A DNA stretch of 64,000 nt from contig JAJVHX010000004.1 of assembly GCA_022072405.1 (NCBI GenBank), forward strand, positions 62,001 to 126,000, read 5' to 3'. Each line of letters opens with the position of its first letter. Position 1 is the stretch's first letter. This stretch comes from Phycisphaerae bacterium. GTDB taxonomy: Bacteria; Planctomycetota; Phycisphaerae; UBA1845; CAIVHJ01. Shown here piece after piece: positions 1-64,000 of the stretch. Position numbers and translations under genes: made by a program. A model generated the notes under the pieces. It had not been told where the DNA came from and ran no database searches. It worked only from the letters and a program-made list of their open reading frames with translations.

Positions 1-840
1 CTCACCGGCGGTGGCGGACCGCACTTAATCGCCAAATCAAGTTTTATCAATAATACCGGCGGGTATTTCGGTCCTGTTATTGTGGAACCGGATCTGCCGG
101 TCACGATTCAGAATTGCCTCTTCCGCGATAATTCGCAAATGGGAACCTATGGAGCGGCACTGACTGTTTTAAGCAGGTACTACGCCGATCCAGAGCTGCC
201 CAGCGCCTATATATATAATACGGCCATATTCGACAATCAGGGTACGGCCGTGAATGATCTGACATACGGTGGTATCGAGGCGGCGAATGTCACGGTGGCT
301 CGTAACACATCCGGCTATCTGGGAGGTGGATGGTATAAATCAGCCGGACAGCCTAGTCGTCTGCGCAATTGCATCTTCTGGCAGAACAGCGATATCAACG
401 GGCAGACGGAAACCAGCCAGATTTACGAGGATGATAGCTTTGGTTCGGCTGAAGTGGAGGTGAATGAATCGCTGATTCAGGGCTGTGGTTCGGAATATTG
501 CGGCGGCGGATTGCTCAATTTCAGCGCTGATCCACTTTTTGTGGATTCAAACAACAATAATTTCCGGTTACGGAAAACGTCACCGGCGATTGATCGCGGC
601 AATAACGCTGAAGTCGGTTACGATTCCTTTGATCTGGATGGTGATCGCCGGTTGAACGAAGTGCTGCCGGACCTCGACGGCCGCTCACGCATCGTCAACG
701 GGGATACGATTCCAGGTGCACGGGTCGATCTGGGCGCCTACGAATATTCTAAACTGATTTGGGTTGAAACAATACCAGTTCATGAAATAATCGCTCACAC
801 GGATATCTATCCGATATTCGATCCCCACCCTTGGCCCTGA
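1..840 (+). CDS. Secreted right-handed beta-helix / choice-of-anchor Q protein, C-terminal part
   Basis: The frame is open from the first base, so the true start lies outside the window; about 279 residues are visible. They show the irregular repeats of a parallel beta-helix (short segments such as NCLFRDNS and NCIFWQNS), then a tail with FSADPLFVD, SPAIDRGN, DLDGDRR and VDLGAYEY, which is the signature I know from choice-of-anchor Q proteins. Such proteins are usually exported and surface-bound, and are common in Planctomycetota. No C-terminal membrane anchor is visible after the GAYEY motif, only about 30 residues ending in DPHPWP. Substrate and role are unknown. A terminator hairpin follows the stop codon. 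Confidence 0.75.
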   Translation, partial: LTGGGGPHLIAKSSFINNTGGYFGPVIVEPDLPVTIQNCLFRDNSQMGTYGAALTVLSRYYADPELPSAYIYNTAIFDNQGTAVNDLTYGGIEAANVTVARNTSGYLGGGWYKSAGQPSRLRNCIFWQNSDINGQTETSQIYEDDSFGSAEVEVNESLIQGCGSEYCGGGLLNFSADPLFVDSNNNNFRLRKTSPAIDRGNNAEVGYDSFDLDGDRRLNEVLPDLDGRSRIVNGDTIPGARVDLGAYEYSKLIWVETIPVHEIIAHTDIYPIFDPHPWP

Positions 841-879
841 AAATTTCACTTTAATTGCAGAAAATAATTGATGATGACT

Positions 880-929
880 TCGACCCGACGGTGCTGTATA
901 CCGAGTACGGTCGGGTCGATTGTTTTCTT
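880..929 (+). terminator. Rho-independent terminator after the beta-helix gene
   Basis: TCGACCCGAC (880-889) pairs perfectly with GTCGGGTCGA (910-919) across a 20-nt loop, and a T-rich tract (TGTTTTCTT) follows. It lies 40 bases after the stop codon at 840. Confidence 0.65.
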
Positions 930-940
930 CAACCGGCGTG

Positions 941-956
941 TGGCACATCACTGGCT
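941..956 (+). promoter_or_regulatory. Possible sigma-54-type promoter
   Basis: TGGCACATCACTGGCT has GG at 942-943 and GC at 954-955, exactly ten bases apart as in -24/-12 promoters (consensus TGGCAC-N5-TTGC). The -12 box reads TGGC rather than TTGC. Initiation would fall near 967, leaving a short leader that contains the ribosome binding site of the next gene. The region also holds TACACT, a possible sigma-70 -10 box, so this is only a candidate. Confidence 0.25.
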
Positions 957-991
957 TTGTCTCTACACTATGAAGCACACTGGAGGATTTC

Positions 992-3679
992 ATGAGCATT
1001 CGTAACCTGGAATGGATGATGCGGCCGACCTCGGTGGCGGTGATCGGCCCCTCGAACAAACCGGGCAATATCGGCGGTATCATTCTTCGCAATATGCTGC
1101 GCGGGGGTTTTAACGGCCCGATCATGCCGGTGAATCCCCGGTATCAGGCCGTCGCGGGGATTCTGACCTATCCCGACGTTCCCAGTTTGCCGCTGGCCCC
1201 GGATGTCGCCATACTCTGTACGCCGCCGGTCATGGTTCCGGGATTGATTCATCAGTTGGGGGTTCGCGGAACCCGAGCTGCGGTGGTGATCACCGCCGGC
1301 TTATCTGAACAAAAGACCAGCGAGGGTATTACGCTGCAGGAGGCGATGCTGGCAGCAGCCAAACCCCACTGTCTGCGTATTCTCGGACCGAATTGCGTCG
1401 GGCTGCTGATCCCGACGCTGGGGTTGAACGCGACATTTGCCCATACCGGAATTGATGCGGGCTCCATCGCGTTTGTGTCGCAATCGGGTGGATTTTGTAC
1501 CGCGACTCTCGACTGGGCACGCTCCCGGGGTATCGGTTTTTCCTATTTTATTTCACTGGGTAACAGCGCAGATGTGGATTTCGGCGATGTGCTGGACTAT
1601 CTGGCCAGTGATGCTCAGACCAGTGCCATCCTGCTCTATATGGAATCAATCGGTCGGCACGAAGCCCGCAAGTTCATGTCGGCGGCGCGGGCCGCGTCAC
1701 GCAATAAGCCCGTGCTGGCTATCAAGGCCGGTCGCAGTCCGGCGGCGGCCAAGGCGGCCTTTTCACACACCGGAGCACTCGCCGGTGCTGACAATGTTTA
1801 TGCGGCGGCGCTGCGTCGGGCCGGTATTCTCCGCGTGAATACCATAGATGAATTGTTCGATGCGGTGGAGACGCTGGCCCGGTCCAAACCGCTGCGCGGT
1901 AATCGACTGGCGATTCTGACCAATGGTGGCGGGCCGGGTGTGATCGCCACCGATGCCCTGATTGCGGAAGGGGGGCAGCTCGCGGAACTGTCGGGGATGA
2001 CGCTGAAGAAATTGAATGAACGGTTACCCGGCACCTGGTCGCACGGCAATCCGGTGGACATGATCGGTGATGCGGATGCTCAGACCTATCGCGATTCGCT
2101 GCAGATTCTGCTGCAGGATGAGGGTGTGGATGCGGTGCTGGTGCTGAACGCGCCCAGTGCCCTGGCCCCGCCGGTGGCGGCCGCTCGCGGGGTGGTCGAG
2201 CTGGTGCAGCAGGCGGATCGCCCGATACTGACCAGTTGGCTGGGGGGTGAAGCTGCTCAACAAGCCCGGCAGGTTTTCGCCGCCGCTCAGATACCCACCT
2301 ATAACACACCCGAACAGGCGGTACGAGCCTTCATGCACATGGTGCGCTATCATCGCAACCAGGATATTCTGAACCAGGTGCCGCCCAGCATGCCGACGGA
2401 TTTTTCGCCCTGGCCCGGAGTCGCCAAGGTGGTGATCGATAATGCCCTCGCGGAGAATCGCCAATTTCTCAGTGAACCGGAAGCCAAAGAGGTTCTGGCG
2501 GCCTATGGCCTGACGGTGGTGGAGACGCGCATTGCGACGGATGTAGCCGACGCGGTCGAGCAGGCTCGAGCCATCGGTCTGCCGGTCGCCTTGAAAATCC
2601 TTTCGGCGGATATTACGCATAAATCCGATGTGGGCGGGGTGGCGTTGGGGCTGGAAAGTCTGGAAGAAGTGCAGACGGCGGCCCAGACCATGCTCCAGCG
2701 GATCAGTAAAAAATTTCCGCAGGCGCACATTTCAGGTTTCACCGTGCAGCAGATGGCTTCGCGGCCGGCGGCGCATGAACTGATCATCGGTATGACTACC
2801 GATGAGGTTTTCGGGCCGGTACTGGTTTTCGGGCAGGGGGGTACGGCGGTGGAGGTGATCGGTGATCGAACCATTGCCCTGCCACCGATGAACATGAGTC
2901 TGGCGCGCTATACCATTACCCGTACGGAAATTTTCAAACTACTTCAGGGATATCGTGATCGCCCGCCGGCTGATCTGGATGCGATTGCCCTGGCGCTGGT
3001 GCAGGTATCGCAACTGATCATTGATCGGCCCGAGATCGTCGAACTGGATATCAACCCGCTCTTTGCGGATCATCAGGGGGTGCTGGCACTCGATGCCCGC
3101 ATGCGCATCGCACCTGCTCCTCAAGGCGGGCCGAGTCGTTTGGCCATTCGTCCTTATCCACAAGGATTGGAAGAAACAGTCTATCTGCATGATGGACAGG
3201 AGGTGCTGATCCGCCCGATTCGTCCGGAAGATCAGCCGGCCCACGCCGAGTTCATTTCGCGCCTCTTACCGGAGGATCTGCGATTTCGATTCCTGGGTGT
3301 TATTCGTGATGTGCCGACCAGCGAAATGGCCCGACTGGTGCAGATCGATTATGACCGCGAAATGGCTTTCATCGCCACAACATCAGACACCACTTCGCCG
3401 CAGACTCTCGCCGTGGTCCGCACCATGACCCAGTCTGATAATTCCCGGGCCGATTTTGCCGTGATGGTGCGGTCCGATCTGAAGCATCTGGGGCTGGGTC
3501 AGCTGATGATGGAGAAAATCATCCGCTATTGTCGCGAGCGTGGCACAGCTGAAATCGTGGGCCAGGTGCTCCGCGATAATGAGCCGATGTTGAACCTGAT
3601 TCGCAAACTGGGCTTCAAGGTGATACAGCTTGACGGAACTGATCGCGTCGAAGTGCGGATGGAACTGAAAGCATCCTGA
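992..3679 (+). CDS. Bifunctional acyl-CoA synthetase (ADP-forming) / GNAT acetyltransferase (Pat/YfiQ-like)
   Basis: Predicted cytoplasmic 895-residue protein. Residues 1-130 form a CoA-binding Rossmann domain (SVAVIGPSNKPGNIGG). Residues 150-460 are succinyl-CoA-ligase-like, with the motif FSHTGALAGAD placing the equivalent of the phosphohistidine at His259. About 490-710 is an ATP-grasp domain (ALKILSADITHKSDVGGVAL). About 730-890 is a GNAT fold (AVMVRSDLKHLGLGQLMMEK). The order matches the protein lysine acetyltransferase Pat of enterobacteria, where the ligase part can be inactive. Here the His is present, so ADP-forming acetyl-CoA synthesis remains possible. The ATG start is supported by GGAGG upstream. 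It stands alone after a terminator, with the ClC channel gene downstream in the same direction. Confidence 0.9.
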   Translation: MSIRNLEWMMRPTSVAVIGPSNKPGNIGGIILRNMLRGGFNGPIMPVNPRYQAVAGILTYPDVPSLPLAPDVAILCTPPVMVPGLIHQLGVRGTRAAVVITAGLSEQKTSEGITLQEAMLAAAKPHCLRILGPNCVGLLIPTLGLNATFAHTGIDAGSIAFVSQSGGFCTATLDWARSRGIGFSYFISLGNSADVDFGDVLDYLASDAQTSAILLYMESIGRHEARKFMSAARAASRNKPVLAIKAGRSPAAAKAAFSHTGALAGADNVYAAALRRAGILRVNTIDELFDAVETLARSKPLRGNRLAILTNGGGPGVIATDALIAEGGQLAELSGMTLKKLNERLPGTWSHGNPVDMIGDADAQTYRDSLQILLQDEGVDAVLVLNAPSALAPPVAAARGVVELVQQADRPILTSWLGGEAAQQARQVFAAAQIPTYNTPEQAVRAFMHMVRYHRNQDILNQVPPSMPTDFSPWPGVAKVVIDNALAENRQFLSEPEAKEVLAAYGLTVVETRIATDVADAVEQARAIGLPVALKILSADITHKSDVGGVALGLESLEEVQTAAQTMLQRISKKFPQAHISGFTVQQMASRPAAHELIIGMTTDEVFGPVLVFGQGGTAVEVIGDRTIALPPMNMSLARYTITRTEIFKLLQGYRDRPPADLDAIALALVQVSQLIIDRPEIVELDINPLFADHQGVLALDARMRIAPAPQGGPSRLAIRPYPQGLEETVYLHDGQEVLIRPIRPEDQPAHAEFISRLLPEDLRFRFLGVIRDVPTSEMARLVQIDYDREMAFIATTSDTTSPQTLAVVRTMTQSDNSRADFAVMVRSDLKHLGLGQLMMEKIIRYCRERGTAEIVGQVLRDNEPMLNLIRKLGFKVIQLDGTDRVEVRMELKAS

Positions 3680-3713
3680 TGTCTGTCGTATCACTGTTCT
3701 GGCTTGAGGGCGG

Positions 3714-3738
3714 CTATTTTCAGCCCTGTAGAAAATAG
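3714..3738 (+). other. Hairpin downstream of the acyl-CoA synthetase/GNAT gene
   Basis: CTATTTTC (3714-3721) and GAAAATAG (3731-3738) form an 8-bp stem with a 9-nt loop, 35 bases after the stop codon. No T-run follows, so it is a weak terminator at best or an mRNA-end structure. Confidence 0.35.
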
Positions 3739-3801
3739 TCAATTCCGTGGATGTTTATATATTTATTTCCTAAAAATCCTTTATCTACACTCCCAGCGGT
3801 T

Positions 3802-3807
3802 TATAAT
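3802..3807 (+). promoter_or_regulatory. Candidate -10 box for the chloride channel gene
   Basis: A perfect TATAAT lies 83 bases before the ATG at 3890. The matching -35 box is poor (TTTATC at 3780-3785, 16-bp spacer), so the promoter is tentative. Confidence 0.3.
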
Positions 3808-3889
3808 CCTGGAATCATCCATTGATCTGCCTGCAACTGCCGGATTGTGCTGATGCCGTGAGATATTGCCGTCGGCAGCAAGAGTGATC

Positions 3890-6016
3890 ATGCAAGTACG
3901 GATCAAGATTATTTCAATCATACACCACATACAACAATGGCTGCGTTTTTCACGACCGGCTACGCGCTGGGCGAGGTTGTTTGTTGTAGCGGTAGTGGTG
4001 GGTATTCTGTCGGGATTGGCTGCCGCCGTGCTGAAGGGCGGATTGGACTGGGGTAGTCGCCACATCATCGGTACCCTCGTTGATCCCGGTCGGGCGGGGG
4101 GAGGTTCATTTCATTGGGGCTTGCTACTCCTGCCAACCCTCGGCTGTCTGGCGTCCGGGTTGATTGTCTATCGCTGGTTTCGCGAACCGTGGGGACATGG
4201 TACGGATATTCTGGTGTATGCATTTCATCACCGGGGCGGCGTGTTGCCTCTGCGCGGCCCCAGTGTAAAGGCCACCGCTGTGTTGGGGGTGATCAGTTGT
4301 GGGGGATCGGCGGGTCCGGAAGGGCCTATGGCGGCGTGGGGAGCTGCTATCGGCTCCGCAGTCGGCAAGTGGTTCGGACTGACACCACGTGAACGTCGGA
4401 TCATGCTGGTCGCGGGTTGTGGAGCTGGTATCGGTGCGATTTTCCAGTGTCCTTTGGGCGGGGCGCTTTTTGCCGCCGGTGTACTGTATCGGGAGCCGGA
4501 TTTTGAGACCGATGCTTTGGTACCAGCCTTCTTCGCCTCAGTTTGTGGTTATTCAACCGTTTTGTTGTGCCTAGGTCAAAGTCCGCACCTGCTGCAGCAG
4601 GTTGATCAACTGGTTTTTTCATCACCCTGGGAACTGATCCCGTATGTGCTGTTGGCACCAATCTGTGCACTGGCTTGCCTGCTGCTCAACTGGTGCTTGC
4701 AGTGGATTGAGCGGCATCTGGTTGGACGGTTGCGTAAGCGGTTACCGTTGTGGGCTATTCCGGCAGTCGGTGGGGCGTTAACCGGTTTGATCGCCTGCAT
4801 TTTTCCGCAGGTCATGGACGGGCAGTATCATTTTCTGCAAAGGATACTGGATGGCGAGTTATTCACTCCGCTGGATCAACCCATGTGGCGGTGGGCGTTA
4901 TTTTTCGGAGCGGTAGCGATTGCCAAGGCTCTGGCCACGGCTTGTACGGTGGGTTCGGGGGCATCGGGCGGGGTACTGGGACCGAGTGTGTTTATTGGTG
5001 GAGCAGCAGGAGCCATGGTGGGAGCTTTTGTCGAAGCGCTTGCACCTAACCTTGTTGATGTGTCCGTTCGTCAGGCGTTGATTCCGGTGGGGATGGCGGG
5101 GGTGCTGGCGGCGGCGATGCGCACACCGTTGGCGGCGATTGTGATGGTCACGGAGATGACCGGCAGCTTCGGGTTGATCACGCCATCCATGCTGGTTTGT
5201 GTCAGTGCCTATCTGCTCGGTCGGCGTTGGGGGCTGAATCACGAACAGTTGCGCAATATGTCCGCATCGCCTGCTCATGCTGGAGATGCCATTGTACACC
5301 TGCTGGAGAGCTGGTCAGTGGGTGAATTAATGCAGCGCACCTGGGAGCAGACCGTTCCGCCCTCCGCCGGTCCGGCGGAGCTTATCGCCTTGGCCAAACC
5401 AGGAACACAACCTCTCTTTGCTGTGGTTGAAAAAGGACGTTTGCTGGGGGTGATCCATTTGACTGATCTGGAGCGGGTCATGTCCGAACCGGGATTGTCC
5501 AACTGGATAATTGCTGTGGATCTGATGCAGGAACAGTATGTGTCCGTCACCTCAGAGGACGATGCCTACTATGCCATCAGTCGGATGGCCCAGGTGAAGC
5601 ATTCTTCGTTACCGGTGATATCGTCCGATTACCAAGGTCGCTTTGAAGGCATGATCACACGTCACGCCATTCAACAGGCATTGCAGCAGAGGCTCGGTGA
5701 TCTGCGGGAACACCTGCTGGCGGAGCATGATGCTCTGACTTTGGTTGATGAAGCCGATGATTTTCAACGGCTGGTACGCGGAATTGCCGAAGCACCGCCC
5801 TACAGATTGCTGCGCCAGACAGTGCCAATGGAAGCTTTGGGCTCCTCGTTGCGGGAATTAGATTTTCGGCGTGCTTTTGGTGTACAAGTGGTCGCTATCG
5901 AACAAGCAGATGGTACGATTGAGTGTCCGCCGAACCCGGATCATCCGCTCCTGCCCACGCAACATCTCGTAGCTCTTGAGTTACAGCATAAGGACCCGCC
6001 TCGATCCGATCCCTGA
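3890..6016 (+). CDS. ClC-family chloride channel/antiporter with C-terminal CBS pair
   Basis: Integral inner-membrane protein of about 708 residues with roughly ten hydrophobic segments. Typical ClC selectivity motifs are visible: GGSAGPEGPMAAWGAAIGS near residue 140 (the GKxGP region) and GASGGVLGPSVFIGGAAGAM near 350 (the GxFxP region). The C-terminal 240 residues carry two CBS motifs (VGELMQRT... and DLMQEQYVSV...), followed by a further 80-residue region. CBS pairs in this family bind adenine nucleotides and gate transport. I prefer the ATG at 3890; TTG 3866 and GTG 3884 are in frame but no start has a convincing ribosome binding site. It converges with the next gene, with 80 bases between the stop codons and no clear terminator. 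Confidence 0.88.
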   Translation: MQVRIKIISIIHHIQQWLRFSRPATRWARLFVVAVVVGILSGLAAAVLKGGLDWGSRHIIGTLVDPGRAGGGSFHWGLLLLPTLGCLASGLIVYRWFREPWGHGTDILVYAFHHRGGVLPLRGPSVKATAVLGVISCGGSAGPEGPMAAWGAAIGSAVGKWFGLTPRERRIMLVAGCGAGIGAIFQCPLGGALFAAGVLYREPDFETDALVPAFFASVCGYSTVLLCLGQSPHLLQQVDQLVFSSPWELIPYVLLAPICALACLLLNWCLQWIERHLVGRLRKRLPLWAIPAVGGALTGLIACIFPQVMDGQYHFLQRILDGELFTPLDQPMWRWALFFGAVAIAKALATACTVGSGASGGVLGPSVFIGGAAGAMVGAFVEALAPNLVDVSVRQALIPVGMAGVLAAAMRTPLAAIVMVTEMTGSFGLITPSMLVCVSAYLLGRRWGLNHEQLRNMSASPAHAGDAIVHLLESWSVGELMQRTWEQTVPPSAGPAELIALAKPGTQPLFAVVEKGRLLGVIHLTDLERVMSEPGLSNWIIAVDLMQEQYVSVTSEDDAYYAISRMAQVKHSSLPVISSDYQGRFEGMITRHAIQQALQQRLGDLREHLLAEHDALTLVDEADDFQRLVRGIAEAPPYRLLRQTVPMEALGSSLRELDFRRAFGVQVVAIEQADGTIECPPNPDHPLLPTQHLVALELQHKDPPRSDP

Positions 6017-6096
6017 ACGATTCAATGTATTTCGAACCAGGGTGCTCGCAACGTCAGTCATCGCTGGCTATCCTGATTCTCCAGATATAAACTCGT

Positions 6097-8616
6097 TCAT
6101 GGAAGTACCCAGTTGAGATCCTGCATCAGCGCCGTCAAGGCGGCCTGATTGTAAATGTTTTGCGTATAACCGGTGTAGTAGAGTTTGGACTTCAGTCCTG
6201 CCATCGTTCCGCCGCCGGCTTCCACTGCTTTCTGCAGAAAAGTCTTGTCCCCGGTCCATTCATAAGCATAAGCCAGATTGGACCACATATAGAAGTTGTC
6301 GATTCCGCCTTCCGTTCCATCGGCCGGTAAGGCATCGCAGTACAGCGGCTGATTCAGATCGAGCGGCCCGACGGCGTGATGGATCACATATCCGCCCTGG
6401 CCCGCCGGCCAGTAGAGTGGATTTATGATCGAGTAGAAGGAATCCGTGATGATCTGTTGCAGGAGCGATTCTTCGGCAGTACCGGAATCTTCAAAGACCG
6501 TGTGATAGGTACCCATCAGGCTGCTCTGGGTCAGCACATCCTCCCAGGTCTGGCGGGCCCGGTACTTGTTATCGAAGAGTTTGCTGTAAACATTGGTGTG
6601 GATCACTCCGTTGCAGGGAATCTGGACATCGGCCAGCATGTCGACCATCAATTCAAACCAGGGTTGCGCTTCGTCACGCCATTCATCATCATTCAGCGCA
6701 TAGGCCATGTTCATCGCATCCAGTCCCCAGGCCTGACCGCGACCGAAGTCCAGTCCCATCCCGGGATATTGAGCTGCAAACTGCAGGCCCGCTTTTATAC
6801 TATATCCCTGAGCACCCTGATAAGCGGTATTGAAATATTGATGATATGAGAAGCGGAAGGCCTCGGCGCTCATGCGCAGGTCGTCCTTGGCCAGGGCGTC
6901 ATTGCCCAGATAAACCAGCACCTTGGCATTGGTCGTATAGCGGCAATAATGCTGAAAATCGTGCGGTTGGAATTCCAGCAGTTCCGCTTCGTAGGCCGGT
7001 TGCAGACCGGCAGCGGCGGCGTAGTCCGCCTGAAATTTTGGTGCCGTCTTATAGCCGAATGGATCACCCTTGCTGCTGGGCGTCTGGAAAAATTCACCCG
7101 GAAAATATAGATTGCCTTTGCTGTCGGTTTTCAGAAACTGCGCCAGTCGAGCCGGGTGCCCATCAGCATTGTAAAGCACAATCGGCTGCCGATCAGTATG
7201 CATCCGATGGGCCAGCTGGAAATAGAGGTAACCGTCCGGATTGGCACTATAGGCCAGCTTAACACCATCATACAGCGTTATGCCTTCACCGCCGGTCATG
7301 CCGCCATAAGCAGAACCCCAGGGATGGGCCCAACCTAAATTGGGTACGTTGATGGGATACCCCATGCCACCGGATTCGACAATCTCCTGCGCCCAGGCCC
7401 AGTCACCGGATAGTTCATCCCATAATTTGGTCGCTCCATAATAATCCAGCGAGGGCAGCGTATGCTTCTGGCCGAAGTAACGGGCCGTTTCCGGATTCCA
7501 CCATGAGTAGAGTTCCTGGCCTTGGTTATTGAAACCCCAGCCGGCGAATCCCAATCCTTCCTGACGTGCGTAAGCTTGAGCACTGGCCGTGGCTGATGCC
7601 GGGGCGAGGACCATGCGTCGGTGAAATTGTCCCTGGGCGCCGATGACCTGGCTGGTGCCGTCGTCGTTGGGTTTGACTAGGGGAATAGCCTTGAGATTCT
7701 GGTAAGTCCACGGCGCGCCCAGTTGCGGGTCGGTCACATCCAGGTGGGCATTCCAGTTGGCGGGCACAATCAGGTAGAGATCGAGGAAGTACATTTTACC
7801 CAGTGGATCATCAATAGTCGTCGTCGTGTCGGCACCGCTGGGGCCATTGTTGAAGCGCAAATCGAGCAGCACCACGTTTTCATTCAGATAAGCAGTCATG
7901 TAGGCATGGACACCGAACAGATGAGGCAGCGTGGCGGTCGGTCCGCTCTTGGGTTGAATCGGCAGCATCGTGCCATAGGAACAGATTTGTATGGCGGTTG
8001 ATCCTTGGCGAAGAACCTGAAACTCATTGTTCTGATGGAGCAGGTCCAGGAGGTAGACATTACCGAAGATATCCCGGGCGGACACCATCAATTTACCCGG
8101 ATTGCCGGCCAGATGGGCCACCGCGTCCGTCAGCTTCATAGCCGGTTCATCGTGTGGAGCCAGCACCACGTCATAATCGATCATCTCACCCGCCGCCACT
8201 CCTGACGGCCGCGGGACACGGGCGAGAATTTCCACGACATCTGCATCCACTCCCGCACCGGGCCGGCGCGTCACGACCTCGGTTTGTGCGGGGATCAGCG
8301 ATCCATTTGCCAGCTGAATGCTGAATGGAGACTGCTTGTCCGGTCGCGGGAACGTGCCCGCCGGTACTGGAATCGTGCCGCGTAAGATAAACTCATTCAA
8401 TTCCGGGGCGGGCAGTTGCAGCCGGGCCAACACTTCAGCAGAGGGTGGTGGAGGGGGTGGCGGGGTGGTCGGTTTACCACGCTGGCCCCACACCGGCACA
8501 GCCCATAGCAGCAAAGTCACGCAGAAGATCAGTAACAGAAATCGATGCGGGTGGTGTGGCCAATAATAACCAGATTCATCCTGCGCGAGCGCATCGTGAC
8601 CCCGTTGAATCGTCAT
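6097..8616 (-). CDS. Large secreted protein of unknown function (possible glycan-active alpha/alpha-barrel)
   Basis: 839 residues. An unusual N-terminal extension of about 27 residues precedes a hydrophobic segment (LLLIFCVTLLLWAVPVWG) that looks like a signal peptide or anchor, then a Pro run (about 50-57). Residues 65-330 look beta-rich; residues 350-839 are rich in Trp, Tyr and His with repeated helix-like stretches. I do not recognise the family with certainty. The plan of an N-terminal beta domain plus helical barrel resembles exo-acting polysaccharide lyases of the rhamnogalacturonan type in Planctomycetota, but no catalytic residue can be assigned. The ATG is preceded by GGGAGGGTGAGAG. 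It is monocistronic and flanked by convergent and divergent genes. Confidence 0.6.
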   Translation of the reverse strand: MTIQRGHDALAQDESGYYWPHHPHRFLLLIFCVTLLLWAVPVWGQRGKPTTPPPPPPPSAEVLARLQLPAPELNEFILRGTIPVPAGTFPRPDKQSPFSIQLANGSLIPAQTEVVTRRPGAGVDADVVEILARVPRPSGVAAGEMIDYDVVLAPHDEPAMKLTDAVAHLAGNPGKLMVSARDIFGNVYLLDLLHQNNEFQVLRQGSTAIQICSYGTMLPIQPKSGPTATLPHLFGVHAYMTAYLNENVVLLDLRFNNGPSGADTTTTIDDPLGKMYFLDLYLIVPANWNAHLDVTDPQLGAPWTYQNLKAIPLVKPNDDGTSQVIGAQGQFHRRMVLAPASATASAQAYARQEGLGFAGWGFNNQGQELYSWWNPETARYFGQKHTLPSLDYYGATKLWDELSGDWAWAQEIVESGGMGYPINVPNLGWAHPWGSAYGGMTGGEGITLYDGVKLAYSANPDGYLYFQLAHRMHTDRQPIVLYNADGHPARLAQFLKTDSKGNLYFPGEFFQTPSSKGDPFGYKTAPKFQADYAAAAGLQPAYEAELLEFQPHDFQHYCRYTTNAKVLVYLGNDALAKDDLRMSAEAFRFSYHQYFNTAYQGAQGYSIKAGLQFAAQYPGMGLDFGRGQAWGLDAMNMAYALNDDEWRDEAQPWFELMVDMLADVQIPCNGVIHTNVYSKLFDNKYRARQTWEDVLTQSSLMGTYHTVFEDSGTAEESLLQQIITDSFYSIINPLYWPAGQGGYVIHHAVGPLDLNQPLYCDALPADGTEGGIDNFYMWSNLAYAYEWTGDKTFLQKAVEAGGGTMAGLKSKLYYTGYTQNIYNQAALTALMQDLNWVLP

Positions 8617-8958
8617 AGTCTCTCACCCTCCCAGGTGCTGGCGTAAGTGCCGCCGAAACCCTGACCGTGCGAAAAACCCTGTTCAGAATTCGCGCCCGGT
8701 CAAAATTGACTTCAATCGCTGGGCTTGGTGAGCTGTCCGAAAGTGAAATGATGGAATCGACCAGCCACACCCCGCCGTGTCCAGATTCCAATCTACAATT
8801 TTGCCTCTTCAGACTGCAAACTAAATATGGATAATCTAATCAGAACCGATCCGGCAGCGATGAAATTGAGCATTAACGGACGCCGGAGATTAAAACGTCT
8901 CTAATGATACACAGGGTTGATGATTGGATAATATGCCAAAATATGCATAGGAGAGTGC
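8617..8958. other. Divergent intergenic region, no gene seen
   Basis: A 342-base gap separating the divergently transcribed secreted-protein gene and ACT-domain gene. Short overlapping reading frames have no homology that I recognise. It must hold promoters for both genes, but I could not pick a convincing -35/-10 pair. Confidence 0.4.
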
Positions 8959-9339
8959 ATGACTCCGATTAAACTGGAACAGGTTCCCGGCCAATACGCA
9001 GTCGCTCGCTCGGCAACACGCGAGCCCTGGTATTTTCCAGCAGATGCAAATTCTTTTTTCTCGCTGACTCGTACTGCAGATGAGTTGTCCGTTGTATGTA
9101 GTGAAGAACAGCTGCCCGCCGGTGTGCTGGCGGAACGTGGCTTCTGCCTTTTTCGAGTCAGCGGGGTGCTCGATTTCTCGTTGGTGGGTGTGGTGGCGGG
9201 TTTGACGGCGGCGCTTAAGGCGGCAAGAATCAGCGTATTGGTCATCGGTACGTTTGACACCGATTATCTGCTGGTCCGTGAGAATCAGCGGGCGGCTGCG
9301 GTCCAGGCCTGGAATTCCGCCGGTTACCCGGTGCAATAG
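8959..9339 (+). CDS. ACT-domain small protein
   Basis: A 126-residue soluble protein. The second half (SGVLDFSLVGVVAGLTAALKAARISVLVIGTFDTDYLLV) has the beta-alpha-beta pattern of an ACT fold, as in stand-alone amino-acid-binding ACT proteins. The first half (YAVARSATREPWYFPADANSFFSLTRTADELSVV) matches the preceding half domain of the same small family. It probably binds an amino acid as a regulator; ligand and target are unknown. Good ribosome binding site (GGAGAG) before the ATG. The gene is single and converges with the block that ends at 9377. Confidence 0.75.
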   Translation: MTPIKLEQVPGQYAVARSATREPWYFPADANSFFSLTRTADELSVVCSEEQLPAGVLAERGFCLFRVSGVLDFSLVGVVAGLTAALKAARISVLVIGTFDTDYLLVRENQRAAAVQAWNSAGYPVQ

Positions 9340-9376
9340 GCACGCACAATTGGAAAATACCTGCACCGGCGGTGGG

Positions 9377-10258
9377 TCAGGCGGTTTCACGTTCGAGCAG
9401 TTGAGGAACGTTTTCTTCGGTGGTTTCCAGTCCGGTGAGGAATTGCAGTTCCGACATGGTCTGTTCGGTCTGGGCCATGTGGCTGACGATCTGATCCACC
9501 TGGCCGCTGATGAACTCCGGCTCCTGCCGGTTGATAGCCTGTTCGCTGATCGAACGGATTTTATTCTCCAAGCTCTCCAGCTCCAATCCGACCAGTTCGA
9601 AATTGTCACGGGCCTGACGGAAATTGGTCAGCCGGTTTTGCGATGTAGTCAGATTATCCTCCAGCACCTTGCGAAATTTCTGCTTGTGCAGCTCGGATGT
9701 TTCGGTAGGGATTTCCTTCAGTCGCTGCTGGGTGGTGATGATGTCGTTTTCGATCTTCCGTTCATCGGTTTTGCTCAAAAACTGTTCGAGCGAATAGCGG
9801 GTGTAAAGCAGCCGGAGATAAAACCAGAGCAGGCGATCCAGGCCGGCGAGGTGCATTTCTTCCAGGGGTGCGGGCGGGGAACTGAACGCGTGCGGGTCAC
9901 GCAAGGCCCGGGTTAACTGCCGCAATTCGCGACAACGTTCGCGCAGACTGTCAAAACGCTGCACCATAGCCTGCGGCAACGCATCGAGGATGCGCTCGAC
10001 CATTTCCTGCAGCAGGGAGATTCGGCCGGCGGGTGCGGAATCCAGACCGCGGCGTTGCTGTGCCTCCTGAGCTTCGACGTAAGATTGAAATTTCGGATGG
10101 CTGCCCAGCAGTCCCAGAAATGTCACCTCGCCCGCCACCACGATCGGCGCCCAGATATCGAAACGCCCGCTGAGCAGGGCAAACCCCATCCCACCCAGAA
10201 ATAAGAGCAGGTTCCAGCGGTTCTTGAAAGCCACCTTGATATATTTCAACAATCCCAC
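9377..10258 (-). CDS. Membrane-anchored coiled-coil protein, last gene of the PspA/VWA/ABC block
   Basis: 293 residues. Two short hydrophobic helices at about 15-33 and 36-52 anchor the N-terminus. The rest is long amphipathic helix with high Glu, Gln, Arg and Leu, predicted coiled coil, presumably cytoplasmic. I recognise no named domain. The start is GTG with GGAA upstream. It follows the ABC ATPase gene by 79 bases and shares its orientation, so I infer that it belongs to the same transcription unit and scaffolds or tethers the other components. The C-terminal heptad-like region could pair with PspA, which is also coiled coil; that is speculation. Confidence 0.65.
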   Translation of the reverse strand: MGLLKYIKVAFKNRWNLLLFLGGMGFALLSGRFDIWAPIVVAGEVTFLGLLGSHPKFQSYVEAQEAQQRRGLDSAPAGRISLLQEMVERILDALPQAMVQRFDSLRERCRELRQLTRALRDPHAFSSPPAPLEEMHLAGLDRLLWFYLRLLYTRYSLEQFLSKTDERKIENDIITTQQRLKEIPTETSELHKQKFRKVLEDNLTTSQNRLTNFRQARDNFELVGLELESLENKIRSISEQAINRQEPEFISGQVDQIVSHMAQTEQTMSELQFLTGLETTEENVPQLLERETA

Positions 10259-10283
10259 GATGGAATTCCGTTCTCACTTCGCC

Positions 10284-10316
10284 AGCCCGCGAGGGCGCTA
10301 AGCCCACCGCTTCTTG
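10284..10316 (+). repeat. Degenerate REP-like palindrome (tentative)
   Basis: The segment GCGAGGGCGCTAAGCCC followed by ACCGCTTCTT resembles a decayed copy of the palindrome family described at 50989, with the same order of arm, loop and TCTT tail. It sits in the 79-base gap before the last gene of the PspA block. Pairing is imperfect. Confidence 0.3.
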
Positions 10317-10337
10317 AGTAAAATCAGAGTTGTAGTT

Positions 10338-11255
10338 TTACTCTGGCCGATGATTTTCTTCCAGTTGGGCGATCAGGTCGCGGATATAGCCGACCGTTTC
10401 CTGAAATCGCGGATCCCGCTGCATATCTTTCGACGGCTTGTTGGACGGTTCGATCTCTAGTTCCCGCAGGATCGTCCCCGGCGAATTACTCATCACGTAG
10501 ATTCGGTCGCCCAGAAAAACCGCTTCCTCGATCGAATGGGTGATAAAAAAGACAGTGGCTTGCACTTCCCGCCACAGTCGCAGCAGCAGGTCCTGCATAT
10601 TCATACGGGTTTGCGGATCGAGAGCCCCGAAGGGTTCATCCATAAGCATAATGCGCGGTTTGAGGATCAGGCTGCGGGCAATGGCTACGCGCTGGCGCAT
10701 GCCGCCGGAAAGCTGATGCGGGTATTTATTCTGATCCACAACGACGTTCAAGCCTACCCGCTCGATCCACTGCCGGCCCAGTTCATCGCGAACTTTTCGC
10801 GGAACGCCCAGACATTCCAATCCGAAAGTGACGTTATCGAGTACCGAGCGGTGATCAAAGCTGGTGTAATCCTGAAAAACCATGCCACGATCGGAGCCGG
10901 GACCGATCACCGGCTGACCCAGCACATGTACTGCTCCGCTGGTGGTGGGGTGTTGGGGTTCCAGCCCGGCGATCAGCCGCAGGATCGTGCTCTTGCCGCA
11001 GCCGCTGGGCCCCAGCACACAGACAAATTCGCCTTTATCCGGTAAATCCTCAACCACAAAATTCACGTCACGAATGGCGGTAAATTGATTGGCCTGACCG
11101 GGAAAGTAAGTTTTAGTGACTTGCCGAAATTCCACCACCGGCGGGTTGGCCAGCACACTGGCCGGTCGCACTTCGTTCAGTTCCGCACCCATACCGATCG
11201 GCTTTTTCGGCAGCAGCGGATAGGGGGGCATGGGCGGCAGTGATGTGGTACTCAT
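10338..11255 (-). CDS. NitT/TauT-type ABC transporter ATP-binding protein
   Basis: 305 residues. Walker A GPSGCGKST at 82-90, Q-loop MVFQDY near 126, signature LSGGMRQRVAIARS at 182-195, Walker B IMLMDEPFGALD at 202-213 and the H-loop in FITHS. The sequence class is that of nitrate/taurine/sulfonate importers (SsuB, TauB, NrtD). The first 40 residues are a Pro-rich extension not usual in the family. It overlaps the permease stop by ATGA, so it is translationally coupled. It should energise the permease encoded just upstream. Confidence 0.92.
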   Translation of the reverse strand: MSTTSLPPMPPYPLLPKKPIGMGAELNEVRPASVLANPPVVEFRQVTKTYFPGQANQFTAIRDVNFVVEDLPDKGEFVCVLGPSGCGKSTILRLIAGLEPQHPTTSGAVHVLGQPVIGPGSDRGMVFQDYTSFDHRSVLDNVTFGLECLGVPRKVRDELGRQWIERVGLNVVVDQNKYPHQLSGGMRQRVAIARSLILKPRIMLMDEPFGALDPQTRMNMQDLLLRLWREVQATVFFITHSIEEAVFLGDRIYVMSNSPGTILRELEIEPSNKPSKDMQRDPRFQETVGYIRDLIAQLEENHRPE

Positions 11256-12277
11256 GCGGATTTATCCTGGCGGGGAACTGCCGCTGCGGTGGGCATCAGC
11301 CGTGCCGCCGCAGGATGCGGTTTGAAGAACAGCGCCTTGAGTGATTCCCACCGATGAACGACCAGTCGCAGTCCGTGATGCAGCCAGCCTCCACCGCCAT
11401 AACGATAGGGGAATAACTGAACCTGCATCCAGTAAAGCAGCCGATCGATGGCCAGCGCCACCAGTGGGATGATCATCAGCACCAGCAGAATATGTTCCTT
11501 CAGTCCGCGGCGCTGGGACATGATAATAATATCACCCAACCCGCCCGATTCAGTACCGATCTTAACCAATTCCGCCAGCATAATGTATCCAAATGCCAAG
11601 CCGAACAGCAGCCGCAGCGAATTGAAAATATCCGGCATGGCCAATGGCACCAGCACCTTGATGATCGTCTGCCAGCGCCCCGAACCCAGTGTATAAGCGG
11701 TGTCAATATAGCGTTCATGCACATCCTGAATGGCACGCGATGAATCCGAGATGATGAAGGCCACGCAGGCGATGAAAATGAACATCACTTTCTGCAATTC
11801 ACCAATTCCGAACAGCGAAAAGGTCAGCGGGATCAGTGCGGCGATGGGGATATTGCGGCCGAAGATGGTGATCGGCGACATGAACGCCTGAGCGAACGAA
11901 AAACAACCGCAAAACATACCCAACGGCACGCCGATGAGAGTCGCCAACCCGAATCCATAAACGACCCGCTTCAGACTGGCCCAGATGTTGCGCGTCAAAG
12001 CCCGGTCAAACCACAAACTCTTAAAGGTGGCGATAGTCTCCGCCGGGCTGGGCAGCACTGATGGCCTAATCAGACGTGCTTCTGCTTCGCCGCGAGTTGC
12101 GAACCACCATAAACTCATTACCAGGGTGACACAGGCGATGCCGATGGCCAGCGAAGCCCACCAGGGTAAGCCCCGCCGCAGGGTCCACATTTTCCGCCAC
12201 AGCGAGAACTGCACTTCCTGCCGGCTGACGGGGGGAGCGGCTGGTGACGTGGGTTGTGTAGCCGGTTGCTCGTTCAC
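11252..12277 (-). CDS. NitT/TauT-type ABC transporter permease
   Basis: 341 residues, about six membrane helices. The EAA-type loop is visible in the second half (DTAYTLGSGRWQTIIKVLVPLAMPDIFNSLR). Compared with SsuC/TauC (about 250 residues) it has an N-terminal cytoplasmic extension and a C-terminal tail of about 60 residues. The GTG start overlaps the stop of the OmpA-fused binding protein gene (GTGA), and its own stop overlaps the ATPase start (ATGA). The tight coupling argues for a stoichiometric complex of binding protein, permease and ATPase. Confidence 0.9.
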   Translation of the reverse strand: MNEQPATQPTSPAAPPVSRQEVQFSLWRKMWTLRRGLPWWASLAIGIACVTLVMSLWWFATRGEAEARLIRPSVLPSPAETIATFKSLWFDRALTRNIWASLKRVVYGFGLATLIGVPLGMFCGCFSFAQAFMSPITIFGRNIPIAALIPLTFSLFGIGELQKVMFIFIACVAFIISDSSRAIQDVHERYIDTAYTLGSGRWQTIIKVLVPLAMPDIFNSLRLLFGLAFGYIMLAELVKIGTESGGLGDIIIMSQRRGLKEHILLVLMIIPLVALAIDRLLYWMQVQLFPYRYGGGGWLHHGLRLVVHRWESLKALFFKPHPAAARLMPTAAAVPRQDKSA

Positions 12278-14055
12278 TGCTTCTCCGCCGGATAGATTTT
12301 GACCTCCACGCGACGATTCTTGGCATGGTTGTCGGGATCGTTCGAGTCCGCCGGTTTGTCCCAGCCCATGCCCTCCACGGCAAACTGATTGGGATCGAGC
12401 TTGTACTTTTGCACCAGCGCTTCCTTGACGGCGTTGGCCCGGTGGAGCGAGAGTTCCTTCACCAGGCTGGCGGGCACCTGTCCGCGCATCGAGCCATCCG
12501 TGTGGCCTTGAATGATGATCCGTGCCGCACCGAACTGACCGGTCAGCTTGGCGATATCTTCCAGCACAAAATCCACGTTGGGGTCATACAGCTCTTCAAC
12601 ATCCTTGCCGTCCACTTTCTTGGACACCTTTTTGGTCAGGTCCCAGCTGTTGGGGAAGAAGTGGATGTAAGCGGTGTTGGTGAGAATTTCCTCCTCAGCC
12701 TTGATCGTTACCGCCGAGCTGGGTGCAAACTGCATCTTGTACTCATCCTTCTGCGATGAATATTTCGCTTCGGCGCCCAGTTTGGTGATGATCGAAAAAT
12801 CCATCACCTGGTCGAAGGGCACCGGCTGATGAGTGATCGAACCAATGCGGCGATAGAGATAATAGGCCTGATTCCAGACGCGCTCAAAGTTGGCCGGATT
12901 GTTCTGATTGACGAAGAACTCGAAATTCTCCGCCCAGTTGGTGCTGTGGGCGTCGCCGAACATCGCCAGCGTATCACTCGCCGGAATGTTATAGCCGGCG
13001 GCCATCAGTTCGGCAGCGTGCTGCCTTTTGGTCTGATCCTTCAGATCGATCATGGCATCAAAGATACCGCGCACCAGGGCTTCGATAATGGCGGGGTGGT
13101 CTTTGGCGAAGTCGGCCCGGGCGAACCACACATCGGCGATCAGTTTGTTGGCAGTGGCCGTCGTGACCAGCAGGCGGTTGCCCTTGACTTTTTCGAGGTT
13201 GTAAATATCCGGCGCCCAGGAAACCGCCGCCGCAATATCCTTCTGGGCGTTAAATGCGGCTGCCGCCTGAAAGGCATCTTCGGTGTAGACCCACTGGACT
13301 TCCGTCGGTTGCAGTCCGCCCGCCACCAGCATGTTCAGTGCGAAATATTGCGACGGAGAATTCTGCGCCAGTGCAATTTTTTTGCCGCGCAGGTCGGCCA
13401 CGGTTTTGATATTTTCCCGGACCGCAATCCCGTCACCGCCGTTGGACCAGTCCACCTGCTGATAAATGCGGGGCATGACCCGGCTGTCGCGCGGCTTACC
13501 GGAGGAATCGACAAAGCCTTCCATGAACAGGGGCACCATGTCGAGCGTGGCCCAGCCGATGTGCAAGTCACCGGCGGCGTAGGCGTCGCGCATGGCCACC
13601 GGGTTGTCGATCAATACCAGCTCGACTTTGAATTCTTTTCCATCGGCCGTTTTCCAGACTTTGCCCGCCTTGAAACCTTCGTTGGCCAGGATGATCGGTG
13701 CCCAGCCGGCCCAGACGTTCAGGGCGAAGCGGACCGTGTTATTTTCCATCGGTTTGTAGCCGCTGGTCCCCTTGACCGCCGGCAGCCGTTCGGAAGGAAC
13801 AAAATTGTATTCCTTGACGGTAGTGATGCCGGTCGGGTTGCTGGAATCTTCCGCCGGCTGTTCGCCGCTGCTGTCCGCTTTAGGCTGCGCGGTGTTGTTA
13901 TTGGCCGGTGTCTGATTGGCAATCGGTTCCGTGGAGGTGCCGCCTTCCTTGGCCTTGGGGGCGAAGATGTCGCTGCGATAAACGGCAAAACCGATCAGTC
14001 CGAGCACGACGACGGCCAGCACTGCGAAAAAGGGTGCTTTGGGTTGTCCGGGCAT
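12274..14055 (-). CDS. Membrane-anchored ABC substrate-binding protein fused to an OmpA peptidoglycan-binding domain
   Basis: 593 residues in three parts. Residues 9-26 form one hydrophobic helix without a clear cleavage site, so the protein probably stays anchored in the inner membrane, followed by a low-complexity linker (27-75). Residues 100-400 are a NitT/TauT/phosphonate-type periplasmic binding fold (VRFALNVWAGWAPIILANEG, LRGKKIALAQNSPSQYFALN). Residues 440-590 are an OmpA C-terminal domain with IIIQGHTDGSMRG and KNRRVEVKIYP, whose Asp and Arg normally bind diaminopimelate of peptidoglycan. The fusion would fix a solute receptor between membrane and wall. The ATG is preceded by AGAGGAG. 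It is followed by its permease (4-bp overlap). Confidence 0.9.
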   Translation of the reverse strand: MPGQPKAPFFAVLAVVVLGLIGFAVYRSDIFAPKAKEGGTSTEPIANQTPANNNTAQPKADSSGEQPAEDSSNPTGITTVKEYNFVPSERLPAVKGTSGYKPMENNTVRFALNVWAGWAPIILANEGFKAGKVWKTADGKEFKVELVLIDNPVAMRDAYAAGDLHIGWATLDMVPLFMEGFVDSSGKPRDSRVMPRIYQQVDWSNGGDGIAVRENIKTVADLRGKKIALAQNSPSQYFALNMLVAGGLQPTEVQWVYTEDAFQAAAAFNAQKDIAAAVSWAPDIYNLEKVKGNRLLVTTATANKLIADVWFARADFAKDHPAIIEALVRGIFDAMIDLKDQTKRQHAAELMAAGYNIPASDTLAMFGDAHSTNWAENFEFFVNQNNPANFERVWNQAYYLYRRIGSITHQPVPFDQVMDFSIITKLGAEAKYSSQKDEYKMQFAPSSAVTIKAEEEILTNTAYIHFFPNSWDLTKKVSKKVDGKDVEELYDPNVDFVLEDIAKLTGQFGAARIIIQGHTDGSMRGQVPASLVKELSLHRANAVKEALVQKYKLDPNQFAVEGMGWDKPADSNDPDNHAKNRRVEVKIYPAEKQ

Positions 14056-14126
14056 GAGTAAACTCCTCTTTACGATTAGGGTTGGTGCTCAGTATATGTT
14101 AAACGACCGGCACCGACTACGGATGA

Positions 14127-14939
14127 CTAATTACTGGATTCCACCTGGGCTTCAGCCAGAATCTGCTTTTCATAAATATAGGACAATTGTTGCTGCAGTA
14201 TCGCACCGCTGGCTGCTTCGACCACATGGCCGCTGACCTCCGGTACAAAGCTGAAATAACGGGCAGAGATATCAAAGGCGATGAAGTGCAACTCCACCTC
14301 ACCACCCGTTTGCTGGTAAAGTTGTCGGGCCACTCGCGCTGGCGCCGGGCCGGAAGTGTTCTCGCCATCCGTGATGCAGATGATATGTTTACGGACGCAG
14401 CCCGACTGGTACAGGGCCTCGTAACCACTCTGCAAAGCCAGGCCGATGGCGGTTCCACCTGCCGGACGGGGCACCTGCGCGAGAATCTGGTTGGTTTCCA
14501 CACCACTGAATTCCTGCAAGGCATATTGAGTGGTAACCGCGCTGGAAAATGTGCTTAAACCCACCAGCAGCACTTTATCCGGATGGGATTTTTGCCAGGT
14601 GGCGGTATAGTCGAATATCTGCTTCAATGCCTGGCGGGCGAATTCTGATTTGGCACCCTGCTCGCCGCCGGCGGCTGACACGCTGTTTTCCATGCTGCCG
14701 GAAGTATCCAGTAATATCATCACCGCCGTGCATAACCGCTGCTCGGCCTGCGGCAGGTCAATTTGTTTCGGTGAAGCGGCCGTCTGGGCGGTGGGTGTCT
14801 GGCGGCTGGTGTTGGAATTCGTGGAGGGAGTGTTTCTGCGAGAGGAGCGCGACACGATCAGAATGATAATAATAAAGATGATGACCCCGATCGGCTTGCC
14901 GGAGCGGCGCGAGTTACGGGAAAACAGGATCATGCTCAT
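14127..14939 (-). CDS. Membrane-anchored von Willebrand factor A (VWA) protein
   Basis: 270 residues from my chosen ATG. An N-terminal hydrophobic helix (GVIIFIIIILIV, about 15-27) anchors it, then a Ser/Thr/Asn-rich linker, then a VWA domain with a complete MIDAS: DTSGS at 78-82, a Thr in GGTAIGLALQSG and an Asp in CITDGENT. MIDAS domains bind a divalent metal and a protein partner, often an AAA+ ATPase. GAAGGAG lies 4 bases before ATG 14939; ATG 14933 is equally possible. The frame is open further upstream to 15047, but that part lacks a ribosome binding site. It lies between the Lys-rich small gene and the OmpA-fused receptor gene. Confidence 0.88.
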   Translation of the reverse strand: MSMILFSRNSRRSGKPIGVIIFIIIILIVSRSSRRNTPSTNSNTSRQTPTAQTAASPKQIDLPQAEQRLCTAVMILLDTSGSMENSVSAAGGEQGAKSEFARQALKQIFDYTATWQKSHPDKVLLVGLSTFSSAVTTQYALQEFSGVETNQILAQVPRPAGGTAIGLALQSGYEALYQSGCVRKHIICITDGENTSGPAPARVARQLYQQTGGEVELHFIAFDISARYFSFVPEVSGHVVEAASGAILQQQLSYIYEKQILAEAQVESSN

Positions 14940-15064
14940 GATGCTCCTTCGAATAGCAGCGGTCATCGACCGCCGATATTCATTATGCGCCGTTCTGCAT
15001 GAGGGGGCGATTATAACCCGCCGCTGATTTTCTAAACCGGCCCACACCGGGCTGAAACAGCGCT

Positions 15065-15442
15065 TTATCCGCGGAATTTGACCTTCGGCCGATTACGGTG
15101 CATCTCGTGCAGCAGCCGCATGATGTCGTAAGCGGTGATCTCGCACAATAGCCGGGTGATCAGGGCGTGCTGCTCATCATCCAGCAGCGGTTCAATCTGT
15201 TTCATCAGTTGAACCAGCTGCTTCTCCTGACCGGCCACTTCGCTCTCATCCACCACCCCGTCCGCCATGGCGGCGATGAATGAACTGAGTTGCCGGGTGT
15301 AACCGTCGATCAACGGCTTGTCGGTTTTGGGAGACAGCCAGCTGACCCGCTTACCCTTTTTCGCTGCCGGCTTGGCGGCGGGTTTGCTCCGGGCAGCGGG
15401 CTTCGTGCTCTTCTTCATCACCTTTTTGGTTTTCTTCTTCAT
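15065..15442 (-). CDS. Small Lys/Ala-rich-tailed protein of unknown function
   Basis: 125 residues from the ATG at 15442, which has AGGA about 8 bases upstream; the longer frame to 15628 overlaps the ATPase gene and is unlikely. The first 35 residues are very basic (repeats of KKK, KPAAK), like histone-H1-type tails. The remaining 90 are acidic and helical (VDESEVAGQEKQLVQLMKQI, LLDDEQHALITRLLCEITAY). I do not recognise the family. The basic tail could bind acidic lipid, nucleic acid or an acidic partner protein. It sits between the AAA+ and VWA genes. Confidence 0.65.
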   Translation of the reverse strand: MKKKTKKVMKKSTKPAARSKPAAKPAAKKGKRVSWLSPKTDKPLIDGYTRQLSSFIAAMADGVVDESEVAGQEKQLVQLMKQIEPLLDDEQHALITRLLCEITAYDIMRLLHEMHRNRPKVKFRG

Positions 15443-15507
15443 CGAAAATATCCTGATTATTCGTGGTCTAGAACTTACCCGCGCGCTGGTGCTCGCGGCT
15501 CTGTAGG

Positions 15508-17286
15508 TTAACCTGCTTCTTCGATGATCTGGCGAAGCGCGGTCAGCCGCTGCTGCAATTCGGCACGACCGTTGGGCTTTCTGATCATTTCCTGCCAATG
15601 CGCCGGCAGAAAATTCAATTGCGTACAATCCAGCACCGCCGCCAGCTCCTGCAGCTCTTTTTCCAGTCCCTGAACCGAGGGCAAAAATTCACGGGTAGCC
15701 TGCTGAACATACTCGCTGCTGACGGCAGTCTGGCCAGCAGTAAGTGCCAGCCGCTGGGCGATCAGGGCGACGCTTTCGATGTCCGCACCGCTGAGTTGCA
15801 GATCGGTGGTGAACTGCGGAACCATCCCGCCGGTAAAGGCGATTTTATTTTTCCTGGCCATCACTTCGAACATCGTCTGGCGCTCCGCGGCGGATTGGGG
15901 ATAAAAGAGGGGGATATGCACTTCCGCCCGGCCTTGGCGCTTCAGATCAATCGGCAGCAGGTCGGGTCGGCAGGTCAGCAGCATCCAGAGAATTTTTCCG
16001 CGATAGCGCGTATCGCCCATCTGGCTGGCGATCATGGAAAAGACCCGGCTGCTGGTGCCGCTGTCCCCTTCGCTCGAGCGATTGCCGAGGGCGGCGTCGG
16101 CTTCGTCAATAATGACCATCACCGGTCCAAGCGAACGCAGAACGTTGAGCACCTGTTCCAGGTTGCCCTCCGTCTCGCCGACATATTTGGAGCGGAAATT
16201 GCGCAGTTTGATGCAGGGGATGCCGATCGATCCGGCATAACATTCCGCCAGAAACGTCTTGCCGGTACCGACCGGACCACTGAGCAGATAACCCATCGGG
16301 GCGGCCTGCAGGTGGTCTTGCAGCAGCAGGCGGGCATCTTCCTGCAGACGTGCTTTGGCTGAATCCTGTCCCACCACCAGATCGAGCGTGTAGTTCGGCT
16401 CGACAAATTCGACCAGCCCGTGACACTGGCGTTCGATCAGCTCTTTCTTCAGGCGTTTGAACTGCTGCTCGGTGATGCGTTGCTGGTTACGCTGGGCCTG
16501 GGCGAGGACGACGTTGAGATTGATCAGATTCAGACCAGCGGACAGTTCGGCGAGTTGGCCCACCGTAAAATCCGCCCATTGCGCAAAATCCTGTTGTGGT
16601 GTCAACGATTGGCAGAATCCTTCGCGCGCGGCTCGATCGGGTAGCGGTATCTCCAGCGTCGCCACGTAGGGATTCTGCACCAGTCGCGGGTTGAGGTCGG
16701 CCAGTTTATCCGCAATCAGGATCACCGCCATGTTGAGCCGTTTGATGTAGGGGTTTTGCGCCCAGCTCAGCAGACGAATCAGATTGGCGCTCTGGTTACG
16801 AGCCAGGGTGCTCAGATCGGCGGCGGGGGTGAGGTATTGGGCGTAATCCAGCACGATGGCCATACGCTTTTGCCGGTTGGCGTCATCTTCCAGCAGATTG
16901 CGTTCAATAAGCCGATCCAGCAGCAATAGCGCACTCTCCGGATCGCGTGGCCAGGCGCCGGGTTCGCCCAGGCGCGCGGCCAGATATTGCATCATGGGTT
17001 GCAACCGCGAGCCATCGCTGCCTGCCAAGGCCCGCAATCCGCGGCCCAGATCATATTGCACCACGATATCCCAGCGGCCGAAAATCTGATTGGCCAGAAA
17101 CTCGGCCAGGTTGCAATAGGCCGGTTCCTCTCCCGGAGCGTTGGCAACCAGGTCATGCACATTACCATGCAGTACGAAGACGCAGGTGGTTCCGGAGAAA
17201 TATAGATCAGCCAACTCCCGGGCCCAGGATGGATACCAACCAGGCAACGGGGTGCTGAGCATGGGCATGGTGGTGGTCGTGGTCAT
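15508..17286 (-). CDS. AAA+ ATPase with degenerate N-terminal AAA module
   Basis: 592 residues. The C-terminal half is an active AAA+ module: Walker A GPVGTGKT at 337-344, Walker B VMVIIDEAD at 389-397, sensor/arginine-finger region TCRPDLLPIDLKRQGR at 439-454. The first 300 residues (VFVLHGNVHDLV, MAIVLDYAQYLTP, NMAVILIADKLADLNPRLV) keep the shape of an ATPase fold but lack a Walker A, so this half is probably structural. The start overlaps the pspA stop (ATGA). AAA+ proteins paired with PspA or VWA partners usually remodel assemblies; here both partners are in the same operon. Confidence 0.88.
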   Translation of the reverse strand: MTTTTTMPMLSTPLPGWYPSWARELADLYFSGTTCVFVLHGNVHDLVANAPGEEPAYCNLAEFLANQIFGRWDIVVQYDLGRGLRALAGSDGSRLQPMMQYLAARLGEPGAWPRDPESALLLLDRLIERNLLEDDANRQKRMAIVLDYAQYLTPAADLSTLARNQSANLIRLLSWAQNPYIKRLNMAVILIADKLADLNPRLVQNPYVATLEIPLPDRAAREGFCQSLTPQQDFAQWADFTVGQLAELSAGLNLINLNVVLAQAQRNQQRITEQQFKRLKKELIERQCHGLVEFVEPNYTLDLVVGQDSAKARLQEDARLLLQDHLQAAPMGYLLSGPVGTGKTFLAECYAGSIGIPCIKLRNFRSKYVGETEGNLEQVLNVLRSLGPVMVIIDEADAALGNRSSEGDSGTSSRVFSMIASQMGDTRYRGKILWMLLTCRPDLLPIDLKRQGRAEVHIPLFYPQSAAERQTMFEVMARKNKIAFTGGMVPQFTTDLQLSGADIESVALIAQRLALTAGQTAVSSEYVQQATREFLPSVQGLEKELQELAAVLDCTQLNFLPAHWQEMIRKPNGRAELQQRLTALRQIIEEAG

Positions 17287-18032
17287 GTGCTTTGGGTCTG
17301 TTTCGTTTTGGGACCGAGGTCCTTGGTGGTTTCCGGAACGACGGCGGTTTCCGGCGTCACCAGGCCCAGCTGTACTTCAAAATCGCGCAAGGCCTGGTCG
17401 GCGAGCGCCTTTTCCATGGCCTGTTCGCGCTGCACATCGACCACGCCATCGGTGGACATATCGGCGGCGACGCGCACCTTGGCCCGGTTCAGGCTGATCT
17501 TCTCCTGAATGACGTTTTCAATCTGTCCGAAATCGGTGGTGATATTGAAGTCGAAGGAATTGGCCAGTTTGGCCATCTCTGCTTCCGCCTTGCTCATCTT
17601 CAGGTCGGCATCATATTGAGCGATCTTCTCCCTGACTTTCTGCAACTTGCCGGCGGCGTGCTTGATCTTGGTGAGATTATTGCCATAGGCTTCCTCGTGC
17701 ATCTTGAGTTGCCCTTCGTTCTCCGCCAGTGATTCCTTAGCCTTGTTCAACTCGAGGGCGAACTTCGCCGCCGAGTCACGATCGCCCGCCTGCAGATAGG
17801 CTTTGACCTTGGCTTCCAGATTCCGCACGTGGCTGCGATCACGCGTTACCTGCGTCGTCACCCGCTCCACCAGCGCCCGATACTGCTCCAGCCCTTCACG
17901 TCCCTCCTTGAGCTGGTTCACCGCGACATCATATTCATATTGCATCTGGGCAATGGGGTCGGCCGTCCAGAACAGATTGGCCAGTTTGTTGATCTGAGCC
18001 TTCAATGCATGCCAGAATTTTCCGAGGATCAT
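17283..18032 (-). CDS. pspA: PspA/IM30-family membrane stress protein
   Basis: 249 residues, almost entirely coiled coil (about 25-190), with an amphipathic N-terminal helix (ILGKFWHALKAQINKLANLF) that in this family inserts into stressed membranes. It contains the usual DPIAQMQYEYDVAVNQLKE region after that helix. ESCRT-III-like PspA/IM30 proteins polymerise on the cytoplasmic face of the inner membrane. The C-terminal 30 residues are Thr/Pro-rich. It is the first gene of the block ending at 9377 and has its own promoter (18068-18096). No PspB, PspC or PspF is in the window, so regulation differs from the enterobacterial system. Confidence 0.88.
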   Translation of the reverse strand: MILGKFWHALKAQINKLANLFWTADPIAQMQYEYDVAVNQLKEGREGLEQYRALVERVTTQVTRDRSHVRNLEAKVKAYLQAGDRDSAAKFALELNKAKESLAENEGQLKMHEEAYGNNLTKIKHAAGKLQKVREKIAQYDADLKMSKAEAEMAKLANSFDFNITTDFGQIENVIQEKISLNRAKVRVAADMSTDGVVDVQREQAMEKALADQALRDFEVQLGLVTPETAVVPETTKDLGPKTKQTQST

Positions 18033-18067
18033 TTTGCACCTGCCTTTTTATGGATGTGTCAGTAGGG

Positions 18068-18096
18068 ACTATAAATGACTCACCCCAGATAATCAA
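18068..18096 (-). promoter_or_regulatory. Sigma-70-like promoter of the pspA operon
   Basis: On the minus strand TTGATT (18096-18091) and TATAGT (18073-18068) are separated by 17 bases. Transcription would begin near 18061, about 28 bases before the pspA ATG at 18032. It is the only good pair in the 187-base gap. Confidence 0.5.
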
Positions 18097-18219
18097 AGGA
18101 GACGGCATCCGCTTTTATAAGTGCGCCGCAGCAGTTGTATCTGCATGGTAGGCAAGTGTATGCGCGAAGGAGTGCATTTGTCGATTATAAGTGTCAGCCA
18201 ATTCTGGAATCAGTCGCGC

Positions 18220-18492
18220 TCAGGCCAGGTGGGTCTGCAGCCGGTCGCGGATAGTGCTGGGGTCCGCCGCGGTGGATGAATTCAGGCTGGTGAGAATGTC
18301 CTGAATGATCTGCTTGGCGTCGGCCAGGGAATGATCATGCAGAAAACCATCGAAGATATGTTCACCGGAGAGCGCCCGATTAATCTCCGCATGCTTATTA
18401 TGTTCATCGAGCTCGGTGAAATAGACCACCCGATAACGGCGATCACCACCCCCCTCGCGATAAATTTCAAACATGGTTTTATCAGCGATCAT
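18220..18492 (-). CDS. Small conserved-looking protein of unknown function
   Basis: 90 residues, mixed alpha/beta. It begins MFEIYREGGGDRRYRVVYFTELDEHNK after five residues, has a central HIFDGFLHDHSLADAKQIIQ, and ends in a helix. Unrecognised. The ATG at 18492 has GGCGGTGAG upstream. It follows the activase gene (stop at 18543) by 50 bases and may be its last cistron, because the pspA promoter lies beyond it. Confidence 0.55.
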   Translation of the reverse strand: MIADKTMFEIYREGGGDRRYRVVYFTELDEHNKHAEINRALSGEHIFDGFLHDHSLADAKQIIQDILTSLNSSTAADPSTIRDRLQTHLA

Positions 18493-18542
18493 AAACTCAC
18501 CGCCAAACGAATGACTTCATTCCCGGACAGGGGGTCAGTTTA

Positions 18543-21500
18543 TCATACGGTCACCAGTTGGCCAATCTCCTCCCGCAGTTGTTGTTCATACTCGTGCAGT
18601 TGCCGCTCAATCTCAGAACGTTTGGCGGACTGATCGGCCAGTTTTTCACGATATCGACTGAGGAAGTAGTTGATCGTTTCCAGCCGGATTTTGATGCTGC
18701 CGGTCGGTTTGTTTTCGTCAATATCCTTGAAGCAGAAGTAGGGCGTGCCGCTGTTTTCGATGATCTCCTCGATAACGGAGTAGATCGGAGCATCGTGGCC
18801 GCACTTGAAACTGGAAAGTTCCAGCGCCACCAGGTTGGGATGACGGGCGGTATATTTGGCCGCCCAGATCTTACGCGAGGTGTTCTCACTGTAGGAATTT
18901 TTCCAGACATCCTCAATGCTGCAATTATCGGCGAAATCTCCCCGACGAACTTCATCGCCGAATAGACGCTCCAGAATATCCGCATCAATCGGCAGGGTAT
19001 CCTGCGTAAAGACCGGGTAGCCGAGTTTCTGCAGCTCATCCAGAATCTCGTGGTTCAGTCCCGGATCATTATGGTAGGGCCGGGCGAGCAGTACGATGCC
19101 GATCTTCTGGTCGCGTTCCAACTGTTCGAGGATGGCGCGGGCTTCACTTCGGCGGGCGGCGTCATATTCTTCCAAGGCCTTGAGTCCCTGCAGCACCGCC
19201 CGGCGCGATTCCTCTTCGGTCAGTCCCAGTTCATCCCCCCAGTCGAGGAACATCTGCCGTGCGCACAGGTTCGGCCGGTCGATATTCAGAAAGGTTTTCT
19301 TGAACACGATCTGGTTTTCCGCGAACAGATCATGTTCCTTGGTGAAAGCGGCGTGGACCGATTCCGTGGTGCCGACCACCGTGGGGCAGGCCCGCGAAGC
19401 CTGCACACCCTTCAGCCAGGTGGGGAACGAATCCACCATCGGAAAGAAGATGTGGGTCAGCGGCTCCTTGTGATGTTTTTCATAGATCAGGTTGTGGACG
19501 TGCGGGATGCCCACCTTACTGGGAAAGCAGGGGTCAATTGCGCCGCGCTTGGCGCCCGCCTTATAAAGTTCTTCGCTGGTATAGTCGGAAAAAACGATCT
19601 GCTTGGCGTCCAGTCCCAGTGACTGGAAGAACCCCATGAAGAAGGGCGTGTGACTGTACATATTGAGCACCCGGGGGATGCCGATGCGCAGTTCCGTGCG
19701 GCGGGCGATGCGGGCGGCCCGTTCCTCGATCTTCTGGCGATTCAGAAAATTCATGATCGTCACGCGCGGCGGTTCGTCCGCCACCGCTTCCACCTTGACC
19801 GGTTTGAACACTTCGCGCGACGAGATATCGACCATATTGGGGTTGGCTTTTTTCATGGCGTCGAGACCCTTCTTGATCTCGCGCATGTCGGCGACATCCT
19901 CCACCGTGCCTTTTTCGCAGGTGGCGATGATCAGCCGTTGCTCGCCGACGAAGAGCGGCACCTTGGTGTTTTTCTCCTGAACCGGGAAAGGTTGCGCCGG
20001 TTCGTTCTGGCGGACGCGGACCGCGTGGCCTGCTTCAGGCCCCTGCTTGAGCACCATGCTGCTCAGGTCCAGCGTCGGTTTTTTCTCGGCATCGGTGCGT
20101 ACATCGATGAAGGTGCGCAGACATTTATTTTTGCAGAAATAGCAGCGGGTCTCTTCGCTGCGAGTGGTGCGATACATGATCCGTTGCACCGCCGCCAGAC
20201 CGATGAAGCTGGTGCGGTGGCCTCTCTCGGCCCACATCCGCTGGGCTTCCAGTCCGCAGCCGATCGCCCCCGCTTCACCGCAATGGGGATGAACGATCAC
20301 CTCGGGAGTGACTCCGGATCCCACAAAGCGTGATTCGATGAAATCCACCTGTGATTTGACGGCGGCGAGGTTGTGCTGCGTACCGCCCTGGAGCAGGAAC
20401 TTGGTGCCCAGTTTGGCGAGGTTGGGAATCTGTGAGACATAGAGCCAGATATTTTTGGGCAGCACCGCCGCCAGTCCAGCCATGATCTCGTTCGGCTGCC
20501 AGCCCTGACGCTGAAAATCAACGATATCCGACTGCATGAAAACCGCACATCCATAACCGAACTCCGGCATGGCTTCGGCGCTGAAGGCGAGATCGGCGTA
20601 GTCAGTCACTTTGTAGCCGAAGGTCTGGGCGGTCGATTGCAGGAAATAGCCGTTACCCGCGCTGCATTGGGTATTGAGTTTGAAATCTTTCACCTGGCCA
20701 TGCTTGAGCATGATCAGCTTGATATCCTGCCCGCCGACATCGACGATCACGTCCGTACCCGGGAAGAAGTGCAGACCGCTCTGCGTGTGGGCCACCGTCT
20801 CTACCAGGGCCACATCAGCTTGCAGCACATCCTTGAGGATATCTTTCGCATAACCGGTGGTGCCCACGCCGAGCACGTCCAGCGTGCAACCCTGATCGGT
20901 AATCTGCTTTTCCAGCAGTGCGAAGATGTCCATTGTATCTTCGATGGGATTGCCTTTGGAGAGCTGATACGCTTTGGCGATAACCCGCCGCTGCTTATCC
21001 ACCAGCACGCCCTTGGTCGAGGTTGATCCACCATCGATGCCGATGAATGCTTCGATATGCGTGCCGGCGGGGAAGGGGACCGGCGTCCACTGGTGGGGCA
21101 GATAGCGCTGCCGGAAATGTTCGAGATCGTCAGCATCGCGGCTCAGACCGCGCGATCCCGCCGCCTTTTTCTCCTCACCGCGCCCGACCTCCAGATACCA
21201 GCGCAGCTCATCCAGGCCGCGATAAACACCCAGATTAGTATTGTCTTCCACTTCGCTCTTGCCGAATTCCACCGCCCCCAGTGCGGCGAAATACTGGGCG
21301 TTGTCGGGCACGATGATCAATTCTTCAACGCTCTTGCCCGGCGGAAGTTCAACTTTACGTTCTTCCCAGATGATGGGAATATTGTGTCGCCAGCAATCCT
21401 GCATACCTTTGATATAGGTATTGGGTCCGCCCAAGAGTAGCACGACCGGTCGCAGGGTGTGCCCGCGGGTCAGCACGGAGAGGTTCTGCATCACGATCGA

Positions 21501-22328
21501 TTCAAACAGCGAAGCCATCAGTTCGTCCGCTGGAATGCCCTGTTTCTGCAGACCGTTGATGTCAGTCTCGGCAAAAACGCCGCACTTGCCCGCCACCGGA
21601 TGGAGGCGGATATCGAAATAACCCATCTGGCTGAGCTGCGTGGCGGGGATCTTCAGCTTGGCGTTGATCTTGTCGATAACCGCCCCGGTGCCGCCGGCGC
21701 ACTTGTCGTTCATCGAGGGGATTTTTTTCTTCTTGCCGGTTTCCTCATCGGGTTTGAAGACGATGATTTTGGCATCCTGGCCGCCCAGCTCGATGACGGA
21801 TTGCACCTGCGGATAGAGTTTTTCGACGGCCAGACTGACGGCGTTTACTTCCTGCACAAACTGGGCGCCGATACGCCGACCGATCGACGTGCCGCCCGAA
21901 CCGGTCATGAATATCCGAAAGGCATTCTGCGGCACATCGGGAAGCTGCTGCTGCATCGCCGTCAGCATGTCGAGACATTTTTCGGGCTGCTTGGTGTCGT
22001 GACGCTGATAATCCTTGGCCAGAATCTGATCAGTGATCGGATCGACCACCACATACTTCACGGTGGTTGAACCGACGTCGAGACCCACCATCAGACCCTG
22101 AGGATATTGATCGGTGCCGGCGAACTCGACGTTCTGCTGAGCCGGGCGAGTTTTTTCCAGCTTGAGCGTCCCGAGATTGAGTTGAATCACTTTCGGTTCT
22201 TCGGCAGCTCCTGATCCACAGCCGCCGCTGCTGCAACCGCCCCCGGAACCGCTCTTCATCAACGGCAGACTTTTTGACTTGGAATTCTCAAACGATTCGT
22301 TATGTGCAATCACAAAATACATCCTCAT
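18543..22328 (-). CDS. Giant CoA-dehydratase activase: two BadF/BcrA ASKHA ATPase domains plus DUF2229-type region
   Basis: 1,261 residues. ATPase domain 1 starts at about 80 (GLMVGLDVGSTTVKYVVVD) and carries the two cluster-ligand cysteines typical of 2-hydroxyacyl-CoA dehydratase activators (C210 in CAGGTG, C249 in GKCGVFAE). Domain 2 starts near 427 (FIGIDGGSTSTKGVLVD) with CSAGNG and GYGCAVF. A cysteine motif (CYFCKNKC) near 745 and a DUF2229-like region fill the rest. ATP hydrolysis in this family drives a [4Fe-4S]-mediated low-potential electron to a reductase. A Gly/Ser/Cys-rich segment (GGGCSSGGCGSG) precedes domain 1. The start is uncertain: ATG 22328, 22322 or 22259, none with a good ribosome binding site. 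Its presumed acceptor is encoded at 22990-24768. Confidence 0.88.
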   Translation of the reverse strand: MRMYFVIAHNESFENSKSKSLPLMKSGSGGGCSSGGCGSGAAEEPKVIQLNLGTLKLEKTRPAQQNVEFAGTDQYPQGLMVGLDVGSTTVKYVVVDPITDQILAKDYQRHDTKQPEKCLDMLTAMQQQLPDVPQNAFRIFMTGSGGTSIGRRIGAQFVQEVNAVSLAVEKLYPQVQSVIELGGQDAKIIVFKPDEETGKKKKIPSMNDKCAGGTGAVIDKINAKLKIPATQLSQMGYFDIRLHPVAGKCGVFAETDINGLQKQGIPADELMASLFESIVMQNLSVLTRGHTLRPVVLLLGGPNTYIKGMQDCWRHNIPIIWEERKVELPPGKSVEELIIVPDNAQYFAALGAVEFGKSEVEDNTNLGVYRGLDELRWYLEVGRGEEKKAAGSRGLSRDADDLEHFRQRYLPHQWTPVPFPAGTHIEAFIGIDGGSTSTKGVLVDKQRRVIAKAYQLSKGNPIEDTMDIFALLEKQITDQGCTLDVLGVGTTGYAKDILKDVLQADVALVETVAHTQSGLHFFPGTDVIVDVGGQDIKLIMLKHGQVKDFKLNTQCSAGNGYFLQSTAQTFGYKVTDYADLAFSAEAMPEFGYGCAVFMQSDIVDFQRQGWQPNEIMAGLAAVLPKNIWLYVSQIPNLAKLGTKFLLQGGTQHNLAAVKSQVDFIESRFVGSGVTPEVIVHPHCGEAGAIGCGLEAQRMWAERGHRTSFIGLAAVQRIMYRTTRSEETRCYFCKNKCLRTFIDVRTDAEKKPTLDLSSMVLKQGPEAGHAVRVRQNEPAQPFPVQEKNTKVPLFVGEQRLIIATCEKGTVEDVADMREIKKGLDAMKKANPNMVDISSREVFKPVKVEAVADEPPRVTIMNFLNRQKIEERAARIARRTELRIGIPRVLNMYSHTPFFMGFFQSLGLDAKQIVFSDYTSEELYKAGAKRGAIDPCFPSKVGIPHVHNLIYEKHHKEPLTHIFFPMVDSFPTWLKGVQASRACPTVVGTTESVHAAFTKEHDLFAENQIVFKKTFLNIDRPNLCARQMFLDWGDELGLTEEESRRAVLQGLKALEEYDAARRSEARAILEQLERDQKIGIVLLARPYHNDPGLNHEILDELQKLGYPVFTQDTLPIDADILERLFGDEVRRGDFADNCSIEDVWKNSYSENTSRKIWAAKYTARHPNLVALELSSFKCGHDAPIYSVIEEIIENSGTPYFCFKDIDENKPTGSIKIRLETINYFLSRYREKLADQSAKRSEIERQLHEYEQQLREEIGQLVTV

Positions 22329-22429
22329 TAAAAGTCGTCAATTTATGGGTGGCTTGGTCAGCCCATCGCCCATCATCAGTTGCGGCGCACAGCGACGTCC
22401 GCTGCCTGCTGTTGTTAGACTGCCGGCTT

Positions 22430-22915
22430 CTAGCCACGAACCGCCGCCTCGATCACGGCGATGTTTATTTTTTTCATCGTCATCATGGCATCGAACGCCC
22501 GCTTGGCGGCGGCGAGATCCGGGCTGGTATATGCCCGGGTCAGCGCGATTGGCGTAATTTGCCAGGAGACGCCCCACTTGTCTTTGCACCAACCGCACTC
22601 GCTCTCCTGGCCACCGTTGTCGACGATCGCGCTCCAATATCGATCGGTCTCAGCCTGATCTTTCGTGGCAACCTGGAACGAAAACGCTTCATTTTGCTTG
22701 AACGCGGGCCCACCGTTCAGCCCCAGGCAGGGAATGCCCATCACGGTGAACTCGACTGTCAATACGTCCCCTTGCTTGCCCGACGGATAGTCGCCCGGCG
22801 CGCGATGCACCGGGCCGACGAACGAATCGGGAAAGGTTTTGGCATAGAATCGCGCCGCCGCCTCGGCATCGCGTTCATACCAAAGACAAACCGTGTTCTT
22901 TGCGAACGACGTCAT
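22430..22915 (-). CDS. VOC-superfamily protein (PhnB/3-demethylubiquinone-methyltransferase-like)
   Basis: 161 residues. Typical PhnB-like features: NTVCLWYERDAEAAARFYAKTF at the N-terminus, GDVLTVEFTVMGIPCLGLNGG in the middle, and ECGWCKDKWGVSWQI and KRAFDAMMTMKKINIAVIEAA near the C-terminus. The role in this subfamily is usually unknown; members fold as glyoxalase/bleomycin-resistance-like dimers. The ATG is preceded by TGGAG. It lies between two genes expected to work together (activase and dehydratase-like partner), with gaps of 74 and 101 bases, and looks inserted rather than functionally linked. Confidence 0.85.
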   Translation of the reverse strand: MTSFAKNTVCLWYERDAEAAARFYAKTFPDSFVGPVHRAPGDYPSGKQGDVLTVEFTVMGIPCLGLNGGPAFKQNEAFSFQVATKDQAETDRYWSAIVDNGGQESECGWCKDKWGVSWQITPIALTRAYTSPDLAAAKRAFDAMMTMKKINIAVIEAAVRG

Positions 22916-22989
22916 GATGGTTCTCCATCACACATAGAAGTCGAATCTGAGCCGTTCCGGGATGAAGTCATCGATTCCTCATCGGCAGT

Positions 22990-24768
22990 CTAACCGTGGT
23001 TAGCAGAACCGGTTAGTTCTTTTACCTGACCCTGGACACGGGTTTCTTCTTTTTTCATCTGCTCGCTGACCTGCAGGATGAATTGAGCCGCTTTACCGGC
23101 GATACCCTCGTGGTGACCCAGGTTTTGAACCGGTCGGCGCAGCTCCGGTCGCCGAGCCACATAGGAACGAATCTGCTCCAGGGTGTAGCCGCTGCGCTCG
23201 ACCGCCTGGTGGAATTCTTCTTTGCACTTGGCCTTGGCTTCACCCAAAGCCATCTGCACCCGCGAGTGGGCGTTGATGTCGCCCTCGCCGGAGGTTTCAA
23301 TCGGAATATAGATCATGTCGGGGAAATGGTTGATCACCGCCGCCTGGGCCCCGTCCGATTGCGTACTGGGCATGCAACCGAACGGCTTTAAGCTCAGCAC
23401 CATGTGGCAATAACCCTTGCTGGTGTAGTAGATATTTTTGGCGACTTCGAGATGGCCTTCACCGCCGGCCGAGCGGGCGTTGTAATAGGGATGACCCATC
23501 CGCTGCAATTCGAGCTGGTCGATCTGAGCATGGGTCGTTCCGCCCAGCGCGTCGCGCAAGCGATTGTATTCTCGCAGAATGATTTTTTTGGCCAGTTCCA
23601 GCGTGAACATTTTTTTGCGATAGGCGAACTCATGAGTGAGGCGCTGCTTGAGATTCCAGGTGGGAATCGGCTGATCATTCACCAGACCGCGACTATCACC
23701 GGCATACATCCGCGCCTGATTGAGCAGATAAAGAATCCAGGTCGTCACCGGTTCGACCAGCACTTCCGCTCCCTGTCCTTCGAGGAAGGGGAACATGCGG
23801 AAGTTGCCGTCGCCTTCGGTGGTCTGGGCCCAGAATTCACCGGTTACCTTGACAATCGGCTTGGGGCGGGTGAAATCCACTTCGATCTCGCTCTGGATCA
23901 GCTCCAGACATTCGCGCAGTCCGTCAATGAAATAGTCGCTGCGCAGTTGATCGAGGAATTTTTCCGCGTCGTTGGCATTGGCCACCGGGGCGACCTTGGC
24001 CATCAGGTGGGCCACAAAGCCGCCGGTGATCTCGTTATAGTTTTTTTGTCGGATGAGTTTCTGCATGATGACCATGCAGCGGGCGAACACGGCGTCGGTC
24101 TGCCCCGGAACCACTTCGTACGGCCGAATCTGGTAAGCCAGCTCGTTGAGCAGATCGCCGATAAAGATGGCATTGAGAATGGTCAGGAAAAAGTTGAGGT
24201 CCATTTCCAGGCCGGCTTCAACGCTGGCCTGATCCAACCCGCCCTTCTGCTGGAAGAGCATCACCCGGAAACCGTCAAAACCACTGTTCCGCAGTGCTAA
24301 TCGATATTCCGCCTCGTACATCCCGAAGCGGCAAGGCCCGCAGGCCCCCGCGGTCAGGAAAACGTAATTACTGAGAATCTGCTCGGTGGGCAGCCCCTGC
24401 TTGTCGCGCAGGTCCTTGAGGTAATTCACCAGCGCCCCAACCGTGAAGTAGGTCGGATTGCACTGCCCATTGTTGCCATATTCCTTGCCGGCTTGAAAAT
24501 CCGCTTTGACCGGCGTGGGAACCAGCGCAATCTTGTAACCCAAGCCTTCCAGTCCGGCGTGGATCATTTCCTCGTGGCGCGTAGTCAAGCCGCCCAGGAG
24601 AATCGTCACCTGCTCACGTTCGGATTTGGTGAAGGCTCGTTCGGTGGGGCGGCGGAAGTGCTGTACTTCATCGCGCTGCAGACCCGCCTGCCGTAACAGA
24701 CGCTCACGTTCCTGGGCTACTTGACGCTGAATGTCCTGCTCGTCCTGAACCACGGGTAATGAGGGCAT
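22990..24768 (-). CDS. 2-hydroxyacyl-CoA dehydratase D-like / double-cubane-type reductase partner (COG3581-like)
   Basis: 592 residues from the ATG at 24768, preceded by GAGAGGA; the longer frame to 24834 is less likely. Conserved cysteines lie in GQCNPTYFTVGALV, AGACGPCRFGMYEAEYR and KPFGCMPSTQSDGAQAA, the pattern of proteins that hold an Fe-S cluster and accept electrons from BadF-type activases. No separate dehydratase alpha/beta subunits are encoded nearby. Established knowledge: activase/double-cubane pairs perform ATP-driven low-potential reductions. The substrate here cannot be read from the sequence. It is the first gene of the group that includes the VOC and activase genes. Confidence 0.8.
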   Translation of the reverse strand: MPSLPVVQDEQDIQRQVAQERERLLRQAGLQRDEVQHFRRPTERAFTKSEREQVTILLGGLTTRHEEMIHAGLEGLGYKIALVPTPVKADFQAGKEYGNNGQCNPTYFTVGALVNYLKDLRDKQGLPTEQILSNYVFLTAGACGPCRFGMYEAEYRLALRNSGFDGFRVMLFQQKGGLDQASVEAGLEMDLNFFLTILNAIFIGDLLNELAYQIRPYEVVPGQTDAVFARCMVIMQKLIRQKNYNEITGGFVAHLMAKVAPVANANDAEKFLDQLRSDYFIDGLRECLELIQSEIEVDFTRPKPIVKVTGEFWAQTTEGDGNFRMFPFLEGQGAEVLVEPVTTWILYLLNQARMYAGDSRGLVNDQPIPTWNLKQRLTHEFAYRKKMFTLELAKKIILREYNRLRDALGGTTHAQIDQLELQRMGHPYYNARSAGGEGHLEVAKNIYYTSKGYCHMVLSLKPFGCMPSTQSDGAQAAVINHFPDMIYIPIETSGEGDINAHSRVQMALGEAKAKCKEEFHQAVERSGYTLEQIRSYVARRPELRRPVQNLGHHEGIAGKAAQFILQVSEQMKKEETRVQGQVKELTGSANHG

Positions 24769-25082
24769 AGCAATAAATCCTCTCACTGATGATTGGGTTA
24801 CTGATGGTTGTTCATCGTTGGTGTATACCTTCAACCAAGACGATCAATTATGCAATACAAAAATAGTGCTATTTAATAATAATCAGTCCATAAATAAAAC
24901 GGACTGATTCAGATAAGAGAGGTGGTTTATCGAGGATTAGTCTGGCCATAGGTTTAAAATAGTAGTAGACGAATATTATTTATCTGTTTTTCTCTGCGTG
25001 ATAGTCCCATGACAGATTATGGTATTACCCCAAGATGGGTGATGCGATGCAACTATCCATCAACCCGGATAGGGTGATGGCT
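24769..25082. other. AT-rich intergenic region with two inverted repeats
   Basis: A 314-base gap, much richer in A+T than its surroundings. AATCAGTCC (24881-24889) and GGACTGATT (24901-24909) form a perfect 9-bp inverted repeat with an 11-nt loop. AAATAG/CTATTT (24861-24874) forms a shorter one. Both lie upstream of the dehydratase-like gene and could be operator sites. No reading frame of interest. Confidence 0.45.
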
Positions 25083-26759
25083 CTAATTCTTAGACCATGA
25101 ATGATTTTCGAATGGCGCTGCATGACCTTCCGTGACATACATTGCGCCGAAGGCAGGAGTCCAGGGCGTGGGTATTCCGGTAATTTCTGTCAGCGTGATG
25201 GACCGCTGATTTTTCTTTAATTGATAGACATCATAACTGTCGATCCGGGTGACACGTTCATAATGGTTGGTGACGTAAGTGAAAAACAAATCCATTTCCT
25301 GCAGCGGGGGAGCGCGCATGATGGAGTCGGAATTTTGCCAGGACCACTGGGACCGTCGTACCGGATCGAGCGGCGGCTGACTCCGGTTGAAGGTATCGAT
25401 GATCAGCACCGGCTGATGCGACTGTAGCTCCTGCATAAAGGTACGAATCTTGTCACCGTTTGTGTAACCGACATAGAACAACGGGTATTGTGCACACATC
25501 TGGCTGGGCGAACGGCGATTGCTGAGAAAGTTAAAATGAGCCTCCGCGCCCCACAATAACACCGTGTCGCTGGGCTGCGTATGGGATTGAATGTAGCTGA
25601 CCAGCGGGTGGGTGTAGTTGGGCTGGTATTTCTGCAGCCTCCAGCTCAAAACACGCAGAGGCAATAAACAGGATGCAACGATCAATGCGCATGTGAATAC
25701 CCGGATCAGGCTGCGTCCGGTAGCAGTTGGGGTCACCATGCTGACCAGTTGTGCAAGATATCCGAACCATGCTGCACTGATCACCGCCATGGTGGGCAAC
25801 CAGATGATATAATAATGAGAAGCCGGATAGGGACTGAGACAGGCGAGTGACCATTGTATCGGCAGATCCAGCAGGCAGAGAGCGTAGAGTCGATTGAAGG
25901 AGAGGCCTTGCCGGTGGTGCTGAATCCAGGTGCCTATTCCCGCGATCCAGGCGACCAGGGCGAACATGAACAGGCCCGACTTGGAAAACAGTTCGATTCC
26001 GCTCAGAAAATTTCGGATCCGTTGAATCAGCTCCACCTGGATATATCGGGAATTCCAGCCGAAGGATTGGTCCCATAGATCCGCCCAGATGCCATGGTAA
26101 CTGGCCCAGCCATAAATCAAGGCCCAGATCAGCGCACCGCCCGTACCCATGGCGGCCAGACGGGCCATTCCCAGTCGCCAGCGGTTGCGTTGCAGACCAC
26201 ACAGGATCGTGAATAATCCGATCGAAAAACCGACCCCCATCAGATTCGGTCGCAGCGCCGACAGCAGGCCGAAGATCATCCCGAGGGCAAATCCCAATCG
26301 CCAACCAGTTGAACGTAATAATAGAAGGAAAAGAGCCAGCGCCGCAAAATGGAGGGATAGCGCGTATTGCTCGTTGTAATTGCCATGTTCTTCGAGCAGA
26401 GTCAGACTGATCAGCCAGATAATAGAACCGAATAGCGCGGGCCAGGGACCGAACTCTCGCTTCATTACCCAGTAACCCAACAGGGCTGCGGTGCTGAGTG
26501 AAATCAAGCCCATCAACCAGATACCCCAGAAGGAGCCACCTGTAAGATGCAGCCCCGCCTCCCCGATCATGTAGATCAGTGGCGGTTTGCATTCCCAGGC
26601 ATCTCGATAGGGTAGATCCCCTTCATACATGACCTGACTGATATATGCGTATTGGCCTTCGTCTCGGAACGGAACCGGGCGAAAAGCTGGCGAGCTGGGT
26701 AAATGCGCCAGAAGGGCCAAAAGAAGCAGCAATGGTAATGCTATGCGTTGTAATGACAT
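25083..26759 (-). CDS. ArnT/PMT-like membrane glycosyltransferase (GT39/GT83 type)
   Basis: 558 residues with about eleven membrane helices in the first 380 and a soluble C-terminal part of about 170. The first periplasmic loop has FRDEGQYAYISQVMYEG and YRDAWECKPPLIYMIG, whose Asp-Glu and Lys-Pro pattern is typical of polyprenyl-phosphate-sugar-dependent transferases (RgtA-D-like). It would move a sugar from undecaprenyl phosphate to lipid A, protein or glycan on the periplasmic side. It is divergent from the rfb genes, with 184 bases between starts, and is probably part of the same surface-glycan locus; the GtrB-like enzyme at 30348 could make its donor. Confidence 0.78.
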   Translation of the reverse strand: MSLQRIALPLLLLLALLAHLPSSPAFRPVPFRDEGQYAYISQVMYEGDLPYRDAWECKPPLIYMIGEAGLHLTGGSFWGIWLMGLISLSTAALLGYWVMKREFGPWPALFGSIIWLISLTLLEEHGNYNEQYALSLHFAALALFLLLLRSTGWRLGFALGMIFGLLSALRPNLMGVGFSIGLFTILCGLQRNRWRLGMARLAAMGTGGALIWALIYGWASYHGIWADLWDQSFGWNSRYIQVELIQRIRNFLSGIELFSKSGLFMFALVAWIAGIGTWIQHHRQGLSFNRLYALCLLDLPIQWSLACLSPYPASHYYIIWLPTMAVISAAWFGYLAQLVSMVTPTATGRSLIRVFTCALIVASCLLPLRVLSWRLQKYQPNYTHPLVSYIQSHTQPSDTVLLWGAEAHFNFLSNRRSPSQMCAQYPLFYVGYTNGDKIRTFMQELQSHQPVLIIDTFNRSQPPLDPVRRSQWSWQNSDSIMRAPPLQEMDLFFTYVTNHYERVTRIDSYDVYQLKKNQRSITLTEITGIPTPWTPAFGAMYVTEGHAAPFENHSWSKN

Positions 26760-26856
26760 ACGTGTAATTAATTCACAATCAGCACCAAGACAGGACTATT
26801 AAAAAGATATCTTATACCCACAATTAAGCTATCGGGATATTTCTTAAACTCATGAA

Positions 26857-26886
26857 TTGAGTTACGGGAAAAAATGTTTTTATATG
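26857..26886 (+). promoter_or_regulatory. Candidate promoter for the rfb gene cluster
   Basis: TTGAGT (26857-26862) and TATATG (26881-26886) are separated by 18 bases (17 if the -10 is read as TTATAT), about 58 bases before the rfbF ATG, in the AT-rich divergent gap. The match is moderate. Confidence 0.35.
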
Positions 26887-26943
26887 TTCAAAGGCCAAAT
26901 GGCGTCCGATTAAATGAGCGACCTGAGATAACAGGAGCTCGGT

Positions 26944-27801
26944 ATGAAAGTCGTCATACTATGCGGCGGAGAAGGCACCCGGCTCAAGGAAGAGACCGAG
27001 TTTCGCCCCAAGCCGATGGTGCCCATCGGAAACAGACCAATCCTGTGGCATATCATGAAGCTCTACGCCAGCCAGGGCTTTTCAGATTTCGTTCTATGCC
27101 TGGGCTATCGTGGGTGGGACATCAAAGAGTATTTCCTCAATTACCGGACGATGAACAGTGATTTTCGCGTGCAGCTGGGGTTTGATCGAGCAATCGATTT
27201 TTACAACCAACCGGATGCAGAGAATTGGACGGTCACACTGGCGGAGACCGGCCTGAAAACCATGACCGGTGGGCGAATCAAGCGGATCGCCAAATATCTG
27301 ACGCCAGGTGAAGATTTCATGGTGACTTATGGCGATGGCTTGGCGGACATCGATCTGCAGGAACTGTTGAAATTTCATCGTTCTCACCAGCGGCTCGCGA
27401 CGCTCAGCGCGGTCAGCCCGCATGGACGTTTCGGTGAATTGAATATCAATCCGCAACAGATGATCGATCGTTTTGCGGAAAAGCCGGAAAATGAAGTGGA
27501 GCGGCGGATTTCGGGCGGCTTTTTCATTTTCAAGTATGGCCTGCTCGATTATCTGACGGATGATCAATGCGTGCTGGAACGGGCTCCGCTGGAGCAGCTG
27601 GCTGGCGCGGGGCAATTGATGGCCTATCAGCACAATGGTTTCTGGCAGTGCATGGACACCTATCGCGAATATGTGGAGTTGAACCAGGCGTGGGTGAATG
27701 GCACCGCTCCCTGGGCAGTCTGGCAGCGTTCGGCGCCGATGCTGAATGTGGAACTGCCGCCACCCAGCGACGCCTATCAACCCCAACAACTGCTGGTATA
27801 A
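26944..27801 (+). CDS. rfbF: Glucose-1-phosphate cytidylyltransferase
   Basis: 285 residues. The nucleotidyltransferase signature is at the very start ([12 protein letters not shown], then [19 protein letters not shown]), followed by [11 protein letters not shown] and [15 protein letters not shown], all characteristic of RfbF rather than of dTDP- or UDP-glucose enzymes. It makes CDP-D-glucose from CTP and glucose-1-phosphate, the first step to CDP-linked 3,6-dideoxyhexoses. It is about 25 residues longer than usual at the C-terminus. AGGAG precedes the ATG. The next gene starts 4 bases after its stop. Confidence 0.93.
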
Positions 27802-27805
27802 GAAT

Positions 27806-28816
27806 ATGGGGAATCAGAATTCATTCTGGCAGGATCGTCCGGTACTGGTGACCGGAGCCAGTGGCCTGCTGGGTTCAGCGCTGGTGCGCTATTTGTGTGC
27901 CGCCCGGGCGGACGTGGTGGCGCTGCTCCGCGACTGGGTGCCGACCAGCGAACTGGTGCGCAGCGGCCTGCTGGAGCGCATCAAAGTAGTGCGCGGTGAT
28001 GTGACCGATCTGAGCTGTATCGAGCGGGTGCTGGGCGAATATGAAATTGATACAGTATTCCACCTTGGCGCCCAGACCATCGTCGGAGTGGCGAATCGCC
28101 AGCCGCTCAGCACTTTCCGCAGCAATATAGAAGGCACGTGGAACCTGCTGGAAGCCTGCCGTCTGAGTCCGCGCGTCCGCCAGATCATCGTAGCCAGTTC
28201 CGACAAAGCCTATGGCCAGCAGAGTGTCCTGCCCTATGACGAACGCATGCCGCTGCAGGGAGTTCATCCCTACGATTGCAGCAAGAGCTGCGCCGACCTG
28301 ATCTGCCGCTGCTATGCCGTCACCTTCGCCAGTCCGGTGTGTGTGACGCGCTGCGGCAATCTCTATGGGCCGGGGGATCTGAACTGGAATCGCATTGTGC
28401 CGGGAACCGTTCGCAGCGTGCTGCGCAACCAGTCGCCGATCATTCGTTCCAACGGCCAGTTCGTGCGCGATTATCTCTATGTCGATGACGGGGCGCTGGC
28501 CTATATGCGAGTGGCGGAAGCTTTGGCCCAGCAGCGCGAACTGGCGGGCGAAGCATTCAATTTTTCCAACGAACAGCCGCAGACCGTGGTGGAGCTGGTC
28601 CAGCGCATTCTGCACTTGATGAATCGCACCGATCTCCCGCTGACCATTCTGAATCAAGCGGGTCATGAAATTCCCGAACAGTTTCTGAGCAGTCGCAAGG
28701 CCCGGGAGCGATTGCAGTGGCAGCCGAAATATGATCTGGAGCTGGGTTTGCGGGAATCGATCCGCTGGTATACCAACTTATTGAGCAATGACGAACATGA
28801 CACCCCTTCCCACTGA
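27806..28816 (+). CDS. rfbG: CDP-glucose 4,6-dehydratase
   Basis: 336 residues, extended SDR family. NAD-binding motif TGASGLLGS at about 16-24, [22 protein letters not shown] typical of RfbG, SSDKAYG, and the catalytic Tyr-x3-Lys in HPYDCSKSC. It converts CDP-glucose to CDP-4-keto-6-deoxy-glucose, the substrate of RfbH encoded next. I start at ATG 27806; the frame is open upstream within rfbF, but the conserved protein begins here. The 3' end overlaps the rfbH start by 29 bases, suggesting coupled translation. Confidence 0.92.
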
Positions 28817-30176
28817 ATCATTATCAGCAGCCGACCTGCGGCAACAGATATTGGAACTGGTCGGGCGATACCAGGCGGCTCGCGCTGCCGAAGAAAGCCC
28901 CTTTGTTCCCGGCCGGACGCGAGTCGGGTGTGCCGGTCGGGTGCTGGATGGACGAGATCTGCAGGCGCTGGTGGAGGCCTCTCTGGAGGGCTGGTTGACC
29001 GCCGGTCGCTATTCGCGGGAGTTTGAAAAAAAATGTGCCCGGCGGTTTGGACTTGAGTATTGCAGCCTGACCAACAGCGGTTCATCGGCCAATCTATTGG
29101 CGGTATCGGCGCTAACCAGTCCATTGCTTGGTGAACGCCGCCTGCAGCCGGGCGATGAAGTGATTACCACCGCGCTGGCCTTTCCGACGACGGTGGCGCC
29201 GATCGTGCAGAACCGAGCAATTCCTGTTTTTGTTGATGTCGATCCCGTCACGCTCAGTCCCAAAGCACAAGCCTTGCGGGCAGCGATCACTCCGCGCACC
29301 AGGGCGATCATCCTTGCTCACACGCTGGGTAATCCCTTTGAACTGGACCTGGTGATGGAACTCGCACGCGAGCATCAGCTCTGGGTAATCGAGGATAATT
29401 GCGACGCCAACGGTTCGACCTATCGCGGCCGGCTGACCGGAACCTTCGGCCACCTGGCCACGCTCAGTTTTTATCCCGCCCATCATATCACCATGGGCGA
29501 GGGCGGAGCGGTACTGACCAATGACGAACAACTCAACCGTGCGGTAAATAGTTTTCGCGACTGGGGGCGGGACTGCTGGTGCCCGCCCGGTGTGGACAAC
29601 ACCTGCGGCCAACGATTCAACTGGCAACTGGGCGAATTGCCGGCGGGTTTTGATCACAAGTATATCTACCGCCACCTCGGCTATAACTTGAAGGTGACCG
29701 ATCTGCAGGCCGCCATCGGCTGTACCCAGCTTGACAAGGTAGATGAATTTACCCGGCGTCGACGGGAGAACTGGAATTACCTGCGCCGCGGGCTGGAGTC
29801 GATGGAACACTTATTTCAATTGCCGACCGCCACCCCGCACAGCGAGCCAAGCTGGTTCGGTTTTCTAATGATCGTGCGCGACGATGCCCCGCTTGATCGA
29901 CCGACAGTAATCCAGCATCTCGAAAGTCACAAAATCCAGACCCGGTTGCTTTTTGCCGGGAACATATTGCGCCATCCCGCCATGGAGGGCGTAGCCCATC
30001 GCGTAATGGGCGATCTGACGGTGACGGATCGCATCATGCGCCAGGCTTTCTGGGTGGGGGTTTATCCCGGATTGGAGCAGACCCAGCTGGATTACATGCT
30101 CAGCGTCTTCCGGCAGCTACCCCAGCAGCGCCGCTGTTCGCAGGCGTCCGATAAATGCTGCAATTGCCACAAATAA
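28788..30176 (+). CDS. rfbH: CDP-4-keto-6-deoxy-glucose 3-dehydrase (E1), PMP/[2Fe-2S] enzyme
   Basis: 462 residues, aspartate-aminotransferase fold. The PLP-lysine position is occupied by His ([14 protein letters not shown], 227-240), the hallmark of this dehydrase. Cysteines 263, 265 and 273 ([12 protein letters not shown]), with a further one expected, bind its [2Fe-2S] cluster. It removes the C-3 hydroxyl with electrons from an E3 reductase. No E3 (RfbI/AscD-like) is in the window, so it must be elsewhere. Oddity: the last residues [13 protein letters not shown] form a Cys-rich tail that I do not know from this family. ATG 28788 or 28797 could both serve as start. Confidence 0.92.
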
Positions 30177-30347
30177 TCTTCCTGCCAGCCTCGTCAACCA
30201 GCTGACCAGTGAATGACTGAATTCCGTCCTTTTTCACTGGATTTATATCGAATCGATTTCCTGTGATACCGATATTTCATGGAGTCGTGCCCCGTGGAGG
30301 GCCATGCGAGCCCGACGGTTCTGATTATCCGCCCCTGAGAATTCGTC

Positions 30348-31430
30348 ATGCTGACGACATATCCGACGACTGCTCCACCGCAGCAACCACCCGTTTCCGC
30401 CGCCGCGCGACGGCTGATCAGCGTCGTTATGCCGGTGTGCAACGAGGAGGAGATGCTGCCCGTCGCCTACGATGAAGTGACGGCGGTGTTGAGCAGCCTG
30501 AATTACGATTACGAGGTTCTGCTCATTGATAATGCCAGCGATGACGGCACGGCGGCCCTCGCTGGAGAAATCTGCCGCACCGATACGCGCTGGCGATACC
30601 TTCGATTCAGTCGTAATTTTGGAGCCGAGATCTCGCTGGCCGCCGGTCTGCGTTATGCCCGGGGTGAGGCGGTGATCACGTTGTTCAGCGATCTGCAGGA
30701 TCCTCCCGAACGGATTCCCGATCTGCTCGCCAAGTGGGAAGAGGGGTATGACCAGGTTTACGGTGTCCATACGCGGCGGAATGGCGATCCGGCGTGGCGG
30801 AATGCGCTCATCGGGCTTTATTACCGCTTCATGCATTTCTGTTCCGAGGTGCATATTCCGCGCAATGCGGGTAATTTCCGGTTACTCTCGCGCCGCGTGG
30901 TCAATGTCTTCAACCGCATGGATGAGCGGGCCAGATATACCAGGGGCATTCTGCACTGGATGGGTTTTAAGAGTTGTGCGGTGTCTTATGAACGTCGGCC
31001 ACGCCGTGCGGGGCGCAGCAAAGCACCCTTATTGTTCATGATTCCATACGCGCTGCAGGCGATCACCAGTTATTCGGTCTATCCACTACGGGCGTTTCAG
31101 CTGTTGGGCGGAGTCGCGCTGCTCGTGGCGATATTGCTGGCGATGGGTTACCTGGCGGCTTATCTGTTCTGGGGTGCACAGGTACAGGGTTTCACCACCA
31201 CTTATCTGTTGCTGCTCGCCAATCTGGGTGTCATGGCGTTGGGCTTTGGCACGCTGGGCGAATATATCAGCACCATTTTCATTGAAACCAAACGCCGGCC
31301 ACTCTGGCTGGTTGACAATACGTTGAATATCGAGATTCCGGAAGAAGAAACGATGATGTTTCGCACCGGGTCGAACCCGGTTGTCCGCAACACGATGGCG
31401 GCGGCGCGTTCCACCGCAGCCGCTCGGTGA
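30348..31430 (+). CDS. GtrB/DPM1-like glycosyltransferase family 2 with two C-terminal membrane helices
   Basis: 360 residues. A GT2 domain occupies 25-250 (ISVVMPVCNEEEMLPVAYDE, LLIDNASDDGT, and the catalytic-loop Asp residues in LFSDLQDPPE). Two hydrophobic helices at about 255-280 and 292-320 fit enzymes that load sugars onto undecaprenyl phosphate at the cytoplasmic face. The product is a natural donor for a periplasmic ArnT-like transferase such as the one at 25083. A 171-base gap precedes it. It ends 14 bases before the TPP enzyme gene. Confidence 0.87.
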   Translation: MLTTYPTTAPPQQPPVSAAARRLISVVMPVCNEEEMLPVAYDEVTAVLSSLNYDYEVLLIDNASDDGTAALAGEICRTDTRWRYLRFSRNFGAEISLAAGLRYARGEAVITLFSDLQDPPERIPDLLAKWEEGYDQVYGVHTRRNGDPAWRNALIGLYYRFMHFCSEVHIPRNAGNFRLLSRRVVNVFNRMDERARYTRGILHWMGFKSCAVSYERRPRRAGRSKAPLLFMIPYALQAITSYSVYPLRAFQLLGGVALLVAILLAMGYLAAYLFWGAQVQGFTTTYLLLLANLGVMALGFGTLGEYISTIFIETKRRPLWLVDNTLNIEIPEEETMMFRTGSNPVVRNTMAAARSTAAAR

Positions 31431-31444
31431 AAGGATGTTCAGCT

Positions 31445-33220
31445 ATGAAGGCGTGCGATTTTATCGTTAAATATCTGAATGAAGTGGCCGGTATCGGTCA
31501 TGTCTTCACCTATGCCGGCGGGACTAACGCCATGCTGATGGATGCCATGGTGCGGCATGGCGGGCTGACGATTGTGCCCATGCGTCATGAGGAAAATGCG
31601 GCGCTGGCGGCGGATGGTTATGCCCGGATCAAGCGCAGCCTGGGTTGTGCACTGGCCATGTCCGGGCCGGGGGCCACCAACATGGTCACGGGTATCGCGC
31701 AATCCTATTTTGATTCCTCACCGGTATTTTTCCTGACGGGCAATGTCGCCACGGGAACCTATAAATATGATCGCCCGCTGCGGCAGCTGGGTTATCAGGA
31801 AACGGATATCGTTTCGATCGTTCGGCCCATCACCAAGGCGGCCTATTTCGTCGATCGCGGTGATCGTGTCGCCACGGTGCTGCGTGAAGCCTTGCGTAAA
31901 TGTCTCACCCCGCGCTTCGGTCCCTGCCTCTATGACATTCCCTTCGATACGCAGAAGGAAGAAATTAATGCGAGCGAAATGGCTGTGCCGCTGGTCGAAC
32001 CGCGTCGGAGCAGCTATCTGGCGGATGTGGACTACGAAGCCTTCGGGCGCATTCTGCACAGCAGCCGGCGACCCGTGATCCTGGCGGGTGGGGGTATACA
32101 ATTATCCGATACCTCGGCGGCATTGTTGGCCTTCGCCCGGCGTTATCACCTCCCGGTGGTCAGCAGTCTGCTGGGCAAAGATGCCTTTCCAAACAATGAT
32201 GCGCTGTACGTGGGCTATATCGGGGCCTATGGCAACCGGGTGGCTAACCAGGTGCTGGCGGCGGCGGATGTGGTGATCGCTCTGGGCAGCCGCATCGATT
32301 CCCGCCAGACCGCCAACGTGCAGAAATTCACCGAGAACAAGCAGATCATTCACGTCGATATCGATCCGGATGTACTGGGCAGCACGGTGCAGCCGACGCT
32401 GGCCTTGCACATGAACCTGGCGGATTTCTTCGAGCAGTTACTGAATCGTGAACTGAGCCGGCCGCTGAATTGGCGGACGCCGGCGAACTGGTTGACGGCC
32501 ATTCACCAACTGCAGGATTTTCTCCCCGACGATTCACCGCCGGAAGGCAGCCGACTCAATCCCAAACAGTTCCTGCGCGATTTCACCCGCTTCCTGCCGG
32601 ACGGCACGATTTATACGGTCGATGTCGGCAGCCATCAGATGTGGACCGCGCAGTGCGGCGTGTTCAAACAGCATGACCGGCTGCTCTGTTCGGGCGGATT
32701 GGGCACCATGGGTTATGCCCTGCCCGCGGCTATCGGAGCTCATTTTGCGGCGCCGGATCGCCCGCTGGTGGCCATCGTCGGCGACGGTGGTTTCCAGATG
32801 TCGCTGCCCGAACTGCAGACCATTCGTGAGTTCAACGTACCGGTCAAAATCGTGGTGGTCAACAATACGATTCTGGGGCTGATGAGGAATTTCCAGGATG
32901 AGAATTTCAACGGCCGCCATCCCGCCACGCAGGACCGTTACAGCGTGCCGGATATCACCAAGGTGGCGGCGGCTTTTAGCATACCAGCACAACGCATCGA
33001 ACAAGATGCGCAGGTTTACCGCGGCGGATCCTGGCTGATCGAACAGGACGGGCCGGCGATTCTGGAACTGGCCGTTGATCTCGGCTGGTCACCCTATCCC
33101 AAGGTTTTGCCGGGTAAGGATCTGACCCAGCAGCGCCCGGAGCTGACCGAGGTGCAGCAGGCGAAAGTCCGTGAAATTCTTTATGGAACCACACCGGCCA
33201 TCGCGGGCGCGAGCGTATGA
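31445..33220 (+). CDS. Thiamine-diphosphate enzyme, acetolactate-synthase-like (possible YerE-type sugar acetyl-transfer)
   Basis: 591 residues with the three-domain plan of the family. Catalytic Glu is in RHEENAALAADGYAR (about 50); a central domain of FAD/nucleotide-binding shape (VILAGGGIQLSD); the C-terminal TPP motif is GDGG...NN (IVGDGGFQMSLPELQTI, VVVNNTILGLMRN). Housekeeping acetolactate synthase is usually next to ilvN; here it follows rfbFGH and a glycosyltransferase. Established knowledge: YerE, of this family, adds a pyruvate-derived acetyl group to C-4 of CDP-3,6-dideoxy-4-keto-glucose in yersiniose biosynthesis. I infer the same here. ATG 31445 has AAAGGA upstream; GTG 31427 is unlikely. 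Confidence 0.8.
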   Translation: MKACDFIVKYLNEVAGIGHVFTYAGGTNAMLMDAMVRHGGLTIVPMRHEENAALAADGYARIKRSLGCALAMSGPGATNMVTGIAQSYFDSSPVFFLTGNVATGTYKYDRPLRQLGYQETDIVSIVRPITKAAYFVDRGDRVATVLREALRKCLTPRFGPCLYDIPFDTQKEEINASEMAVPLVEPRRSSYLADVDYEAFGRILHSSRRPVILAGGGIQLSDTSAALLAFARRYHLPVVSSLLGKDAFPNNDALYVGYIGAYGNRVANQVLAAADVVIALGSRIDSRQTANVQKFTENKQIIHVDIDPDVLGSTVQPTLALHMNLADFFEQLLNRELSRPLNWRTPANWLTAIHQLQDFLPDDSPPEGSRLNPKQFLRDFTRFLPDGTIYTVDVGSHQMWTAQCGVFKQHDRLLCSGGLGTMGYALPAAIGAHFAAPDRPLVAIVGDGGFQMSLPELQTIREFNVPVKIVVVNNTILGLMRNFQDENFNGRHPATQDRYSVPDITKVAAAFSIPAQRIEQDAQVYRGGSWLIEQDGPAILELAVDLGWSPYPKVLPGKDLTQQRPELTEVQQAKVREILYGTTPAIAGASV

Positions 33221-33253
33221 ATTTTTGAGTTTAATTACACATGAGGATTGACC

Positions 33254-34423
33254 ATGAGTGACCATCGTTGTCGGGTATGTGGCGAAACGCAATTGACTCC
33301 CGTGCTGCATTACGACCGGGCGCCCAGCAATATCGAACGGTTGCTGGAGGCGGATCAGTTTGACCGCGATCGCGCAGTCGAGCTGAACGTCGTGCGTTGC
33401 GGCTGGTGCGGTCATGTACAACTGCCGGTGACGCTGCAGGATGATTATTACGAAGACTATCTGATGTCGCACAGCCACGCCCGCAAGATGCAGGATTTTC
33501 AACGCCGCCAGGCTCGCGCCTTTCTGCAGCATTTTCAACTGGACGGAGCCCGCATTTTTGAAGCGGGTTGCGGCGACGGGCAGTTCAGTCTGATTCTGCA
33601 GGAAATGGGTTGCGAAGTGGTGGCCAACGAACCCAGCCAGAAAGCATTGCGGGCCTGCCAGGCCAAAGGCCTGAACGCCGTGGGGGGTTATGTGGGTCGC
33701 GGTACCTTCCCCGAACTGCACGGCACTTTTGATGCGGTTGTGTCCCGCCAGGTGATGGAGCATGTGCCCGACCCCAACGATTTTCTGCAGGGGCTGCGGC
33801 AGCTGCTTAAACCGCACGGCGCGGGACTGATTGAAATTCCCGCCCTGGAGCAGGCCCTGGAACATCGCCGCTTCTTTGATTTTTTCCCCGACCATCTTTC
33901 TTATTTTTCACAACCGGTGTTGAATTATCTCTTCGCCCGCAACCAGTATGAAGTGGTTCAACTGCAACGGGCCATGGATGGCGAATATAACGAGGTCTGG
34001 TTCCGCCGGGCTGAGCCGGTCTCGCTGGCCGAGGTGCAGCAGGCCGCTGATACCATTTCCCGCAATTTCGATCTGTTCCTCACCGCGGAAGGTCGCGCTC
34101 ATCGTCGGGTGGCCATCTGGGGCGCCGGAGCGAAAGGCGTATTGACGCTGGCCCTGGTGAATAGTTCGGCGGTGGCTTACCTGGTCGATCTCGATCCGGT
34201 CAAGCACAACCGCTACACGCCGGTCTCGCATCTGCAGGTGCATTCACCCGAACGGCTGCGTCACGAACCAGTTGATACGGTGATTATCACCGCCCTGGCT
34301 TATAAGGATGAGATTACCCGTCAGTTGCGCGAGCAGTTCCAGTTTGCGGGCAAGATCATGGTTCTGTCGGGTGGGGAACTGCTGGAAGTTCCCGCCGAAC
34401 AGTTGGCCGGAACAGCCGGTTGA
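33254..34423 (+). CDS. Zinc-binding SAM-dependent sugar C-methyltransferase (TylC3/NovU type)
   Basis: 389 residues. Zinc-binding N-terminus: CRVCGE at the start and CGWCGH about 50 residues later. Class I methyltransferase core near 95-200 (IFEAGCGDGQFSLILQEMG). A C-terminal domain near 270-380 (VAIWGAGAKGVLTLALVNSS) belongs to the C-methyltransferase family that methylates C-3 or C-5 of 4-keto nucleotide sugars. The likely substrate is a CDP-4-keto sugar made by the neighbours. ATG 33254 with GAGGA upstream is preferred over the TTG at 33248. The start lies 33 bases after the TPP gene. Confidence 0.88.
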   Translation: MSDHRCRVCGETQLTPVLHYDRAPSNIERLLEADQFDRDRAVELNVVRCGWCGHVQLPVTLQDDYYEDYLMSHSHARKMQDFQRRQARAFLQHFQLDGARIFEAGCGDGQFSLILQEMGCEVVANEPSQKALRACQAKGLNAVGGYVGRGTFPELHGTFDAVVSRQVMEHVPDPNDFLQGLRQLLKPHGAGLIEIPALEQALEHRRFFDFFPDHLSYFSQPVLNYLFARNQYEVVQLQRAMDGEYNEVWFRRAEPVSLAEVQQAADTISRNFDLFLTAEGRAHRRVAIWGAGAKGVLTLALVNSSAVAYLVDLDPVKHNRYTPVSHLQVHSPERLRHEPVDTVIITALAYKDEITRQLREQFQFAGKIMVLSGGELLEVPAEQLAGTAG

Positions 34424-34447
34424 AATGATGAACGATGGGAGTACGCC

Positions 34448-35224
34448 ATGGCGCTGGAAAAAGATACCACGCTGATGCATGAGTGGAAGAACCAGACCAC
34501 CACGGAACGTGATTCCTTCGCCGAGCTGGGTGCATATTTTGAAAGCGGACTGGGTACGACCATCTCCAAGCTGGAGAATTTTCCCAAACATGTGCGGCGG
34601 CAGGCGCTCTCCAAGTTTCTGGCCCGGGCCGATCTGTTCCGGATGATTCTCAATGTGCATGGTTCGGTGATTGACGGTGGGGTCAATGCCGGCTGTTCAC
34701 TGATGACCTTTGCCCAGCTCAGTGCGATTTTCGAGCCGGTCAATTACACCCGCCGGATCATCGGCTTTGACACCTTTACCGGTATTCCCGATATTCACGC
34801 CAAAGACCAGAGCGCCCACACCTCGGCCCACGTCTGTAGCGGTGGTTTTGCCGCCGAAGGGTACGACCAGGATATTCGGCGGGCGGCGGCCATCTTCGAT
34901 CACAACCGCAACCTGGGCCACGTACCCAAAATTGAACTGGTCAAGGGCGATGTCCGCGAGACCATGCCCCGTTATGTCAAGGACAATCCCCATCTGATCG
35001 TCAGTCTGTTGCACCTGGACATGGATGTCTTTGAGGCGACGCAGGTGGCGCTGCAGACCTTTCTGCCGCGTATGCCGCGCGGAGCGCTGATCATGTTCGA
35101 TGAGATCAATCAGCCGGGCTATCCGGGTGAAACCATGGCGGTGCTGGAGACGGTCGGTATCCGCGCCCTGCGCATCCAGCGCTGCATCTATGAAACCGGT
35201 CTGTCCTACGCCATTCTGGAATAA
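34448..35224 (+). CDS. TylF/MycF-like SAM-dependent O-methyltransferase
   Basis: 258 residues. SAM-binding region VIDGGVNAGCSLMTF (about 75-90) and the family motifs GFDTFTGIPDIHAKD, LLHLDMDVFEATQVAL and ALIMFDEINQPGYPGE, whose acidic residues hold a divalent metal in MycF-like enzymes. These enzymes methylate sugar hydroxyls on natural products and glycans. GGGAG lies before the ATG. It is placed 24 bases after the C-methyltransferase gene, so the sugar may carry both C- and O-methyl groups. Confidence 0.82.
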   Translation: MALEKDTTLMHEWKNQTTTERDSFAELGAYFESGLGTTISKLENFPKHVRRQALSKFLARADLFRMILNVHGSVIDGGVNAGCSLMTFAQLSAIFEPVNYTRRIIGFDTFTGIPDIHAKDQSAHTSAHVCSGGFAAEGYDQDIRRAAAIFDHNRNLGHVPKIELVKGDVRETMPRYVKDNPHLIVSLLHLDMDVFEATQVALQTFLPRMPRGALIMFDEINQPGYPGETMAVLETVGIRALRIQRCIYETGLSYAILE

Positions 35225-35252
35225 TACTGGACGCCAGAAGAAGGGTGATCCA

Positions 35253-36440
35253 ATGAAATCTGCTCCACCACGCGTCTACCTGTGGCAGAATAATATGTGC
35301 ATCACCTACACGCTGGTCTTCAAGCGCTTTGAAGACTGGCTGCTGGCGAACAACGCTCGTCTGGTAGATGATCCGGAGGCTGCGGATTGGCTGCTGATCG
35401 GGGCCTGCGCCAGTTTCATGACCCAGATCGACGATTTTCTGCAAAAATCTGCCACCCTCTCCGGCACGACTGCCCGGGTTGCGGTTTATGGTTGTCTGCC
35501 GAAAGTGACACCGGAACAGTATCGTGGAACTCCGCTGGAAGTGGATCTCTATATTCCGCCCGAACAACCGGAAAAAATCGAGTGCCTGTTACCCGGTGCT
35601 GCCGTTCGCTGGGAGCAGATCACGGATAATGGTTGTTTCCGACGGCAGGATTACCGTCATTATGATACCGGTAAGCGCTTTATCGTCGTGCAGACCGGTT
35701 GTAATGCCGGTTGCGTATATTGTCCGCACAAGATCGGCATGGGGCCTCAGATCAGCCGACCGGCGGCGGAAATCTGGCGGCAGTCGCGGCTGGCCCTGCG
35801 GGAGGGCGCCCATACGCTTTTTATCGAGGGGATGGATAGCGGATCATGGGGTACGGATCTTGAACCGCCGCAGACCTATTTCGATCTGCTCGAACCGATG
35901 TTGCATTGGCCGGAAAAATTTGACCTGCACCTCGGGCAGTTCGGTGCCAACTGGATGATCCATTATGCCGATCGGGCGGTCAGCGTGCTCGCCCATCCCC
36001 GCATCCGCGACCTCAAGACGCCCATCCAAAGCGCGAGTTCACGACTGCTCAAGCTGATGGGCCGTGATGAACGCATCGATGAATTGTGGCCGGTGGTGCG
36101 TGCGCTCAAACAAGCCAACCCGAAGCTCTATTTGAGAACGGACCTGATTATTGGATTCCCCACCGAAACGGACGAGGAACTGGAAAAGACGCTCGATCTG
36201 GTGATTGCCCATTTTGATGAGGTGGCTTATTTCGGCTTTGAATTGCACCCGCATACCCCGATCGCCCGGATGAACCTGCCACTGTTGCCTGCGGAGCAGA
36301 TCCGGGAACGACTCGAATATACCCGGCGCCGTCTCGCGGAATATCCCCATATTATTGCTCATCGCGGCGGGCAGGATGGTTCCACACTGGTCGAGCGTGA
36401 ACAGCGCCGCCAGGAACTGCAACTCAACACCATCGGCTAG
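35253..36440 (+). CDS. Radical SAM protein with methylthiotransferase-like N-terminus
   Basis: 395 residues from ATG 35253 (AAGGGTG upstream). The radical SAM cluster motif is CX3CX2C at 150-157 (CNAGCVYC). Three more cysteines at 16, 52 and 81 (NMCITY, GACASF, YGCLPK) lie at the spacing of the UPF0004 domain that holds the second [4Fe-4S] cluster of MiaB/RimO methylthiotransferases. The central region LRTDLIIGFPTETDEELEKTL is also typical of MiaB/RimO. The C-terminal TRAM domain, which binds tRNA or S12 in those enzymes, is absent; the protein ends at about the radical SAM barrel. In a sugar gene cluster, a small-molecule or glycan substrate is plausible. Substrate unknown. Confidence 0.82.
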   Translation: MKSAPPRVYLWQNNMCITYTLVFKRFEDWLLANNARLVDDPEAADWLLIGACASFMTQIDDFLQKSATLSGTTARVAVYGCLPKVTPEQYRGTPLEVDLYIPPEQPEKIECLLPGAAVRWEQITDNGCFRRQDYRHYDTGKRFIVVQTGCNAGCVYCPHKIGMGPQISRPAAEIWRQSRLALREGAHTLFIEGMDSGSWGTDLEPPQTYFDLLEPMLHWPEKFDLHLGQFGANWMIHYADRAVSVLAHPRIRDLKTPIQSASSRLLKLMGRDERIDELWPVVRALKQANPKLYLRTDLIIGFPTETDEELEKTLDLVIAHFDEVAYFGFELHPHTPIARMNLPLLPAEQIRERLEYTRRRLAEYPHIIAHRGGQDGSTLVEREQRRQELQLNTIG

Positions 36441-36701
36441 TACGTTTCTATAGCAGTAAATTTTTTTGCATCGGGTTGTGGTAGGCCACTACGTTATCTG
36501 CAGTGGTCACACATCGCATGGCTCACTGAGCCGTGGCACACCTAACGATTCAGATAAAATTTAACCGCGCTAAAAGAAAGCAGCAGACGACCTCCACGTC
36601 GGCCGTTGCCTGAGATTGTCTGTGATCTCTGGGCGGAGACGCCGCCGGTACCGGTGAAGCGTATCAGTATTTAATCACGTAGAGCATCAGCCGGTGGCGA
36701 T

Positions 36702-37343
36702 CTATTTTAATTTTTTCCAGTCGCTCAGGAATTTTTCGAGGCCGAGGTCGGTGAGGGGATGTTTCCAGAGTTGCTCAAAGACGGAGTAGGGCATGGTGCC
36801 GATGTCGGCGCCGGCTTTGGCGGCTTCGAGCACGTGGAAGGGGTGACGTAAGCTGGCGGCCAGGATTTCGGTCTCGAACATGTAATTGTCGTAAATCTGC
36901 CGCATATCGTGGATCAGCTTCATGCCATCCTCGCCGATATCGTCCAGCCGACCGAGGAAGGGACTGCAGAATTTGGCGCCCACCTTGGCGACGATCAATG
37001 CTTGCAGGGGCTGAAACACCAGTGTCATGTTCACCGGAATTTCCTCAGCCACACATATTTTTAACGCTTTGATACCCTCGGCGATGGTGGGCAGCTTGAT
37101 GATGACGTTGGGGGCGATCTGGCGCAGTTCGCGAGCTTCGGTCATCATGGCGCGACACTCGGTGCTGACTACTTCGGCAGAAACCGGCCCGCTGGTGATC
37201 CGGCAGATCTGCTCGACCAGCGTTCTGAAGTCTTTGCCTTCCCTGGCCACCAGTGAGGGGTTGGTGGTGACCCCGTCGAGAATTCCCATATCGTTAGCGG
37301 CTTTGATCTGATCAATGTTGGCGGTATCCAGAAAGAATTTCAT
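36702..37343 (-). CDS. Transaldolase / fructose-6-phosphate aldolase-like, short type
   Basis: 213 residues, the size of the Fsa/TalC subfamily. MKFFLDTANIDQIKAANDMG at the start, GVTTNPSLVAREG, the Schiff-base Lys in VIIKLPTIAEG, and SPFLGRLDDIGEDG are all conserved. It is a cytoplasmic TIM barrel for sugar-phosphate exchange or aldol cleavage. The sequence alone does not separate true transaldolase activity from F6P aldolase. AAAGGAG precedes the ATG. It is transcribed alone, away from the nuo operon. Confidence 0.9.
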   Translation of the reverse strand: MKFFLDTANIDQIKAANDMGILDGVTTNPSLVAREGKDFRTLVEQICRITSGPVSAEVVSTECRAMMTEARELRQIAPNVIIKLPTIAEGIKALKICVAEEIPVNMTLVFQPLQALIVAKVGAKFCSPFLGRLDDIGEDGMKLIHDMRQIYDNYMFETEILAASLRHPFHVLEAAKAGADIGTMPYSVFEQLWKHPLTDLGLEKFLSDWKKLK

Positions 37344-37420
37344 GAAGACTCCTTTAAGATCAACTCCACGCAGGTTTCATGTCAGGAGAAACCTCGGCGC
37401 AGTTTCCTGAATATTCAATA

Positions 37421-37447
37421 CGCGCGGGCTAAAGCTCTCGGTTCGTT
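37421..37447 (+). repeat. REP-like palindrome, right arm decayed
   Basis: CGCGCGGGCTAAAGC followed by TCTCGGTTCGTT: the left arm and loop are identical to the full copy at 50989, while the right arm is mutated. It lies in the gap between the transaldolase gene and nuoI. Confidence 0.5.
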
Positions 37448-37575
37448 ATGGTTTACAATTCACGTTTCAATGTTTACTGAACGCGATATTACGGAACACT
37501 TTTTTAGAATGTACCAGAAATGATCATCATCTGGCAGGGAACGTGTTAGAGGATTGAGGATCGATGCAGTGCCGA

Positions 37576-37604
37576 TTGAACTCGTGGGCCGGTGTCGTTA
37601 CAAT
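37576..37604 (+). promoter_or_regulatory. Sigma-70-like promoter for the nuo operon
   Basis: TTGAAC (37576-37581) and TACAAT (37599-37604) are separated by 17 bases. Transcription would start near 37611, about 58 bases before the nuoI GTG. It is the best pair I found in this 325-base divergent gap. Confidence 0.5.
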
Positions 37605-37668
37605 GCGGCGACTCCGTAGCGGCCGAGGATTTATAAGCATCGGTCCGGCATGAAGTTGGAGCCTGCTG

Positions 37669-38322
37669 GTGGGCGCCTATTTCCGCAACATCTTTCAGAC
37701 CCTCAAGAGTATCTACATCGGCATGCGCATCACGCTGAAATATGCGTACGCCAAGCCGATCACGGTGCAATATCCGGACATGGCTCCCACGCTGCAGAAG
37801 CGGTTTCGCGGGATTCACTATTACGAGATCGAGAAGTGTATCGCCTGTGACATGTGCGCCAAGGCCTGCCCGGTTGACTGTATATATATTGAGAAGAGCG
37901 GGGCCCGAAAAATCGACAAGGCGACCGGAGTAGCCATCGGCGGGGCGATGATCCGCTACGCCATTGATTATTCCAAGTGCATGTTCTGTGCGTTGTGCAC
38001 TTATCCCTGCCCGACGGATTGCATCCACATGGGCAATCTGCATGATATGTCGGGATATGATCGCGAGAGCATGCTGGTGGAATTCACCGAACTGGCCAAA
38101 AAGGGGTTGCAGACACCCGAACCGCTCTGGATGCAGAAAAAGGAACAGCCCGCCTGGGCCAGGCAGATGAAGAGCGAGTGGCAGCAGCGGGCTGCTCCGG
38201 TGTTGGAGGAGATGCGGTTGGCGATGGATCAGGAAGTGATGAAGCAACGGGCGGATAAGGATAAGGAAAAGAAGGCGGCTCCGGCGGCGAAGGCTGAGAA
38301 AGCGGAGAAGGCCGCGGAATAA
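37669..38322 (+). CDS. nuoI: NADH-quinone oxidoreductase subunit I
   Basis: 217 residues. Two 2x[4Fe-4S] ferredoxin motifs, CIACDMCAKACPVDC and CMFCALCTYPCPTDC, carry clusters N6a and N6b, which pass electrons to NuoB in the peripheral arm. The C-terminal 55 residues are a Lys/Ala/Glu-rich tail (AAPAAKAEKAEKAAE) longer than in most homologues. The start is GTG with TTGGAG 7 bases upstream. Placing nuoI first, ahead of nuoA, departs from the usual nuoA-to-nuoN order. Confidence 0.93.
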   Translation: MGAYFRNIFQTLKSIYIGMRITLKYAYAKPITVQYPDMAPTLQKRFRGIHYYEIEKCIACDMCAKACPVDCIYIEKSGARKIDKATGVAIGGAMIRYAIDYSKCMFCALCTYPCPTDCIHMGNLHDMSGYDRESMLVEFTELAKKGLQTPEPLWMQKKEQPAWARQMKSEWQQRAAPVLEEMRLAMDQEVMKQRADKDKEKKAAPAAKAEKAEKAAE

Positions 38323-38352
38323 GCTGCTGACTTCAGACTGCGGGTTAATAGA

Positions 38353-38838
38353 ATGACTTCGACATTACTTATCGCTGATACTGCACGCGGAAATACCAGC
38401 ACCGAGTTCATGTATGGGCTGATGCTGATTCTGGTGGTCGGGTTTCTGATGGCCTTTGTCGTACTGGTGATCGGCAAACTGGTGCGGCCGGCCGTTAGCC
38501 ATCCGGAAAAGGACACACCCTATGAATGCGGCGAGCCGCCGGTCGGCTCGAGCTGGGTGCAGTATGATCTGCGCTTTTACACCGTCGCCCTGGTCTTTAT
38601 TGTGTTTGATGTGGAAATTGTGCTGTTGTGGCCGTGGGCGGTGGTTTATAAGGAGATCGGCTTGGCGGCCTTCTGGCCGTTCCTGATATTTTTCCTGTTG
38701 ATCGCCATTCCTTTTATCTATGAATGGAAATGTGGTTATCTGGAATGGGTGCGCGGCAGCGGCGGGCAGGCGGATGAACCGCCGGTGACCAGCACCGAGT
38801 CGCGACGGTTAAGCGCGACGGCGAAGGCGATGAGTTAA
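38353..38838 (+). CDS. nuoA: NADH-quinone oxidoreductase subunit A
   Basis: 161 residues, three membrane helices. The loop KDTPYECGEPPVGSSWVQYD and the motif RFYTVALVFIVFDVEIVLLWPWA are diagnostic of NuoA. The N- and C-terminal extensions make it longer than the usual 120-150 residues. The ATG lies 30 bases after nuoI. The next gene is separated by a 72-base gap that contains a REP-like palindrome. Confidence 0.93.
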   Translation: MTSTLLIADTARGNTSTEFMYGLMLILVVGFLMAFVVLVIGKLVRPAVSHPEKDTPYECGEPPVGSSWVQYDLRFYTVALVFIVFDVEIVLLWPWAVVYKEIGLAAFWPFLIFFLLIAIPFIYEWKCGYLEWVRGSGGQADEPPVTSTESRRLSATAKAMS

Positions 38839-38866
38839 TCAGTAAGACCGGTGATGAATCTGCTCT

Positions 38867-38890
38867 GCGCGGGCGAAACACCCGCGGCTC
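38867..38890 (+). repeat. REP-like palindrome between nuoA and nuoB
   Basis: GCGCGGGCGAAACACCCGCG followed by GCTC: arms GCGGG/CCCGC with a changed loop, 20 bases before the nuoB ATG. Same orientation as the other copies. Confidence 0.6.
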
Positions 38891-38910
38891 AATAATCGAG
38901 GAATGATTTT

Positions 38911-39405
38911 ATGAGCTGGATTGAGAACCGATTTGAAGAAGGGGTGATCGTGACCTCGCTCGATTGGTTTCTCAATTGGGGAAAAACGAGCAGCATCTGG
39001 CCGATGACCTTCGGTTTGGCGTGTTGCGCGATCGAGATGATGGCCACCGGCGCCAGCCGCTTCGATCTGGATCGCTTCGGGGCGGGCGCTTTCCGGGCGA
39101 CTCCCCGGCAGAGCGATCTGATGATCGTGGCTGGGACAGTGACCTACAAGATGGCCAGCCGGTTGAAGCGGCTCTACAACCAGATGCCCGAACCGAAATA
39201 TGTGATGGCCATGGGGGCCTGCACGATCGGCGGCGGGCCTTATTTCAAGCATGGTTATCATGTGGTCAAAGGTGTGGACCTGGTCGTGCCGGTGGATATT
39301 TACGTGCCCGGTTGTCCGCCCCGGCCGGAAGCGCTGATCGAAGGGCTGATGCGTTTGCAGGATAAAATCCGCAACAGCTCGATCGCGAAAAAAGCGAGCG
39401 CGTGA
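38911..39405 (+). CDS. nuoB: NADH-quinone oxidoreductase subunit B
   Basis: 164 residues. The cluster N2 ligand motif [19 protein letters not shown] is near residue 40, and the other cysteines lie in [11 protein letters not shown] and [15 protein letters not shown]2 is the last cluster before quinone. CGAGGAATG lies before the ATG. The next gene is 124 bases away, unusually far for an nuo operon, and that gap holds another palindrome. Confidence 0.95.
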
Positions 39406-39454
39406 TGGGTAGTCAAATGTTGAGTGAACGATAACGGATACTGGAAATTAAATT

Positions 39455-39482
39455 CGCGCAGGCTTAAAGCCTGCGGCTCGTT
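39455..39482 (+). repeat. REP-like palindrome between nuoB and nuoC, with compensatory stem change
   Basis: CGCGCAGGCTTAAAGCCTGCGG followed by CTCGTT. Compared with CGGGCT/AGCCCG, the G:C pair is replaced by A:T on both arms (CAGGCT/AGCCTG), so base pairing is preserved although the sequence changed. Confidence 0.65.
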
Positions 39483-39529
39483 GGGTTATGTAGAACATTG
39501 TGACTAATTACTAACGACCAGATACTAAA

Positions 39530-40153
39530 ATGAGCCCCGAAGCGATATGTAATTTATTGAAAAAGCGGTTCGGTGAAGCCATCGTAGCCACGGCCGCTGA
39601 TACACCCCATCCGTGCGCGGTAGTCAGGGCAGTGGACTGGTTGGTGGTGGCCAGGTTCTTACGCGATGATCCGCAATTGCGTTTCAACATGCTACGCTGC
39701 ATTACAGCCCTTGATCTGGTGGCGGATAATAAGCTGGCGGCGGTATATGATCTGGTCGCTATGCACGACAAATGGGCTGCCGGAAACAGGGAACAAGGAA
39801 GAGCCAGCGAACAGACGGGATCGGTCGCCGATGACGGCGGCGGCTTGGATTATGCCTGTTTACATATCTTCGCGGTGCGGATCGAGGTGGAGCGGGCCAA
39901 TCCGCATATTCCGAGCGTGGCGGCGGTCTGGCCGGCGGCGGACTGGCACGAACGCGAAGCCTACGACCTGATGGGCATCCGCTTCGATCAGCATCCTGAT
40001 GAGGTGAGCGACCATGACGGGACGCATCCTCGGCGGATACTTTGCCCCGATGACTGGGAAGGCTATCCGCTCCGCAAGGACTATCTCTACCCGCTGGAAT
40101 ATCATGGCATTCCCGGAACGACCGAATATGAACTGACTTCACCGAAGCATTAG
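39530..40153 (+). CDS. nuoC: NADH-quinone oxidoreductase subunit C
   Basis: 207 residues. The C-terminal half has the NuoC signature: VWPAADWHEREAYDLMGIRFDQHPD and PRRILCPDDWEGYPLRKDY. The N-terminal half holds a low-complexity insertion (AAGNREQGRASEQTGSVADDGGG, residues about 83-105) in the loop before the conserved strand. The ribosome binding site before this ATG is weak. NuoC and NuoD remain separate genes, unlike the fused nuoCD of enterobacteria. Confidence 0.93.
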   Translation: MSPEAICNLLKKRFGEAIVATAADTPHPCAVVRAVDWLVVARFLRDDPQLRFNMLRCITALDLVADNKLAAVYDLVAMHDKWAAGNREQGRASEQTGSVADDGGGLDYACLHIFAVRIEVERANPHIPSVAAVWPAADWHEREAYDLMGIRFDQHPDEVSDHDGTHPRRILCPDDWEGYPLRKDYLYPLEYHGIPGTTEYELTSPKH

Positions 40154-40202
40154 AGGATAGTCGTAAGTAGTCAGTCGTCAGACGTATGTTGTAAGTGATG
40201 AA

Positions 40203-41426
40203 ATGAAGAATCTGATACTCGAATCCCAGCCGGATATTTATTTCGACTCGGAGTTGCAGCAGGATCTGCAGACCGAGGAGATGCTGGTCAACATGGGCCC
40301 GCAGCATCCGGCGACGCACGGTGTGTTGCGGGTGGTATTACGGACCGATGGCGAATATGTGCTGGAGGCGGTCCCGCACATCGGATATCTGCATCGCTGT
40401 GCCGAGAAGATCGGCGAGAATCTCCAGCCCTATCAATATGTCCCCAAGACCGACCGGATGGATTACCTGGCGGCGATGAACAACAACCAGATTTTCAGCA
40501 TCGCCGTCGAAAAACTGGCCGGTCTGCAGGTGCCCGAACGGGCCCGGCAGATTCGGGTCATCATGGCGGAGCTGAACCGCCTCGCCTCGCACCTGGTCGC
40601 CTTCGGAACCTATGGTCTGGACATGGGCGCCTTCACGCCGTTTCTCTATGCTTTTCGCGAACGGGAGATGATCCTTGATCTGTTCGAGATGGTCTGCGGG
40701 GCGCGGCTGACCTACAGCTATATCACTCCCGGCGGGGTGATGGTCGATCTGCCGGAGGGCTTCGTGGAGCGCTGCTACGAGTTTCTCGATTATTTCATGC
40801 CCAAAATCGCCGAATATAACGACCTGCTCAGCTACAACCATATATTCATCAAGCGCACGGCGAATGTCGGCGTGATCTCCGCCGCCGATGCCATTGCCTG
40901 GGGCCTGACCGGACCCGTGCTGCGCGGCAGTGGCGTGCAGTGGGATCTGCGGAAAAATCTGCCCTACGAGGGCTATGAACAATATGAGTTTGAGGTGCCC
41001 GTGGGCATGTCCGCCGGCGGGAAGATGGCGGTGCCGGCCGGTTGGCCTGATACTGTCGTGCCGGAATCAGTGGTGGTGGGTGACAGCTGGAATCGTTATG
41101 CGATGCGCGTGGTGGAAATGTACTGGTCCGCCTTGATCGTGCGGCAGGCGCTGGATCGGCTGGCCCCGGGCGACATCATCGGCAAAGTACCCAAAAACAT
41201 GAAATTGCCGGCGGCGGAGGTTTATTTCGAAGGCGAGGGCGCCCGCGGCCAACTGGGCTTTCTGGTGGTGGGTGATGGTTTCGCCATCCCCGCCCGGGTC
41301 AAAGCCCGTGGACCGAGCTTCTGCAACCTGTCGATTCTCGATCATGTCTGCCGGAACTGCCTGCTGGCCGACGTGCCCGCCATCGTCGGCAGCATCGACG
41401 TCGTCATGGGTGAAGTCGACCGATAG
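40203..41426 (+). CDS. nuoD: NADH-quinone oxidoreductase subunit D
   Basis: 407 residues. Quinone-site motif GPQHPATHGVLRVVLRTDGE at about 30-50, IGYLHRCAEKIGE, RTANVGVISAADAIAWGLTGP, and the C-terminal DVVMGEVDR. It forms the quinone-binding pocket with NuoB. The next reading frame is a small non-nuo gene, where nuoE, nuoF and nuoG would be in a standard operon. Confidence 0.95.
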   Translation: MKNLILESQPDIYFDSELQQDLQTEEMLVNMGPQHPATHGVLRVVLRTDGEYVLEAVPHIGYLHRCAEKIGENLQPYQYVPKTDRMDYLAAMNNNQIFSIAVEKLAGLQVPERARQIRVIMAELNRLASHLVAFGTYGLDMGAFTPFLYAFREREMILDLFEMVCGARLTYSYITPGGVMVDLPEGFVERCYEFLDYFMPKIAEYNDLLSYNHIFIKRTANVGVISAADAIAWGLTGPVLRGSGVQWDLRKNLPYEGYEQYEFEVPVGMSAGGKMAVPAGWPDTVVPESVVVGDSWNRYAMRVVEMYWSALIVRQALDRLAPGDIIGKVPKNMKLPAAEVYFEGEGARGQLGFLVVGDGFAIPARVKARGPSFCNLSILDHVCRNCLLADVPAIVGSIDVVMGEVDR

Positions 41427-41444
41427 TTACTCAAGGGATCTGTC

Positions 41445-41639
41445 ATGTGGGCTTTGTTTCGCTTTATCCGAATATTTCAATTTTTTAATGCCAAGGAAAG
41501 GCAACGCGAAATCCAGCAGAATTTGAAAACGCAACTGGAAGCTCAGCGGGCACAGGCGAGCGGTGCGAATTCCTCTCGACGATTGCTCAAAGAGTTGCGT
41601 GAACTGGAAGAAAATGATCGTCAGGAGTCTCGATCGTGA
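41445..41639 (+). CDS. Small coiled-coil protein in the position of nuoEFG
   Basis: 64 residues. An aromatic, hydrophobic start (MWALFRFIRIFQFF) is followed by a charged helix of about 45 residues with heptad-like spacing. Unrecognised. It begins 18 bases after nuoD, and its stop overlaps the nuoH GTG (GTGA), so it is almost certainly translated and coupled to nuoH. An accessory or assembly role for the membrane arm is a guess. Confidence 0.65.
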   Translation: MWALFRFIRIFQFFNAKERQREIQQNLKTQLEAQRAQASGANSSRRLLKELRELEENDRQESRS

Positions 41640-43177
41640 GTTCATTCTGGGTGCCATGGCGGGAGAATCCGGAACGCTTTCAATTGAAAGGCGCCAAGGC
41701 GGTGGTCTGGGCGATTCCACTGTTTTGTGCCGCGCTGTTCCGGCGTTTTCCTAATATGATTTTCTGGGGTCTGGCTGCGCTGGCGGTGCTGCTGGTCTGG
41801 GTCCACGCAGAACTGCTCAACCTGATGAATTCGTATCTGAATAATCCATCAATTAATCTCGTGCAGGAACATTCCTGGTTCGGCGGGGAACTGAGTCTGG
41901 CTGAAATTCAACGCGGTCTGCAGCCGCTGGTGGGGCAGTCCGCCGGCTGGATCGCCTACCCGCTTTATCCGCTGGGTCACGAGTTGATCCGTGACCTGGT
42001 CGGGCTGGGTGGAATTCTGGGCATCGTCTCGATGATTCCGCTCTTCACCATCTGGTGGGAGCGCAAGGTCAGTGCCCATATTCAGAATCGCCTGGGGCCG
42101 ATGCGCGTCGGTGGCTGGCATGGCTGGACGCAGTCGCTGGCGGATGGGGTCAAGCTGATCGCCAAAGAGGATTTCATTCCGCCGTATGGTGACGGCCCGC
42201 TCTTTCGACTCGCTCCCTATCTGGCTTTCGTTCCCAGCATCGCCGCCTTCATCTTTCTGCCCTTCGGTACGTTGTGGGTTTTTCGGAATACGGAACTGGG
42301 ATTGCTGCTGGTACTGGCCATGCTGGGTGTTGAAGTAATGAGCGTGATCGTGGCCGGCTGGGCGAGCAACAATAAATGGAGTATGTATGGCGGGATGCGG
42401 GAAGCCGCCCAGATGGTTTCTTATGAGATTCCGATGGGGATGGCGTTGATGCTGCCGGTGCTCACCATGGGCACGCTTGATCTGAGCCGCATCGGCGAGT
42501 CGCAGTCCGGCGGCTGGTTCAACTGGCTGGTCTTCAGCAGCCCGCTGATGTTTGCGACGGCGCTGGTCTATTTCATCACCTCACTGGCCAGTGTGAAGCG
42601 TGCCCCGTTCGATATGGCGGAAGCGGAGAGCGAGCTGGTGGCCGGTTTTCTAACCGAGTATTCCGGTTTCCGCTGGTCGATGTTTTTTTTCGGTGAATAT
42701 TGCGCGATGTTTGTGGTCAGCGGACTGGCCACGCTGCTCTTTTTCGGCGGCTGGTATTCACCGCTGCCGGCAGAGTGGGTGACTGGCTGGGCGACGTCGC
42801 TGGGCCTGGGGGGGGTGTGGCGAAACGCTTTTGAAGGGGTGCTTTCCGGCGGACCGCTCTGGTTCATCTTCAAAAGCGTCACGCTGATCTATGTGCAGAT
42901 GTGGGTCCGCTGGACCTTACCGCGAATCCGCATCGATCAACTGCTCTATGCCTGCATCCAGGTGCTCTTGCCGCTGTTGATGGTGCTGCTGTTGGGGCAA
43001 ACGCTCTGGGTCTTGCTGGTTCCCACGAATCATCCGGTTTATGATATCAACCGTTTTGTGTTGGGTGTAATTGGCGCGGTACTGGTGCTCTCGTTCAAGG
43101 TGGCGGCGGTGATGGGTTATCTGCGTCGTCGGCAACTGGTCGGTTATTTGGCCATTGATGCCCTGCCGGGAGCATGA
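41636..43177 (+). CDS. nuoH: NADH-quinone oxidoreductase subunit H, N-terminally extended
   Basis: 513 residues; typical NuoH has 320-430. The conserved core starts near 135 (LFTIWWERKVSAHIQNRLGPMRVG), then KLIAKEDFIPP, YEIPMGMAL and KRAPFDMAEAESELVAGF. The extra N-terminal stretch of about 85 residues has at least one added hydrophobic helix (NMIFWGLAALAVLLVW). NuoH joins the quinone site to the membrane arm. The GTG start is preceded by AGGAG inside the small gene upstream. Confidence 0.93.
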   Translation: MSSFWVPWRENPERFQLKGAKAVVWAIPLFCAALFRRFPNMIFWGLAALAVLLVWVHAELLNLMNSYLNNPSINLVQEHSWFGGELSLAEIQRGLQPLVGQSAGWIAYPLYPLGHELIRDLVGLGGILGIVSMIPLFTIWWERKVSAHIQNRLGPMRVGGWHGWTQSLADGVKLIAKEDFIPPYGDGPLFRLAPYLAFVPSIAAFIFLPFGTLWVFRNTELGLLLVLAMLGVEVMSVIVAGWASNNKWSMYGGMREAAQMVSYEIPMGMALMLPVLTMGTLDLSRIGESQSGGWFNWLVFSSPLMFATALVYFITSLASVKRAPFDMAEAESELVAGFLTEYSGFRWSMFFFGEYCAMFVVSGLATLLFFGGWYSPLPAEWVTGWATSLGLGGVWRNAFEGVLSGGPLWFIFKSVTLIYVQMWVRWTLPRIRIDQLLYACIQVLLPLLMVLLLGQTLWVLLVPTNHPVYDINRFVLGVIGAVLVLSFKVAAVMGYLRRRQLVGYLAIDALPGA

Positions 43178-43261
43178 AGAATTATACGAATTGAGAATAG
43201 TGAATGGTGAAAGCATATATATCAGCCCGGAAGAATAGTTACGGCTGATTCATCATCTTCC

Positions 43262-43876
43262 ATGAATTTCAAATATTACATTTGGGTAATTTTGCTGGTC
43301 AGCAGTGCTGTTCTGCTTTGCGGCGGGCAGACGGCGCTGGCCCAGGAATCTGCGGCGGCTGCGGCGATCGTGCCGGCAAGCGGCCCGCTGGAAGTGATCT
43401 TTTTCTGGGTGCTGGCCATCATGATTATCGGTTCGGCGCTGTGGATTGCTCTGACCGGCAGTGTGGTGCGTATGGCGGTGGGGTTATTCTTCAGCTTCGG
43501 TGGGGTCGCTCTGCTGTTTTTCCTGCTGCAAGCCTACTTTCTGGGTGTCGTGCAGCTCATCGTCTATGTCGGCGGCATCCTCGTGCTGGTGGTGTTCGGC
43601 ATCATGCTGACCTCCAGCTCGCCGCATGTTCGCTATCAGGTACCGCGTATGGAGCTGGCTACCACCGGGCTGGTGAGTCTGCTGCTCTTCATGGTGCTCG
43701 GTCATGTGCTTTATCACGCTCCCTGGTCGACGACCGGTCCGCAGTTGCCCGTCAGTATGAATGAGCTGGGCCGCGGATTGTTGACCGATTACCTGGTGCC
43801 CTTTGAACTCGCTGGTGTTGTCCTGCTGGTAGTGATGGTGGGCGCAGCGTACCTCGCGCGGCAGGAAAAACGCTGA
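43262..43876 (+). CDS. nuoJ: NADH-quinone oxidoreductase subunit J
   Basis: 204 residues, five membrane helices. The NuoJ signature is visible in the third helix region (YFLGVVQLIVYVGGILVLVVFGIML). The first 35 residues look like a signal peptide (LLVSSAVLLCGGQTALAQES), which is not typical of NuoJ; either a true start lies later or the protein has an extra cleaved segment. The ribosome binding site is poor. Confidence 0.9.
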   Translation: MNFKYYIWVILLVSSAVLLCGGQTALAQESAAAAAIVPASGPLEVIFFWVLAIMIIGSALWIALTGSVVRMAVGLFFSFGGVALLFFLLQAYFLGVVQLIVYVGGILVLVVFGIMLTSSSPHVRYQVPRMELATTGLVSLLLFMVLGHVLYHAPWSTTGPQLPVSMNELGRGLLTDYLVPFELAGVVLLVVMVGAAYLARQEKR

Positions 43877-43906
43877 TAGCGAAAAAATGTCCCGGTGCAG
43901 GAGATC

Positions 43907-43933
43907 CGCGCCGGCTGAAGCCCGGGGCTCTTT
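43907..43933 (+). repeat. REP-like palindrome between nuoJ and nuoK
   Basis: CGCGCCGGCTGAAGCCCGGG followed by GCTCTTT: the loop variant TGAA, one mismatch or bulge in the stem, and the intact GGCTCTTT tail. 15 bases before the nuoK ATG. Confidence 0.6.
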
Positions 43934-43947
43934 AAAGAAATTAAAAG

Positions 43948-44262
43948 ATGTTTACGGCGATTGGATTAACTCATTATTTACTGCTGGCGGCGATGCTGTT
44001 CTGCATCGGCTTATGGGTGATGGCCAGTAAGCGCAACGCGATCGGTGTGCTGATCGGCGTGGAACTGATCCTCAATGCCAGCAATATCAACCTGCTGGCA
44101 TTTGCCCGCTACAGTACGGGCGGCATGAATGGCCACCTGATTGCCCTCTTTGTCATTGTGCTGGCGGCAGCCGAGGCGGCGATAGCCATCGCCATCGTGG
44201 TCAACCTCTATAAGAATTTCATGAGCGTGGATGTCGATAAAGCAGCGACGATGAAGAATTAG
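43948..44262 (+). CDS. nuoK: NADH-quinone oxidoreductase subunit K
   Basis: 104 residues, three membrane helices, with the conserved GVLIGVELILNASNINLLAF and LFVIVLAAAEAAIAIAIVVNLYK, including the membrane Glu residues of the proton channel. Full length. The next gene starts 45 bases downstream. Confidence 0.95.
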   Translation: MFTAIGLTHYLLLAAMLFCIGLWVMASKRNAIGVLIGVELILNASNINLLAFARYSTGGMNGHLIALFVIVLAAAEAAIAIAIVVNLYKNFMSVDVDKAATMKN

Positions 44263-44307
44263 GGTATTAAGGGACAGGGTGCAGAGGATCGGGAACAGGG
44301 AACAGAG

Positions 44308-46632
44308 ATGGATGCCGGACAGCAGATCAGTGGATTACTCATTATCGGGGCGGTAGTTCCGCTGCTGATGTTTGTGCTGCTGGCGTTTCTGGGGCCAAGA
44401 CTGGGCAAGCCCTTTGCTTCATTCCCCGCCATTTTCGGCATCCTGGTCAGTTTCGGTTGTGCCGCGCTGGCACTGCAGCGCTGGTGGTATGTGCTCACCG
44501 ACGATGAGCGGGTCGAAGCGGCGGCCTCTGCATATTCCTGGCCTTGGGTCGTACTGGGGGACATCCCCATTCGCTTTGGTGTGCAGCTCGATTCGCTGAC
44601 CATCGCCATGTATTTCATGGTCACCCTGGTCTCCAGTTGTATTTTCATCTTCTCACGCGGCTACATGTCGGGTCACAGTGATGAGGTGGACGGCGTCAGC
44701 AAATATCATCGCTTCTTCGCCTACCTGTCGCTCTTCGCCTTTAGTATGCTGGGGTTGGTCATCAGCGACAGCCTGCTCTTTCTGTTTATCTTCTGGGAAC
44801 TGGTGGGGTTGTGCAGCTACCTGTTGATCGGATATTACTTCGACCGCAAATATGCCAGCAACGCCGCCATCAAGGCCTTCGTCGTCAACCGCGTGGGCGA
44901 TTTCGGATTTATCATCGGGCTGGGGCTGGTGGCGTTGTTTCTGAAGGATTTATCGATCGGTGGTGCGATCGCCGCCTTTCAAAGCCAAAGCTCCGGGGAG
45001 ACCGGCCTGTTCGCCCGTGACACGGCTATCAATCTGTTTGGCTGGTATGTGCGCGGGGATATTGTTGCCACGTTGATGGGCGTGTTTCTATTTTGCGGTT
45101 GCATCGGTAAGAGCGCCCAGGTGCCTCTGCAGGTGTGGTTGCCGGATGCGATGGCGGGTCCCACACCGGTCAGTGCATTGATCCACGCAGCCACAATGGT
45201 GGCGGCGGGCGTTTACCTGGTGGCCCGGATATTCCCCTTGCTGACTCCGGGGGCTCAGGCCGTTGTCGCCATGGTCGGCGGAGTGACACTGATCCTCGCG
45301 GCCTTGATGGCCATCGTCCAGACGGATATCAAAAAGGCACTCGCCTATTCAACTTTATCGCAACTGGGATACATGGTTTTTGGCATGGGCATGGGGGCTT
45401 GGGTGGGGGCGCTGTTCCACCTGATCACTCACGCCTTCTTCAAAGCCATGCTTTTCCTCGGCAGCGGGCAGGTGATCGAAGGCTGCCACCATGAGCAGGA
45501 TATGCGCAAGATGGGCGGCTTGTGGCGCAAGATGCCGGTGACCGCGTTCACTTTCCTGGTCGGCGTATTGGCGATTTCCGGCGTGGGCTGGCCGGGAAAG
45601 AACACTACGCCCTTTTTCGGATTGGGCGGTTATTACAGCAAAGATGAGATTCTGGCGGTAGCCTGGTTCCAGACCTATGGCTTGTCCGCCGCATCCGATG
45701 GTCACCATGCCGGCAATTTTCGAGAGAGAGCGACCGATCCGCTCACGAACGCGCACGGTTATGATTCAGTGATCCTGGCAGGATATTCTGCTGAAGAAGG
45801 CCAGCATCAGACGGCCCATGCCGGATTGGAGACCGCCTCGGGGTTGAAGAGCGATGCCAGTCTGCAACCCTGGATACCCAAGTGGCTGGTCTGGCTGGCG
45901 ATCATCACCGCCTGGATTACGCCGTTCTATATGATGCGAGTCTGGTGGCTGACCTTCATGGGCAAGCCGCGAGACGAACCTGTCTATCATCACGCTCACG
46001 AATCGCCGGGGATGTATATTCCGCTGGTCATTCTGGCGATCGGAACCTTTGCTGCCAGTTGGTTCCTGTTCCGCGGTCTGATCGTTGATGCCGCCCAACA
46101 CGTCGCTCACATCAGCAAGCTCGTCGTACCACTCGACGGCCATGAACATCTGATTCATGCTTTTTCCGGGCCGGCCCTCAATAAACTCGTCTGGCCGGCG
46201 TTCATCGTGGGCTTCATCGCGGCGTTCTTCATCTATCGCCGAGGGTTGAAACTGGCAGAGCGGATTATCGACCTGCCGGTGGTGGAGCAGTTTTACTGGA
46301 TTCTGTGGCAGAAGTTTTACTTTGACGAAGCCTACAACAAGCTGGTTCTGGCGGGAACCATTCTGTTTTCGCGGATCTGCGGCTGGTTTGATAAATGGGT
46401 GGTTGATTTTGTGCTGGTCGAAGGCTGCGCCCGGGTGGTCAAGGGTCTGGCGTTCTTTTCCGGTCAGCGGCTGGATGCGGGCGGCATCGATCAGGTGGCG
46501 GAAAATCTGGGCCGAACCGCTTTCCGCATCGGTGATTTATTCCGGGCGGTGCAGACCGGCCGGATACGTAATTACGTGATTTATACTGCCGCCACGCTGG
46601 CGGTGGTCATCAGTGTGATGGTGTGGTGGTAA
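44308..46632 (+). CDS. nuoL: NADH-quinone oxidoreductase subunit L, with hydrophilic insertion
   Basis: 774 residues, antiporter-like proton-pumping subunit. Core motifs: FIFWELVGLCSYLLIGYYF, KSAQVPLQVWLPDAMAGPTPVSALIHAATMVAAG and ITHAFFKAMLFLGSG. Between the conserved YYSKDEILA helix and the ITPFYMMRVWWLTFMG region lies a hydrophilic, His-rich insertion of about 60 residues (about 461-522), making it longer than the usual 610-680. The C-terminus has the lateral helix region (QFYWILWQKFYFDEAYNKLV). Confidence 0.94.
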   Translation: MDAGQQISGLLIIGAVVPLLMFVLLAFLGPRLGKPFASFPAIFGILVSFGCAALALQRWWYVLTDDERVEAAASAYSWPWVVLGDIPIRFGVQLDSLTIAMYFMVTLVSSCIFIFSRGYMSGHSDEVDGVSKYHRFFAYLSLFAFSMLGLVISDSLLFLFIFWELVGLCSYLLIGYYFDRKYASNAAIKAFVVNRVGDFGFIIGLGLVALFLKDLSIGGAIAAFQSQSSGETGLFARDTAINLFGWYVRGDIVATLMGVFLFCGCIGKSAQVPLQVWLPDAMAGPTPVSALIHAATMVAAGVYLVARIFPLLTPGAQAVVAMVGGVTLILAALMAIVQTDIKKALAYSTLSQLGYMVFGMGMGAWVGALFHLITHAFFKAMLFLGSGQVIEGCHHEQDMRKMGGLWRKMPVTAFTFLVGVLAISGVGWPGKNTTPFFGLGGYYSKDEILAVAWFQTYGLSAASDGHHAGNFRERATDPLTNAHGYDSVILAGYSAEEGQHQTAHAGLETASGLKSDASLQPWIPKWLVWLAIITAWITPFYMMRVWWLTFMGKPRDEPVYHHAHESPGMYIPLVILAIGTFAASWFLFRGLIVDAAQHVAHISKLVVPLDGHEHLIHAFSGPALNKLVWPAFIVGFIAAFFIYRRGLKLAERIIDLPVVEQFYWILWQKFYFDEAYNKLVLAGTILFSRICGWFDKWVVDFVLVEGCARVVKGLAFFSGQRLDAGGIDQVAENLGRTAFRIGDLFRAVQTGRIRNYVIYTAATLAVVISVMVWW

Positions 46633-46656
46633 CCGTAATCGGCGGTCACGTATTCA

Positions 46657-46682
46657 CGCGGGTATAAAACCCGCGGTTCTTT
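46657..46682 (+). repeat. REP-like palindrome between nuoL and nuoM
   Basis: CGCGGGTATAAAACCCGCGG followed by TTCTTT: CGCGGGT pairs with ACCCGCG, so the stem is intact although the inner bases and loop differ from the core copy. 12 bases before the nuoM ATG. Confidence 0.6.
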
Positions 46683-46694
46683 AGGATAAGTGCG

Positions 46695-48341
46695 ATGAGT
46701 GGTCATTTAAGCTGGTTGATCTTCACACCGACGATCGGGGCGGTTCTGTGCCTGATCCTGCCGGGGCAGCTATCCCGGCGGATCGCGATGCTCTCGACGA
46801 TCGCGGCGCTGCTGCTGGGCGTGCTGTTGTTCAGAGATTATCTGCCAGGCGGTTCACCGGATCCCACCGTCCAGCGGCAGGTCTTCGGTTCGAGCTACGG
46901 CTCGGCGGAGGCTCTCAAACATGTGGAACGTGTGACCTGGATCAGTGGAACCAATTTCAAGATTGAATATTACCTGGGAGTCGACGGACTGAGTTTCCCG
47001 TTGGTGGTGCTGACGGTGCTGATTAGCTTTCTGGCCTGCTGGGCCAGCTTTACCATCAAGAAAGCCCACAAGGGCTATTATGTTCTCTTTCTGTTGCTGG
47101 AAACCGGCATGCTGGGCGTGTTCCTGGCGCTCGATTTCTTCCTGTTCTTCGTCTTCTGGGAAGTGATGCTGCTGCCGATGTATTTTCTGATCGGGGTGTG
47201 GGGTGGCGCCCGCAAGGAATATGCAGCCATCAAGTTTTTCCTCTTCACCCTGGCGGGGTCGGTCTTCCTGCTGGTGGCGATCGTCGCCTGCTTTTTCTTC
47301 AGCGGGCGGGCTTTGGGAGAACCGGGCGGAACGTTTGACATCATCGCCCTGAGCACCAACCCAACAATTCTCAAGTATTTCAATGATCCCGCGACCACGC
47401 TGGCGGGTTATCGCTTCGGCTCGATGATCTTCCTGTTCCTGGCGGTGGGATTTGCGATCAAGGTGCCGACCGTGCCGTTTCACACCTGGTTGCCCGATGC
47501 CCATGTCGAAGCACCGACGCCGATCAGCATGATCCTGGCAGGGGTGTTGCTGAAGATGGGGGCGTATGGATTCTTCCGCATTGCCTATCCGCTTTTCCCC
47601 ACCATTGTACATGACTGGGCCTTCTGGATCGGGCTGGTGGGGGTGGTCAGTATTATCTATGGTGCGTTGTGTGCCATGGCCCAGACCGATTTCAAAAAAC
47701 TGGTGGCCTACAGTTCCATCAGCCATATGGGCTATGTCATGCTGGGCCTGGCGATACTCAGCCCCACCGGTTTTCAGGGAGCGATGTTCCAGGTGCTGGC
47801 TCACGGCATCAGCTCGCCGATGTGTTTCTTCCTCGTCGGCGTGATTTACGAGCGAGCCCACCATCGGGAGATCAACCGGCTGGGCGGATTGTGGCTGACC
47901 ATGCCGACCTATGGTTCGATGGCGACACTGGGCTTTTTTGCTTCGCTGGGGTTACCGGCGTTGTGCGGGTTTATCGGTGAAGCGTTTGTGGTGCTGGGTA
48001 CGTTCCGGGCGAAAGAGAGCTTCGACTGGGCAGTGCCGATGGCGATTCTGGCAGCCACGGGTGCGATCCTGACCGCGGGATATATATTGTGGATGATTCA
48101 GCGGGTTTATCTGGGCCCGGCCCGCGAAGAATATCGCCACTATCCGCAGGCGACCCGTACCGAATTGAGTATTCTGGCACCGTTGGGATTGTTGTGCATC
48201 GTAATGGGTGTGCTGCCGCAGCAGACGGTGTTCAATTTTATGAATGGTACGCTGAATCAACTGGTGGGCCATCTGAACAGCGCTCATCAGCAGATTCTGC
48301 AATCCATGATTCAGCCGCTGGCTTCCGCCGCTGGAATGTGA
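46695..48341 (+). CDS. nuoM: NADH-quinone oxidoreductase subunit M
   Basis: 548 residues, about fourteen membrane helices. Motifs: YYLGVDGLSFPLVVLT, FFVFWEVMLLPMYFLIGVWGG, KVPTVPFHTWLPDAHVEAPTPISMILAGVLLKMGAYG and AQTDFKKLVAYSSISHMGYVMLG. Antiporter-like proton channel of the membrane arm. Its stop lies 12 bases before the nuoN ATG. Confidence 0.95.
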   Translation: MSGHLSWLIFTPTIGAVLCLILPGQLSRRIAMLSTIAALLLGVLLFRDYLPGGSPDPTVQRQVFGSSYGSAEALKHVERVTWISGTNFKIEYYLGVDGLSFPLVVLTVLISFLACWASFTIKKAHKGYYVLFLLLETGMLGVFLALDFFLFFVFWEVMLLPMYFLIGVWGGARKEYAAIKFFLFTLAGSVFLLVAIVACFFFSGRALGEPGGTFDIIALSTNPTILKYFNDPATTLAGYRFGSMIFLFLAVGFAIKVPTVPFHTWLPDAHVEAPTPISMILAGVLLKMGAYGFFRIAYPLFPTIVHDWAFWIGLVGVVSIIYGALCAMAQTDFKKLVAYSSISHMGYVMLGLAILSPTGFQGAMFQVLAHGISSPMCFFLVGVIYERAHHREINRLGGLWLTMPTYGSMATLGFFASLGLPALCGFIGEAFVVLGTFRAKESFDWAVPMAILAATGAILTAGYILWMIQRVYLGPAREEYRHYPQATRTELSILAPLGLLCIVMGVLPQQTVFNFMNGTLNQLVGHLNSAHQQILQSMIQPLASAAGM

Positions 48342-48353
48342 TGTTGTATTTCC

Positions 48354-50045
48354 ATGATCAATATTCTCGGACAAGTTGCTGAGGGGCAGATCTGGCAGCC
48401 GACGCTGACGGAGCTGAGTTATTTTGCTCCAGAGCTGGTACTGGTAGCCACGCTGCTGTTGCTGCTGATCGGGCCACTAATCGCCGGGCGCGGTTCCGGG
48501 GCGACGCTGGTCATGGTGGTGGTGGGGATGGTGGCGGCGGTGGTAGCTAACCTGCTGGTCATGAATCAGGTGGTGACCGGTCCGGTAAGCGGACTTGCTC
48601 CGGCGGCGGGTCATATGCTGCTGGTCGATAATTTCAGCATCTTCTTCAAATTTTTCCTGCTGCTCTTTCTGCTGGGGGTGACAGTGTTGTGGATGGTCGG
48701 CTCCGCAGCCACCGAGCGCAACGCTCCGGAATTTTATATTCTGCTGCTGGGCAGCATGCTGGGCATGTCGCTGATGGTCAGCACGATGAATCTGCTGCTG
48801 ATGGTGATGGCCATTGAACTCGCTTCGCTGCCGAGTTATGCCCTGGTGGCGTTTGATAAGCGCAACCGGCCGGGGGCGGAAGCCGCCATCAAGTATGTCA
48901 TCTTCGGCGGAACCTGTGCCGCCATCATGATGTATGGCGTGTCGTTGTTGTTCGGGGTATTCGGCACGCTGGATTTTACCCGCATTGCTCCGCAACTGGT
49001 GGAGATTTTCGAGAACCTCGCCCAGGTGCCGGCGAGCAAGCTGGCGCTTCTGGGATTGGCCCTGCTGGCTATGGGGGCGGGCATCGCCTTCAAAATTTCC
49101 GCAGTGCCGTTTCATTTCTGGTGTCCCGATGTCTTCCAGGGTGCCAAGATCGAAGTGACTACCTGGCTGAGTGTGGCCAGCAAAGCGGCCGGGTTATGTT
49201 TGCTGTTGCGGTTGTTGCAGGTGCTGGCCGGTTCAGCCCACGCCAGCGGCCATGGATTCAGCGCTGCTTTCTACCTGCAGGTGGTTACGGGCGTGGTAGC
49301 GGTGGTGGCGGCGGTTACCTGCCTGCTGGGCAATCTGGCGGCGTATCGTCAGCAAAGCGTCAAGCGATTGCTTGCCTATTCCTCGATCGCCCATGCCGGC
49401 TACATGCTGATGCTCGGTGCGATCGTACTGACCGGTGATGTCACGCAACTGGTCTGGCAGACGGTCGTCATTTATCTGGTGATGTATCTGCTGATGAATC
49501 TCGGTGCTTTCGGTGCGACGGCGTTGGTGATTGGGCAGACAGGCAGTGATCAACTGGAAAATTTCACCGGGCTGGGGCGGCGGGCTCCGGCGCTGGCTGC
49601 GGGGCTGGCGATCTGTCTCTTTAGTCTGGTGGGCATTCCACCGCTGGGCGGGTTCATCGCCAAGTGGTGGCTGCTCTGGGCACTCGGTCAGGCAGCCATG
49701 CAGCAGATGCACTGGTGGTTGTGGGCGCTGTTGCTGTGGGCTTCGTTCAATACGCTGTTGAGTCTATTCTACTATTTACGGGTTATTCGGCAGATGTACC
49801 TGGTTAACGATGACCGTCCGGGACTGAAGGTTCCGGCTGGCGGAGTGGTGCTGATCAACGTCTGTGCGCTGCTACTCCTGCTCTCCGGGACGCTGCTGGT
49901 GAATCCGATCCGTCAGAAGGTGGGTCGATATACCGATCATATATTCGGCCAGTCGCCAGCCTCAATAGTACAGGTGAATCAACCGCAAAATATTTCAGGG
50001 AACCAGCTCGATGGACGGTCAAGAGAGCGGATCGATACTCAATAA
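48354..50045 (+). CDS. nuoN: NADH-quinone oxidoreductase subunit N
   Basis: 563 residues, about fourteen membrane helices. Motifs: MAIELASLPSYALVAFDKRN, KISAVPFHFWCPDVFQGAKIEVTTWLSVASKAAG and KRLLAYSSIAHAGYMLML. Last subunit of the operon. The C-terminal 45 residues after the last helix are hydrophilic and overlap the next gene by 35 bases. Confidence 0.94.
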   Translation: MINILGQVAEGQIWQPTLTELSYFAPELVLVATLLLLLIGPLIAGRGSGATLVMVVVGMVAAVVANLLVMNQVVTGPVSGLAPAAGHMLLVDNFSIFFKFFLLLFLLGVTVLWMVGSAATERNAPEFYILLLGSMLGMSLMVSTMNLLLMVMAIELASLPSYALVAFDKRNRPGAEAAIKYVIFGGTCAAIMMYGVSLLFGVFGTLDFTRIAPQLVEIFENLAQVPASKLALLGLALLAMGAGIAFKISAVPFHFWCPDVFQGAKIEVTTWLSVASKAAGLCLLLRLLQVLAGSAHASGHGFSAAFYLQVVTGVVAVVAAVTCLLGNLAAYRQQSVKRLLAYSSIAHAGYMLMLGAIVLTGDVTQLVWQTVVIYLVMYLLMNLGAFGATALVIGQTGSDQLENFTGLGRRAPALAAGLAICLFSLVGIPPLGGFIAKWWLLWALGQAAMQQMHWWLWALLLWASFNTLLSLFYYLRVIRQMYLVNDDRPGLKVPAGGVVLINVCALLLLLSGTLLVNPIRQKVGRYTDHIFGQSPASIVQVNQPQNISGNQLDGRSRERIDTQ

Positions 50046-50448
50046 GCTCATCCACGCCGAACAGGCGGGTATGGCCCAGTGCTTGCGCGAGGCGGGTTGC
50101 TTCGTCTCCTGGGCCGGTGCTGCAGAGTATGACCTGCTGCAGCGCATGATTCAGGTGAGCGATGAACATATCGCCTGGCTGACGCAGCGGATGGATGAAC
50201 TAGGTGAGACCCCCACACCCGGCCACTACAACACCCGCACCGCCAGCCTGCACTATGTGGAGTTACAGGTGGCGTGGTCGTATCTGCTGGTCAGCCAGGA
50301 ACAGATCATTTCCGCCTATCAGCAGGCCATGTCGTTGCTTACCGAGGACCATGCCTGCCGAGACCTCCTGCACCGTATCCTTCAGCGCCATCAGCAGTTT
50401 TTGGGGGAAATGCAGAAATTCACCCCGCATCATCCCGCTCATTGCTGA
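50011..50448 (+). CDS. Ferritin-like four-helix protein (tentative), coupled to nuoN
   Basis: 145 residues forming four predicted helices. Features resembling ferritin-like or bacterioferritin-type folds: IHAEQAGMAQ in helix 1, VSDEHIAWLTQRMDELGETPTPG in helix 2, YLLVSQEQIISAYQQAM in helix 3, and LHRILQRHQQFLGEM in helix 4. Glu and His residues occupy plausible metal-ligand positions, but the classic second ExxH is not clear. The gene overlaps the end of nuoN by 35 bases, which suggests co-translation. Function unproven. Confidence 0.6.
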   Translation: MDGQESGSILNKLIHAEQAGMAQCLREAGCFVSWAGAAEYDLLQRMIQVSDEHIAWLTQRMDELGETPTPGHYNTRTASLHYVELQVAWSYLLVSQEQIISAYQQAMSLLTEDHACRDLLHRILQRHQQFLGEMQKFTPHHPAHC

Positions 50449-50524
50449 ACCCCAAAACTGACTGCAGAGCCCATTGAGTAAATTCTGATCAGCGGCACAC
50501 ACTGCAATTTCTGCGGCGAATTTC

Positions 50525-50872
50525 TTAGAAGTGATATTTCGCCGGTGGGGGAACCGGCAGGGGCTGATCGAGATCGACTTTAAGCAGGCCTTGTTCCACA
50601 ATGCAGGCATAACGCCGCAGGTAGACGCGATCGACACCGAGGCAGTGGCCGGTCGCTAAATCCATTTTCCAGTGATGCACCGGGCAGATGACGTTCGCGC
50701 CGATCAGTTGACCATCAGCCAAGTGGGCGCCGGCGTGGGGGCAGGGGGCGTCGCTGACCATGAAACAATCGGGTTTGAGCAGGTGATACACCGCCAGTGG
50801 CCGCTGATGAAGTTCTGCCCGTTGAATGGTTCCCGGCGGACATTGCGAAATGGGTAACACGGGCTCGAACAT
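50525..50872 (-). CDS. Rieske [2Fe-2S] ferredoxin-like protein
   Basis: 115 residues from ATG 50872. Cluster ligands are Cys44-x-His46 and Cys63-x2-His66 (CPHAGAHL, ICPVHHWKMD), the spacing of soluble Rieske ferredoxins and NirD-like subunits. No membrane helix, so it is cytoplasmic and not a cytochrome bc1 component. The frame continues to 50929 but the fold begins here; the ribosome binding site is weak (GGATATT). It lies convergent to the nuo operon. Electron partner unknown. Confidence 0.85.
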   Translation of the reverse strand: MFEPVLPISQCPPGTIQRAELHQRPLAVYHLLKPDCFMVSDAPCPHAGAHLADGQLIGANVICPVHHWKMDLATGHCLGVDRVYLRRYACIVEQGLLKVDLDQPLPVPPPAKYHF

Positions 50873-50902
50873 AATATCCAATGTTGATGGTGAAGTGATT
50901 TC

Positions 50903-50926
50903 CGCGCGGGCTAAAGCCCTGCGGAT
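50903..50926 (+). repeat. REP-like palindrome, copy upstream of the Rieske gene
   Basis: CCGCGCGGGCTAAAGCCCT followed by GCGGATC: left arm and loop identical to the 50989 copy, the right arm with one inserted T, and the tail altered. Confidence 0.6.
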
Positions 50927-50988
50927 CATTAACCAGTCGAATGATCGAATATTACTAGATCTGTTTTCAATATCGCCAATAGGGACTT

Positions 50989-51015
50989 CGCGCGGGCTAA
51001 AGCCCGCGGCTCTTT
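50989..51015 (+). repeat. REP-like palindrome, reference copy
   Basis: CGCGCGGGCTAAAGCCCGCG followed by GCTCTTT. The core CGCGGGCT-AA-AGCCCGCG is a perfect 8-bp stem with a 2-nt loop. The tail makes the element directional. Two copies lie 86 bases apart in the gap between the Rieske gene and sucC. Confidence 0.75.
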
Positions 51016-51036
51016 GATTTTTGAAACCATTTCTAG

Positions 51037-52197
51037 TTAAACGGCGGCGCAGACTTTTTTCGCGGCATCGGTCAGGTCACCGGCGGAGACCAGTTGTTGA
51101 ATATTGGCTTCTTTCAGCATCTGGCGGGCCTTATCCACGTTGGTGCCTTCGAGGCGGACCACCACCGGCACGCGGAAACCGATCTCCTGTGCTGCGGCGA
51201 TCAAGGCTCCGGCAATGACATCACACTTGGCGATACCGCCGAAAATATTAACCAGAATTCCACGCACCTGGGGGTCGCTGAGAATAATTTTGAAGGCTTC
51301 AATGGCCCGTTCGGTGGTGACCCCGCCGCCGACATCGAGGAAGTTGGCCGGCTGGCCGCCATGCAGCTTGATGATATCCATTGTGGCCATGGCCAGACCG
51401 GCGCCATTCACCAGGCAGCCGATGTTGCCATCGAGGGCGATGTAAGAAAGTTCATGTTGTTTGGCCCGCAGTTCGGCGGGATTTTCTTCAGTGGGGTCGT
51501 GCATGTCCTGCAGCCGCTTGTGGCGGAAGAGAGCGTTGTCGTCGAAGGTCATCTTGGCATCCAGCGCCAGGATGCGGCCATCTTTAGTCCGCACCAGCGG
51601 ATTGATCTCCGCCAGGGTGGCGTCCTCTTTAAGGAAAACGGTAGCCAGCCCGGAAATAGCTTTGCGGGCATCGCTGATCTGCTGCTTCTGGGTAAAGCCC
51701 AGCACATCAACCAGTTTGCCCACCTGGTAGGGCATCAGGCCCAGGTGCGGGTGCAACCATTCTTTGACAATCGCCTGTGGATTTCTCGCCGCCACCTCTT
51801 CGATCTCGACACCACCCTCACGGCTGACCATCATCACCGGTACATGGCGGCTGCGATCCACCACCATGCCGAGATAATATTCGCTTTCGATATCGACGCT
51901 GGCAGCGATCAACAGTTTGCCGACCGGGATACCTTCGGGACCGGTCTGCGGGCTGATCATGCGGTTGGTTAACATGAACTGGGCTGCGGCCTTTACTTCG
52001 GCTTCCGTGGAGCAGAGTTTGACAAACCCCGCCTTGCCCCGTCCTCCGGCAAAAACCTGGGCTTTGATCACCACGGTGGTATCGATCAGGTGAAAAGCCT
52101 CGATGGCTTCCTGGACGGTGGTAACCACCTGGGAGGCGGGTACGGGAACGCCGACTTCAGCTAACAATCCTCGAGCCTGGTATTCATGAATTCGCAT
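51037..52197 (-). CDS. sucC: Succinyl-CoA synthetase beta subunit (ADP/GDP-forming)
   Basis: 386 residues, the standard length, from ATG 52197 (GTAGGA upstream); the open frame to 52299 is not conserved. ATP-grasp features: MRIHEYQARGLLAEVGVPVP, VIKAQVFAGGRGKAGFVK, EINPLVRTKDGRILALDAKM, and the CoA-side loop GAGLAMATMDIIKLHGG and NIFGGIAKCDVIAGAL. It forms the beta half of the TCA-cycle enzyme. The alpha subunit gene sucD, normally next door, is not adjacent: downstream is the Rieske gene. Confidence 0.95.
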   Translation of the reverse strand: MRIHEYQARGLLAEVGVPVPASQVVTTVQEAIEAFHLIDTTVVIKAQVFAGGRGKAGFVKLCSTEAEVKAAAQFMLTNRMISPQTGPEGIPVGKLLIAASVDIESEYYLGMVVDRSRHVPVMMVSREGGVEIEEVAARNPQAIVKEWLHPHLGLMPYQVGKLVDVLGFTQKQQISDARKAISGLATVFLKEDATLAEINPLVRTKDGRILALDAKMTFDDNALFRHKRLQDMHDPTEENPAELRAKQHELSYIALDGNIGCLVNGAGLAMATMDIIKLHGGQPANFLDVGGGVTTERAIEAFKIILSDPQVRGILVNIFGGIAKCDVIAGALIAAAQEIGFRVPVVVRLEGTNVDKARQMLKEANIQQLVSAGDLTDAAKKVCAAV

Positions 52198-52274
52198 GGC
52201 GATGATCCTACTGAATTTGTGGTCTGCTAATGAAGCTATTTTCGTTAATTTCGGCAGGTTATGCAAATAGCTGA

Positions 52275-52320
52275 CTTGCGGACCACCCCGCTGATTCACC
52301 GTCCGGCGGGGTTACGCAAG
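52275..52320. other. Two-tier hairpin between sucC and rplM
   Basis: CTTGCG (52275-52280) pairs with CGCAAG (52315-52320), and inside it CCCCGC (52286-52291) pairs with GCGGGG (52306-52311). It abuts the -35 box of the rplM promoter and lies upstream of both divergent genes, so it may be a DNA regulatory site rather than an RNA leader of rplM. Confidence 0.45.
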
Positions 52321-52324
52321 GGTC

Positions 52325-52352
52325 TTGAAATAATAAGGTTAAAGGATATACT
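52325..52352 (+). promoter_or_regulatory. Sigma-70 promoter for rplM-rpsI
   Basis: TTGAAA (52325-52330, 5 of 6 consensus bases) and TATACT (52347-52352, 5 of 6) with a 16-base spacer. Transcription near 52359 leaves a leader of about 113 bases before the rplM ATG. Confidence 0.65.
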
Positions 52353-52426
52353 AATGAATTCCCCAGTAGCGGGAAATCCCGGTTAGTATGTTCTGCACAC
52401 GGCCTGATGAAACGCAAGGAGCGGAG

Positions 52427-52442
52427 CATCCCGGCCGGGATG
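52427..52442 (+). promoter_or_regulatory. Palindromic hairpin in the rplM leader
   Basis: CATCCCGGCCGGGATG is a perfect 16-base palindrome about 30 bases before the rplM start. L13 is known to repress its own mRNA in E. coli; a leader structure with such a role is possible here, but I see no conserved motif that proves it. Confidence 0.4.
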
Positions 52443-52472
52443 AAGTTCTGACTTAGCTTGAGGAAGAGTGTC

Positions 52473-52913
52473 ATGGCCCTGCATACCAAAACCACCCTGC
52501 TCACCCCGCAGACCGCGGAACGGAACTGGCTGCATGTGGACGCGACCGACCAGGTGCTTGGACGCCTGGCGACCCGCATCGCCACTTACCTGATGGGCAA
52601 GCATAAAGCGACCTACACACCACACGTGGACACCGGCGATTTTGTGGTGGTCACCAATTGTTCAAAGTTGCGGATTACCGGTCACAAACTTGAACAGCGC
52701 GAACATCAGCGTTTTTCTGAATATCCCAGCGGGCTGAAGCGTATACCCTGGGCCAAAGTCTATCGGGAACGGCCGGAGCGTTTGTTGCAGATTGCGGTCA
52801 AGCGCATGCTGCCGAAGAACGGCATGGGTAACCGATTGCTCAGCAAGCTGAAGCTCTACCGCGGGGCCGATCATCCGCACCAGGCCCAGCATCCGGTCAG
52901 TGTGGTAAATTAG
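52473..52913 (+). CDS. rplM: 50S ribosomal protein L13
   Basis: 146 residues, normal length. WLHVDATDQVLGRLATRIATYLMGKHK, DFVVVTNCSKLRITGHKL, and VKRMLPKNGMGNRLLSKLKLY are the L13 signatures. I take ATG 52473, preceded by GAGGAAG, over an in-frame start 15 bases earlier. Paired with rpsI, as in most bacteria. Confidence 0.97.
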   Translation: MALHTKTTLLTPQTAERNWLHVDATDQVLGRLATRIATYLMGKHKATYTPHVDTGDFVVVTNCSKLRITGHKLEQREHQRFSEYPSGLKRIPWAKVYRERPERLLQIAVKRMLPKNGMGNRLLSKLKLYRGADHPHQAQHPVSVVN

Positions 52914-52946
52914 CGGGTGAAGAGTTCATTTTCTGGAGTAGGCATC

Positions 52947-53456
52947 GTGAGCGAAACGAATCGTGAAACTCGGGAACATCGCGAGAGTCGGGAAGGGGCA
53001 GCGCCCCGCAGCGCGGTCAATAAGCCAGCCGAATCCGCAAAACCATCCGCCACCATTCCCCAGCCGACGAAGCACTGGTTCTGGGGTACCGGTCGCCGAA
53101 AAACCGCGGTGGCCCGGGTGCGGATCAAGCCCGGCACCGGCAAATATATCATCAATGAACGCGCGCTGGATCATTTCTTTACCGGTCCGCGCGATCAGGA
53201 AGACGCGGTATCTCCGCTGAAATCCACCGGCACCACCGGCAAGGTGGATGTCCATGTCAACGTTCATGGCGGCGGCACTTCCGGCCAGGCCGGAGCCATT
53301 AAACTGGGTTTGGCCCGGGCGCTGCTCCGCGCCAATGAAGAATATCTGCCGATTTTACGGGATGGCGGTTTTCTCACTCGTGATGCCCGTATGGTGGAAC
53401 GGAAGAAGCCGGGTCAGCCCGGTGCTCGTCGCCGGTTCCAGTTCTCCAAGCGCTAA
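52947..53456 (+). CDS. rpsI: 30S ribosomal protein S9, N-terminally extended
   Basis: 169 residues from GTG 52947 (TGGAG upstream; GTG 52917 is possible). The conserved S9 begins near residue 44 (WGTGRRKTAVARVRIKPGTGKYIINER) and ends with ARRRFQFSKR, whose Lys-Arg tail reaches the P-site tRNA. The first 43 residues are a charged, low-complexity extension, longer than in most bacteria (S9 is usually about 130 residues). The operon closes with the terminator at 53485. Confidence 0.96.
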   Translation: MSETNRETREHRESREGAAPRSAVNKPAESAKPSATIPQPTKHWFWGTGRRKTAVARVRIKPGTGKYIINERALDHFFTGPRDQEDAVSPLKSTGTTGKVDVHVNVHGGGTSGQAGAIKLGLARALLRANEEYLPILRDGGFLTRDARMVERKKPGQPGARRRFQFSKR

Positions 53457-53484
53457 AGAGTGGAAATCATCTGCAATATCAACG

Positions 53485-53514
53485 CCCGCGAAGCAATCCT
53501 TCGCGGGTTTTTTT
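53485..53514 (+). terminator. Rho-independent terminator after rpsI
   Basis: CCCGCGAAG (53485-53493) and CTTCGCGGG (53499-53507) form a perfect 9-bp stem with loop CAATC, followed by seven T. The strongest terminator in the window. It ends just before the ribosome binding site GGAG of the next gene. Confidence 0.9.
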
Positions 53515-53527
53515 ATGGAGCCTTTTT

Positions 53528-55231
53528 ATGAAAAACATTCTCACCGCGTTGGGATTGCTGTTGGGATACCTTGACGTCGGCAGTGTGCGGGCTGGTGATC
53601 GTTACAGCGGCGAACCCTGGGTGAGTCGTTCCGAAGTCATTGCTCAACACGGCATGGCTGCGACCAGCCAGCCGCTGGCGACGCAGGTAGCCATCGATAT
53701 CCTGCGACAGGGGGGCAACGCCATCGATGCGGCGATCGCTGCCAATGCGGTACTGGGACTCATGGAACCGACCAGTTGCGGGATCGGCGGTGATATCTTC
53801 GTGCTGGTATGGGATAGCGGGAGTCAAAAACTTTACGGCTTAAATGGGAGTGGCCGTTCGCCGAAATCACTCACCCGTGCCTATTTTGATGAACAGAAAA
53901 TCACCCAGATGCCCAATTTTGGACCAATACCAGTAACGGTTCCAGGTTGTGTGGATGGCTGGTTTATGCTGCACGAGCGCTTCGGAAAATTACCGATGAA
54001 GGATGTACTGGCGCCGGCGATCCGATATGCGAAAGAGGGGTTCCCAGTCAGTGAATTGATAGCTCATTACTGGCGGATCGGCGGTGAACGATTGAAGGCG
54101 TATCCCAACTTTGCGACCACTTATCTGCCGGAGGGACGGGCGCCGGCGAAAGGGGAAATATTCCGCAATCCGCTTTTAGCCCGGACCTATGAGATACTGG
54201 CTGATAAAGGCCGTGATGCTTTTTATGAAGGCGAGCTGGCTGATGTGCTGGATTCGTTCAGCCAGCGGGTCGGTTGTTTTCTCAGGAAAGAGGATCTGGT
54301 CGCCCATCATTCGGAATGGGTGGAACCGATCAGCACGAATTATCGAGGTTATGAGGTGTGGCAACTGCCGCCCAATACCCAGGGGGCAGCGGTTTTGCAG
54401 ATGCTCAATCTGCTGGAGACCTTTAACCTCCAGGCCATGGGTTTTAATTCCGCAGACTACCTGCACACCATGATCGAAGTTAAAAAAATCGTTTATGAAG
54501 ATAGGGCGAAATACTATGCTGATCCGCAGTTTGCTAAGCTTCCATTGCAGGATCTGTTATCGAAGGAGTATGCCCAGCAGCGCCGGACACTGCTGAATCC
54601 GCAGCGAGCCGCTGCTCAATATGACGCCGGCGATCCGGCGCTGATCACCAGCGACACGATTTATCTCACCGTGGCGGACCGTGACCATAATATGGTCTCA
54701 CTCATTCAGAGCAATTATCGTGGCTTCGGCAGCGGATTGGTACCCGATGGGCTGGGCTTTTGTCTGCAGGATCGCGGGGCGCTGTTCAGCCTGCAGGCTG
54801 GACACGCCAATGAATATGCACCCAACAAGCGGCCATTCCACACGATAATTCCCGGATTCGTTACTCGTGACGGGCAGCCCTTGATGAGCTTTGGCGTCAT
54901 GGGCGGCGACATGCAGCCGCAAGGCCAGGTACAGATTCTCTGCAACATTATTGATTTCGGTATGAACCTGCAGCAGGCTGGCGATGCCCCGCGCTGGTAC
55001 CACGGCGGCAGCAGTGAACCGACGGGTGAAACGATCAGTAACGGCGGATTTATTTCGCTCGAATCGGCGATTCCGGAAGCAGTGGTCAAGGAGTTGCTGC
55101 AGCGCGGCCATCGCCTGAATCCCCAGCCCGGCATCTATGGCGGATATCAGGCCATCTGGTACGACGCCAAACAGAATATCTATTATGGCGCATCGGAATC
55201 GCGCAAGGATGGTTGTGCGCTGGGTTATTAG
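53528..55231 (+). CDS. Gamma-glutamyltransferase family protein, exported
   Basis: 567 residues. N-terminal signal-like segment (ILTALGLLLGYLDVGSVRAGD). Family features: AATSQPLATQVAIDILRQGGNAIDAAIAANAVLGLMEP, GIGGDIFVLVW, and the autocleavage region with the nucleophile Thr in SDTIYLTVADRDHNMVSLIQ (equivalent to Thr391 of E. coli Ggt), then GFGSGLVPDGLGF. The Asn and Thr pattern after the nucleophile differs from glutathione-specific enzymes (QSNYRGFG), so the donor may be another gamma-glutamyl or acyl compound. It starts 13 bases after the terminator and is probably transcribed by read-through or a promoter I cannot see. Confidence 0.88.
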   Translation: MKNILTALGLLLGYLDVGSVRAGDRYSGEPWVSRSEVIAQHGMAATSQPLATQVAIDILRQGGNAIDAAIAANAVLGLMEPTSCGIGGDIFVLVWDSGSQKLYGLNGSGRSPKSLTRAYFDEQKITQMPNFGPIPVTVPGCVDGWFMLHERFGKLPMKDVLAPAIRYAKEGFPVSELIAHYWRIGGERLKAYPNFATTYLPEGRAPAKGEIFRNPLLARTYEILADKGRDAFYEGELADVLDSFSQRVGCFLRKEDLVAHHSEWVEPISTNYRGYEVWQLPPNTQGAAVLQMLNLLETFNLQAMGFNSADYLHTMIEVKKIVYEDRAKYYADPQFAKLPLQDLLSKEYAQQRRTLLNPQRAAAQYDAGDPALITSDTIYLTVADRDHNMVSLIQSNYRGFGSGLVPDGLGFCLQDRGALFSLQAGHANEYAPNKRPFHTIIPGFVTRDGQPLMSFGVMGGDMQPQGQVQILCNIIDFGMNLQQAGDAPRWYHGGSSEPTGETISNGGFISLESAIPEAVVKELLQRGHRLNPQPGIYGGYQAIWYDAKQNIYYGASESRKDGCALGY

Positions 55232-55241
55232 CAGGTTCTGG

Positions 55242-55928
55242 TTACTCAGGGAGAATGCGGACGCGGCGATTGATGATCTGCAAGCGGCCGGCGGCAAAGA
55301 GGCGGATGGCTTCGGGATAGAGCAGCCGTTCGGCGCGGCGGACACGCTGGCCGAGCGAGTGGGGTGTGTCTGATTCTTTTACCGGTACGGCGCGCTGCAG
55401 AATGATCGGGCCGTTGTCGTATTGATTATCCGCAAAATGGATTGAACAGCCGCTTACCTTGCAGCCCGCCGCCAGCACGGCTTCGTGCACACGATCCCCG
55501 TAAAAGCCCTTCCCGCCGAACATCGGCAACAGGGCGGGATGGACATTCATGGTTCGTCCTTCAAAGTCGGGCGGAATACTCCACATATTCAGAAAACCCG
55601 CCATACAGACCAGCTCCGCACCGCATTCGTGTACCGCGTCAGTGATCTGTTTGCTGAAGAGATTCGCCTCATCAGTGACTCCGCGCGGGCTGAAGCCCTC
55701 AACCCCGGGCAAGTTGGGACGCGGACGCTGAATGACCCGCGTGAAGATATTGGCGGCGGCCGCACGCTTCAGACCCTTGACGCCCGGCCGTGAACTGATC
55801 ACCAGGCGAATGTCGATGGGCAGTTTTCCGTTGCGCTGCAGCTTGATGAAATTCTGCAGCGTTGTTCCGTCACCGGATAACAGCACCGCAATGGGAAGAG
55901 ATGGGGTGATACCGGCCAATAGATACAC
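55242..55928 (-). CDS. purN: Phosphoribosylglycinamide formyltransferase, with palindrome-derived insert
   Basis: 228 residues. PurN motifs: IAVLLSGDGTTLQNF at the N-terminus, MAGFLNMW, the catalytic NVHPALLPMFGGKGFYGDRVHEAVL with its His, and GCSIHFADNQYDNGPIILQRAVPV. It transfers a formyl group from formyl-tetrahydrofolate in purine synthesis. Between the strand FTRVIQRPRP and the helix EANLFSKQITDAV, a segment (NLPGVEGFSPRGVTD) is encoded by a copy of the REP-like palindrome (55682-55704). GTG start, 33 bases after ileS. SGDGTT is slightly unusual where SGNGTN is common. Confidence 0.88.
   Translation of the reverse strand: MYLLAGITPSLPIAVLLSGDGTTLQNFIKLQRNGKLPIDIRLVISSRPGVKGLKRAAAANIFTRVIQRPRPNLPGVEGFSPRGVTDEANLFSKQITDAVHECGAELVCMAGFLNMWSIPPDFEGRTMNVHPALLPMFGGKGFYGDRVHEAVLAAGCKVSGCSIHFADNQYDNGPIILQRAVPVKESDTPHSLGQRVRRAERLLYPEAIRLFAAGRLQIINRRVRILPE
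55682..55704 (+). repeat. REP-like palindrome inside the purN reading frame
   Basis: CGCGCGGGCTGAAGCCCTCA: left arm and TGAA loop as in the nuoJ-nuoK copy, right arm truncated, tail absent. Translated on the minus strand as GVEGFSPRGV in frame with purN. Confidence 0.6.
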
Positions 55929-55961
55929 TCCGCGCGACCAGACTCAAATAAGTACCAGTCG

Positions 55962-58808
55962 TTATTTCGCTGACAATTGCCTGATCACCTGGGAATCGCG
56001 GCGGCTCAGGTCGGGATATTCCGGGTCGCTGCCGACATCTTCGCGTCGTTTCCAGCAGCGGGCGCAACGTTGATACTTTTCGCGAACATCCGCGATGACA
56101 ATATGGGGATCATCGTTGGTCAATTCGATGCGATGTGAACCGACGCCCAGAACATCCGCCGGCCCGTCATCGTAGCGGATCAACATGTCGCGCTGAGTTT
56201 CATTGACATGATAGATGGCCATGGCATCCAGCGGATTATTGAGTCCCTGGTCGCGTTTTAGCTGCTCCAGTTGTTGCATGGCCGACTCGCGCAGCTGCAG
56301 AATCAGCTCCCAGTCCTGCTCGACCGTTTTGTTCAGCGCCTGCAGATCAGGCTTGGGAAAAGGGGCCAGGTGCACGCTGAGGGTGGGGCGTGCGCCGGGC
56401 AGCAGCTGCCAGGCTTCTTCCGCCGTGTGCACCAGAATCGGGGCGATCAGCCGGATCAGATGATCAGCAATTTCATAGAGCACGGTCTGGGCCCGGCGGC
56501 GGCGGCGGGAATTGGCCGCGTCGCAATAGAGCCGGTCCTTTAACGCCACAAAATAAATCTGCGACAGATCGATATTGCAGAAATCATGAATCTTCTTGAA
56601 CACCTTGTAGAAGGCATATTGATCATTCAGGCGGGTTACTTCTCCGATCATCTGGTGCAGGCGCAGGCGGGCCCAGGCATCGATGGAATTCTGGTCCACG
56701 GACACGCTATCCCGCTGCGGATCAAACTGATGATCCACGCCGTAATTCGGCAGGGAATCATACAGCGCTCCCAGCGCATATCGAATCGTATTGCGTACCT
56801 TGCGATACTCGTCGGAGAGCTTGTTGATCAGGTTATCGCTGCAGCGGATGTCATCCTGGTAGTCGATGCTGGCCACCCACAGGCGGATGATGTCGGCTCC
56901 GTATTTATCAATTTCCTTTTGCGGATCAACCACGTTGCCCAATGATTTACTCATCTTGCGACCGGTCTCATCCACGATGAAACCATGGGTGAGCACCGAT
57001 TTGAAGGGTGGTTTGTAAATGGCGCCCAGCGCCGGCAGCAGCGAAAGCTGGAACCAGCCGCGGTGCTGATCGCTGCCTTCGAGGTAAAGTTGAACCGGCA
57101 TCTGGTAACCTTCCGCCACGCACACCGCCGCCCAGCTGCTGCCCGATTCGAACCAGACATCGAAAATGTCTTTCTGTTTGGTGAGCTGTTGGGCGTGCAG
57201 TCCGTCCGGCAGCGGACAATTACCGAGAATCTGCTCCGGCGAATCGGTAAACCAGCTGTTGCTGCCCTTATTTCGAAAATGGGTTGACACCGCGCGAACC
57301 AATTCCGGCGTAATGATGCTGCGGCCTTGTGGATCGAAAAAGGCCGGGATAGGCAAACCCCAGGCCCGTTGGCGACTGATACACCAGTCCGGTCGGGCGC
57401 TGAGCATGCCCTCGATGCGAGTCTGGCCCCAGCCGGGAATCCACTGTACCTCTTGCACATGTGTCATGGCCATCTGGCGGAGTGATTGACCGGTTGCGGG
57501 CAAGGCTTGATCCACACTGATGAACCACTGTTCGGTACAGCGGAAGACCGTCGGGGTTTTGCTCCGCCAGCAATGCGGATAACTATGGAGAAATTCATGC
57601 TGGTGGAACATGTGGCCGGTTTGGCTGAGCCGCTCACAGACCAGCTTGTTGCCGGCCCAGACCGTTTTACCCTGCAGCCAGTCGGGAGTCGTCTCATCAA
57701 ACGTCCCGTCATTTTTCACCGGTGAATAAATCTCTATCTTGTTCTGCAAGCCGGTGTGATAATCCTCGAGACCGTGGCCGGGTGCGGTATGGACCAGACC
57801 GGTGCCCGCAGGATTACCTTTATCATCGCGCAAAGTCACATAATCCGCCGTGACCACCGGGTTTATACGCTCGATAAAGGCATGGTGATAAGTGCAGCCC
57901 GCGAGTTGCTGTCCGGTGAAGGAGTGCAGTTTTTTATAATCGGTAATCCCACCAGCCGTCATGGCGTAATCGACCAGACCCTCCGCAATGATGCTGACGC
58001 GTGGTTGGTCCTGCTGCGTGTAACTGACCAGTCGATATTCAAAATCGGGATGGACGGCGATGGCCATGTTCGCGGGCAGCGTCCACGGAGTCGTGGTCCA
58101 GATCATCAAGCTGACGGTCGCACCCGTGGGCAGATGACCCAATCTGGTCCGGCTTTCGGAGGTTACCTCGAAATTAACGAAAATGCTGGTATCCTTGCGA
58201 TCCTGATACTCCAATTCCGCTTCGGCCAGCGAAGTGACGCATTCGGCGCACCAGTGCACCGGTTTGAGCTGGCGATAAACCAGTCCCTGTTCAACCAGTT
58301 TGGCAAAAACTTCCAGCACGTCGGCTTCATAGCTGGGGTTCATGGTCAGATAAGGCTTGTCGAACTGGCCGAAAATTCCCAGGCGTTGAAACTGCTTGCT
58401 CTGAATATCGATGTAGCGCTGGGCATGCTCATGGCAACGCTCGCGAATCTGGCTGGCGGACATATCGCGGATGCGCGGCCCCAGTTCGGTCATCACCTTG
58501 TGCTCGATGGGCAGTCCATGACAATCCCATCCCGGAACATAGGGCACATCAAAGCCCTGCATGGTGCGAAACTTGACGATGATATCTTTGAGCACTTTGT
58601 TGAGTACGTGGCCCATGTGAATATCGCCGTTGGCGTAGGGCGGTCCATCATGCAGCACCCACTGCGGTCGGCCTTGGCGGGCGGTGCGAATCTGCGCGTA
58701 AATCTGCTGCTGGGCCCAGCGGGTCTGCTGATCCGGCTCTCTCTGTACCAGATTAGCCCGCATTGCAAAGTCAGTCTTGGGGGTCAGCACCGTCTCTTTA
58801 TAATTCAC
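55962..58808 (-). CDS. ileS: Isoleucyl-tRNA synthetase
   Basis: 948 residues, class I synthetase. HIGH-type motif in PYANGDIHMGHVLNK, the editing domain between, KMSKS in GRKMSKSLGNVVDP, and anticodon-binding C-terminus. I take GTG 58808 (MNYKETVLTPKTDFAMRANL is the conserved start; ACGGAG upstream) rather than the ATG at 58907. The C-terminal zinc site normally has two CxxC pairs; here the first pair is present (CARCW), but the second reads DLSRRD with no cysteine. purN follows by 33 bases. Confidence 0.96.
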   Translation of the reverse strand: MNYKETVLTPKTDFAMRANLVQREPDQQTRWAQQQIYAQIRTARQGRPQWVLHDGPPYANGDIHMGHVLNKVLKDIIVKFRTMQGFDVPYVPGWDCHGLPIEHKVMTELGPRIRDMSASQIRERCHEHAQRYIDIQSKQFQRLGIFGQFDKPYLTMNPSYEADVLEVFAKLVEQGLVYRQLKPVHWCAECVTSLAEAELEYQDRKDTSIFVNFEVTSESRTRLGHLPTGATVSLMIWTTTPWTLPANMAIAVHPDFEYRLVSYTQQDQPRVSIIAEGLVDYAMTAGGITDYKKLHSFTGQQLAGCTYHHAFIERINPVVTADYVTLRDDKGNPAGTGLVHTAPGHGLEDYHTGLQNKIEIYSPVKNDGTFDETTPDWLQGKTVWAGNKLVCERLSQTGHMFHQHEFLHSYPHCWRSKTPTVFRCTEQWFISVDQALPATGQSLRQMAMTHVQEVQWIPGWGQTRIEGMLSARPDWCISRQRAWGLPIPAFFDPQGRSIITPELVRAVSTHFRNKGSNSWFTDSPEQILGNCPLPDGLHAQQLTKQKDIFDVWFESGSSWAAVCVAEGYQMPVQLYLEGSDQHRGWFQLSLLPALGAIYKPPFKSVLTHGFIVDETGRKMSKSLGNVVDPQKEIDKYGADIIRLWVASIDYQDDIRCSDNLINKLSDEYRKVRNTIRYALGALYDSLPNYGVDHQFDPQRDSVSVDQNSIDAWARLRLHQMIGEVTRLNDQYAFYKVFKKIHDFCNIDLSQIYFVALKDRLYCDAANSRRRRRAQTVLYEIADHLIRLIAPILVHTAEEAWQLLPGARPTLSVHLAPFPKPDLQALNKTVEQDWELILQLRESAMQQLEQLKRDQGLNNPLDAMAIYHVNETQRDMLIRYDDGPADVLGVGSHRIELTNDDPHIVIADVREKYQRCARCWKRREDVGSDPEYPDLSRRDSQVIRQLSAK

Positions 58809-59728
58809 TGCGTCACTCCGTAACACATTGATAACAAATAAATTATGGTCATCTTGCGGAGAAGGCGGCGGAAGGCAGCTGTTTCCGCACGACAAGGAAT
58901 TCCACATCTTAACACCAGCCGACCGGCAAGCAAGTCATTACTGATATGGGTATTGATCTCGTTTCACTAAGCCGTTGAATGCGTGCGGGCTCGTACAGGC
59001 CGGCGACCGCAAGGGAACGGTCTTCACCATCAGGTGTATGAATTGGGTTCTAACGTTACCAGATTCCTAAGAGCGTGTGTGAAAAGCGTTTCTGGGTCCA
59101 GTTATCGTCGAGGAATCATGAAGTGGATCATAACGCAACGGCGTAGGGTGTTGCGGTGTGGGAATAGGGATTGTCGTCCCGGCGCCGCTGTTGACGAAGT
59201 CCGCAAGCGGTGGTTCACCGACCAGCCGCTGGTCAACCCTACGCCAGCCTTTGGTCAGTCGTTGACCAGCCTTTGGTCAGTCGTTGACCAGCCTTTGGTC
59301 AGTCGTTGACCAGCCTTTGGTCAGTCGTTGACCAGCCGCTGGTCAACCGTTCAGCAGCCCCTGCTCCGGTTCTGCTCTTCGTCGGGTTGCTGTCGCCACG
59401 ATGATTATATATACTCGTCCACCGATCGCTGAACCTTAGCTGAGTAGCCGGCGCGAGGAAATTGACCGAGACAGGCTCATTCCCTTCCCAGGCCTCAACG
59501 AATACCTCATCACACGCTTTCTTATATGGATGTCTCCACCAATTAGCCCAGTGCTCACGCAATGCGAGCAAACGCCTTAATTTCATCTTCTGATTTCTGT
59601 GACGTTTATCCGATGTAAGAGCCAATGTGCTGGTCATCAGGATGTAATGAAATCTTCACGCCATCAACAAAAAACTTGGTAGTTCGCTATGTTGCTTGAG
59701 AATGACCGGCTCACCTGGAGGGCTGTGA
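58809..59728. other. Long intergenic region with 22-bp tandem repeats
   Basis: A 920-base gap between ileS and the porin gene. It holds the repeat array at 59220-59350 and a 9-bp inverted repeat, GGCGTAGGG (59140-59148) / CCCTACGCC (59237-59245). Short open frames on both strands (58983-59309 plus, 59299-59637 minus) run into the repeat array and look fortuitous. No RNA gene recognised. Confidence 0.5.
59220..59350. repeat. Tandem array of 22-bp palindromic units
   Basis: Four exact units CCAGCCTTTGGTCAGTCGTT plus two bases start at 59244, 59266, 59288 and 59310. Each contains the inverted pair GACCA/TGGTC. Both ends are bordered by GACCAGCCGCTGGTCAACC, at 59220 and 59330, so the array is symmetrical. 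It could bind a dimeric protein repeatedly or be a satellite-like expansion. Confidence 0.8.
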
Positions 59729-61207
59729 ATGAAACGCAATTGCCTGGTGTTCGGCTGGCTATTCGGGATCATCTTCACCGCTGCACCACTGGCCGCTCAA
59801 CAACCACCCGCCTCGCAACCCACGGATCGGGAAGCAGAGCTGGAAGCACTGGTGCGTGATTTAGCCAATCGCGTCGACGCGTTGGAAAAGCGCTTGAGCG
59901 AAACCCAACAGGCGCTCGAACAAGCCCAGAACGGTAACACTGCTGGCGCGGTGGAGAACTCATCTTCCGGCACGCCCACCTCGCAGCCGGCTGGCGATCT
60001 GGAAAGTCGCATCGCCAAACTCGAAGAACAATCCAACCAGCACCCCAACCCTGTCGATGTTTTCTGGAAGGAGGGGTTGCGTCTTGAATCCAAGGATGGG
60101 ATGTTCAAGCTGAAGGTCGGCGGGCGCGTTCATCTGGATGGGGCGATCATGGATGCGGATGATAACGCCGAAGAACGCGGTCTGGGCGATCTGGAAGATG
60201 GTGTTGAATTTCGTCGGGCCTGGATCGTCTTTTCGGGCGATATGTACAAAAATGCCTTCTTCAAACTGGAATATGATCTCGCCCAGGGGGACACTGATTT
60301 TCTGGATGTATACATGGGCATCAAGGATGTTCCCTGGCTGGGACGGATCCAGGCTGGCCACTTCCGTGAGCCGATGGGGTTGGAAATGCTCACCAACGCC
60401 AATTATCTCACTTTCATGGAACGGGCTACTCCCACGGAATCTTTTGCCCCCAATCGCAATACCGGTGTACAGGTCTCCAATACTTTTCTGGATCAACGGG
60501 CTACCTGGGCGTTGGGTGGTTTTGTGGAAACCGATAATTTTGGTGACGGGCAGTTTCGAGATGGCCGCAATGTGACCGGTCGCCTGACCGCCTTGCCATT
60601 TTATGAAGATGAAGGCCGACGCTACGTGCATCTGGGCCTGTCCTACAGTCGCAAATATTATCAGGGCGATCGCCGCGAAGGGGATCATCTGGCCCGATTC
60701 CGGTCCCGACCGGAATCACATCTGGCCCAGCGGTTCATTGATACGGGTCCGTTTTATGCCAATGCTGCCAATATTCTCGGCGCGGAAGCGGTCTGGACCC
60801 ACGGACCCTTTTCGCTGCAGGGTGAATATTTCCATGACTGGGTTGAAGGCACCTGGGAATGGCAGACCGCCGAACCCAGCTTTTACGGCTTCTATGTACA
60901 GGCCAGTTATTTCCTGACCGGTGAGCATCGGCCTTATGAAAAAGAAACCGGACTGATCGGCCGGGTCAAACCACTGAAAAATTTCCGCGAAGATGGCGGC
61001 TGGGGCGCCTGGGAAGTGGCCGGGCGGTACTCCATGACCGATCTGCACGATGCCCATATCGACGGCGATCGGCTGAATGATCTCACCTTCGGTTTAAACT
61101 GGTATCTCAATCCCAACATGCGGGTGATGTTCAATTATATCTATGCCGATACCGAAGATTTCGGCAATGCTCATATTTACCAGATGCGCCTGGCGTTTGA
61201 TTTTTAA
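59729..61207 (+). CDS. OprP/OprO-type phosphate-selective porin
   Basis: 492 residues. Signal peptide at 1-24 (LVFGWLFGIIFTAAPLAAQ), then a coiled coil (about 30-70: LEALVRDLANRVDALEKRL), then a 16-strand-like barrel starting near 105. Porin O/P traits: FKLKVGGRVHLDGAIMD, EFRRAWIVFSGDMYKNAFFKLEYDL, QAGHFREPMGLEML and the terminal aromatic strand IYQMRLAFDF. It sits in the outer membrane; the coiled coil probably reaches the cell wall. Selectivity for phosphate or pyrophosphate cannot be concluded. CTGGAGGG precedes the ATG. Confidence 0.88.
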   Translation: MKRNCLVFGWLFGIIFTAAPLAAQQPPASQPTDREAELEALVRDLANRVDALEKRLSETQQALEQAQNGNTAGAVENSSSGTPTSQPAGDLESRIAKLEEQSNQHPNPVDVFWKEGLRLESKDGMFKLKVGGRVHLDGAIMDADDNAEERGLGDLEDGVEFRRAWIVFSGDMYKNAFFKLEYDLAQGDTDFLDVYMGIKDVPWLGRIQAGHFREPMGLEMLTNANYLTFMERATPTESFAPNRNTGVQVSNTFLDQRATWALGGFVETDNFGDGQFRDGRNVTGRLTALPFYEDEGRRYVHLGLSYSRKYYQGDRREGDHLARFRSRPESHLAQRFIDTGPFYANAANILGAEAVWTHGPFSLQGEYFHDWVEGTWEWQTAEPSFYGFYVQASYFLTGEHRPYEKETGLIGRVKPLKNFREDGGWGAWEVAGRYSMTDLHDAHIDGDRLNDLTFGLNWYLNPNMRVMFNYIYADTEDFGNAHIYQMRLAFDF

Positions 61208-61229
61208 CGATTGAATTGAGGAGAAACGC

Positions 61230-61478
61230 ATGCCTATTCGGCCACGCAGACGAAATATCGGGTTACTGGTTGGCGTGATGGGTTCACTGCTGCCCGCTGC
61301 CGGCTGCAATTACTGGGTCTACTGGGATGCTCAGGAGATACAAACCACGCTCGCGGGATCAGTGATCTCCGCTACCGGTTCCTGGCTGGAAGGGGCCTGG
61401 GGTCAGTTACTGCAGACCGTCGCCCCGTTCGAAGCCGCTTTCGCCGAAAAAGAAGAAGATCGCGGCCCGGCGGATTGA
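61230..61478 (+). CDS. Small lipoprotein following the porin
   Basis: 82 residues. A basic start (RPRRRN), a hydrophobic stretch and the lipobox PAAGC (Cys25) indicate a lipid-anchored protein; the mature part is about 58 residues with an acidic end (AEKEEDRGPAD). Unrecognised. GAGGAG before the ATG and a 22-base gap after the porin gene support co-transcription, so it may assist the porin. Confidence 0.75.
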   Translation: MPIRPRRRNIGLLVGVMGSLLPAAGCNYWVYWDAQEIQTTLAGSVISATGSWLEGAWGQLLQTVAPFEAAFAEKEEDRGPAD

Positions 61479-61815
61479 TAATACCTCGGCGAATGGTCTC
61501 GATGTTTAGAGCGGTTCATTTTTATCGGTCCGCCTGATAGAGACCCCGTGGTACACTCAACTCCCACACCACGAAATGATTAACACGAATCCGCTCTAGA
61601 TTTGGGCACAGATTTTTGCCGGCGTTCCGGGCTGCGCGAGGAATCCGGCATTAAACAGAGTCAAGGATAAGAGGAAACAAGGATCAAGTGTTGAAGTAGG
61701 GCACTCGCATCCTTTATCCCCATAAACCTGGTTCCATCTGGCTCCCTCGATCGTCTGTCGGGGCGGACTCACTCGGAACGACCGTATGGCCACAGTTCTT
61801 ATCCTGCAGCTTGCT
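61479..61815. other. Convergent gap containing a nested inverted repeat
   Basis: TAGAGCGG (61507-61514) and CCGCTCTA (61591-61598) form an 8-bp inverted repeat about 90 bases across, with a second hairpin CGTGGT (61547-61552) / ACCACG (61568-61573) inside. It may be a small non-autonomous palindromic element. No gene is seen in the rest of this 337-base region. Confidence 0.4.
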
Positions 61816-64000
61816 TCAGTTTTTCGTCTCCGGAACAATCGTGATCATCCCATCCTGTTCAACAATCCATAAATAACCAGCCGCCCGCATCCACCACTGG
61901 GGATAATAAGGATTTCCGGAAGTATAGACGCAGGTCATGTCCGGCAACGAATTCCCGTTCAGCGGGATGCCTTTTTTACGGGCCAATTCCCGCACCCGTT
62001 GCTGGGCTTGAGGCGCGGTGATCGGTGGATAAACCACGGGAGGCTGGTTCCAGGCGGCTTCGAGGAAATGGCCATCCTGGGCATCGATCAGTATCACAAT
62101 GACGGTATCAGCCTGCTGCTGTTGAGGATTATTCACTGCCCGGGCGGCGGTGATCGGCTTCGTTATATGCTGACGCACGATCATGGGCACAATAAAATAG
62201 TCTGACCCGGTCAGGCTGCTGACCAGCCAGGGCTGGCCGGGCTGGGAGTCGGCTAGTAATTTGGCAAATTCCTCATCCACTTCGCCTAGCTCCTGCTGAG
62301 CACCCATGATGGCCGCCCGAATCACTAAGTCATCAACCTGCGGATTTTCCGTAACGCTGCGATCTGCAGCCAAGGGTACTGCCGCGTATTCGTCTCCAGG
62401 TGATTGATCGATGGCCCAGTCTGCCACGGCCAGTTGTTCAACTACGGACCATTGCGCTGCGGCTGTGCCCAGTTGCAGCGTGGTAGCGTCATCAATATCC
62501 GGTGGCTCTACAATAGCGAGATATTTACCATGATATGGGTCGCCCGGTTGATTCAGCGGCAGATAATAACTGCTGAGGAATTGTGCCGCGGTCTTGTAAC
62601 TATTTTCACCGATGCCGCCCGGCACCGGATCGTTGATCCAGAAGCCATGGACGATCAGCGCTGGAGGTAGCGGATAGGCGGGCTGATCAGTATGAATGCC
62701 GCGGATCGCCATCCAGTTCGAATAATCGCCATACGCCGGCACGGCGGCTGGAACATGCAGCGGATGGCCTGGTTCATGACCCCCGTAGGTTCCGATCGGA
62801 TAATCAATCCATTGGCTGATGGTCTTGAGCAACACCAGCGCGTCGAGATTACTGCTGATGGAGAAATTGTAGCCATATTGGCCATAGGGCAATGGCCGCA
62901 GAGCTTGCAGAGTATTGCGGACGCCGACGGCATCAATATAGGGCAGAGCGGGATTGCCGTTGCGACTGGGCAGTTCGGCGTAGAGCAGGTTCTGGGCATG
63001 TTGCGGCAGTTGCGGTGGTGTCGAGTCCACGTCGCTGTCCCACCAGAGGTAATCGAGAATCATCTCCGTTACCGCCGGCCCGGCTTGATATTGTTGATCT
63101 ATTAACGTATCGCCGATCGCATGATAGAACGGGAAATCAGTCAGATTTAACACATAACCTGCCGCAGCCAGTTCTGCGCTTAAATCAACCTGCAAGGGCG
63201 TCAGTTCCGTCGTGCCAGGTATACCCTGCGGATCGCGTGTCCAGAGGATGAGGTTCGCGGTGTAAGTGCCCGCCGGACCGCTGTCGTCAAACTGCAGAGT
63301 GATGTTCTGTGGTACCGCACCGATGGTCATCGGCTGGAATCCGCCGGAAATCGAAAAGTGGGCGGCATCCGGTCCGGTGATCTGCGCATCGTATACTTCC
63401 AGTTGGGCTTGCAGAGCGTCAAACTGATAGTTGTAAATAGGGAGAATCAGTGAAGTGAACTCGCCCGTTGCGTGTGGTCCAAAATCGGCTGTCGTGTCAG
63501 TCACGATCGAAATATCAGACCAGGATGGTTGCGCGTGGCGGAGAACCACGCCGCTGAGCTGGACATTCCACTGCGGATCCTCCACCGCATCGGAATTGAT
63601 GACCAGGTTCCCGGAGAACGATCCCGATGTAGTGGTGTTCAGGGTAATTTGATGCTGAGCGGCGGGATCGGTGGCTTCCAGTACGAAATTGCCGACAGGA
63701 GCCTGAAAACCCGCCGGTGCTGCGAGTGAATAGTTCAGCTCATCCACATATTCAAACAGCGGATAATTGCCGATGTTTTCGACCGTCAGAATTTCCGTCG
63801 GTGAAGCGGCGCCAACAATGACTGTACCGAAGGCCAGCACTTCATCAGCAAGTATTACCGCCGGTACCTGATAATCAGCCACCACCGGCAGATGATCGGA
63901 CGCCCCATGCAACGCATTGGCTACCACACTGCCTTCCGGAATGGTCGGAGCATCATTGATATCGAGATTGAAGTGTAACCCGTCGTTGCCGAAGGCATGA
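61816..64000 (-). CDS. Secreted multidomain protein: endonuclease/exonuclease/phosphatase C-terminus, choice-of-anchor D, C39-peptidase-like domain (5' truncated)
   Basis: The frame is open to the window edge, so the N-terminus is missing; about 727 residues are visible. The first residues (HAFGNDGLHFNLDIND, then ALHGASDHLPVVADY) are the end of a DNase I-like endonuclease/exonuclease/phosphatase domain with the SDHLPV motif. Next is a choice-of-anchor D (Hydin/ASPM-like) domain (VLAFGTVIVGAASPTEILTV) and a second beta domain. The C-terminal 400 residues resemble a C39-like papain-fold peptidase, but the usual Gln-x-Cys-Gly-Pro segment reads QQYQAGPAVTEMIL, with Ala in the Cys position. No signal is visible because the start is missing. 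A lone gene here. Confidence 0.7.
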   Translation of the reverse strand, partial: HAFGNDGLHFNLDINDAPTIPEGSVVANALHGASDHLPVVADYQVPAVILADEVLAFGTVIVGAASPTEILTVENIGNYPLFEYVDELNYSLAAPAGFQAPVGNFVLEATDPAAQHQITLNTTTSGSFSGNLVINSDAVEDPQWNVQLSGVVLRHAQPSWSDISIVTDTTADFGPHATGEFTSLILPIYNYQFDALQAQLEVYDAQITGPDAAHFSISGGFQPMTIGAVPQNITLQFDDSGPAGTYTANLILWTRDPQGIPGTTELTPLQVDLSAELAAAGYVLNLTDFPFYHAIGDTLIDQQYQAGPAVTEMILDYLWWDSDVDSTPPQLPQHAQNLLYAELPSRNGNPALPYIDAVGVRNTLQALRPLPYGQYGYNFSISSNLDALVLLKTISQWIDYPIGTYGGHEPGHPLHVPAAVPAYGDYSNWMAIRGIHTDQPAYPLPPALIVHGFWINDPVPGGIGENSYKTAAQFLSSYYLPLNQPGDPYHGKYLAIVEPPDIDDATTLQLGTAAAQWSVVEQLAVADWAIDQSPGDEYAAVPLAADRSVTENPQVDDLVIRAAIMGAQQELGEVDEEFAKLLADSQPGQPWLVSSLTGSDYFIVPMIVRQHITKPITAARAVNNPQQQQADTVIVILIDAQDGHFLEAAWNQPPVVYPPITAPQAQQRVRELARKKGIPLNGNSLPDMTCVYTSGNPYYPQWWMRAAGYLWIVEQDGMITIVPETKN

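Follow-up and report, generated by a model that had tools for sequence, protein, structure and literature searches.

A PspA operon of the Phycisphaerae with a Cdc48-like AAA+ ATPase and a wall-anchored ABC receptor, and a PspA tail motif which tracks the ATPase

The window, that is, the whole 64,000-nucleotide stretch of Phycisphaerae bacterium contig JAJVHX010000004.1 that was analyzed, contains between positions 9377 and 18032 eight genes on the minus strand, as the preliminary description had reported. Its family identities also stand, since Pfam returns PspA_IM30, AAA, VWA, an NMT1-like substrate-binding protein (SBP) with OmpA, BPD_transp_1 and ABC_tran. Three of the seven junctions (PspA–AAA+, SBP–permease and permease–ATPase) are the 4 nt ATGA/GTGA overlaps described earlier, whereas the others are gaps of approximately 65–98 nt. 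The single promoter which had been proposed has a consensus match (TTGATT(N17)TATAGT, 18096–18068), but promoter-like sites in the region are not above chance (8 observed versus 5.1 ± 2.3 expected).

The gene at 17283–18032 (minus strand, as are all features below) specifies the only PspA of the genome, a 249-residue PspA/IM30 protein of the ESCRT-III superfamily [PF04012, 46 bits]. The profile of its family matches PspA/Vipp1 structures over residues 1–212. Canonical PspAs end in a helix of the ELAALK type; those of genomes which carry the AAA+ gene end instead in a flexible tail with the motif K-x-[ILM]-G, here K237-D-L-G-P241 (17310–17324), which we propose as a docking or engagement tag for the ATPase.

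The adjoining gene (15508–17286) encodes a two-module AAA+ ATPase of 592 residues [Pfam AAA, 82 bits], the closest solved relatives of which, in a profile search of the PDB, are the protein-threading ATPases Cdc48/VCP. Its C-terminal module is the active one and has its Walker A and B motifs, pore-loop aromatic residue and arginine finger all intact. The Walker A motif, GPVGTGKT (16255–16278), is near-invariant in alignments, and pore-loop 1, which is expected of a substrate-threading AAA+ and reads KYVG in the window (16177–16188), has an aromatic Y or W conserved across phyla. The N-terminal module (16417–17286) is a degenerate AAA fold with FVLHGNVHDL where the P-loop is expected and no GxxxxGK[ST]; its profile alone matches Cdc48 D1/D2 [2e-7]. 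A Pfam scan found no MIT domain in this protein. The preliminary description had pointed to AAA+/VWA pairs, which remodel assemblies; the pairing here is not of the MoxR type. The best matches are PF00004 and models of the Cdc48/PAN/FtsH type rather than MoxR, the VWA protein scores below the cut-off against the CoxE/Bat-type model [VWA_CoxE, PF05762, 15 bits], and a VWA gene is present in only 8 of 80 AAA-centered loci, as well as, otherwise placed, in loci L166 and L167. No experimental study of this AAA+ was found in the open-access literature searched.

Two of the genes specify products with no Pfam match. The first (15065–15442) is a small protein of 125 residues with a lysine-rich N-terminal tail and a conserved helical C-terminal domain, which AlphaFold models as a helical pair; the fold has no match in the PDB and gave no indication of function. 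The second (9377–10258, 293 residues) combines a transmembrane hairpin with a long helical, coiled-coil region and is modelled as all-helical with a pLDDT of 88. Its relationship to PspA or Snf7 was considered and is not supported (hhalign probability against PspA 3.5%). A PDB profile search yielded only coiled-coil noise, and the best Foldseek hits, BAR domains at an E value of 0.08 with poor rmsd, leave it with no significant PDB fold.

The remaining genes make up what may be called the envelope arm. They encode a membrane-anchored VWA protein (14127–~14966) [Pfam VWA, 45 bits], with its MIDAS motif (DxSxS..T..D) intact and, in several orthologs, a lipobox-like N-terminus; SBP-OmpA (12274–14055), a transmembrane-anchored NitT/TauT-type substrate-binding protein [NMT1] fused to a C-terminal OmpA domain; a TauC/NrtB/SaoP-like ABC permease (11252–12277) [PF00528, 68 bits]; and a TauB/NrtD-like ABC ATPase (10338–11255) [PF00005, 92 bits] with Walker A, Walker B and signature motifs. 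The SBP, permease and ATPase all belong to the families of the NitT/TauT importers (TauABC, SsuABC, NrtABCD), and the ATPase and permease have their motifs intact. Unlike in those importers, the SBP carries a membrane anchor and, in fusion, a peptidoglycan-binding OmpA domain in which the peptidoglycan-contacting Asp and Arg are invariant across phyla, and all NCBIfam matches fall below the curated cut-offs.

Homologous sets were found in the Planctomycetota, Acidobacteriota and Myxococcales and, in reduced form, in the Balneolales. The co-occurrence is thus not restricted to close relatives, a distribution which the preliminary description had named as counting against its reading, and since the cluster is conserved across phyla chance is untenable as its explanation. 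PspA adjoins the AAA+ gene in a shared order in the Planctomycetota, and the two lie in one cluster in the Acidobacteriota and Balneolales; in the class which contains the Balneolales they are co-inherited in nearly every genome. Among 228 genomes 37 possess the AAA+ gene. SBP-OmpA is almost never found without it (21 of 24 SBP-OmpA genomes; pooled Fisher P = 8e-17, in a test which ignores phylogeny), while 16 of the 37 AAA+ genomes lack a full-length SBP-OmpA match. The co-occurrence across phyla and this dependence uphold the earlier view that PspA, the AAA+ protein and an optional wall-anchored receptor/ABC arm form one conserved functional unit. The accessory genes are distributed differently: the small protein gene occurs in 51 of 57 Planctomycetota-type loci and nowhere else, and coiled-coil gene homologs are present in every clade, including the Balneolales loci which have no transporter.

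The PspA tail tag follows the AAA+ gene in three clades, including genomes in which the distance between the two genes reaches >1 Mb; hardly any PspA from a genome without the AAA+ gene carries it. K[TSDEQN][ILMV]G is present in 68 of the 73 PspAs linked to the ATPase, and the remaining five have near-matches (KALGP, KTIAP, KxLEP). In the Planctomycetota and Acidobacteriota samples the strict form, which was set after the data had been seen, occurs in 25 of 28 genomes with the AAA+ gene and in 0 of 34 without; with a loose pattern the latter figure becomes 7 of 34. The loose expression also picks up KRQMGL, where the PspA core helix ends, as well as KKEVGK and RKQLGQ in terminal helices; these matches were separated by position, post hoc. 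For the Balneolales class the figures are 56 of 64 versus 0 of 4 (P = 6e-4), mostly with the two genes in trans. Tag-less genomes with the AAA+ gene number eight of 64 in this class, one of them with RTMG, and three (G043, G148 and G232) in the other phyla. A stricter tag, K-x-[ILMV]-G-[PGEDNS], which had been fixed before the Balneolales class was inspected, failed there because the residue after the glycine is R or K, and we therefore claim only the core K-x-[ILMV]-G.

How much of this correlation is due to descent has to be considered. Tag-bearing PspAs fall mostly in one clade, so that shared ancestry explains much of it, and a tree-based test gave two to three concordant and no discordant pairs, a number which cannot reach significance with about five independent pairs available. 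Several cases bear on the point individually. In the multi-PspA genomes G161 and G166 only the AAA-linked PspA has the tag. A clade of canonical-type PspAs linked to the AAA+ gene (G195, G208, G228, G264) carries the tag, or a truncated KTM, as a separate gain. Five Acidobacteriota genomes without the AAA+ gene keep the coiled-coil gene and have PspAs of the same clade with no tag at the usual place, although one has KQIG further upstream. As far as our literature search shows, a conserved PspA tail tag which appears from sequence comparison to track an AAA+ protein has been recognized here for the first time.

The operon itself is not of a new kind. The preliminary description knew of no characterized system with exactly this set; that goes too far, for Ravi et al. 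(2024, mSystems, PMC11237479) describe, from gene neighborhoods and without laboratory test, operons of PspA/TM-Snf7, a two-domain AAA+, an ABC ATPase, a permease and a PBPB-OmpA protein, and already propose ATP-dependent membrane remodelling. Their class shares with ours PspA, a two-AAA protein with an inactive N-terminal copy, both ABC components, the PBPB-OmpA fusion and a transmembrane helical gene. The transmembrane gene here, which may yet correspond to their TM-Snf7 gene, has no detectable PspA homology or Snf7 match. The VWA and lysine-rich small proteins do not figure in the main text of that study, the supplementary tables of which may list them, nor did we find there the tail tag or its in-trans correlation with the AAA+ gene. 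With the classical Psp system (PspA–PspF, PspB/C) the operon has in common a PspA effector and an AAA+ protein, but the latter is of the classical threading type and not an NtrC-type activator such as PspF, Pfam detects neither PspB nor PspC among the eight gene products, and PspA lacks the canonical terminal helix.

The operon resembles ESCRT-III/Vps4 (CdvB/CdvC) in that an ESCRT-III-superfamily polymer protein accompanies an AAA+ with a pore-loop aromatic residue, and a short C-terminal motif of the former correlates with the latter. The differences are the degenerate AAA module with no MIT domain found, a tag sequence unlike MIM, and Cdc48/VCP rather than Vps4 as the nearest solved relatives in the PDB comparison. 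We lean, by a modest degree, towards the view that the operon specifies a machine of the inner membrane which recycles PspA at the expense of ATP, and in which the AAA+ acts through the tail tag. PspA would polymerize on damaged or stressed membrane, probably tethered or nucleated by the transmembrane coiled-coil protein. A hexamer of the two-module AAA+ would recognize K-x-[ILM]-G in the flexible tail and thread PspA through its pore, such that subunits are extracted and the polymer is reset or constricted. The task which Vps4 performs on ESCRT-III in animal cells would then fall to a Cdc48-like enzyme, the dead N-terminal module replacing the MIT domain and the short tag the MIM motif. The wall-tethered SBP-OmpA, the ABC pair and the VWA protein would be an optional arm which either reports the state of the envelope to the PspA/AAA+ core or supplies it with a solute or lipid-like ligand.

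One might argue that the tag is read by some other factor (the membrane, a chaperone, a protease adaptor or the transmembrane coiled-coil protein) and merely travels with one PspA clade which is co-inherited with the AAA+ gene, as the clade structure and the Balneolales genomes would allow. We regard this as rather improbable. The tag persists where the AAA+ gene lies at a distance or on a different contig and was gained separately in another PspA clade with the ATPase, and its loss in the Acidobacteriota without the AAA+ gene, in spite of the coiled-coil partner being kept, argues against that protein as the reader.

The role of the envelope arm admits two further readings, both of which we think possible but unlikely. 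The unit might chiefly be an ABC importer of a sulfonate- or nitrate-like solute, with PspA and the AAA+ protein maintaining or assembling the membrane patch of the transporter, which would suit the intact NitT/TauT-type ATPase and permease and comes near to what Ravi et al. (PMC11237479) suggested about a link with solute transport. Transporter genes are, however, missing from the Balneolales loci and from several Planctomycete loci which retain PspA and AAA+, so that transport cannot be the core role, and the AAA+ genomes with no full-length SBP-OmpA likewise speak against it. Alternatively, the arm may be a sensor and not a transporter, the wall-bound SBP-OmpA and the VWA protein detecting envelope strain or a ligand and switching PspA/AAA+ activity. 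The intact wall-contact residues and MIDAS agree with this, as do three loci. L061 has the PspA, AAA+, small protein, SBP-OmpA, VWA and coiled-coil genes with no permease or ABC ATPase in the locus; L062, a second Planctomycete locus, agrees with it as far as the point where the locus is cut off (the coiled-coil gene being seen in only one of the two); and L167 has SBP-OmpA and VWA with no permease or ATPase match. Yet most SBP-OmpA loci keep a complete, transport-competent ABC pair, and no direct contact surface between receptor and AAA+ is known.

The recycling reading bears on the question, left unclear by Liu et al. (2021, PMC8281802), of whether any bacterial ATPase serves PspA/Vipp1 as Vps4 serves ESCRT-III. 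We give an even chance to the broader proposition that bacteria own an ESCRT-III/Vps4-type pair, in which a Cdc48-like AAA+ with a dead module reads K-x-[ILM]-G on the tail of PspA, which evolved apart from MIM/MIT, and which in several phyla is coupled to a binding-protein/ABC module with a peptidoglycan anchor. As one specific enzyme and one specific short tag are involved, the proposition lends itself to direct tests, both with cultured members of the Balneolales (Gracilimonas, Fodinibius) and in vitro. Should it hold, bacteria too would recycle ESCRT-III polymers at the expense of ATP, by a recognition code which arose independently, and the process could be connected to a wall-anchored receptor.

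All eight ORFs of the operon (window 9377–18032, minus strand) lie where the preliminary description placed them and belong to the families expected: PspA, an AAA+ ATPase, a small protein, a VWA protein, a substrate-binding protein fused to an OmpA C-domain (SBP-OmpA), a permease, an ABC ATPase and a coiled-coil protein. The ATGA/GTGA overlaps described are found at three of the seven junctions, as 4-nt overlaps, the others being gaps of about 65–98 nt; the promoter proposed does have a consensus match, one that does not exceed chance expectation in this region. PspA and SBP-OmpA are each encoded once in this 3.57 Mb draft genome, in this operon. Upstream (18543–22328, minus strand) lies a gene for a 1261-aa protein which, judged by sequence only, resembles CoA-substrate-specific enzyme activases of the 2-hydroxyacyl-CoA dehydratase activator type, as a convergent 126-aa ORF at the operon end (8959–9339, plus strand) resembles ACT/CASTOR-type proteins. 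Just downstream (6097–8616, minus strand) is an exported-looking 839-aa protein for which neither Pfam nor NCBIfam gives a match at E 0.1. Relative to the rest of the window, 38001–50000 shows raised GC skew and, across most of its length, strongly negative AT skew.

Orthologous AAA+ genes occur in 7 of 40 relatives (63–67% identity), and scanning a single genome for each species gave 80 AAA+ loci: 57 Planctomycetota-type, 10 Acidobacteriota, 12 Balneolales and one Myxococcales. Neighbour counts are lower bounds, several loci being interrupted by contig ends: PspA lies within 10 kb in at least 73 of the 80, the small protein in at least 51 (Planctomycetota-type loci exclusively), the coiled-coil gene in at least 47, SBP-OmpA in at least 46, permease/ATPase in at least 35 and VWA in at least 8. 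Gene order differs from phylum to phylum, being PspA-AAA-small-(VWA)-SBP-permease-ATPase-coiled coil in Planctomycetota, PspA-SBP-permease-ATPase-coiled coil-AAA in Acidobacteriota and, with no transporter, PspA-150 aa-coiled coil-enoyl-CoA hydratase-CNNM-AAA in Balneolales. Some Planctomycetes have reduced loci of PspA-AAA-small(-coiled coil) alone; L061 keeps receptor and VWA without permease/ATPase, as does L062, a cut locus. The core is therefore PspA and AAA+ (plus coiled coil), the ABC/receptor arm being optional. The ~150-aa gene that separates PspA from the coiled-coil gene in Balneolales loci including L106 and L107 (e.g. L107:6380–6841) weakly matches the PspA profile (E about 1e-10 to 1e-13), and possibly encodes a second, short PspA-like subunit.

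Conversely, the receptor seldom occurs without the core: full-length SBP-OmpA is present in 24 of 228 sampled Planctomycetota and Acidobacteriota genomes and AAA+ in 37; 21 of the 24 carry both (Fisher P 8e-17, phylogeny ignored), and the remaining three include a contig ending short of the AAA+ position. Given this co-occurrence and the spread of loci across phyla, neither of the objections which the preliminary description set against a single system, a clear independent transport role for the ABC genes or a grouping confined to close relatives, is borne out.

PspA residues 1–212, the core, align with PspA/Vipp1 structures. The canonical PspAs found in these phyla terminate in a helix of the ELAALKxEL kind; those adjacent to AAA+ have a variable tail downstream of the core with a single conserved element, K-x-[ILM]-G (K237-D-L-G-P241 in the window). 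The pattern first written down finds this tag in 68 of 73 AAA+-adjacent PspAs, the other five having KALGP, KTIAP or KxLEP. Among Planctomycetota and Acidobacteriota sample genomes having a PspA, the tag occurs in 25 of 28 with AAA+ versus, in its strict form, 0 of 34 without; a loose pattern occurs in 7 of these 34, mostly at the core-helix end or in the terminal helix. AAA+ and tagged PspA are encoded in separate places in four Planctomycetota and three Acidobacteriota genomes, either on different contigs or, in G262, 1 Mb from each other on the same contig, and where genomes have several PspAs (G161, G166) only the AAA-linked one is tagged. Nearly every genome of the Balneolales class has the two genes, frequently at a distance from each other, and PspA is tagged in 56 of 64 genomes with AAA+ versus 0 of 4 without (P 6e-4), or 57 of 64 versus 1 of 4 with [KR] allowed (P 0.009). 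A stricter pattern fails there because R, K or N follows the G; the core pattern alone holds. In this class, which is that of G162 (Gracilimonas, L107), PspA was found in 116 of 117 sampled genomes and AAA+ in 112, many pairs being far apart, so that the pair looks near-universal. The PspA tails of three AAA+ genomes (G043, G148, G232; loci L166, L167, L197) lack K-x-[ILM]-G and share an RQ[KR]I[AS] element.

When the PspA tree is computed with the C-terminal 40 residues left off, most tagged proteins group in a single clade; a separate tagged group, of canonical type, comprises G195, G208, G228 and G264, all with AAA+. The tag is lost in five AAA+-less genomes retaining the coiled-coil gene, one of which (G204) has KQIG elsewhere in the tail. 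An independent-pairs test gave 2–3 to 0 in the same direction, too few pairs to reach significance. The tag is probably a recognition element for the AAA+.

In the AAA+ C-module the Walker A and B motifs, the sensor residues and the Arg finger are conserved, as is an aromatic pore loop, [YW]xG. The N-module, a degenerate AAA with no P-loop, matches Cdc48 when taken alone (E 2e-7). These motifs and its kinship to Cdc48/VCP, the nearest solved relatives, argue for an ATPase of the protein-threading type. Unlike Vps4, it has no MIT domain that we could find, and identity with Vps4 is not implied. For the coiled-coil protein, the predicted structure (pLDDT 88) is a TM hairpin that leads into long helices; no relation to PspA could be detected, nor any significant match to a solved fold. 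In an alignment of these proteins (A2), those from L098–L119 (Acidobacteriota and Balneolales) share a basic C-terminal peptide (-N-R-V-R, -R-I-K), absent from most Planctomycetota, which could be a second docking tag. At its N-terminus SBP-OmpA carries a TM segment that looks uncleaved, and its wall-contact Asp and Arg are conserved. In the VWA protein the MIDAS is intact, and several orthologues have a lipobox-like Cys, so that this protein probably faces the periplasm.

Ravi et al. 2024 (PMC11237479) reported that a two-AAA+-domain protein with inactive N-terminal domain sometimes co-occurs with bacterial PspA, as well as longer operons of PspA, TM-bearing Snf7 homologues, two-domain AAA+, ABC ATPase, permease and PBPB-OmpA, and proposed, without experiments, ATP-dependent membrane remodelling tied to transport. 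Both the core gene set and the idea in outline have therefore been published before. Their main text has no occurrence of VWA or von Willebrand and, in 12 of its 22 passages on motifs, MIM or C-terminal tails, no PspA tail motif.

We suggest that PspA would assemble where the membrane is stressed, close to the coiled-coil anchor, that the AAA+ would grip its tail tag and thread subunits out, resetting the coat, and that the receptor/ABC/VWA arm may tune this cycle through wall state, ligand or transport. Whether PspA/Vipp1 have a Vps4 equivalent is a question that Liu et al. 2021 (PMC8281802) name as open. The operon is a real, conserved system; what it adds to the published neighbourhood is the VWA and small-protein members and a tail tag which makes the system newly testable.
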